From positions 1 to 32,234 of IMG/VR virus record IMGVR_UViG_3300025913_000349: DNA of 32,234 bases; one strand, 5' to 3'. This document shows, one piece after another, positions 1 through 32,234 of this stretch. The notes under the pieces were generated by a model that was not told the DNA's origin, ran no database searches, and saw only the letters and a list, made by a program, of their open reading frames with translations. How positions within the stretch are numbered: the stretch's first letter is position 1; each line of letters begins with the position of its first letter. Origin of the DNA: a virus. The position numbers and the translations under genes are program-made.

Positions 1-62
1 GACGGCTGGGCAAAAGCCACGGAGGCGAAACAGGCAGCGGCGATGAGTATGAGAGTTTTCAT
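1..62 (-). CDS. Secreted protein, N-terminal fragment (runs off window)
   Basis: Only the first 20 codons lie in the window; the rest continues beyond position 1. The ATG at 60-62 opens a peptide beginning MKTLILIAAACFASVAFAQ, a textbook Sec signal peptide: Lys2, a hydrophobic core, then an AFA-Q cleavage site. It starts 8 nt after the stop of the upstream gene, with no evident Shine-Dalgarno sequence, so it probably depends on the same transcript and on coupling. The MKTL opening is shared with the genes starting at 5633 and 8366, making it a further member of the exported series that closes the tail operon. Its function cannot be read from this fragment. Confidence 0.75.
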   Translation of the reverse strand, partial: MKTLILIAAACFASVAFAQP

Positions 63-70
63 GGTGTGCT

Positions 71-3000
71 CTAGTGGATGATGACTTTGCCGTTAGCCCC
101 GACCTTGCCGCCGGCTGGAGATGGGTGCGCGCCGCCACCGCCGCCGCCTGATGGCGAGACTACCAGCGTGATACCGACGGTTTGGGGTGAGCCGGTAATC
201 CCGCCCGTGGTGCTCGAGATCGTGACGGTATCCGTGACGGTGCCGGCACCGAGGCTGGGACAGCCCGTAATGCTCACGGCGATGTTACCCGCGGCTGATC
301 CGCTCGTCGGTGAAATGGAGTCCCAGGATTGCGTTTTGCTGCCCGAGAACTGATCGAGCGTGCCGCCCGTCGCGGCGACTGCGATGTTCTGCGCGGATGG
401 ATTCGACCCACCGGCAGTGCAACTGAAGGAGAGCGAGGACGGCGAAGCGGTCAGCGTAAGCGCGGGGGCACCAGCGCTCATCGTGGCGGGCAGCGTTGCC
501 GAGTCAACGGTGATGCCTGCCGAGTCTGTCACGGAGAAAGTCGGGTCGCACGTTTGAGCGCGCGTCGGCGTGCCGGAGTAGACGCCGGTCGTCGCGTTCA
601 GAAACAGCCCCTCGCAGGGTAGGCCCGAAATGATCTTCCAGGTATACGGGGAGGTGCCACCTGTCGCTGCGAGAGTGGCCGTTTTGGGTACTCCGACCTG
701 GCCCGCCGAGAGCGAAGATGTCGTAACAGCCAACGTCGTGGGAGTTCCGCTCAAGGCCACCACGCCCGCGGTGGACTCGAAGTTGATCGCGGCGTCTCGC
801 GAGGAGGTAACGGAGAACGGAGAGCCGGATACCGGAGTGCCACCAACCGTGACGGCGTACGACCCAGGCTTCAGGCCAGCGATGAGATATTGCGCGGTCC
901 CGCTATGCGTTGTGGTGAAATTGGTAAGCGATGATCTAAGCACGCCACCGCGAGCGAATAGCGCGACGTTGTTTGTGGTCTGCACGCCGGTCCAGTTCGC
1001 ATCCGGGTTGATGGCCGTCGCCGTGAGCGTGGTGTCGCTCATGTTTTGTGCGATCTTATGCACCTCAATCCAATCACCAGAATTGGGCGTAGCGGAAGAC
1101 GAAGCCCCGCCGTAGATCGAAACTCGGTGAGTGCTTCCTAGCCCACCGGGAAAGCTGCTGCCGTCGTCCTTCACGAAAATAGTGCCGCCGGTCGGCGCAA
1201 GAATCTTCGTCACGATTCCATAGACATTTCCAAGCGATCCGCTCTGCTGAGAGAGCACCGTGCGATTCGTGTCGAGATTAGCGCAACCACCTGACCCTGG
1301 ACAGGTCGTATCCCCCTCCGCATCCACGTGAGTAGGCGCCGCCGCCTGTCCATTCTGCGAGTAGTGGATCTGGTGTCGGAATGGCGTCTTGGTTGCCGCA
1401 GAGGTCTGGTCGATATCGACGTAGACGATTATGTTCTCTTCCGTGCTGGGCTTCTTGAACTGCGCGACCGAAATCTGCGCGCGGTCGATCTGCGCGTTGT
1501 ACTGCTTCTTGGTCTCTGCCGTCGTATAAACGATGTTGTTCGCCGGATCGCCAGCGTTATCGGGACCGTGCCACCGGGTGATATTGCTGATCGCCCAATC
1601 TCCGTACCCCAGCGAAGCGTGAAGCCCAACACCCACGAAATCAATCATGGACGTTTTCGCCCTCGTGTCTGCTTGATCTAGCTGTCCAGGTACCTGAGAA
1701 GCATCGTCAGGCTCTAACAAGGGCTGGCGCTTGAACACATGCAAGTCCCCCGCGGCGGGAGTGGTGCCATAATAATCAGCCCCTTTTGCGCTCAGGGCGA
1801 GCAGCATCATGTGCGTGCAGTCCGAGGGAAAAGTGAAACACCCGGTGCTGATCACGGCATCCATCGACATCGTAACCGGGATAACGGTCCCAGTCAGGGA
1901 TACCATTTCCGCCTTGTTCGTCGGAGTGAACAATCGCTGATGAGAGAGACCTGTCAGCGTGCCTGTCGGAGTGTTCGGCGAATCCGCCAGGATTGCGTTA
2001 CCCACGTAATTCGAATTCGTGTTGGGAAGGCTGATAGCCGAAAAGAACGCCCTCAATTGCTGCGCCTCGGTACTTTGGGGAGCAAAAAGAAAGCTCGCGT
2101 CCGCCCTGCCTTGATACGGGTACAGATTATTTGAGATCCAGCTAGCTCCGCCCCCCACCCCCCAAACTGCAAACTGAGGCTGGCCGTTGTACAGCTCTGG
2201 AGTTGTGGCGTAGATCTTGTACATTGTGTTTTGTTTCGACCACTCGGTCGGAAACGAAGTCCACAGCGACGGTACGGATTGGAGCATGAACCAAAGGGCG
2301 TCTTTTCGGTACGGCAAGTCGGAGTCAGCGTTGTAACTTGTCCCAGCGGAGCCGAATCCCGTATACGCACCCAAGGTGTCGGTCATGATCGCGTCCCACG
2401 TCAGGGATTGGTACATCGAGAAGAGATCAAGCGCTCTTGAATCTTCGTCCGCCAGTGCGCCCGCGATGCTCATGATTGAGCCATAACTTTCGGAACCGTT
2501 CTGGTGGGTGATGAAACAGCACTTGTCTACGTTGAGAGCCTGTTTGTTTGGCCAATACATTTCCTGATTGACCGCTCCACTCCAAAACCCCCTGGCCCAC
2601 ATAAATCCGGCGACACCTGGAACCCAATGGTGCAGGATTGTTAGGTGGGTTGGCGTACCGACTGGCGTAGTATTCAGCGTATTGACGGTGATGTGGGTGT
2701 CATCAACTACAGAGGTGACGTAGTATTCGCCGCTGGGATTACTGATCGACCTCCAGAGCAAATAGACCGTGTCACATCCGTACGAGTCGCATGGGTGAAT
2801 ATCCGTCAGCCAATGAGTTCCGGTCCCGATCCATTGGGTCCCATTGAAGGTCGCGGTGCCGGTGTCTTCTAGCGGGATGTTCTTCGTTACGCTCTGGAGA
2901 TCCGTAGCATCCCATCCATTTAAGATCTGGTCGCGAAAGTCCTGGCGTTCCTGAGTGGTCAGCAGGCCCTTGCCAATCGTGTACAAGGTGCCGAAGTTGC

Positions 3001-4498
3001 GCAAGATGTAGTTGGAGAATTGTGACCACGTATAGTTCCCGCCCATCGAAGAGCCTGATTCAAACACCCCCCAACCGGCAGAGGTGTACATCCGGCGCAA
3101 ATGCGTTAGCCAATACAACACGCTAGCCTTTGCAACCGCATCCCCCTGATCCACGAAATACTTGATCCCGTAGATGATCTGCACGTCGGCATTCGTGTTG
3201 ATCACATCGAACTGCCCAATTGTTCCACCGTCGAACTTGTGACGCTGTGGTCCATAAGTGGCCGTCATGCTCACGACCTGATCCCAAATCGGGTCTCCGG
3301 TGAAAGCACGCTGCGAGATCCTGAGGCAGTCCGCATTGCTCGCCGGACCACATGTATTGTTGGCCCCGGTGTAGGTGGCGGCGGGGATCGAAGAGTTTAC
3401 GGTGAAATGAAAGGTGGTCGCGGTATCGACTGTGATCGTGTACGGGGTTCCGCCGTTATTGAGTGTTGAGTTCCCCGACCCCCAGATGGAGATTTTTGGG
3501 CTTGCCGCCCCATATCCCGACGGAGCTGTCACGTGTGCGATATGACTGGAGTCTACGGTGAGCGAGGCTAGGCCATTCCACGTGCCCATCGCCATCGAGC
3601 GTGTGAAGGTGCCGTTATCGCCATCGAACCAGCCACGCAACCCAACCGACATTGCCTGATTAGTTTCTACTCCACACCACTGGATTGATCCCTCGGTCAC
3701 CGGATGAGACATCACGGCTGTCAAGGTCTGGCCCGACCCTCCCGAGGTAACCGTAACGGTCGGTGGAGTGGGCGGTATGGGAGGTGTGACATAAAACCCA
3801 CCGTCCAGCATCGTTACCGAAGTGATGCTGCCTGCAGTAACGTTGATGGTCGCCCTGGCGGTTATGCTTCCAGAAACCCCTCCCGTGAAAATCACGGCGT
3901 CTCCGTCGGTGTAGCCTGTGCCTGTGCCTGACACAGTGACGGAAACTACCTGCCACGGACCTCCATGCTGCCATGGTCCGCTGGCGGTGATGTCTGTGCC
4001 GGCGAGATTCGTGACGCTGAAATGCGTGGCGTCCACGACGGCCTTGACCTTTAGGTGGCCGTTCAGGTTCAACGCACCGGGGATATTCCAACACCCGATC
4101 TGCTGCCCAGCCGTGAAAGCGTGCGGCCACATCGACTGGATTACAGCCGGCGGACCGGTGGTGGCACCTGTGACATACACCACGCCCGGCCCGCTACTGC
4201 GGACGGGCACCATTGTCTGAGCTAAGGAGGGAAGGCTACAGTGAGCCAGCAGTGCGGAACATAGCAAGATCCGACTTGCTAGCGACCCGCATCTTTTGCC
4301 ACTGGGGTGCTGGGTAGGGACCGCGGTCTCGCAGCCAATTCCAGATGCTCCGGAAGCTTGGGAGCGGTCCTTTGCATACCAGCCAGACCGTAGAACCCGC
4401 GTCCCCACTGGATCGATGGAGACCGACTTCCGCCCCAATGGTGGGCGAGAAGGCAGGAGCGGCGAGGTTCGGCGTCGGCTGTTGCACGAATCGATCAT
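71..4498 (-). CDS. Large secreted polysaccharide-lyase-like protein with Ig-like and BACON-like C-terminal domains
   Basis: 1475 residues. A hydrophobic signal-like segment sits at about residues 69-93 (KR...ILLCSALLAHCSLPSLA, cleavage before Q94), unusually far from the start. About 185-265 is a glycine/threonine-rich tail-fibre-type repeat (GYTDGDAVIFTGG...ITSVTMLDGG). About 400-800 is rich in W, Y and helices and reminds me of the alpha/alpha toroid of heparinase/alginate-lyase-type enzymes, followed by beta-rich sequence to about 1150. About 1250-1340 resembles a He_PIG Ig-like domain (SPYTWKIISGLP...GVYSGTPT), about 1347-1447 a BACON-like domain (SPSSLSFSCTAGG...ISPTSGSA), and the end is a Gly-rich tail. 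Domain calls are by eye; no catalytic residues were assigned. The ATG at 4498 lies 1 nt past the upstream stop (TGATATG), but the first ~68 residues look poorly coding, so the true start is uncertain. Probable role: export and degradation or binding of surface or soil polysaccharide. Confidence 0.8.
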   Translation of the reverse strand: MIDSCNSRRRTSPLLPSRPPLGRKSVSIDPVGTRVLRSGWYAKDRSQASGASGIGCETAVPTQHPSGKRCGSLASRILLCSALLAHCSLPSLAQTMVPVRSSGPGVVYVTGATTGPPAVIQSMWPHAFTAGQQIGCWNIPGALNLNGHLKVKAVVDATHFSVTNLAGTDITASGPWQHGGPWQVVSVTVSGTGTGYTDGDAVIFTGGVSGSITARATINVTAGSITSVTMLDGGFYVTPPIPPTPPTVTVTSGGSGQTLTAVMSHPVTEGSIQWCGVETNQAMSVGLRGWFDGDNGTFTRSMAMGTWNGLASLTVDSSHIAHVTAPSGYGAASPKISIWGSGNSTLNNGGTPYTITVDTATTFHFTVNSSIPAATYTGANNTCGPASNADCLRISQRAFTGDPIWDQVVSMTATYGPQRHKFDGGTIGQFDVINTNADVQIIYGIKYFVDQGDAVAKASVLYWLTHLRRMYTSAGWGVFESGSSMGGNYTWSQFSNYILRNFGTLYTIGKGLLTTQERQDFRDQILNGWDATDLQSVTKNIPLEDTGTATFNGTQWIGTGTHWLTDIHPCDSYGCDTVYLLWRSISNPSGEYYVTSVVDDTHITVNTLNTTPVGTPTHLTILHHWVPGVAGFMWARGFWSGAVNQEMYWPNKQALNVDKCCFITHQNGSESYGSIMSIAGALADEDSRALDLFSMYQSLTWDAIMTDTLGAYTGFGSAGTSYNADSDLPYRKDALWFMLQSVPSLWTSFPTEWSKQNTMYKIYATTPELYNGQPQFAVWGVGGGASWISNNLYPYQGRADASFLFAPQSTEAQQLRAFFSAISLPNTNSNYVGNAILADSPNTPTGTLTGLSHQRLFTPTNKAEMVSLTGTVIPVTMSMDAVISTGCFTFPSDCTHMMLLALSAKGADYYGTTPAAGDLHVFKRQPLLEPDDASQVPGQLDQADTRAKTSMIDFVGVGLHASLGYGDWAISNITRWHGPDNAGDPANNIVYTTAETKKQYNAQIDRAQISVAQFKKPSTEENIIVYVDIDQTSAATKTPFRHQIHYSQNGQAAAPTHVDAEGDTTCPGSGGCANLDTNRTVLSQQSGSLGNVYGIVTKILAPTGGTIFVKDDGSSFPGGLGSTHRVSIYGGASSSATPNSGDWIEVHKIAQNMSDTTLTATAINPDANWTGVQTTNNVALFARGGVLRSSLTNFTTTHSGTAQYLIAGLKPGSYAVTVGGTPVSGSPFSVTSSRDAAINFESTAGVVALSGTPTTLAVTTSSLSAGQVGVPKTATLAATGGTSPYTWKIISGLPCEGLFLNATTGVYSGTPTRAQTCDPTFSVTDSAGITVDSATLPATMSAGAPALTLTASPSSLSFSCTAGGSNPSAQNIAVAATGGTLDQFSGSKTQSWDSISPTSGSAAGNIAVSITGCPSLGAGTVTDTVTISSTTGGITGSPQTVGITLVVSPSGGGGGGAHPSPAGGKVGANGKVIIH

Positions 4499-4499
4499 A

Positions 4500-5633
4500 T
4501 CAGAATCCCCAGAAGGTGTGCTGGTTGCTGTTCATGGAAGTCCTTTGTCCGGACGAGAAGCCGATTTGCCAGATGCCACCTTCGCGGATATACCCAGTGA
4601 GATTGAGGCCACTTCCGAACGGCGCGGCTCCGAATGAGATATGATCCGATCCGAGCTGGCCGGTCGCTCCCGCATCTCCAGTGGAACTAGTTCCGTCGGA
4701 CACGATTACCGAGGATGCGCCGTTAAAAATCCCGAGCAGGGAATGCATGGCGTTATCGGTCGCCGATCCGTCGAACTCTGCGCCATTGATCAGCGCTATG
4801 GTCCCCGCGCTCCCGGTAAAGTAGAACCGCGCGTAGTAGGTGCCGAAAAACACCGTGGAAGACACGGAAGTTCTTTCCGCGACCGCCGCATAAGTAAATG
4901 GGACAGAATACGGTCCCATGTTGCCGGATTCCAAGATTTGAGTGCCGGTGAAATGGAGACACGGCAGACTCGCGCCGCAGTTGAACTTGAGCGTTGGCCT
5001 GGATGCGATCGTGGCCTGCGTCAGGTCGCATGGTCCGGAGCATGAGGATGCGCCGGATTGATCGTACATCGTCTTTACGGTGCAGACATCATCCGCACAG
5101 CTCAACGGAGATGCCTGAACCGTGGTCAGGTCGAAGCTCCCGTCACTGGAAAGGCTGTTGATGTCGGCGCAGTTCGTATCGCTCGCATTGCATACCCGTG
5201 CGACCTTCGTCCCGCGGCTCGCGCTGCTGTAGGATCGCAGCCCCGCCCAGGCATAGGCGCCCGTCACAACGTCGCCCGCTCCCGTGTATGGCGGTGCCGA
5301 GATCGTATAGACGCTCGTCAATACCGACGAATCCGCCATGCCGCTCTTGCACCCGATCGCCTTGATCGTGGTCGTCGCGGCAACGCTAATGCCGGTGGAG
5401 TACGTCGTGCCGGTCGATGGGCACGCGGGTGTGCTGCCGTTCGTGGTGTAGAGGATCGTCGAACCGCTCGTGGTGTCGCTGAGCGTCACCGTTTGCGTGC
5501 TGGTGTAGGTTCCCGCGCCAGGCGAATCCGTGGGCGTGGAGACTCTGCCGCCGGACGATCCCATCAGGAGCATCACGGAGGATTGGGCTTGCGCAGAGGC
5601 GCAGAGAGCGAGTGCGAGGAGTAGAGTTTTCAT
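4500..5633 (-). CDS. Secreted arabinofuranosidase-B-like protein with chitobiase-C-like domain
   Basis: 377 residues. Residues 1-17 are a clear Sec signal peptide (MKTLLLALALCASAQA, then Q). About 33-111 resembles the chitobiase/hexosaminidase C-terminal module (SPGAGTYTSTQTVTLSD...ILYTTNGSTPACP...IKAIGCKSG). About 120-377 resembles the N-terminal lectin-like catalytic fold of alpha-L-arabinofuranosidase B (AYAWAGLRSYSSASRG, DGSFDL, VKTMYDQSG, LTQATIASRPTL), a domain also seen in phage tailspikes. Ten cysteines occur, mostly in close pairs (CNASDTNC, CADDVC, CSGPC, CGASLPC), which suits disulfide formation outside the cytoplasm. The ATG directly abuts the upstream stop (TAAATG). Enzymatic activity is not proven from sequence; a glycan-binding role is the alternative. 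Confidence 0.82.
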   Translation of the reverse strand: MKTLLLALALCASAQAQSSVMLLMGSSGGRVSTPTDSPGAGTYTSTQTVTLSDTTSGSTILYTTNGSTPACPSTGTTYSTGISVAATTTIKAIGCKSGMADSSVLTSVYTISAPPYTGAGDVVTGAYAWAGLRSYSSASRGTKVARVCNASDTNCADINSLSSDGSFDLTTVQASPLSCADDVCTVKTMYDQSGASSCSGPCDLTQATIASRPTLKFNCGASLPCLHFTGTQILESGNMGPYSVPFTYAAVAERTSVSSTVFFGTYYARFYFTGSAGTIALINGAEFDGSATDNAMHSLLGIFNGASSVIVSDGTSSTGDAGATGQLGSDHISFGAAPFGSGLNLTGYIREGGIWQIGFSSGQRTSMNSNQHTFWGF

Positions 5634-8366
5634 TTATGTGAGCCCCTGTCCCGAGATGAACCACAAAGTGGCGGTGACCTTGATTGCAACCGCCATTCCG
5701 CCGGCCGCAAGCGTGCGTGATCCAGTCGTCGCCGTCCCCGCGAGCTGCAGGGTGTCCGATGTGATGGCGATCGTCACAGTGTTGATCTGGTTGATGAACG
5801 TGATCGTGGTCCCGATTGGGTACGCCACATTCGCGTTGCTATCGATCGTAAAAGTCCGCGCGTTGTTGTCGGCGGTCGGATGGAGGATGTGCTTGCCGCT
5901 ATCGGCTAGGACCGTCGTGTAGGCGGCCGATTGCGAGTTCTGCGAGACATCCATAGACAGCCATGTGCCAGCACCATCCAGAACCTTCCGCGCTCCGGGA
6001 GTGCCGCTAATCGGAGCGGCCATGATGCCCGTGTACGCCGCATTCGAATAGAGCGCGGTGCCTACCGTCTGATTGTTGAAGTATACGTTCCCCGTCCCGG
6101 TGCCCACCCGGAATACATTCGTATTTGATCCGCCTCCCTGATTCCCGTAAATCCTGGAGTTCACTACGCCGTCGCCGATGTAGAAATCGTAGTTGGCGTG
6201 ATTGTGGACCGTGGACATATTGTTGTCGAGGTAGACCGAGCCGCCAAGAAATTCAAAAGCCGCACTGTTGGCATTTGTGCTCGCCGCGACGATCTCGTAC
6301 TCGTTATCGGCAAGGATTATGTTTGCGAAAGTTGGGTTGAATGTTGAACCACCCAAGCAGCCCATGTTGTTATGGCGGAACGAAACCGTACCAGCCCCGC
6401 TCCCGGTCGTAATATTGATGCACTTCGCGGTTCCGTACAGAGTGCTCTCAGAGACGTTCAAACTATCGGTAGTGGCGTCAATGCGGATGTCGTCCCCATC
6501 ATTCGACATGTCCACGTTGGTGATTGAGACGCTGATGGCCCCATTGCCCTGGAACCGGATGCCCGCTCCGCTATGGGTCGCGACATCCCCGAAGTTATAA
6601 ACGAACAAGTCGTGGAAGTGGCCCTGCACCACAATTCCCGAATTGCCCTGTAGGTTGATCGCGACCTGATTGGCCGCACTGTTGCCGACCAGTTGCAGCC
6701 CGTGAATCTGTGGCCCGTTGATGTTGCCGGCCAAATTGAATAACGCGCCGGTCCCGGTGTAGTGGATGCTCGTGTGCCCGTAGCCGAAAACTTCGATGTG
6801 CTCGCAAAGCTGAATCGTTCCCGTTACGAGATACGAGGTCGCGACTGCCGGGAATACGACCCGCGGCGCGACTCTCGCGCAAGCCGTGGCGAATGCGTTG
6901 GTGATGGCCGTCGTATCGTCGGTGGTTCCATCTCCAACGGCCCCGAAGTCCTTGACGCTGAGGATTTCGCCCGCCGCGGAACAGATGTAATTCGCTCCAT
7001 TGCTCTGGACAAGCACCTCGTGGCCCATTGCAATCGGCGTCGAGACGCACCCGGTGATCGCGTTGCCGTTCGGGTCGAGGACAAGCCCAGTAGCGTTGCC
7101 GCTCTTCACGGAGACGATGAAGCCCGTCGCCGGAACGGTTGCGGGAAGCGTAGCGGTAGAAGTGGCCCCGGTGTAAAGATGCGTTCCGGTATCGGAAGAG
7201 GTGATCGTATAGCTCCCCGTGTGAGTCGTGACGCCGCCAGAGCCAGCGGCACCGCCCACCAGCGGAGTTAGCGTTCCAGAGCTATTTTTCAGCTTGGCCA
7301 CATGATCCGTATCGATCACCAACGACTGCGATCCCGATGGAGGACTTGGAATCGCCGATGCCGAACCTTCAACAAATGTGACGGTGGTCGTTCCCGAACC
7401 AGAGGCATCTACGACCTGACGCCATACACCTACACCTCCGCTGGAAGACTCGCAGCGCCACAGTGTTGATGGGCTCGCGGTGGTGTTGGTTCGGTAGTCT
7501 ACGCCCGCCGTGCAGTTCTGATTGGTGGGATCGACTGAGACGTTCGTGTTGACCACATTTCCGGCGCCGGTCGCCGTGCAGTTCTGCGCGTTCCCTTGGG
7601 CATCGACGCCAAGCGGATAGTTTCCGGCGCTACACTTCGTTGGAGTGCCCGCCAATGCCGTCGCCGTCGCCACATTGCTATCCAGGAACGCGAACGTGTG
7701 GACCGATGCGCCCGTATAGCCCTTGAAGGTGTTGGAGGTTGTGTCGTAGCCGAAGTGTCCGTTCAGCGTCGGCGTGTATCCGGCCGCATTCGGCACGCGC
7801 AAGCTCGTGGCCGCGCTGAAGTCCTGCGCACCCGTGGTGTACGTGTTCGCTTGGTCGTTGTATACTGTGGCCGCGTGCTGACGAGCTTTAGCTAGCGCTC
7901 CCGAGAGGATCTTTCCGGCATCCACGCTGTTGAGGCTGATATCCGTTCGGGTCGCGCCCGAGTTGTCGGCCACGGTGAATTCGGTACTGAAGTTTAATAT
8001 GCCGCGCGCCGTCACGGGAGTCCCGTTGCCGGACACGGTTCCATATCCCCCGCCACCAGACCCGCACGGAGCACCAGCGTCACCGAGGCCAACGACGGAC
8101 CAGACAACGCAGTTGCCGGCCACGCCGAGCGCATTGGCCGCTACCGCCTTAGAGCCAGTGCCCCAAAGCGTCGGCGCTCCCGTGATCTTGGAATAGGGAA
8201 TAGAGACGATGAACGACGGGTTGGTGTATGAGCCGTTGGCATCTACGGCACGCCCAAGGCTCAGATTGAGGTTCGTGCGGAATGTCGCGTGATCCGTATT
8301 CGGGACCGTCGGAACCTGCGCAACCGCGAGGCCTGCGCAAATCAGAAGTAGAGATAGCGTTTTCAT
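5634..8366 (-). CDS. Tailspike-like beta-helix protein (pectate lyase 3 fold) with a Sec signal peptide
   Basis: 910 residues. I chose the ATG at 8366 because AGGAG lies 4 nt upstream and the protein then begins with a signal peptide (MKTLSLLLICAGLAVAQ). About 18-240 is low-complexity fibre sequence (GHFGYDTTSNTFKGY, CSAGNYPLGVDAQGN). About 383-460 is a small beta module (GSYTITSSDTGTHLYTG). About 469-800 is a right-handed beta-helix opened by the family hallmark SVKDFGAVGDGTTDDTTAI, as in phage depolymerase tailspikes. About 807-910 repeats the earlier beta module type (AAYTTVLADSGKHIL...). The gene follows the 8374 stop by 7 nt and abuts the next start. Expected role: trimeric spike that recognises or cleaves host polysaccharide. 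The signal peptide is anomalous for a virion spike. Confidence 0.88.
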   Translation of the reverse strand: MKTLSLLLICAGLAVAQVPTVPNTDHATFRTNLNLSLGRAVDANGSYTNPSFIVSIPYSKITGAPTLWGTGSKAVAANALGVAGNCVVWSVVGLGDAGAPCGSGGGGYGTVSGNGTPVTARGILNFSTEFTVADNSGATRTDISLNSVDAGKILSGALAKARQHAATVYNDQANTYTTGAQDFSAATSLRVPNAAGYTPTLNGHFGYDTTSNTFKGYTGASVHTFAFLDSNVATATALAGTPTKCSAGNYPLGVDAQGNAQNCTATGAGNVVNTNVSVDPTNQNCTAGVDYRTNTTASPSTLWRCESSSGGVGVWRQVVDASGSGTTTVTFVEGSASAIPSPPSGSQSLVIDTDHVAKLKNSSGTLTPLVGGAAGSGGVTTHTGSYTITSSDTGTHLYTGATSTATLPATVPATGFIVSVKSGNATGLVLDPNGNAITGCVSTPIAMGHEVLVQSNGANYICSAAGEILSVKDFGAVGDGTTDDTTAITNAFATACARVAPRVVFPAVATSYLVTGTIQLCEHIEVFGYGHTSIHYTGTGALFNLAGNINGPQIHGLQLVGNSAANQVAINLQGNSGIVVQGHFHDLFVYNFGDVATHSGAGIRFQGNGAISVSITNVDMSNDGDDIRIDATTDSLNVSESTLYGTAKCINITTGSGAGTVSFRHNNMGCLGGSTFNPTFANIILADNEYEIVAASTNANSAAFEFLGGSVYLDNNMSTVHNHANYDFYIGDGVVNSRIYGNQGGGSNTNVFRVGTGTGNVYFNNQTVGTALYSNAAYTGIMAAPISGTPGARKVLDGAGTWLSMDVSQNSQSAAYTTVLADSGKHILHPTADNNARTFTIDSNANVAYPIGTTITFINQINTVTIAITSDTLQLAGTATTGSRTLAAGGMAVAIKVTATLWFISGQGLT

Positions 8367-8373
8367 TTTGCTC

Positions 8374-8907
8374 CTAATGCGCGTCGAATAGGCCGGACGC
8401 AGAATCGAACAGGCCAGAATAGGTGTCGAAGAGGGCACCACCGCTGCCGCCACCGCAGACCGTGATGGAAACGACTTGCCAGGCTGGAGGCGATACCGTG
8501 ATGCAGTACGTACCGGATTTCAGGTAGAGATTGGCCGGAATCGCGGCACCCCGGATGTCGGTAATCTTCAGAACCGAGGCTGTATCAGGAACCACCCAGA
8601 CGGGCTCGTCGTAAGAATCGAGAACAACGGCCTTGGGGTCGTTGGAGGTAGTGATATAGACCTTGGCGTTAAAGTAGACGTTTGTTCCGCCTTCGACCGT
8701 GAAGTCCACCGCGCCGTTTACTATCGGAACGGTGAACTTAGTCTTTAGGGCGCTTTTCCCGTTGGCGTCTCTCTGATAGCCCTGGACAACGAAACGCCCG
8801 AAGGCTATTGGCGTTCGGCCATCGCCTCCAACCACATTCGTGTCAACGATGTGCGTACTCGCGAGGCCAGACGCAGCTATGGCCAGCAGGGCAATCAAGA
8901 TTTTCAT
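8374..8907 (-). CDS. Small secreted protein of the tail-fibre block, function unknown
   Basis: 177 residues beginning with a convincing Sec signal peptide (MKILIALLAIAASGLAS, then T). The mature part looks all-beta (FGRFVVQGYQ, FTVEGGTNVYFNAKVYITT, PVWVVPDTASVLKITDI, YCITVSPPAWQVVSITVC) and ends in a Gly-rich linker with a threefold LFD repeat (LFDTYSG, LFDSASG, LFDAH). I do not recognise the family; the beta pattern suits a structural or binding domain. No strong Shine-Dalgarno precedes the ATG. It stops within the ribosome site of the beta-helix spike gene, so the two are probably translated together. It could be a partner or chaperone of that spike, which is inference from position only. 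Confidence 0.78.
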   Translation of the reverse strand: MKILIALLAIAASGLASTHIVDTNVVGGDGRTPIAFGRFVVQGYQRDANGKSALKTKFTVPIVNGAVDFTVEGGTNVYFNAKVYITTSNDPKAVVLDSYDEPVWVVPDTASVLKITDIRGAAIPANLYLKSGTYCITVSPPAWQVVSITVCGGGSGGALFDTYSGLFDSASGLFDAH

Positions 8908-8927
8908 GGGAGTGAACCGGAATGGAA

Positions 8928-9290
8928 CTACGCTTCGTAAACGGAGATCACCGCGTCAACCGTGCCAGCAGACGCCGCGCCGAATAGGGTGTTAGTCGCG
9001 CTCGAAAATAGGCACGCGCCGCCGGGGGGAATGGAAATCACCGGAGCACCACCTGCTCCGTTACTTACGAGCAGATTATACGAGGCTGCCGTATTTTTAA
9101 TCACGACGTAGCCAACGTTCGTTATGGATCCGATCCGGAATGCGATGGGGGTAGCGGTAAAGGTCTGGACAGACTCTTCTTTATACTTCCCGGCCATGTT
9201 CTGCGCGACCTGATAGGCCACGGCATCGTTGATTAGGGTGGTAGCGTTGCTGGCCGAGATGCTTACGGCGACATTGAGTTCGTTTGCCAT
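8928..9290 (-). CDS. Small tail-associated protein, unknown function
   Basis: 120 residues. A good Shine-Dalgarno (GGGGAG at 9297-9302) lies 6 nt before the ATG. The first ~50 residues look helical and Ala/Asn-rich (VSISASNATTLINDAVAYQVAQNMAG); the rest looks like beta strands with VGYVVIKNTAASYNLLVSNG and VISIPPGGACLF. The second half resembles small beta-sandwich proteins placed beside phage tail-fibre genes, where it might cap or decorate a fibre. No signal peptide is visible, unlike the genes that follow it. Family not identified. Confidence 0.75.
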   Translation of the reverse strand: MANELNVAVSISASNATTLINDAVAYQVAQNMAGKYKEESVQTFTATPIAFRIGSITNVGYVVIKNTAASYNLLVSNGAGGAPVISIPPGGACLFSSATNTLFGAASAGTVDAVISVYEA

Positions 9291-9310
9291 TTAATTCTCC
9301 CCTTGAAAAG

Positions 9311-9781
9311 CTACGGCCATGGAACCTGCACGGGCGCTGGAAATCCACATCCCTTGTATATTCCACGGCACAGATATATTAGGTAAGAGAGCACTTCGGC
9401 CTGCGTCAACTTCAGAACGGAGAGCGAGTTTTTCCAGTACGGCGGAATAACTGGTGAAACGTTAGATCCCTGAGCCCCGATCTGCAATACCTGCAAAACG
9501 TATTCCAGTAGCTGAGGATCTCCAGAGAAATCGTCACCGGAGGAGTAAGGCCGGGTGGCCCAGTTCATCAGGTGCTTCCAATCCGACGTAGTCTCAATGA
9601 TGTTGTGGCTTCCGTCCATGGGTATGGTCGGCTGGCCCGCGAAAACCGCCGTCAGCGCATTATAGATATCCTCAGATGTCGCCGTGGCTAAGACGGCTGT
9701 CGGTGCAGTGCCAGAGTCTACCAGCACATCAATGGCACTTAACGGCGCGACTACACTTCCAGAAATGTCGTAAACAGGCAT
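9311..9781 (-). CDS. Phage tail-region protein, shorter paralogue of the neighbouring gene
   Basis: 156 residues. It shares a recognisable N-terminal plan with the gene at 9787-10641: both open MP-x-YDIS, then have VD(D/S)GT(S/A)P(S/T)A, a Q-x-x-IP(V/M) segment, a W-A-x-RPY-x-S motif and a hydrophobic helix rich in L, Y and R near the end. It lacks the carbohydrate-binding-like C-terminal domain of its neighbour and ends with a short Pro-rich tail (CGFPAPVQVPWP). It starts 5 nt after the stop of that gene. The tandem arrangement suggests local duplication. Role unknown; probably part of the fibre or tip assembly. Confidence 0.78.
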   Translation of the reverse strand: MPVYDISGSVVAPLSAIDVLVDSGTAPTAVLATATSEDIYNALTAVFAGQPTIPMDGSHNIIETTSDWKHLMNWATRPYSSGDDFSGDPQLLEYVLQVLQIGAQGSNVSPVIPPYWKNSLSVLKLTQAEVLSYLIYLCRGIYKGCGFPAPVQVPWP

Positions 9782-9786
9782 GGTAT

Positions 9787-10641
9787 TTAGCTCTCACACG
9801 TAACGGTTGCGCCCCACACGTACACGTCCCCAGAAATGCCGTCTCCTCCCACTCCGATTCCCGTCCGGTTGTCTATCCCGATGTCGATTGAAGATCCTGA
9901 AAGGGAGAACGTTTTGGTAACTGACACCTGGGCCCAGTCAGTGGTCAACGCTATGGATTGAGCGGTATCGTCACCGCTTCCGGAGTTGGCATTGATATTC
10001 ATTCCGATGGTTGCCTTCGATGGGGATCGCATCCAAGCACGGAACGTGTACTGCCTTCCGGCGATTGGTTGGCCAAGGGGAATGGCTGGCTGGTAGACGT
10101 GCGATGTTGAGGCGCACGTGAGGATGTTTGCTGTATTGGTGCCATCGGGAGCGGCCCCGTTGGTGGCGATGGTGATGCTGGAAGCTACCCACGGGCTGAC
10201 GTTCAACGTGTTTGGACGAACGATCGGATTTGGATTTGATAACCCTGCGGAAAGCCGGACTACTCGCATCACCCAAACTAGGCGGAGTAAAATATCTGCC
10301 TGGGATACTGGCAACCCTCCACCAGTCGAAGCCATGTCGTCCATTACCTGCTTGACCGTTTGGGGTGAATACAGACCGTTCAGGACATTCAGGCCGTCGA
10401 AGGAATCATAGGGACGGGCTGCCCACTGCGAAAACGCCTGAAAATCGGAGATAGTGAATGCGATGTTTCCGGACGATACCGGGATTACAGGTTGGGCGGC
10501 CGCAAGTGCCGCGAGTTGATTTGCGGTGCGACGGGAGAGGGCTTCAGTGTAGAGAGCGGACGGAGATGTCCCGTCGTCCACCAGAGTGCCGATAGCCTGA
10601 TCGGTGGTAAGGGGGTTATGCGATATGTCGTAAAGTGGCAA
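9787..10641 (-). CDS. Phage tail-region protein with C-terminal carbohydrate-binding-like domain
   Basis: 284 residues. The start is TTG at 10641, supported by a strong Shine-Dalgarno GGAGGTG 7 nt upstream and by alignment of its N-terminus with the paralogue at 9311-9781. Residues 1-135 are the shared domain (MPLYDIS, VDDGTSPSA, WAARPYDS). About 145-284 looks like a jelly-roll binding module of the CBM4/9/22 type (SPWVASSITI, DGTNTANIL, YTFRAWMRSPSKATIGMNI, WAQVSVTKTFSL), a layout typical of phage fibres that touch glycans. No enzyme motif is seen. Probable role: accessory fibre or glycan adhesin. Confidence 0.82.
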   Translation of the reverse strand: MPLYDISHNPLTTDQAIGTLVDDGTSPSALYTEALSRRTANQLAALAAAQPVIPVSSGNIAFTISDFQAFSQWAARPYDSFDGLNVLNGLYSPQTVKQVMDDMASTGGGLPVSQADILLRLVWVMRVVRLSAGLSNPNPIVRPNTLNVSPWVASSITIATNGAAPDGTNTANILTCASTSHVYQPAIPLGQPIAGRQYTFRAWMRSPSKATIGMNINANSGSGDDTAQSIALTTDWAQVSVTKTFSLSGSSIDIGIDNRTGIGVGGDGISGDVYVWGATVTCES

Positions 10642-10642
10642 T

Positions 10643-10840
10643 CTATTTCACCTCCGTCGCGTCTGGTTGCCTGAGCAGTGTCGTTCCGTCGGAGCTGAGG
10701 CCCCAGTTTCCTTCTAGGTGCTGCTGGCGCACAAGCATTCGAAGCGCGCTTGCCATCTGCTTCTGCACCTCGGAAATGGCCGAAAGGTAGACCCCCATCT
10801 CTTTTTGCTCTTCGGGAGTGAGGCTGTATTCGCTTTGCAT
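10643..10840 (-). CDS. Small helical tail-region protein, unknown
   Basis: 65 residues, predicted mostly helical and charged (LTPEEQKEMGVYLSAISEVQ, MASALRMLVRQQH), ending in a short tail. It begins 1 nt after the stop of the large fibre gene and its own stop lies between the Shine-Dalgarno and the TTG of the next gene, so it sits tightly in the operon. Its C-terminal codons encode the ribosome site GGAGGTG for that next gene. The size and helical nature would suit a small assembly chaperone or fibre adaptor, but this is inference; I do not recognise a family. Confidence 0.7.
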   Translation of the reverse strand: MQSEYSLTPEEQKEMGVYLSAISEVQKQMASALRMLVRQQHLEGNWGLSSDGTTLLRQPDATEVK

Positions 10841-10841
10841 A

Positions 10842-13800
10842 TTAAGTAATCTGAGTTATTAGGCCACGCTGAAACGTTAGAGTTGTTTTGCCTGGGAATC
10901 CGTTGAAAGAGAACGAGCCTGGCGCGAAGACCAGCGTGCAGGTTTGTCCCCGGTGAGTCGTCCCGTCCACTAGATTTGCAACGAAGTCTGTCGCGCTGAT
11001 AGGGCCACTTGAATCGATCGCTACGGGAGCACCGTTGACGTTCAACTGATTCAGCCTGACGGTGTAGTTTGATCCAACGAACGTCACGCCCGAGCCGATG
11101 GTGATGTTGGCCAAATTCCATCCAGTGATATTCTGAACGGCAATTTGCGCGCTTACAATTGATCCGGTAATGAGAGTTCCGGGGATCGCGACGTTTCCAG
11201 ACGCATCGGCAATGATCGGAGCATTCGCTGGACTCGTTCCGCCGATCATCACGCGCTTGAACCACGCACCAGAGAATCCAGAAGCGGAATCGCTCCCGAT
11301 CCAACCCATCGGCACGCCACCCGGCGAGATCGTAATCTGAGGGACGGAGTTACCGACCGTGAATCCGTTGAATCCCTTGCTGAAATCTACGCCTGCGATT
11401 ATCAGCTTGCCGGCAACAAAACTAAATTCGGAGTTCGCCGACACGACAAGATTTCCCTGCGTGTCGAAGCCCATCCCGTTGCCAACTGAGATGTGGCCAG
11501 TCGCTTCCAGATCCGCATTATCGACATACCACGTTCCGGAAGTGTTGTTGGCCGTCGATAGAAAAACTTGAACGTATGCCGTGTTGATAGGCGCGGTCCC
11601 CGAGACCGCCATCGCCGTCCATGCGCCCGGAGCGCCAATTTGCGGCGCTTCCGTAATCGTGATGAACCCCTGCGCGAAGTCAAGCCAGATCAGCCCGCAT
11701 CGCATCGTCCCATTCGCTCCGCTAGCATAAACCAGATCGGACAGATGGAACATGTCGCCGGGTTTGCAGGGGAATGTCTGAACGATGGAGGAGTGGCTAC
11801 CGGACAGCGCCACGCATCGGGCGCTGGGATTTGTGGCATTCGATAGCGGGTTGACGACAGTGGTTACCGTGCCGATTTGCCCACCACCTATCGACCAGCC
11901 GGACGGCGTGCCGCCGAGTGCGCCCTCTTCGAAGGAGCCGTTGACCAGCAGCGGAGCGCCGGTTAGCTGGAGCTTCCCGGCGGTGTCGATGTACATGCCG
12001 GAGCCGATGCTGGAGGGTGACAGCCCAGAGGTGATCTGCGAGGTCGGCGGTGCCCCGAAAGTAATGTCGCAGTACGTGTGGTCGGTGCTGTATACGATGC
12101 CCGTATTCGGCGGAGTGCCGGTCCAGACAGCTTGCACCGTGGACTGCCCCGAGCGGCTGAAAGCGATCAGGCGAACGCGGAGAACGGTGAAATTCGAACC
12201 GACAGGGTTAAATTCCCACCCGTCGATGTCGGTGCAAACGTTGGCTGCGCCGGGAATGAATTCTTTGGCCCCGCTGTGGTAAGTCTTCGTACCGCCCTGA
12301 TCTGCTGGAGCGATAACCTCACCCGCTCCGGGAGCGGGCGTGCCCGCCTGCACGACATAGCACTCGAAACGCGCGTAGAAGAATTCAGGATCGGTGTAGT
12401 TGGGATTCGTGAATGTCATCCCTGGCTGGACGCCCCAGTAGACGACTTTATCTCCCGTGATTCCGATGGTTACGCCTTGATAGAGTGCCGCGCCCGTTGC
12501 CGTGCGGGGCAGCACCGAGACCGCAGTGCAGGCCGTTGCGCTGGGAGCCCCGACCAAGGCGACAGTAAATGGCGAAGATATCGAAGCGCTCGCGGGCAGG
12601 CTGGTTACGGGACCAGATGGTCCGGGACTGCGGAATGTCCCATCGGGCCAGTTCCACGCACCGATCGCGACAGCTACCTTACAAGACGGTTTAACGACGT
12701 CCGTCGGTCGCCATAGTTCGAAGCTAAACGAGAACGAAGTCGTCGCCGCATCCACCCAATCGAGGCCAAACCACGTATTGCCGTTATCGGCAGAGAAATA
12801 TGCCGTAAGCGCCTGCGGAGACGCCACACTAACGCCGGGACCGTTGGCAGTGCCGATGGTGCCAGTGACCGTTACGTGCGTCTTAGACCCCTGCCCCGCC
12901 TCGATGTATGCCGCTCCCTCAGCCCCGCCGACTGCCGATACGGTGTTGGGCGCGACGGTTACGGCAAAGATATTAGGCGACGGATTCGCTACGCTGTCAG
13001 GATTGATCGCGAGAAATTCGATGCCCCACGTTTGAGCGGCGGCCGGGATGTCATCGACCGCGTTGCCCGTGAATCCGTACGCCGTGCCAGGAACGAACGG
13101 GCCAGACGAATCCCAGTACATCGTCTCGATAATCGACCGCTGTCCAGCCGCATTAACCCGCGAGACGCGAACGGAATAGTGGACGCCCGTAAGATTCGTC
13201 GGCGCCACAAAGCTCACCTTGAAGCCGACAGAAAAGCTGTGGCCGTTCCGTACGTAGATCGGGCCATCTCCCGAACTCGTCATAGCCGTGGTGATCACGG
13301 GAGCTGGCGGAGCGGTAGTGCTGAATGGAGCAGCGGTACCTGTGACCGTGACGGATGTGGAAGCTGGAAATGGAGTACGGACCCCATCAGCGTTATCCAC
13401 CCAAAATTGCAGAGTGTAGTTGAACGTTACAGTGTCGCGTGGCTGCGTGGGGGTCTGGTAGAAAAGCGTGTTTCCAACGAGAGTGAACGAAATACCAAAT
13501 TGCGCCTCCTGAATCACCAAAAGCTCTGGAAGAATGATCCCCGCCGCAGTGGCGACAATGTGAACGTTGTTGATGTTTGTATATGGGGTTGGCAGTACAA
13601 ATTGCCCCGTCAGATACCATTTTGGCAACCCGCCCTCGGTCGTGTAGTTAGCGAAGGCCGTGGGGCTTGAGACGTTGAACGCGAGCGGCGTGACAACTGT
13701 CGCCTTTCCGCCAACTAGGCCCAACCTATCACCGAGAGTCGCCGGATCCCACGGACTTGCCGTAGCGAGCGCTTTCGTCAGGCTCGGCTGAATGTAGGCG

Positions 13801-15059
13801 TACTGCCCATCGGACGAAAAGATGATTTCTGAACAGGGCGAGGTCTGGCCAGAGAAGGCCGCCTGCGTGACGATAGATCCGGCCGTCGGAATGACGTCTA
13901 GATGAATGCGGACGTCGGGGTATGCATCGGTGGAGATACGCACCGACCACGGCCACACGGGTGCCACGGTAACCGAGTCTCCCGTGACGGTGATAATCGT
14001 ATTAGCGTCGGACTGAGTTACCTGAACGTCGCAAAATGCTTTGTCGGCGCTGTCGTCGGGCCTGGCCGTCCATGTAGACCCGTTCCACTTTCCGTTTTGC
14101 ACGTAGCAGCGAACGGATCGCAGGGTGGGGTGCGTGCTGAATCCAGCGGTGAACCCGAGTGTCCCGAATTTGAACCCGAATGCTCCGCCACCGATGGTGT
14201 AGTACTTGAGCGCGGAAGATAGCCCGGTGAAGTTAGCGCCGCTGATCCAACTGCCCGCTGAGGGCGGGGCGGCCGGCCCCGACATCGTATACGTGCCTGC
14301 CGCGGCCGATGCTGGAATGGTGGTGCCATCCCATGCGCCAAGCGCAACATATACCGTCAAGACGGTGGACGATAGGGTCGTGATGTAAACCTGATTCTCC
14401 CCGGTCAGCACAATTGCAGTGGTGAGGCCCGTGATGGGAAAGATGCCCTTGCGGGTAGTGATTGGATCGGGTCCCTTGTCTGGGTCACCCCACGCATATT
14501 TCGTCCAGACCGTGACGTATTGGATTGCCGAAGATCCGCCGAGGTTGGCACTAAGCGTGGGCGTTACGGTGAGCGTGGTGGCGACTGCGCGTTCTATGTT
14601 CGTCGTGATGCGAGGCCCGGTCTCAACCACGGTGACAGAGCTTACGGAGGGCGCGGTGGTCGTGACCGTGCGCGTCGTGGGGCTCGCCGTTGCCTTGTTC
14701 GCGTCGTTGATGCAGCGGAATTTTAACGTCCACGTTTCGGCGGGGTACGGAGCGGAAACGGGAGTCGGGATGCTGCGGACGGTTAGCGTCGATCCTGAAA
14801 ATGGGGCATACACCGAGGGGAATGTTAGCGAGTCGCCGGCTCCGTTGGTGGCGATGGTCTGGATCTCGAACAGGTGCGCGTACGCCCCGTCAGAAGTTGG
14901 CAGATGGAGCGTGGCTGTCAGCCCGCGGTTCCAGTCGTGGCCGTACGGCTCATAGTACGCCGACGCAACGGTGGTGCCGTCGTCTAGGATGTTTGGCGCA
15001 TCCGGTGGGGGCGTATAGCTTCCGCCGCTCGTCGTGGAAATGGTATGGTAGCTGCCCAA
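10842..15059 (-). CDS. Large multi-domain tail tip / central fibre protein
   Basis: 1405 residues, the longest tail gene after the tape measure and directly behind the hub gene, where phages place the host-contact fibre. Most of the protein is a series of beta-sandwich, fibronectin-III/Ig-like segments (repeated stretches such as ETWTLKFRCIN and QTWGIEFLAIN). About 1037-1188 resembles a CBM4/9-like jelly roll (LVNGSFEEG...GWSI...WYVDNADLEA). The final ~215 residues look like a lambda-J-type fibre end (GNLVVSANSEFSF, IVSAQIAVQNITGWNLANI). The start is a TTG with AAAAGG upstream. The coding frame is the same as that of the hub gene, separated by one TAA and 12 sense codons. Role: receptor or glycan recognition. 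Confidence 0.85.
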   Translation of the reverse strand: MGSYHTISTTSGGSYTPPPDAPNILDDGTTVASAYYEPYGHDWNRGLTATLHLPTSDGAYAHLFEIQTIATNGAGDSLTFPSVYAPFSGSTLTVRSIPTPVSAPYPAETWTLKFRCINDANKATASPTTRTVTTTAPSVSSVTVVETGPRITTNIERAVATTLTVTPTLSANLGGSSAIQYVTVWTKYAWGDPDKGPDPITTRKGIFPITGLTTAIVLTGENQVYITTLSSTVLTVYVALGAWDGTTIPASAAAGTYTMSGPAAPPSAGSWISGANFTGLSSALKYYTIGGGAFGFKFGTLGFTAGFSTHPTLRSVRCYVQNGKWNGSTWTARPDDSADKAFCDVQVTQSDANTIITVTGDSVTVAPVWPWSVRISTDAYPDVRIHLDVIPTAGSIVTQAAFSGQTSPCSEIIFSSDGQYAYIQPSLTKALATASPWDPATLGDRLGLVGGKATVVTPLAFNVSSPTAFANYTTEGGLPKWYLTGQFVLPTPYTNINNVHIVATAAGIILPELLVIQEAQFGISFTLVGNTLFYQTPTQPRDTVTFNYTLQFWVDNADGVRTPFPASTSVTVTGTAAPFSTTAPPAPVITTAMTSSGDGPIYVRNGHSFSVGFKVSFVAPTNLTGVHYSVRVSRVNAAGQRSIIETMYWDSSGPFVPGTAYGFTGNAVDDIPAAAQTWGIEFLAINPDSVANPSPNIFAVTVAPNTVSAVGGAEGAAYIEAGQGSKTHVTVTGTIGTANGPGVSVASPQALTAYFSADNGNTWFGLDWVDAATTSFSFSFELWRPTDVVKPSCKVAVAIGAWNWPDGTFRSPGPSGPVTSLPASASISSPFTVALVGAPSATACTAVSVLPRTATGAALYQGVTIGITGDKVVYWGVQPGMTFTNPNYTDPEFFYARFECYVVQAGTPAPGAGEVIAPADQGGTKTYHSGAKEFIPGAANVCTDIDGWEFNPVGSNFTVLRVRLIAFSRSGQSTVQAVWTGTPPNTGIVYSTDHTYCDITFGAPPTSQITSGLSPSSIGSGMYIDTAGKLQLTGAPLLVNGSFEEGALGGTPSGWSIGGGQIGTVTTVVNPLSNATNPSARCVALSGSHSSIVQTFPCKPGDMFHLSDLVYASGANGTMRCGLIWLDFAQGFITITEAPQIGAPGAWTAMAVSGTAPINTAYVQVFLSTANNTSGTWYVDNADLEATGHISVGNGMGFDTQGNLVVSANSEFSFVAGKLIIAGVDFSKGFNGFTVGNSVPQITISPGGVPMGWIGSDSASGFSGAWFKRVMIGGTSPANAPIIADASGNVAIPGTLITGSIVSAQIAVQNITGWNLANITIGSGVTFVGSNYTVRLNQLNVNGAPVAIDSSGPISATDFVANLVDGTTHRGQTCTLVFAPGSFSFNGFPGKTTLTFQRGLITQIT

Positions 15060-15080
15060 AGGAAATTTACCTTTTGTGCT

Positions 15081-15092
15081 GTTTGTACAAAC
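15081..15092. promoter_or_regulatory. 12-bp perfect palindrome in hub-fibre gap
   Basis: GTTTGTACAAAC reads the same on both strands and lies in the 36-nt gap between the hub stop and the TTG start of the large fibre gene. It could be a protein-binding half-site pair or a small RNA hairpin near the weak fibre start, but a 12-bp palindrome can also arise by chance. Confidence 0.3.
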
Positions 15093-15095
15093 GTC

Positions 15096-17006
15096 TTAGC
15101 TATTGCCGATTCCGCCCCATTGGCCCATCGTCGGCGTGATATGGTAGTCGCTCGAATTACCGTCTACGTCGTCCCCGGTGATTACTCGCCGGATGATGTC
15201 AAACGTGCTGCTAGATGTGTGCTTGAGCCAGATCGTGTCACCCTTCTCGGACGCTTCCAAGGGAAGGGTGATCAGGCAGTCGCGCGTGGCGGCCGTAACG
15301 TTTACGATCAGGTTTCCGGTCTCGGTGATCGCGTAGTCCTCATCGACGGGAACGTTGATCGTAATGAATCCCTGATCGGCGGATGCGCCGCTGCTCCCGG
15401 ACGGCAGAGACGACGGAGCGGACGATCCAGGGCTCGCAATCTCGTAAAGCTTCGTTTTCCAGTCGCCCAAGAGTGCTCCGTCTACAGCCTTGACATTCCA
15501 AAACCACTGATCGCCTTGCTGCACCAAAGAGACGGATTCAATGATGAATTCGGCGTCGATTGGATCGCCGAACGATGTCAGCGTCACGTGCTGGTACATC
15601 CCCGCGCGAATCGGCGCGTAATCGGTGCGGTAGTTGAGGACCGTCGGCACCTTGGCGTGGTTCGCGAGGTACGATCCGGCCACGCTGAGGGCATCGGCGG
15701 AACTCTTCCCCGTGGAGGTCTCCAGGAGGATCATCCAGTAGCCCGTGCCGCCCTCTGCCGCAACGCGCGCGTCGATTGAGTCCTGATCTACCCCGGTGTC
15801 AACAACCGTGCTCTGGTAACCCCGGAACGTCACCACCAACTCGCTAGTGGAACTCGGGATGGTTTCGCTGGGGTCCTGCTCAATGGTCGCGCTGCCGTCT
15901 TGCCAATACCACTGCTTAGTGGCCGACTCCAAGGCGGCTGTAGTGTTGCCATCGGACCCCGAAACGGTGACGGCCGCGCCGGTGGCCACGATGGAAACCG
16001 TGCCTGCGGTCGCATCGAGGACTGTCACCGAGCATTGCGAGTCTGCCGTCGCCAGCCCCGCGATCACCGGAGCAAGCTGATCTGCGGAATATCCGTTTTC
16101 AGCGAATGAATAAACCGTCGATCCAATCGTAAGGGAGTGTACCGAGACCGGATTTCCCGTGAGCGGATACGTGTAGACGACCGAAGACGTGGTCCCGCCA
16201 GCCGCGCCCCTGAAGCCCACCGATTGCGCTACACCGTCAAGCGTAATAGTAGGGACTGCTGCGATCGGCTTATCGACTCCGAAAGATCGCGTCGAGCCGT
16301 CCGGGTGGAAGGTTTGGGTCTGCTCATCGGTTACGAAGTTTCCGACCCGGACGCGCGTTACGTTGGCGAAAGCCTGGAACGAGTTGCTGATCGTGATCGG
16401 GCGAACGATGTAATCGTTAGTCTCAGTGACGTCGATCCCTGCGTGATAAGTTCCTCGAGAATAGAACCGGGTGATCTTGTCTGGCGTTACGTCCCACGCA
16501 TACGCCGCTGAAGCCGCCACAGATGCCGCCGCGACGAGTTCATCATACGCCTCGCGAACCGTACACCAATCCACCGAGAACGACTGAATGGTGGGGCCGG
16601 TGGCGACGATAGTAGAGAATAAAACCTCTCCGCCCATCCAAGAGCTAAATATGTCCTGGAAGATGAATCCGGCCGTCTGCGCCGTCCACACGCGCGCGCC
16701 GCAGAGCCGACGGTCCATCAGCACCTCCCACGACACGCAGTCGATGGTGGATAGCAAAGATGCTATGCTGCCCGATGCCTTTTGGAGGTCCAGCGAGCGG
16801 TTGTAAATGATCCCGCCGAACATCGGCCCGAGCGTTGAATGCTCAACGGTGATGGTCCCGCCATGCGGAGGGCAATACGACGCATCGGGGCTCAAGATGG
16901 CCGTCGAGAACGTATCCCGCTGGCCAAGAGCATTCGTCAGATTGAACGTATCCGTCTGCACGAGGCTAGTCTTATCAACCCCTGCGATGGTGATGGTTAG
17001 GCTCAT
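15096..17006 (-). CDS. Phage tail hub / baseplate tip protein
   Basis: 636 residues, immediately after the tape measure (ATGA overlap), the usual place for the distal tail/hub proteins of siphoviruses. The opening (MSLTITIAGVDKTSL...TFSTAILSPD) and the central part (DIFSSWMGG, WCTVREAYDELVAAASVAASAAYAWDV, KITRFYSRGT) resemble gp44/gp27-like hub proteins. About 430-510 (GKSSADALSVAGSYLANHAK, IRAGMYQHVTLTSFG, FIIESVSLVQQGDQWFW) matches the closing ring domains of such hubs. The last ~75 residues form a small beta module (VNVTAATRDCLITLPL...TIWLKHTSSSTFDII) like the one in the beta-helix spike. No separate Dit gene is recognised, so this protein may combine roles. Confidence 0.82.
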   Translation of the reverse strand: MSLTITIAGVDKTSLVQTDTFNLTNALGQRDTFSTAILSPDASYCPPHGGTITVEHSTLGPMFGGIIYNRSLDLQKASGSIASLLSTIDCVSWEVLMDRRLCGARVWTAQTAGFIFQDIFSSWMGGEVLFSTIVATGPTIQSFSVDWCTVREAYDELVAAASVAASAAYAWDVTPDKITRFYSRGTYHAGIDVTETNDYIVRPITISNSFQAFANVTRVRVGNFVTDEQTQTFHPDGSTRSFGVDKPIAAVPTITLDGVAQSVGFRGAAGGTTSSVVYTYPLTGNPVSVHSLTIGSTVYSFAENGYSADQLAPVIAGLATADSQCSVTVLDATAGTVSIVATGAAVTVSGSDGNTTAALESATKQWYWQDGSATIEQDPSETIPSSTSELVVTFRGYQSTVVDTGVDQDSIDARVAAEGGTGYWMILLETSTGKSSADALSVAGSYLANHAKVPTVLNYRTDYAPIRAGMYQHVTLTSFGDPIDAEFIIESVSLVQQGDQWFWNVKAVDGALLGDWKTKLYEIASPGSSAPSSLPSGSSGASADQGFITINVPVDEDYAITETGNLIVNVTAATRDCLITLPLEASEKGDTIWLKHTSSSTFDIIRRVITGDDVDGNSSDYHITPTMGQWGGIGNS

Positions 17007-20000
17007 TTGCCCTGGGCAAGATTGAACTGTTTGAACGCTGCTGCCATTACCGCGTTCGGGTCAGCGCCACCCGAGAATGAGCAATTATTGAACGTGACGA
17101 GAGAGCCGCCGCCTGATCCGCCAGTGCCGATCCTGCCCGCGATCAGATCGCCCTTGTCCAGGATGGCGTGCCACATGTCGTCCATCTTGGCGAACAATTG
17201 AGACTTAAACGCCCAGTGCTCCTGCTGATCCTGGTAGACCACATTGAAGATTCGCAGCGTGTGGTTGACCAGCACATCGAGCGACTTATTCATGCCGGCC
17301 ATTTGGAAATTGCCCACGACCGAAGAGATGGCCGTTACGGCACCAGATACGACGCTGATCACACCACCTATCCCGCCTAATCCGCTCGCGGCAGAAGATG
17401 CACCACTGCCAGCAGAACCCGCAGAGCCTGCGGCGCTAGATACTCCCCCTGCTCCTCCGGCCGCGCTCCCGAAGACCGAACCCAAATTCCCAACTAGCTT
17501 GGCAATCTGGTCTTCCAGCGGCTTGAACAGCCCCTTGAGCATGATGCTGAACAGGTCCGAGGCGAAGTTCTTTCCAATTTCCTTGAGCTTGTCGAACGCC
17601 TTTCCGCCGTTCACCACGAGATCGCCGAATCCCCTGTATATCGCATCAAACGACTGATGCGTGGCGTTAGAAAGCTCCCTGCTGACGTTGTACGCCGAGG
17701 CTATGGACGCCTGCGCGGCTTTTTGCTCGTTCTCGGCGTTCTTATCTTCCAGCGCCTTGAGCGCGTTGATTAGCGCCTGCCGTTTTGCCAGTCGGTCGGT
17801 ATCGATCCAATCCTCCGCATCGAGGAGGTCAATCATCCGCTGAATCGCTTTGCGCTGGATTTCTATTTCCTGCGCGTCGAGATCCTTCTCTATTGCCAGC
17901 CGCTGCTTGGCCGAGATGGTCCCCTGTGAATATGCGAAGTCGGCGGCCTTGCGTTTGAGTTCAATCAACCGAGTCTGATGTTGCTCCTCGCCGGACTCCT
18001 CCTCCTGGGATGCCCTCTCTTCATCTTTCCGAATGGCTAGATTCAGCGTGTTGACGTGCTTAGCTACTGCCTCGCTGAGCTTTAGGTCGGCCTCCGCTGG
18101 ACCGAGGATAATGGAATTCCACCGTTTGGAATTTTCGTTATAGAGCTTGACCGTCGCCTCGGATAGATCCCGCTTCATTGCGAGAGATTGCGCGTCGATC
18201 TTCTCTTCCTCGATGGCCAGATCGTGCCGCAACTCCAATGACTTCTTGGCCGCTGCGTCAATGGCGGCTTGCCGCTGAGCCCCGAGGGTAACGTCCTTCT
18301 GGTCGTCGTTCTTCTGCTTTTCGAGCGCAATCTTTTGATCGATGGCGGCGAGCGTGATCCTCAGCTCTTTCTGGTTGGCCCCTTCCAGCAGAGCGAATCT
18401 ATCCTGCGCTGCCTGTGTATCCAGCACCTTCTCTTCCAGGAGAGCTGTGCGCCTGAGGTCCAATAGTGCCTTTTGATGCGCGGCGTATGCATCGATCTCG
18501 GAAGCCTGAAGCCTGTATTGCGCGTCGGTCAGCGCAGCAGGCCCGAGCCCACCACCAGCGTTTAGCGATGCCGGAACCGGCACAGCATATGCCGATGCGG
18601 ATGGACCTGCCGTCGCGGGCTGCTGCCCAGCCCTTGCGGTCACGGCGGCCTGCGCCCGATCGATCGCACCTTGCCCGCCAGATATCGCCAGCGCGCGCCT
18701 CTCTGAGTCGCTGAGCGTTCCGGTTGGGTTGTCCCCGCTGTGGCCGATATCCAGCAGTTTCAAGCCAGCGATGATGGCACCAATGGCGAGCCCGATTGCC
18801 CCGAGAGTCTTAAGCAGAGTAGCGGCAGTGCCAGCAACTCCGGCCGATCCAAGGGCGGCGTTGGCTGCTGTCCCTGTGGCCGTCCATGCGCCCCCTAGGG
18901 CGTACGTGCTGCCCGTAAGCGCGTTGACGGCAGTCACTGCTCCGCCCCCGCCGATCATGGCACCGACCCATCCGGAGATCATCGGGAGCACCAGCCCCCC
19001 AATCCTTGACCATGCTGGATAGGTCAATCCGATAACCGTGATGAGTTGATAGTGGCCCGCCACTAACTCCTCCAAGGAGTGCGTCCACTTGATCACCTGA
19101 CCCTTCATGGTCTCGGTATCCTTGACTACCACGTCGGCCATTGTTCGGTAAGACTTCGTGGTGTCGTCGATATTGAAGCGGCCTTCTTGGATAGCGCGGA
19201 ACAGATCAACCGCAGCGCGCCGGCCAACCCCAAACTCTCCCGCGGTCTGTGCGATCTGCGATAGCCCAATGTTCCCCGACCTGACCTTCTCGATGAAGTC
19301 CTGCCATGCGGCGGCAGTATCGGCGACTCCCTCCTTGGCGAATTTCCCTAGAATGGCCTTCATTCCACCGAGAACAAGCTGGGTATTTACGCCCTCCTTC
19401 TCGAATTTGCCGATCATCGTCGCGGCGGATTCGAAGTCGTACCCGAGGGCACGCAACGGAGCCCCGGCATATACCAGAACCTCGGAAATTGCTGCAACGC
19501 GGGTGCCCGTCTGCTGCGAGACGACGCGGAGGAAATCCATCGCGTGGCCGGTGTTTGTCGCCGCAATCGACCAGTCGCCAAATACGCGCGTAACCAGCGG
19601 GGCAATGGCCGTCACGTCTTCACGCTGGGTCTTGCCGAGCTTGATCATCTTCAGCGTCAGATCTTCGAGTGCTGCCCCGCTCGCCCCGGTACGCGCCGAG
19701 ATGTTAGACATTGCGGCCGCGACCTGCTCAGATCCGGTTGAAGTATTTTTGTAGACTTCGTTGAACGACGCCTTGAGCCCTTCGAGCTTCTCTCCCGTAG
19801 CCCCGGTGGACCTTTGGATCTGCGTAAACGCCTCATCAAACTTGCTCGCCGCAGCCAGCGCTCCCGCTCCAATGGCACCAAAGCCGATGCCCCCCAGCAG
19901 CCTTCCGCCGATGGCCGACAGTCGATTAGCGCTAGCCTCCTGCGATGCTTCGAACGCAGCGGTATCCGCCTGCGAATCCTTCAGCGCTTTTTTATAGCTG

Positions 20001-20047
20001 GAGTTGTCGCCCGAGATTTTGACAAACAGTTCGCTAAGTATGCTCAT
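17003..20047 (-). CDS. Tail tape measure protein
   Basis: 1014 residues. The N-terminal ~300 residues match tape-measure proteins (MSILSELFVKISGDNSSYKKALKD, then FDEAFTQIQRSTGATGEKLEGLK, TRVFGDWSIAATNTGHAMDFLRVVSQQTG). Two hydrophobic stretches lie at about 340-366 and 410-432, as expected for the part inserted in the host membrane. About 505-800 is long charged coiled coil, then a Gly/Ser/Ala-rich segment and a C-terminal VTFNNCSFSGG tip. It overlaps both neighbours by 4 nt (ATGA). By the usual rule of about 0.15 nm per residue, the tail would be near 150 nm long. It sets tail length and is ejected with the DNA. Confidence 0.95.
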   Translation of the reverse strand: MSILSELFVKISGDNSSYKKALKDSQADTAAFEASQEASANRLSAIGGRLLGGIGFGAIGAGALAAASKFDEAFTQIQRSTGATGEKLEGLKASFNEVYKNTSTGSEQVAAAMSNISARTGASGAALEDLTLKMIKLGKTQREDVTAIAPLVTRVFGDWSIAATNTGHAMDFLRVVSQQTGTRVAAISEVLVYAGAPLRALGYDFESAATMIGKFEKEGVNTQLVLGGMKAILGKFAKEGVADTAAAWQDFIEKVRSGNIGLSQIAQTAGEFGVGRRAAVDLFRAIQEGRFNIDDTTKSYRTMADVVVKDTETMKGQVIKWTHSLEELVAGHYQLITVIGLTYPAWSRIGGLVLPMISGWVGAMIGGGGAVTAVNALTGSTYALGGAWTATGTAANAALGSAGVAGTAATLLKTLGAIGLAIGAIIAGLKLLDIGHSGDNPTGTLSDSERRALAISGGQGAIDRAQAAVTARAGQQPATAGPSASAYAVPVPASLNAGGGLGPAALTDAQYRLQASEIDAYAAHQKALLDLRRTALLEEKVLDTQAAQDRFALLEGANQKELRITLAAIDQKIALEKQKNDDQKDVTLGAQRQAAIDAAAKKSLELRHDLAIEEEKIDAQSLAMKRDLSEATVKLYNENSKRWNSIILGPAEADLKLSEAVAKHVNTLNLAIRKDEERASQEEESGEEQHQTRLIELKRKAADFAYSQGTISAKQRLAIEKDLDAQEIEIQRKAIQRMIDLLDAEDWIDTDRLAKRQALINALKALEDKNAENEQKAAQASIASAYNVSRELSNATHQSFDAIYRGFGDLVVNGGKAFDKLKEIGKNFASDLFSIMLKGLFKPLEDQIAKLVGNLGSVFGSAAGGAGGVSSAAGSAGSAGSGASSAASGLGGIGGVISVVSGAVTAISSVVGNFQMAGMNKSLDVLVNHTLRIFNVVYQDQQEHWAFKSQLFAKMDDMWHAILDKGDLIAGRIGTGGSGGGSLVTFNNCSFSGGADPNAVMAAAFKQFNLAQGK

Positions 20048-20499
20048 TTGGCTGAGTCAAATACCGCTTTCCCTATGCCTTCGTCTATCGCTTTCTTTAC
20101 GGAAGCCTTGGTCGTGTCGAGCGCAGTGCGAAACGCCGGGAAGGCCACCACAGTCTTTCCGGTGTCCTTCTTGTTTGGCTTATGCCCTACGATGCGATGC
20201 CCCCACTCGATCCAGATGGCCTGTGGTGCCGCCTTGCGGAATACCTTTGCGAATGCCGAAGCCGAGCGGTCAGACTTCCCCTCTTTTACGGCGAAAGCAT
20301 CTTCAATGTGCTCCCACCCCGACGGAAGGTTCTGCGCTCGCTTGGTTAGCGTGCGAAGCAGGGAGAGGTACTTGTCGCCGAATATCTTGAGGGCACCCGC
20401 GAGTATGGGGTTGAGGTCCTTGGGCTCAAGCGCGACTTCCATTCGCTTCATTCTGGCCTGTAGTTCCTTGAGCCCCGCCGTGCTAATTCTAATTGCCAT
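20044..20499 (-). CDS. HK97 gp10-like tail/head-tail completion protein
   Basis: 151 residues with the shape of the HK97-gp10 family: an N-terminal helix (TAGLKELQARMKRMEVALE), a run of basic and helical sequence, then WIEWGHRIVGHKPNKKDTGKTVVAFPAFRTAL, comparable to the EfGt...PfmrPA closing motif of that family. In HK97-like phages the gp10 gene usually sits between head-tail adaptor and tail tube; here it lies between the tail-assembly chaperones and the tape measure. It overlaps the chaperone by 11 nt and the tape measure by 4 nt. Most likely role: tail completion or head-tail joining. Confidence 0.75.
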   Translation of the reverse strand: MAIRISTAGLKELQARMKRMEVALEPKDLNPILAGALKIFGDKYLSLLRTLTKRAQNLPSGWEHIEDAFAVKEGKSDRSASAFAKVFRKAAPQAIWIEWGHRIVGHKPNKKDTGKTVVAFPAFRTALDTTKASVKKAIDEGIGKAVFDSAK

Positions 20500-20806
20500 T
20501 CAGCACCCCGCCCTCTTTGAAAGCCGTTCGGAATGAATTAAACACTTCCGGCCCGAGCCCCACAGCTATCGGCTCAGCCTTTTTGACTGGCGCTTTTTTC
20601 TTGGGAACGAAGTGATCCAGATCGTACGGCTTAGAATCTGGCCCAATGTGGCAGTTTGCGTAGATCGCCATCATCGCCGAGGTATGCTCCCACCGCTCCT
20701 CAGTCCGTTTCTCGTGGCGCTTCACTAGGAAGTACAACTGTCTCGGCGTCATCTCCCAGAACTCCCGCGACGCGAGCCCCAGGTCGATCCTCGCGAGCGC
20801 CGCCAT
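20489..20806 (-). CDS. Tail assembly chaperone, C-terminal part (gpT-like; probably made by -1 frameshift)
   Basis: 105 residues from the first ATG, but the coding signal extends upstream of it in the same frame (reads GPYACERDPNTPVLTLEEM). This frame is -1 relative to the preceding chaperone gene. FWEMTPRQLYFLVKRHEKR is the hallmark of the C-terminal extension of lambda gpGT-like tail chaperones. The ATG at 20806 has GGAGGAG abutting it with almost no spacing, which is poor for initiation and supports synthesis as a fusion. The product is expected to bind the tape measure and tail tube proteins during tail assembly and to be absent from mature virions. Confidence 0.8.
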   Translation of the reverse strand: MAALARIDLGLASREFWEMTPRQLYFLVKRHEKRTEERWEHTSAMMAIYANCHIGPDSKPYDLDHFVPKKKAPVKKAEPIAVGLGPEVFNSFRTAFKEGGVLNGN

Positions 20807-20817
20807 CTCCTCCAGTG

Positions 20818-20883
20818 TCAGGACTGGGGTGTTGGGATCGCGCTCGCAGGCGTAGGGTCCGTCGGCGGGACCGCGAGACGTTG
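20818..20883 (-). other. Probable -1 ribosomal frameshift region joining the two tail chaperones
   Basis: The zero frame ends at TGA 20818-20820; the -1 frame is open through this stretch and continues into the downstream chaperone. No canonical XXXYYYZ heptamer is present. The nearest P-site slip options are CCC-G at about 20866-20869 and CCC-T at 20854-20857. Frameshifting here is established for the family, inferred for this phage. Confidence 0.55.
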
Positions 20884-21174
20884 CGCCTCCATGATCTTCT
20901 CCGCGATGGCGTCAATTTCACTCGGCTCCATTTCGTCCATTAGTGCAGCGACTTGGAATTGGGATAGCGTGCGGTTTGTCTCTCTCCCGCGGCTATCAAG
21001 AGTCTCGGTCAGCAGTCCCGCCCACAGGGCCAGGATTACGCTCTTGATTCGGCTGGCGCTGGAGAGGAGCGCTGCCCGCTCCTCCAGTTCGCCCAGCGCG
21101 TGATGACCGTAGATTAGGTTTCTGGTTTCTCCGCCAATTTGAATCTCGACGGAAGGGGTGCGTGCTTTTGGCAT
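20818..21174 (-). CDS. Tail assembly chaperone (gpG-like)
   Basis: 118 residues between the tail tube gene and the second chaperone, the standard position of lambda gpG analogues. The sequence opens with a short basic segment and a beta hairpin (VEIQIGGETRNLIYGHHALGELEER), followed by helices (ASRIKSVILALWAGLL, LSQFQVAALMDEMEPSEIDAIAEKI), matching the small acidic-helical tail chaperones. It starts 5 nt after the tail tube stop with no clear Shine-Dalgarno, so it is probably coupled. The last ~20 residues are Pro/Thr-rich and lie in the overlap with the -1 frame. Confidence 0.85.
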   Translation of the reverse strand: MPKARTPSVEIQIGGETRNLIYGHHALGELEERAALLSSASRIKSVILALWAGLLTETLDSRGRETNRTLSQFQVAALMDEMEPSEIDAIAEKIMEAQRLAVPPTDPTPASAIPTPQS

Positions 21175-21179
21175 AGGCT

Positions 21180-22025
21180 TTACGTGACGGCGATAGTGCT
21201 GTTGACCGTGCAGCCGACCTTAACGGTTGTGGCACCTGGTGCCGTCGGCCACGCCCAAGAGTCGATTACGACCGGGTCGCAGATAATCTTCTTGCTGCTC
21301 TGCGTGGATTGCAGCGTAAACTTATCGTTCACTGGGGTGCCGGCATTGAAGCTGGTCAACAGGGCTGTGTGCGTGCTCTCCGTCGAATCGTACAGTAGAT
21401 CGAACGTCAGCTTGTTCTGGCCCATGTAGCCAGGAACTACGGTTGCAACCAGCGCGTCGATCGGCGTACCTGGGTAGGTCGAGCGTGAGCCTCCTTGCAA
21501 ATCGAAGTTCGTCGCGCCCTTGATCTGCACGTAGGCGGATGTGACCCACAGCAACAGCGTCGATCCCTGCGATACGGCGGGGTCGAACGTTGAGCTTGGT
21601 GTAATCGTGGTGGGTGTTCCGGGGGCCGCATCGCCCGTCATCTGGATTGCAAACTTGCACTCGACCACGCCCTCATTGGGGAACGTTACGCCGAATTGCT
21701 GAACGAATCCCGGCCATACGAGTGCCTGTGAACCGTTATCCGTGAGCGCTAACTCAAAATTCGCAGTTGCAGCCGAATTGTAGAGCGCCAGCAGCTTTAT
21801 GTGAGACGGGTCTACCGGACTCCATGCGAGCGTGCCCGACGCGGCCCCATATGCCTTGCGGCCGGTCTTATACTTTTGCGTGGTCGATTGAATTGGCGTC
21901 CACTCGGACACTGGTCGAGATCCAGGGGGCGCCGTAAGCGATTTACACCCTTCCAGCAGCAGGGGCGTACCGCCAATGTCGAGTTTGAACTGTGTCCCAA
22001 TGAGGGACGTTGCTTTCCAAGCCAT
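21180..22025 (-). CDS. Major tail tube protein
   Basis: 281 residues. Its position after the tail terminator and before the chaperones, together with sequence such as GTQFKLDIGG, LTAPPGSRPVSEWTPI, GRKAYGAASGTLAWSPVDPSH, fits lambda gpV-like tube proteins. It has the strongest ribosome site among the tail genes (AAGGAG, 6 nt before ATG), as expected for the most abundant tail protein. The second half (from about residue 150, ATLLLWVTSAYVQIKG, NKLTFDLLYDSTESTHTALL) suits the second tube-like or decoration portion. It forms the hexameric rings around the tape measure. Confidence 0.87.
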   Translation of the reverse strand: MAWKATSLIGTQFKLDIGGTPLLLEGCKSLTAPPGSRPVSEWTPIQSTTQKYKTGRKAYGAASGTLAWSPVDPSHIKLLALYNSAATANFELALTDNGSQALVWPGFVQQFGVTFPNEGVVECKFAIQMTGDAAPGTPTTITPSSTFDPAVSQGSTLLLWVTSAYVQIKGATNFDLQGGSRSTYPGTPIDALVATVVPGYMGQNKLTFDLLYDSTESTHTALLTSFNAGTPVNDKFTLQSTQSSKKIICDPVVIDSWAWPTAPGATTVKVGCTVNSTIAVT

Positions 22026-22031
22026 CTATTT

Positions 22032-22037
22032 CTCCTT
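22032..22037 (-). promoter_or_regulatory. Strong Shine-Dalgarno for tail tube gene
   Basis: AAGGAG lies 6 nt upstream of the ATG at 22025, inside a 32-nt gap. It is the best ribosome site in the tail half of the operon and fits the high copy number needed for the tube subunit. Confidence 0.75.
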
Positions 22038-22057
22038 TTTGGTTGGGCGTTCGCCCC

Positions 22058-22468
22058 TCAGATAATCAAAATGAAATCCACGGGAAGGCACCACCGCGGC
22101 GGGTTTAGGTCGAGGTCGTACAACTCCGGGCCGCCGCTCTCAAATTGCGCAACTTGAGTTTCTGTTCCGTGCCAGCCGGCCAGCCCAGATCCTGGGGTAT
22201 TGCGGTCCCCGATAATCGCTTCCTTGATGGTTCGGGCCGTCCGGAGGTCACGGGCCTGTACTTCGCAAGTGATTCTCTGGTCGCGCATGGCCACGGTGCC
22301 GTCGATTGTGTTCGTTGGGGTATCGCTGACGCCGTAAACCACCACCACGGGGATCGTTAGGTTCCAAGCGTTTCCGTTCGCGTCAACGTCCGGAAGGATC
22401 GAGTCGTAAACGTCCTCTACGGACGATCCGACTAGCTCCTTCAGCCGCGCGTAGAGGTCGTCGGTCAT
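22058..22468 (-). CDS. Tail terminator / head-tail joining protein (gp17-like)
   Basis: 136 residues, ATGA-overlapping the head-tail adaptor and followed by the tail tube gene, the position of lambda gpU / SPP1 gp17-type terminators. The sequence starts with a helix (MTDDLYARLKELVGSSVEDVYDSIL), then strands (WNLTIPVVVVYGVSD, DQRITCEVQARDLRTARTIKEAII), the alpha-beta-strand pattern of the DUF3168-like family. It ends with a strand-rich, Pro-containing segment. Role: caps the tail tube and joins it to the head. The call rests on synteny plus this pattern. Confidence 0.75.
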   Translation of the reverse strand: MTDDLYARLKELVGSSVEDVYDSILPDVDANGNAWNLTIPVVVVYGVSDTPTNTIDGTVAMRDQRITCEVQARDLRTARTIKEAIIGDRNTPGSGLAGWHGTETQVAQFESGGPELYDLDLNPPRWCLPVDFILII

Positions 22469-22779
22469 CCCTTGCAGTCCACAATCAAAGTCTCACGGCG
22501 TTCTTCGTCAGGGATGATGCTTTTGATTTCCAAGTTTCGGCCATTCCAGAGAATCCTGTGCGCCGGCTGGAGGTCGGAGCGGTACCGCATCGTCACGCGG
22601 ATGTTGGCGGTCACGTCGATCATGTGGTTAGTCCACGACTCGGAACCGGATAGAAAAACTACCGAAGCCCAGACGGTCGCGTACACTTCGGGAGTTTTAC
22701 TCTCCAGCCCGTTCACGCGATACACCATATCCCTCTGGAGTTGCACCTTGTGGCGCAACGTTCCGGGGTTCAGGCTCAT
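22465..22779 (-). CDS. Phage head-tail adaptor (SPP1 gp16-like)
   Basis: 104 residues with the pattern of the head-tail joining family: LNPGTLRHKVQLQRDM near the start, VYATVWASVVFLSGSE, then VTMRYRSDLQPAHRILWNGRNLEIKSIIPDEERRETLIVDCKG. The R-h-x-h-x-hxp...ITMRYR...wv..ggr.f.I......d.r...h.l.c.e layout is typical. It overlaps both neighbours by 4 nt (ATGA), so it is translationally coupled within the connector block. It closes the portal channel and docks the tail terminator. Confidence 0.9.
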   Translation of the reverse strand: MSLNPGTLRHKVQLQRDMVYRVNGLESKTPEVYATVWASVVFLSGSESWTNHMIDVTANIRVTMRYRSDLQPAHRILWNGRNLEIKSIIPDEERRETLIVDCKG

Positions 22780-23483
22780 CCGCGCGGCCCCCTCAGCAGT
22801 GAACCGTGGGACATCATGTCGCCGATCGGATCAGAGGTTGCCTCAGACTCTCCGCGCCCAAGCACACGCGGGGTGCGGTTGTAGAAGCGGTCGGCGATCC
22901 AGAATTTCATGCCGTTTTTGACTTGTGCGTTTCCCTCTGTCCAGAACTGCGAACTGGCATCCATGCCCGACGTGAAGCGCAGTAGGATCGAAGACGACGG
23001 CCACGGAGTGAACGATGGCCACCAATTATTGGTGGGAGTCGTTACAATTCCGGGGTGCTTCGACGGGTCCACCACATAATCCACGTTTTCCGTGAGCGTG
23101 GTCCACGAGCCGGTGGAGTCTCGATACTTCAGGAGGTCTACGGACACCAGCGGGTCGCGTAATTCGATCACGGCAGAGCGCATCGACGGGCGGTAGGGCC
23201 AGTAGTCCATCACGAGGTCCCACTGCTTGCGGATCAGATCGCGCCCTTGGAGCTTTTCCGCCTCAGCGCGCGCCCCGGAAATCAGGGCATTGATCGTATC
23301 CTGTTCGAGCGTCCATTCGTCCTCGCTCAGCTTCAGGAATGAGCCAACCTCTTCGATGGTCAACGGCTCCGCGAATACCTGGACGGGTGACGCCTCGGTG
23401 AGCGTGAGGCTTCCGTAGGTGGACATGCCATACATGCCCACGTTTCCGTATGCGCCACTCTCGAAATATGGATAGGGGAACAT
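22776..23483 (-). CDS. Head-tail connector protein (gp6-like)
   Basis: 235 residues. The first ~40 residues are Gly/Tyr-rich and atypical; then comes the connector pattern LTIEEVGSFLKLSEDEWTLEQDTINALISGARAEAEKLQGRDLIRKQWDLVMD, followed by strands (SAVIELRDPLVSVDLLKYRD, WTTLTENVDYVVDPSKHPGIV) and a terminal helix segment (KNGMKFWIADRFYNRTP). This is the HK97 gp6 / phiE125 gp8-like family that forms a ring on the portal. It overlaps the upstream glycosyltransferase by 1 nt (TAATG) and the adaptor by 4 nt. Confidence 0.88.
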   Translation of the reverse strand: MFPYPYFESGAYGNVGMYGMSTYGSLTLTEASPVQVFAEPLTIEEVGSFLKLSEDEWTLEQDTINALISGARAEAEKLQGRDLIRKQWDLVMDYWPYRPSMRSAVIELRDPLVSVDLLKYRDSTGSWTTLTENVDYVVDPSKHPGIVTTPTNNWWPSFTPWPSSSILLRFTSGMDASSQFWTEGNAQVKNGMKFWIADRFYNRTPRVLGRGESEATSDPIGDMMSHGSLLRGPRG

Positions 23484-24250
23484 TATGGCCTCGGGTAATC
23501 GGTATCGCGCCAGAATTGCAGGGTGGATGGGTCTCGGGTAAACTCTTGCTGCCCGATTAGGGAGTCATAATGCACGCCCCATTTCCGCTCTTTATGCTCC
23601 GCCTTACACCGACGCTCAAGACGAGTCCGAATGCGGCCGGCTGCCTGTGCGTTCGTGCGGAAGGGGTAGTGCTTCATGACGAACTTCTCGGGATAGACCA
23701 GCTTTCCGAGTATCTCCGCGCGGTGCCCGCCAGCCTCCAGGCTCACTCGCCCGATATTGCGCCAGCACTTCTGCTGCGGGATGTGGGACTTGCACAGCAT
23801 GTCCTCGGTCTCGTCGAAGTACCGGATGTACCGCTGCGGGTCGCCGCCCATGTACCCGTCATCCGTAGGGAAGAAGGCGTACACGTGATGGTCGATGACG
23901 TTGTAGCCTTCGGATGCCACCCGTTCCAATCCTTGCCTCATCGTCTCGCCTGGCCGCGGGCTCAGCCGAAATTCGTCGGCGTCGTTCAGGTAGCACCAGT
24001 CGGCGCCAGAGTTCTCCGCCAAGTCTTCCAAGTGCGAGAGCATTTCGGAGTAGACAAACTCTTTCGATTGCCCATCGGCGGGGAACCGCTCGCGGCTCTT
24101 TACGCCGAGCGACGGCAGAGCTTCCCAGCTTCCGTCTGTGCTCCATCCATCGATTACATGGACCTCGGCCCCCTGCGCGTGCAGGAACGCGATCGAGTAC
24201 GGCAGGATGTCTGCCTCGTCGAGCACCATCATGTAGGCAACGATTTTCAC
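23483..24250 (-). CDS. Glycosyltransferase, GT-A fold (family 2-like)
   Basis: 255 residues. The N-terminus (MKIVAYMMVLDEADILPYSIAFLHAQGAEVHVIDGWSTDGS) is the nucleotide-sugar binding start of GT-A enzymes of the NEADILP type. The metal-binding DxD-like motif is N89-D-A-D-E93. The middle (NVIDHHVYAFFPTDDGYMGGDPQRYIRYFD) and a basic C-terminal helix follow. It overlaps the methyltransferase by 4 nt (ATGA) and the connector gene by 1 nt. It would transfer a sugar to an acceptor in the host cytoplasm. Acceptor unknown; virion proteins are the natural guess from context, DNA or lipid carriers the alternatives. Confidence 0.87.
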   Translation of the reverse strand: MKIVAYMMVLDEADILPYSIAFLHAQGAEVHVIDGWSTDGSWEALPSLGVKSRERFPADGQSKEFVYSEMLSHLEDLAENSGADWCYLNDADEFRLSPRPGETMRQGLERVASEGYNVIDHHVYAFFPTDDGYMGGDPQRYIRYFDETEDMLCKSHIPQQKCWRNIGRVSLEAGGHRAEILGKLVYPEKFVMKHYPFRTNAQAAGRIRTRLERRCKAEHKERKWGVHYDSLIGQQEFTRDPSTLQFWRDTDYPRP

Positions 24251-24774
24251 TTCACGGCTTCCAAAATCGCGGTAACTTTCCAGACTGGTTCGGGGTGCGA
24301 CGGATCGTCCGTTTCCACCAGGCTCAGTACCCGAAACCGCGCCGTGATTCCGTACGATTGCGCGAAACGGTTATGCGCCAGCGAACCATCTTCGAAGTAG
24401 GCGAACGACGCCATACACCATGGCGTAACGTGCGTTGGGTCGCAAGCGAATCCGGCACCATGCGCGGCACTCGGGACTTCCACGGTCGCTCTGCCGCCAG
24501 GGACCAGCACGCGCCACAGTTCGTTCATGCAATGGATACGCCCGCTCCAATGCCGGGTCGTATCTCCGGGTCCAGCGCATCGGCCGCACCGCGTCAGATA
24601 GTGGTCGCAGTCGCCGATATGCTCGAAAACGTCGTGGGCTCGGACCTCTTCCACTGATGAGTCAGGCCACGGCCACGGTTGCGACAGGTCAGCGATAATA
24701 TCTGCCGGCGGGCATAGGTCTACCGATTGGAAGCCGGGAAAGCCACGATCGCAACTTCCCAAATTCAATTTCAA
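24247..24774 (-). CDS. SAM-dependent methyltransferase with Cys-rich insert
   Basis: 175 residues. A class I fold is supported by the glycine motif near the start (MKLNLGSCDRGFPGFQSVDL), the acidic second motif in the VDL segment, AHDVFEHIGD, and MNELWRVLVPGGRATVEVPS; DPTHVTPW at 112-119 is typical of small phage and glycan-cluster methyltransferases. Between motifs, residues 54-82 hold Cys56, Cys63, Cys66 and Cys82 with His75 and His81, an insert that could bind zinc. It is ATGA-coupled on both sides to glycosyltransferases, so it probably methylates a sugar or its carrier. Substrate unknown. Confidence 0.85.
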   Translation of the reverse strand: MKLNLGSCDRGFPGFQSVDLCPPADIIADLSQPWPWPDSSVEEVRAHDVFEHIGDCDHYLTRCGRCAGPGDTTRHWSGRIHCMNELWRVLVPGGRATVEVPSAAHGAGFACDPTHVTPWCMASFAYFEDGSLAHNRFAQSYGITARFRVLSLVETDDPSHPEPVWKVTAILEAVK

Positions 24775-25487
24775 ATTGTCCTCGGGTGGACGCCGTACAG
24801 TTCGGCGAATAACTGCTCGTGTGCCACGACATCCGCCGGGTGTTCCGGGTCATCGCGAAACGTGCTCGGTAGGCTTCGGTGGTCCACGTAGCAGCCGTCG
24901 TAAATTCCCAGCTTCAAACCTGCCTTACGCGCCAGATAACACATCGCGTCATCGTCGCAACCGTAGCCGCGAGTGCCTGGGCCGCCGGCGTTCAAGCCGA
25001 ACCGCTCGTCGAGCATACCGATGCGGTCAATCGTGGAGCGCGGGATGAACGCGCAGACGAACGCCACCATCACGTCCTCGTAGCGCAGCCCGTCGCCTGG
25101 ATGCCTCCGCTGATTCATTGACGCCCCATTGGTCGAGGCACTGATGATTCCGCATTCGGGATGTACCAGCCCCTGGTGCTGCAATTTAGACAGGCCACCG
25201 GGAGTCTCCAGCAGCGCGTCGTCGTTCAGTAGGATCACGTCATCCGTTCCGGCCGCCCGAATCCCGATGTTCATATTTCTGGCGAAAATGAAAGGCTTCA
25301 CTCCTGCGACTACCTGCACCGGGTCCATCGCGCAAAACCAGCAGTCCGAGAAATTGGAAAGCCGTCCGAGATCCAGGCCGTCGTCTACCACGATGATCTT
25401 CAGCGTGGGCTCGTGCGCCCGCACTGCCGATACGCAGGCCAGCAGATTGTCGGTGTTCCGGCTGGGAATGATAACGGATAGGTTCAT
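24771..25487 (-). CDS. Glycosyltransferase family 2
   Basis: 238 residues. MNLSVIIPSRNTDNLLACVSAV...LKIIVVDDGLD is the classic family-2 opening; FARNMNIGIRAAGTDDVILLNDDALL carries the donor/metal motif (N88-D89-D90), and the acceptor-side motif GYGCDDDAMCYLARKAGLKLGIYDGCYVDHRS includes three Asp at 178-180 and His203. The length is near that of a minimal GT2 domain, with no membrane segment, so it is cytosolic. It overlaps its neighbours by 4 nt on each side. It forms an operon unit with two other glycosyltransferases and a methyltransferase. Confidence 0.92.
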   Translation of the reverse strand: MNLSVIIPSRNTDNLLACVSAVRAHEPTLKIIVVDDGLDLGRLSNFSDCWFCAMDPVQVVAGVKPFIFARNMNIGIRAAGTDDVILLNDDALLETPGGLSKLQHQGLVHPECGIISASTNGASMNQRRHPGDGLRYEDVMVAFVCAFIPRSTIDRIGMLDERFGLNAGGPGTRGYGCDDDAMCYLARKAGLKLGIYDGCYVDHRSLPSTFRDDPEHPADVVAHEQLFAELYGVHPRTI

Positions 25488-25684
25488 CGCTTGCTGAGAA
25501 GCGGCTGGAGCCGCGCGGCAACCAAGCCGTACCGCAAAAGACCCGGGCAGTGGACTTTATGCTTTATGTAGGGTGGGGATACCGGAAGCGTTGGGGCACC
25601 ACACTCTGAGCATTTCCCCCTTTTCGTTTCAGGGAGGGATACAACCAGAATTTCCCGGATTAGACTCTTGCGGATAAATGGCAT
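25484..25684 (-). CDS. Small putative zinc-binding protein in the glycosyltransferase cassette
   Basis: 66 residues, shorter than the open frame around it. I chose the ATG at 25684 because it overlaps the stop of the upstream glycosyltransferase by one base (TAATG), whereas the longer upstream part only shadows that gene. It contains Cys25, Cys28, His42, His45 and Cys46 (CSEC, then HKVHC), a spacing compatible with a small zinc knuckle, between basic helices. Its stop overlaps the next ATG by 4 nt. It may be a binding adaptor for the enzymes or a nucleic-acid binder; I do not recognise a family. Confidence 0.65.
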   Translation of the reverse strand: MPFIRKSLIREILVVSLPETKRGKCSECGAPTLPVSPPYIKHKVHCPGLLRYGLVAARLQPLLSKR

Positions 25685-26292
25685 TATGTGTTTCCCTTGA
25701 TCTCCCACCAATTTACCGCTCCAAGTTGGCGCGGGCTCGTATTCCCGTCGTGAATCGTCGCTTCCATCATCTTGCCCGCGTCCACCGTGGCAATCTGCTG
25801 AGCGTTGGCCGCCACTTCGCAGAACGTACCGTCCTCTCCCACCTGTAGACCAAGGAACGGATGATCCTGCCACCAATCGCGCCGATAGCACAGCGAGGTC
25901 CCCAGCGCGTAATTGGGTGTGCCCGTGTACTGCCACTGCTTCTTGCCGTCCGTGAACCGCATCGAATGGTATCCGGTGACGGATAGGCCGCTTGCGAGTA
26001 GGCGATTCATTTGGTCGGCCAATCTCTGGGGGGCGCTATAATCGTCGTCGTCCCAATTCGCTACGACGTCACCAGTTGCGCGCGCTGCCCCGTAATTCCG
26101 CTTCTCCCCGATCTCCATTCGTCCCGCCAGTTCTACCAGCGAGATTCGCGGATTATCGGGCACTAAGTCTCGGACGCCCTCTCCGTCGGCCAGGATCAAC
26201 AGGTCGCGGTGCGGATACGTCTGCTTCTGGAAGCACTCGATCGCCCTCGGGAGCCACTGCCGCCGATTCCTGGTGAGGCATATGGCGGTCAC
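25684..26292 (-). CDS. Glycosyltransferase family 2 (GT-A)
   Basis: 202 residues, starting at GTG 26292. TAICLTRNRRQWLPRAIECFQKQTYPHRDLLILADG is the standard GT2 start; NWDDDDYSAPQRLADQM holds the metal-binding aspartates (D81-D84), and LQVGEDGTFCEVAA supplies the acceptor-side acidic pair. The N-terminus fits the family without need for the longer upstream frame. It overlaps the gene at 26153-26491 by 140 nt in another frame, which is unusual. It is 1-nt coupled to the zinc-binding gene. Acceptor unknown. Confidence 0.9.
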   Translation of the reverse strand: MTAICLTRNRRQWLPRAIECFQKQTYPHRDLLILADGEGVRDLVPDNPRISLVELAGRMEIGEKRNYGAARATGDVVANWDDDDYSAPQRLADQMNRLLASGLSVTGYHSMRFTDGKKQWQYTGTPNYALGTSLCYRRDWWQDHPFLGLQVGEDGTFCEVAANAQQIATVDAGKMMEATIHDGNTSPRQLGAVNWWEIKGNT

Positions 26293-26491
26293 AAAACAAC
26301 GGCCGCGGACCCACTCCGGGGGCTTCGGGCACGATGACCTTTGTCTCGTACATGATCTTGGGCGGGCCAGCGGAACGGGCTAGGCCACGGGCCATAAGCT
26401 GGGCCCCGATGTGGTCCTCGCAATCGAAATATTCTCCGGCAACGACCGTTCCGTAATCTCCGGATAGTTGCCGATTTGCGATGAGTTTCAT
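26153..26491 (-). CDS. Small phage protein after the capsid gene, unknown
   Basis: 112 residues. The first ~66 residues (MKLIANRQLSGDYGTVVAGEYFDCEDHIGAQLMARGLARS...) resemble small proteins often found behind phage capsid genes. The last ~46 residues (ending GRRRGRPRLSAR) lie on the glycosyltransferase gene in a different frame and look less natural, so the true end is uncertain. The ATG lies 3 nt beyond the terminator T-run with no Shine-Dalgarno, so initiation must rely on readthrough and an unusual leader. Alternative: the protein is joined to the next frame by slippage. Confidence 0.55.
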   Translation of the reverse strand: MKLIANRQLSGDYGTVVAGEYFDCEDHIGAQLMARGLARSAGPPKIMYETKVIVPEAPGVGPRPLFCDRHMPHQESAAVAPEGDRVLPEADVSAPRPVDPGRRRGRPRLSAR

Positions 26492-26494
26492 ATT

Positions 26495-26532
26495 AAAAAA
26501 AGGGCCGGGGGCCGAGCGCTGAGGCCCCCGGC
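26495..26532 (-). terminator. Strong intrinsic terminator behind major capsid gene
   Basis: On the minus strand a perfect 10-bp stem (GCCGGGGGCC with GGCCCCCGGC, arms at 26523-26532 and 26504-26513) encloses a 9-nt loop and is followed by CC and seven T residues. It starts 19 nt after the capsid stop. It would cut most transcripts after the capsid gene and lower expression of everything downstream unless antitermination acts. Confidence 0.92.
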
Positions 26533-26550
26533 ATGGGAGTTTCCGATGCC

Positions 26551-27804
26551 CTAGTTCTGGGTCGCCGGGGAAGTGGAGAAGGTTCCGGTGATGAACGAGG
26601 TGGCCTTGGTTACGGCGAGGCCGATCCGCTCTTCACAGAGCACGGTCGCCATATTAGTCGTGAAGTTGCTGGCGTCCTCGTAGCTGATTTCGATGGAGGT
26701 CGCCTGGCGGTCGATGAGCGCGGCACCATTGTTGAAGCTGCCGACGAGGAACGTGCCGGCCGAGATCGAATCGGACTCGACTACGGGCAGGTTCCAGACC
26801 ATCGGAAAGGTGACGAGGTTGTAATTCCCCTTCGGGTCGCCGATGATGTAGCTGCCGTACAGGTTCTTCGTCAGTTCCAATTTCGCCATATCGGTCGGGT
26901 TTAGAACGAAGGCGTTGGGGGTGTAAGTGGCCAAGCCCGCCAACCGCGCCTGGAGTTTAGCCATGCGCAATTGGTCGAGTCGCTGCCATCCGTTGGCCGC
27001 CACGTTGTAGGCGGTATTGTAGGCCGTCGCTTGGGTGAGAATTCCGTTCAGGTTGACGCCGGTTCCGTCGCCGCTGAGGATCTGGGATTCCTCTTTCACT
27101 TTGAGGCCGTACGTCATCCGGTGATCGATCGTTCCCGTCAGGAAAGGCACGTCGTTGAGCGCCTGTTTGGAGATCCGGATGAAATGCGCGATCGTGCGGA
27201 TGGATCCGGAGGCCGACTGCCAGTTGTAGTACGACTGGCTCTTAGCGCCGGCTTCAACCTGCGGGCTGGGGCTGTCCGTGCGGGTCGCCTCGTAAACGTA
27301 ATCGAAGGCGTTCCCGGTCGTTTGGGTGATAACCGTCATTACGTCGCGGATGCGGAGAGCCTGCTCGGGCAATCCGACGATGCCGGGGAGGCGCTGCGGG
27401 ACCATGACGCCCGTGGTCGCTCCGCCGATTGCGCCGGTCGTGATGTCCGTCTTCACTTCCATGCTGCCGAATGGGCTAGCGGGAAGGAAAACGTTGATCG
27501 GCTGTCGGGCAGTATCGAATCCGCCGTTGTTCTTGACCGCGAGGTACTTCTCGGACTCGCAGAACATTTGGCCGAGGGACTTATGTTCGACGGTGCCGCT
27601 GGTGCTGATGTGGCGGTTTTGCAGTTTGCTGTCCACCGCGTCAAGCTGCGTATGCAGCGTCTTGATCTCTTCCAGCGCGGCGGCCAATGCTGATTTGGTT
27701 TCGCTTTGGGCGGTTCCGATGTTCTTGATTTCTTCCTGCTGCTTGGCGGCGTAGGCCGTAACATCGGTGCTCAGTTCGGTAAGCTTTTGCTCAATTAGTT
27801 CCAT
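26551..27804 (-). CDS. Major capsid protein, HK97 fold
   Basis: 417 residues. About 1-63 is charged coiled coil (LIEQKLTELSTDV...AALEEIKTLHTQLDAVDSKL), the delta/scaffold domain removed by the protease in HK97-type heads. The mature part shows family features: VMVPQRLPGIVGLPEQALRIRDVMTVI, SASGSIRTIAHFIRISKQALNDVPFL, GDGTGVNLNGIL, LNPTDMAKLELTKN, then SISAGTFLVGSFNNGAALIDRQ. AAGGA lies 9 nt before the ATG. It overlaps the protease gene by 10 nt. It builds the icosahedral shell, and the terminator immediately behind it fits its need for high output. Confidence 0.96.
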   Translation of the reverse strand: MELIEQKLTELSTDVTAYAAKQQEEIKNIGTAQSETKSALAAALEEIKTLHTQLDAVDSKLQNRHISTSGTVEHKSLGQMFCESEKYLAVKNNGGFDTARQPINVFLPASPFGSMEVKTDITTGAIGGATTGVMVPQRLPGIVGLPEQALRIRDVMTVITQTTGNAFDYVYEATRTDSPSPQVEAGAKSQSYYNWQSASGSIRTIAHFIRISKQALNDVPFLTGTIDHRMTYGLKVKEESQILSGDGTGVNLNGILTQATAYNTAYNVAANGWQRLDQLRMAKLQARLAGLATYTPNAFVLNPTDMAKLELTKNLYGSYIIGDPKGNYNLVTFPMVWNLPVVESDSISAGTFLVGSFNNGAALIDRQATSIEISYEDASNFTTNMATVLCEERIGLAVTKATSFITGTFSTSPATQN

Positions 27805-28733
27805 ACAAGTTGTCCTTTTAATGCGTCGATTTTGCTGCTGAGCGCCGAGTGATCGATGACCGGCTCGGACTTGGTTTCCACGGCCTCCGCAGACGAGGTG
27901 GACATACCGGCGTCATCTGCGACAAGTGCGGAAAGAGCTTCGTGGCCGCTTTTGATTTGCTCGCAAGCGGCTTTAATGGTTGCCTTGTTGGCGGCGCTGA
28001 TCATCGCGCCCGCCTTGACTTCAAAGCGTTTCTTGGCCCACATCTCCATCTCTCCGTACATCTCGGAGAGCATGTCGAGATATTGAGGCAAGAACGCCAT
28101 GTAGGCATCCGAGAATTGCTGAATAATCGTTTCGGCGGCTGAGATTTTCCCGTCGCGCGTGAGGTCGCACCACGTACACTCCTGGAGAGCGCTGGCGAGT
28201 GCCATACGCATCTGACAGCCTGCGTCCTGGAGTTGGATCTCCATCAGTTCATCGTTGAAGTCACTGGTGCCCATCGCATCCCCGGCCGCCTTCACGCTAA
28301 AAATGAGCGCCGATTCCGCGGCTGGGAAAGTAACGATGCTGCCCTCGTATAGTCGAATCTCTTTAAGGTGGCGCACGCCATCCGATACGGCATCACGCAC
28401 TGATTCGAACCCGATGGATAGCCCTTTGACGATGCGCGCCTTGATCAGCAGATACGCCTTCTGCGCGTCCGCGAGTTGCATAAGCAACTGCCCGCTGCAC
28501 CACAGACCATCCGGTCTGTCCTCAAGCGTGAGTTCTCCAATCGGCACGTCGGTCTTGTGCTGCCAGAGCATCGGAACCTTATTGCCATGGTCCTTGAGAG
28601 TTTTAGTATAGGCTCCGGGATCAACTACGTCGCCAGTTCGATCAATGGATCCATACGGAGAGAGCAGGCCCTCAAACGAGCCGGCCTCGGAGATTTCCTT
28701 TACCTCCATCCTCATGCGTGATTTCGTTTTCAT
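27795..28733 (-). CDS. Prohead protease (peptidase U35) with C-terminal scaffold-like extension
   Basis: 312 residues. The protease core (about 1-150) has FEGLLSPYGSIDRTGDVVDPGAY, His59 in LWQHKTDVPIG and Ser106 in KGLSIGFE, the expected catalytic pair, and LYEGSIVTFPAAESA. Residues ~165-312 add helices (MAFLPQYLDMLSEMYGEMEMW, AMISAANKATIKAACEQIKSGHEAL), which look like a fused scaffolding domain. The start has GGAGGGG 5 nt upstream. It cleaves the capsid delta domain during maturation. No separate scaffold gene exists here, which fits the fusion idea. Confidence 0.93.
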   Translation of the reverse strand: MKTKSRMRMEVKEISEAGSFEGLLSPYGSIDRTGDVVDPGAYTKTLKDHGNKVPMLWQHKTDVPIGELTLEDRPDGLWCSGQLLMQLADAQKAYLLIKARIVKGLSIGFESVRDAVSDGVRHLKEIRLYEGSIVTFPAAESALIFSVKAAGDAMGTSDFNDELMEIQLQDAGCQMRMALASALQECTWCDLTRDGKISAAETIIQQFSDAYMAFLPQYLDMLSEMYGEMEMWAKKRFEVKAGAMISAANKATIKAACEQIKSGHEALSALVADDAGMSTSSAEAVETKSEPVIDHSALSSKIDALKGQLVWN

Positions 28734-30113
28734 CTATTCCCCTCCTGCTGGTGCCGCAATCGCCGCCGGTTTCTTCGCCGCAGCCATGCGATCTAAAATG
28801 CCCTGTTCGGCTACCATCGGCGTGCCAGTTCCCGGTACAGTAGCCATGTTCATTTGCACGTGATACGCCCGTCCTGCACCGTTCGGTAGCGGGTTGTCGT
28901 CTTCCAGGTCCCGTACCTCGTCGATGCTCTTGTATCCGTTCTGCAAGGCGGTTGCATACCCGGCCATGCGGGATGCGAAGTCGCCGCGCATCAGGCCATT
29001 TGCGTTGTGCCGGAAGAAATATCCCTGCGTCTTTTCCTCGGGGGTCAGCACGCAGCGCCAAAGCTCCTGCTCCCACCGCGTCATCCACGCCGTGAGCGTC
29101 ATCTTGATAAATTGCAGGGCCAAGTGCTCGATGTTGCTGAAGGTGGCGCGCGAAAGATCCCCAACCATGTGCGGCGAGATCAAAAACCACCGGCAGATTT
29201 CGGGGATCTCAAAGGCTCGCGTCTCGATGAACTGGCTATCCTGCGGCGACATGCCCATGTTTTTGTAGGTCATTCCTGGCTCAAGGATCAGGCCCTTATG
29301 CCAGTTGTTCTGATCGGACATCCACGTCACAAAATCAGCGCTGAACTTGTCCTGATCCTGGGTGCTCTTAAACTTCTGCGCCATCTCAAGGAGCCACGGC
29401 GTACGGCCGCCGGCTGCATAGAACTTGGCGGCATACTTCTCGGCGCTCTGGGCGGTCCCGATCGAATGGCGGGCGATGTTGATCACCGAGTACCCGATCG
29501 TGCCATTGTTCCCGAGCCCGCGGATGTGCAGAATGTCGTGAGGCTTTCCCTTGATTACCGTGTATGTCTTTCCGGGGTCGCCAGAGCTTTCCTTGACGAT
29601 GTACACCAGCCGCTTCTGGCTGTCCCGGTCCACTTTTACCTGTGACGGCAGCAGCGGATAAAGCTCGTTCGCGATCCCCGTCCCGCTTCGCCGCATGATC
29701 TGCGAATAACTGTTCCCGCCCATCACCACATGCGCCGTCGCAGTCTCGCGGTAGCCCATTGAGGTCATCTCCTCGTTGGGCGCATTGTGCAGAGCCGAAT
29801 ACATCGGGTGGTGCGTGGCAAATATCTTTCCGGCGCTAGTCGCCTGCATCATGTTGAGCGGCATAAACGCCATTGACTCGGAAATGATCCGCTCGCACGC
29901 CCAAACTACGGAGTGATTCTGCGCGGTATCAATCGATACCGGCTGTCCGCTCCAGGACGGGCCACCTTCGGTATGAAGCTGGTAGAGATTGTTGAACCCG
30001 TTGCGCGCGTACCAGTCGGCACCAGATCCGCCTGCCTTGATATCGAGAGTGATGGGCTTCGAACCGAAGCCTTCGGCAAAGTCTTTAATCGCGGAGCGAA
30101 TGGCAGGAAACAT
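28734..30113 (-). CDS. Portal protein, HK97 family
   Basis: 459 residues. Family features: VSIDTAQNHSVVWACERIISESMAFMPL, HPMYSALHNAPNEEMTSMGYRETATAHVVMGGNSYSQI, LLPSQVKVDR, ILHIRGLGNNGTIGYSVINIARHSIGTAQSAEKYAAKFYAAGG, FEIPEICRWFLISPHMVGDLSRATFSNIEHLALQF. These are the clip, wing and stem segments of HK97 portals. The ATG directly follows the terminase stop (TAAATG). It forms the dodecameric DNA entry ring and docks terminase and connector. Confidence 0.96.
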   Translation of the reverse strand: MFPAIRSAIKDFAEGFGSKPITLDIKAGGSGADWYARNGFNNLYQLHTEGGPSWSGQPVSIDTAQNHSVVWACERIISESMAFMPLNMMQATSAGKIFATHHPMYSALHNAPNEEMTSMGYRETATAHVVMGGNSYSQIMRRSGTGIANELYPLLPSQVKVDRDSQKRLVYIVKESSGDPGKTYTVIKGKPHDILHIRGLGNNGTIGYSVINIARHSIGTAQSAEKYAAKFYAAGGRTPWLLEMAQKFKSTQDQDKFSADFVTWMSDQNNWHKGLILEPGMTYKNMGMSPQDSQFIETRAFEIPEICRWFLISPHMVGDLSRATFSNIEHLALQFIKMTLTAWMTRWEQELWRCVLTPEEKTQGYFFRHNANGLMRGDFASRMAGYATALQNGYKSIDEVRDLEDDNPLPNGAGRAYHVQMNMATVPGTGTPMVAEQGILDRMAAAKKPAAIAAPAGGE

Positions 30114-31805
30114 TTATCCGAGCATCCTTAGCCCCGAGTAGGAGAGCGAGTTGTCTTCCGATGCGATGGCCCGCGCGTGCGCCATGATGAGGGCGATGGC
30201 TGGATCGATCTTGTTTTCGGGACGCTCCTTGCGCGGGTACACGTTTTCGTTTACGTCGAAGTGCCCAACAACGTTTGAGAGCGCCCAAGCCAGAACCGGA
30301 TCTCCGTCATGATGGATGTGGCCCGCTTTAATCGCGGCCATCAGTCCAGCCGTCGCGGGACTCATCATCGCGGGCCGCTGGAAGAATTCGAAATAGCGAT
30401 CGTTGCCGGCGCCGCGGTTGCTGATGGCGTTGAACAGCACCGCCTTAGCGTAGGGATCGAACGGAAGCTCGCGGACATCGTAGTTCTTTCGCGCGATCTC
30501 CAGATCGTCCACAATCTCTTCGATGTCGGTGATGTTGCCGTCGGTCGCCGTCACGCGCCCGCTGCGCACCCAGCCCGAGTACTGCGAATTGCGCGACTCC
30601 TGAACCACTTCCTCGGGCAGGTAGTATTTCCCGAATACGGCATAGTCGCCTTCGCCGCGCTGGAAAAGCATAATCACCGCCGAAATGTCGTCCACGAATG
30701 CAAGGTCGATTCCGATGTAGCAGGGGAATCCGGCGCAGTCTTCGATCTTCAGGCCCGGCTCTTTCGCCCGGTCCCATGCCAGCATGTCGAACAGGCCGCT
30801 ATCAGCCGACACCCACACGTTGAGATGCTTGGTCAGGAAGTTGGAGAGTGGCGCCGGTAATTGACTGGCCTTTTTTGCCTTGCGTTCCAAGTCGTCCGGT
30901 GAAACAGAAACATCAAAGTTCGGGTTGGCCTTGCGCCAGGTCTCCGGATCGTCCCACGGGTCGTTCTCGTCGATCGTATAAATGATCCCGAAAAATGCCT
31001 CATCGTCCGTTACGTGCTCCAGGATCTTGCAGACATAGCCGCGGTGCTCAAAGCAGATTCCCGCCTTATCGCTGCCGGCTGTCGTAATCTCCCACTGGAG
31101 TGGTTGCCGCCGGCTACCCGTTGCCGTCTCGATCACGTCCACTACCTTGCGGGTTGGGTGGGCGTGTACCTCATCCACCAGACCGCACGAGATATTCAGC
31201 CCGTCGAGCGTGGATGCATCGGCGGATAGCGCCTCGAATTTGGATGCGGTGGCAATCACGTTGATGTTGTGCGCGCCGACCTGGACCCCGAACGCCTCCC
31301 GGAAGTCCGGCTCGCGCTTGGCCATCTCTTGCGCCGCCTGGAAAATGATGCGCGCCTGGTCTCGGGTGGTGGCGGCCGAGTAAACTTCCGCGCCGGCTTC
31401 CCCGTCCGCCGTCAGCATGTAGAGCCCGACGCCAGCGGATAGAGTGGACTTCGCATTCTTGCGGGGGACCTCGATATAAACGATCCGGAATCGACGCGCC
31501 CCGTCCGCTCGCAGCCAACCGAACACGACACAGAGGACGAAGCACTGCCAATCCTCGAGCCGGATCTTTTCGCCGCGGCTCGCCCATTCGCCCTTGGTAT
31601 GCGGGAGCAGTTCAATGAATGCGCAAACTTCATTAGCTTTGGCTGGAGCCCATCGGAACTGGCTGTCCTGCTCGTCCCATCGCGCCAGATCGTCTAACTG
31701 CCGCTGGCAGGCTAAACGCACCCACTTGCAGGCGGGGATAGCCCCAGAGGTAACGCTACGTGCGTAGGCTATCGCCCTTGCGACGTAGCTTTTAGGTTTT
31801 GCCAT
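30114..31805 (-). CDS. terL: Terminase large subunit
   Basis: 563 residues. Walker A-like VPRKNAKST is at 113-121 and the Walker B with catalytic acid at GLVDEVHAH (D211-E212). The nuclease half shows Asp367 in YIGIDLAFVDD, Asp450 in LPFDPY and Asp534 in NKIDPAIAL, as in HK97-type (Terminase_1) enzymes. It overlaps the small subunit by 37 nt. It is the ATP-driven packaging motor and cuts the concatemer. The start MAKPKSYVARAIAYARSVTSGAIPACKWVRLAC matches the family N-terminus. Confidence 0.96.
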   Translation of the reverse strand: MAKPKSYVARAIAYARSVTSGAIPACKWVRLACQRQLDDLARWDEQDSQFRWAPAKANEVCAFIELLPHTKGEWASRGEKIRLEDWQCFVLCVVFGWLRADGARRFRIVYIEVPRKNAKSTLSAGVGLYMLTADGEAGAEVYSAATTRDQARIIFQAAQEMAKREPDFREAFGVQVGAHNINVIATASKFEALSADASTLDGLNISCGLVDEVHAHPTRKVVDVIETATGSRRQPLQWEITTAGSDKAGICFEHRGYVCKILEHVTDDEAFFGIIYTIDENDPWDDPETWRKANPNFDVSVSPDDLERKAKKASQLPAPLSNFLTKHLNVWVSADSGLFDMLAWDRAKEPGLKIEDCAGFPCYIGIDLAFVDDISAVIMLFQRGEGDYAVFGKYYLPEEVVQESRNSQYSGWVRSGRVTATDGNITDIEEIVDDLEIARKNYDVRELPFDPYAKAVLFNAISNRGAGNDRYFEFFQRPAMMSPATAGLMAAIKAGHIHHDGDPVLAWALSNVVGHFDVNENVYPRKERPENKIDPAIALIMAHARAIASEDNSLSYSGLRMLG

Positions 31806-32188
31806 GCGGTCTTTTGCTTCGGATCTTCAGGAACTTTGACCTTCACGCGATCGGAGGGGTTCAGTCCCAGCTTCGCGCCCAGGTTGATCATCGCGGCGAT
31901 GTGCGCGACCGATACCGGCTCCGCCTTTTTCTCACCATCTACGAATCGCGCCCACAATTGACAGAAAGCCGCCAGCATTGCGCGATCGACCTTGCGAAGC
32001 GCCTTCACGTACTTTGAGTCGCTGGTCAGCCGGCCCCATTCCACGAGAGCCTCTGGCGCCATCCATTCCGGCGCTTCGGGGATCCCCGGCTCCGGGTCCA
32101 CTTCGCCGGCGCGCTTCGCCATGCGGGACTTTCGCCCAGTTCCTTCAATCAGGTGGAGTGCGGTCGGCTTTGGCGGTCTACCTGGCAT
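31769..32188 (-). CDS. terS: Terminase small subunit, P27 family
   Basis: 139 residues. The basic start (MPGRPPKPTALHLIEGTGRKSRMAKR), PEPGIPEAPEWMAPEALVEWGRL, the helical core (KVDRAMLAAFCQLWARFVDGE) and the closing INLGAKLGLNPSDRVKVKVP are the P27 terminase pattern. It recognises the packaging site and recruits the large subunit. It is the first gene of the operon within the window. The ATG at 32188 has no obvious Shine-Dalgarno in the short upstream sequence. Confidence 0.92.
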   Translation of the reverse strand: MPGRPPKPTALHLIEGTGRKSRMAKRAGEVDPEPGIPEAPEWMAPEALVEWGRLTSDSKYVKALRKVDRAMLAAFCQLWARFVDGEKKAEPVSVAHIAAMINLGAKLGLNPSDRVKVKVPEDPKQKTAWQNLKATSQGR

Positions 32189-32234
32189 TGCGAAAACTCA
32201 AAAAATTGATTTCGGACATATATTTTTCAAGCAG

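Follow-up and report, generated by a model that had tools for sequence, protein, structure and literature searches.

A series of predicted Sec-exported fiber- and spike-type proteins at the 3' end of a siphophage tail operon, with counterparts in cultured phages of Acidobacteriota

The window, that is, the whole stretch of DNA analyzed here, is a linear virus record of 32,234 bases (IMGVR_UViG_3300025913_000349) whose main genes all lie on the minus strand. Genes for TerS, TerL, the portal, a protease, the major capsid protein, connectors, the major tail protein and the tape measure follow one another in this order, and this soil phage is an HK97-type siphophage. Relatives of its TerL are scattered over Proteobacteria and many phyla and indicate no host. 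A weak methyltransferase-like gene flanked by two family-2 glycosyltransferases (23483-25487, minus strand) lies between the capsid genes and those for the head-tail connectors and forms a glycan-modification cassette within the head region. After the tape measure gene come two large tail proteins and three small genes, followed at the 3' end of the operon by a series of genes bearing signal peptides. The 636-aa tail protein and the tape measure protein (15096-20047, with the latter at 17003-20047) lack signal peptides, as do the tail proteins of 120, 156, 284 and 1405 aa encoded immediately upstream of the series in the same operon (8928-15059, minus strand), and none was called by our heuristic scorer in the remaining structural genes of the window. 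A consensus scan of positions 1-15200 found no promoter or terminator signals above chance; with none separating them from the tail genes, the signal peptide genes most likely encode late proteins.

Three complete genes (starting at 8907, 8366 and 5633) and one cut gene (starting at 62) begin with Sec/SPI-type signal peptides (scores 5.6, 6.1, 6.3 and 6.4, respectively), three of them opening with MKTL, as the initial annotation had proposed. Each combines a short basic n-region, a hydrophobic h-region and an AxA-type site at the true start according to the heuristic scorer, and inspection of the four signal peptides found no lipobox ([LVI][ASTVI][GAS]C), which argues against lipoproteins. The first gene (8374-8907, minus strand) encodes a 177-aa protein with the N-terminus MKILIALLAIAASGLAS, a Sec signal peptide beginning MKILIALLAIAASG, two Cys in the mature part and the C-terminus FDTYSGLFDSASGLFDAH; its AlphaFold model reached a pLDDT of only 35. 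The second (5634-8366, minus strand) encodes a 910-aa tailspike-like protein with 12 Cys, the signal MKTLSLLLICAGLAVA being predicted to be cut before Q. It consists of an N-terminal part with the motif PNTDHATFRxNLN, a pectate-lyase_3 beta-helix and a C-terminal phage fiber domain, and its match to PF12708 and late tail-gene locus are those of a tailspike or fiber. The third (4500-5633, minus strand) encodes a 377-aa protein with the signal MKTLLLALALCASAQA, likewise predicted to be cut before Q, 10 Cys and a CHB_HEX_C_1/Fn3_assoc domain that is 57-58% identical to a domain of the signal-peptide-bearing gp17 of phage Tunturi_2. The cut gene (1-62, minus strand) starts with MKTLILIAAACFASVAFA, predicted to be cut before QP, and its remainder lies past the contig end.

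The gene starting at 4498 (71-4498, minus strand) is a 1475-aa ORF with a He_PIG Ig-like domain, a weak heparinase-II C-terminal match and 16 Cys past the presumed cleavage. An internal signal peptide had been attributed to it, and a signal-like stretch, LLCSALLAHCSLPSLA followed by QTM, does exist near 4290-4225, but it adjoins no usable start: just upstream there is no in-frame ATG, GTG or TTG with a basic n-region, and the nearby ATG with MRVASK sits in the neighboring frame. The 5' part of the 1475-aa ORF shares its DNA with an 83-aa ORF in another frame (4236-4487, minus strand), and the ATG and basic run belonging to the frame of this short ORF do not read into the signal-like segment. 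The domain assignments of the initial annotation also held in part. Pfam matches bear out the pectate-lyase-type beta-helix and the Ig-like domain and identify the CHB_HEX_C/Fn3 domain, the toroid side (heparinase-II C-terminal) stays below threshold, and BACON, lectin and arabinofuranosidase domains have no Pfam match. Relatives of the signal peptide proteins add CBM_4_9 and a weak phage minor tail protein match over a propeller-like stretch; comparison with PHROGs assigned the window proteins to no convincing family. Taken by their domains, these proteins are predicted to be glycan-binding or glycan-cutting appendages.

Signal peptide calls come from a heuristic scorer of n-, h- and c-regions, not SignalP; on this scale classical E. 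coli signal peptides reach 5.2-6.8 and LacY 3.8, and FtsQ and the window capsid protein receive no score. The 8366 start is preceded within a few bases by an AGGAG-type ribosome site, so that a longer GTG ORF from 8453 is not favored, and the 5633 start by an AGGGG-type site. Among 2000 trials with shuffled N-termini, the 8366 score was reached in two and the 5633 score in none, while about 2% of shuffled N-termini matched the scores at 8907 and 62. In 79 control phage contigs, the rate of signal peptides at any start was 27/935, and a strong signal occurred in 1 of 658 ATG-start ORFs; at the control rate, signal peptide scores in all three of the named neighboring genes have a probability of about 2e-5, a value that ignores how those three were chosen. 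That hydrophobic N-termini arose by chance, or that the starts are wrong, is scarcely plausible; the missing proper start of the 4498 gene would fit such an explanation, but the control rates are low and the GenBank starts of the Tunturi phage genes described below are independent. Judged by scores, starts and controls, the predicted signal peptides of the window are genuine.

The same arrangement was sought elsewhere and recurs in uncultured phages. L002 (the same as L249) encodes a homolog of the 910-aa protein whose first part is 49% identical; there, the letters of the signal peptide have diverged but the signal peptide is intact and PNTDHATFRxNLN is kept; its upstream neighbor is a syntenic homolog of the 177-aa protein (40%), with the C-terminus GLFDAH common to both. 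In total, L002 holds five syntenic or adjacent signal peptide genes, these two homologs and three more around them. Homologs starting consistently downstream of the signal-like segment, which would have counted against it, were not found: the L002 homolog retains its signal peptide, and the proteins without one share the C-terminal domain only. L003, probably podovirus-like, encodes a fiber without a signal peptide and then signal-peptide-bearing proteins of 1196, 248 (score 3.8), 732 and 115 aa, and in L154 three signal-peptide-bearing fiber-type genes lie between the portal and a putative capsid gene, within the late structural block. Modules are common to signal peptide proteins of different phages, the 910-aa window protein sharing 70% over 111 aa with the 578-aa protein of L154, 65% over 34 aa with the 1196-aa protein of L003, and a module with the 774-aa protein of L002. 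Pattern-based searches for relatives of the 177-aa protein, the 636-aa protein, the portal, TerL and Tunturi gp11 returned no loci, the derived patterns not being conserved.

Signal-peptide-bearing fibers were also found, via L089, in contigs of the Acidobacteriota group, namely in G066 (two, L127 and L245), G058 (L130, where the gene adjoins tape-measure and tail genes) and G278 (L246); the fiber of G046 is borderline, with a score of 3.97 just under the threshold. G066 carries two diverged prophage loci, L245 (2269-4416) and L127 (12360-14846), with homologous signal peptide fibers (~38-69% identity), and a search of Acidobacteriota with the L127 fiber matched its own genome only. Surveys of Acidobacteriota prophages via the tape-measure and TerL families recovered few intact ones, with signal peptide fibers in some and fibers without signal peptides in others, and no phylum-wide rate is claimed from these few. 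Gln follows the cleavage site in 5 of 18 Acidobacteriota signal peptides and in 2 of 14 from other loci, numbers too small to identify a host. Near a prophage tape measure gene on an Acidobacteriota contig, L134 (9057-10220, minus strand) combines a signal peptide with a trypsin-like domain and a collagen-type GPPGPPG repeat.

Cultured relatives of this arrangement exist in Tunturi 1 and 2 (PP887698, PP885685), plaque-forming podoviruses of Acidobacteriota (Tunturiibacter) from Finnish tundra soil (PMC11924767). In both phages gp12 (1190 aa), gp13 (675 aa, tail fiber), gp14 (~918 aa, pectin lyase/tail spike), gp16 (149 aa) and gp17 (1184-1280 aa, virion structural protein) bear signal peptides at their GenBank starts directly after the tail gene gp11, and four of the five are predicted to be cut before Gln. 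The gp12-gp17 block thus resembles the window in placing signal-peptide-bearing fibers and spikes beside tail genes and in its CHB_HEX domain (58%), but the phages are podoviruses with other head genes, and the products are annotated as tail fiber, tail spike or virion structural protein, the main text of the paper mentioning neither signal peptides nor mass spectrometry (PMC11924767). Tunturi 3, which infects the same host strain as Tunturi 1 and 2, has fibers without signal peptides, and the tail genes read in Tunturi 4 and 5 also lack them, so that three of five cultured Acidobacteriota phages have tail fibers without signal peptides. Together with several Acidobacteriota prophages of the same kind, these phages indicate that the host does not demand such fibers, which represent one of several strategies used on these hosts and not a host-imposed rule. 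Tunturi_3 (L268) and Tunturi_2/1 (L264/L267), sharing host strain and podovirus morphotype but differing in the signal peptides of their fibers, form a natural matched pair. Far from the tail genes, Tunturi_2 encodes gp79 (L266 12010-13209, minus strand), annotated as a tail protein, whose signal contains a lipobox-like LTGC and which weakly matches a GDSL/SGNH hydrolase.

The signal peptide proteins are rich in Cys. Mature proteins with signal peptides (n=21) contain 1.45% Cys. The corresponding values are 0.60% for other structural proteins from these phages (n=46) and 0.34% for 67 fibers that carry the C-terminal domain of the 910-aa protein and no signal peptide. The signal peptide proteins of Tunturi_2 reach 2.07%, whereas other structural proteins of this phage have 0.40% and the Tunturi_3 fibers 0.46%. 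Cys numbers are even in 16 of the 21 proteins and, with Tunturi_2 included, in 20 of 26 (p 0.005); this p-value, like the Mann-Whitney values for Cys content of 7e-5 (same phages) and 3e-10 (fibers with the same C-terminal domain), is a guide only, as related sequences are not independent. Within the five phages having several signal peptide genes, a grouping chosen after seeing the data, the count is even in 19 of 21. In gp17 of Tunturi 1, one CHB_HEX repeat is absent, and exactly two Cys are absent with it. Such richness and even counts are expected of periplasmic disulfides and lend independent support to export; however, the Acidobacteriota fibers L127 and L245 have fewer Cys in odd numbers, which runs against an oxidized, exported state. 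The signal peptides could also be leftovers of captured host genes, on proteins that are made and assembled in the cytoplasm with an uncleaved N-terminus. Domains common to Acidobacteriota chromosomal proteins, including matches to the C-terminal part of the 1475-aa ORF in 65 of 396 genomes, are in keeping with such a capture, which is nonetheless unlikely, given that the signal peptides persist while their letters diverge and are located on clearly phage-type fibers, and that the Cys enrichment and even counts fit an oxidizing compartment. The initial annotation had argued that the repeated design across neighboring genes speaks against chance, and synteny, the other phages, the controls and the Cys statistics all support it.

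Whether the exported proteins would become parts of the virion was considered through the C-terminal domain of the 910-aa protein (residues ~793-910), which is common in phage fibers. Modeled from 48 sequences (pLDDT 94), the domain matches the capsid spike of Pa223, a virion protein of KP1 and a tailspike of Solidus, with a weak match to T4 gp10; in BFVD it matches many phage proteins. The signal peptide thus sits on a protein with a virion-type fiber domain. Of 80 IMG/VR fiber loci with this domain, 79 lack a signal peptide and one (L154) has it, so the 910-aa protein departs from the cytoplasmic state of its C-terminal-domain relatives. A substantial possibility, well short of even, is that the proteins are exported but never become virion parts, acting as free periplasmic or released glycan hydrolases or lyases and lectins that loosen the exopolysaccharide of the producer or its neighbors before or at lysis. 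Enzyme-like modules (the pectate-lyase fold, CBM_4_9, CHB_HEX, and the weak heparinase-II and minor tail protein matches, the latter over a propeller-like stretch) point in this direction, as does WceF of Pantoea stewartii, a secreted bacterial glycanase that likewise joins a tailspike fold to an export signal, although it is encoded by a chromosomal biofilm gene and uses a Tat signal, whereas the window genes belong to a phage tail operon (PMC7949094). In addition, Xanthomonas phage PBR31 encodes a signal-peptide-bearing esterase (PMC10975493), and Tunturi stocks gave inhibition zones on strains, mostly without plaque confirmation (PMC11924767). However, several signal peptide proteins resemble plain fibers without a recognized enzyme domain (L127, L130 and the 1196-aa protein of L003), the 910-aa protein ends in a virion-type fiber domain, and little else in Tunturi 1 and 2 could serve as a receptor-binding protein. 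Docking on virions is favored by this domain, by the position among virion genes and by Tunturi 1 and 2, among whose annotated structural genes no obvious large fiber without a signal peptide was seen. The secreted depolymerases and the docking step raised by the initial annotation are both compatible with the sequence.

Expression during lysogeny, also raised by the initial annotation, is disfavored by the late tail operon without a detectable promoter or terminator, the location of the L154 block between portal and putative capsid gene, and the position beside tail genes of plaque-forming phages. Lysogenic-conversion genes (morons) that alter the surface of the lysogen are accordingly very unlikely; the end of a tail operon is where lambda lom lies, but the genes form long multi-gene blocks among late structural genes, show no promoter or terminator of their own in the consensus scan, and occur in Tunturi 1 and 2, for which the paper notes no integrase (PMC11924767). 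Export itself is likely in view of the signal peptide scores, the ribosome sites, the lack of signal peptides in the other structural genes, the signal peptide kept in L002, the other phages and the Cys content.

The cytoplasm is regarded as the place where tail fibers and spikes fold and are assembled. To our knowledge, no tailed phage has a signal-peptide-bearing fiber set or fibers that join after export, and a literature search found no earlier description of signal-peptide-bearing tail fibers. Inovirus coat proteins pIII and pVIII are Sec-exported virion proteins with cleavable signal peptides; these filamentous phages are extruded through the membrane, whereas the window phage is tailed and, in the proposed view, released by lysis. 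The tailspike and fiber depolymerases of tailed phages, such as gp83 of Acinetobacter phage Solidus and the P22 tailspike, resemble the window proteins in beta-helix or fiber architecture and late tail-gene position, and spikes of the Solidus gp83 type share the C-terminal fiber domain; they are, however, made and assembled in the cytoplasm without signal peptides, and their relatives without signal peptides are Cys-poor, whereas the window proteins have Sec signal peptides and many Cys. Sec-exported and SAR endolysins such as Lys44 of fOg44 are likewise late phage proteins exported by Sec before lysis, but they serve lysis and are not components of the tail (PMC6116005). Secreted endolysins, moron-type outer-membrane proteins and inovirus coat proteins thus indicate that phage proteins can use Sec. 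In a survey of DGR targets, phage proteins lacked the signal peptides of their bacterial counterparts, which was taken as support for phage origin (PMC6199706). The signal peptide fiber block is filed here as a variant of tail-fiber/depolymerase systems for which no earlier description was found.

Collectively, the preferred reading is that the final genes of the tail operon would encode fiber-, spike- or depolymerase-type proteins whose Sec signal peptides are genuine and cleavable. During late infection these proteins would pass SecYEG and lose the signal to signal peptidase, in most cases with Gln as the new N-terminus. They would then fold and acquire disulfide bonds in the periplasm, at the time when heads and tails assemble in the cytoplasm. 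At lysis they would mix with the particles, and at least some may attach as receptor-binding or matrix-degrading appendages, while others may act as free enzymes. Sec export, signal peptide cleavage and periplasmic oxidation are highly probable from the sequence evidence, whereas docking on virions at lysis is the least certain step, with a chance at or just below even. The full course of export, oxidation, cleavage, release by lysis and docking of some proteins on virions appears evenly balanced, and it is put forward tentatively, as somewhat less than evenly likely, that the appendages are Sec-exported, disulfide-bonded periplasmic proteins that become attached to the cytoplasm-built particle no earlier than lysis.

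A repeated multi-gene departure of this kind in plaque-forming phages makes it testable whether a tailed phage finishes its particle outside the cytoplasm. If true, this would explain the disulfide-rich fibers, and would matter for the annotation of prophages and AMGs, in which signal peptide genes may be wrongly trimmed or called host genes. Stable, secreted enzymes acting on glycans could then also be drawn from soil Acidobacteriota.
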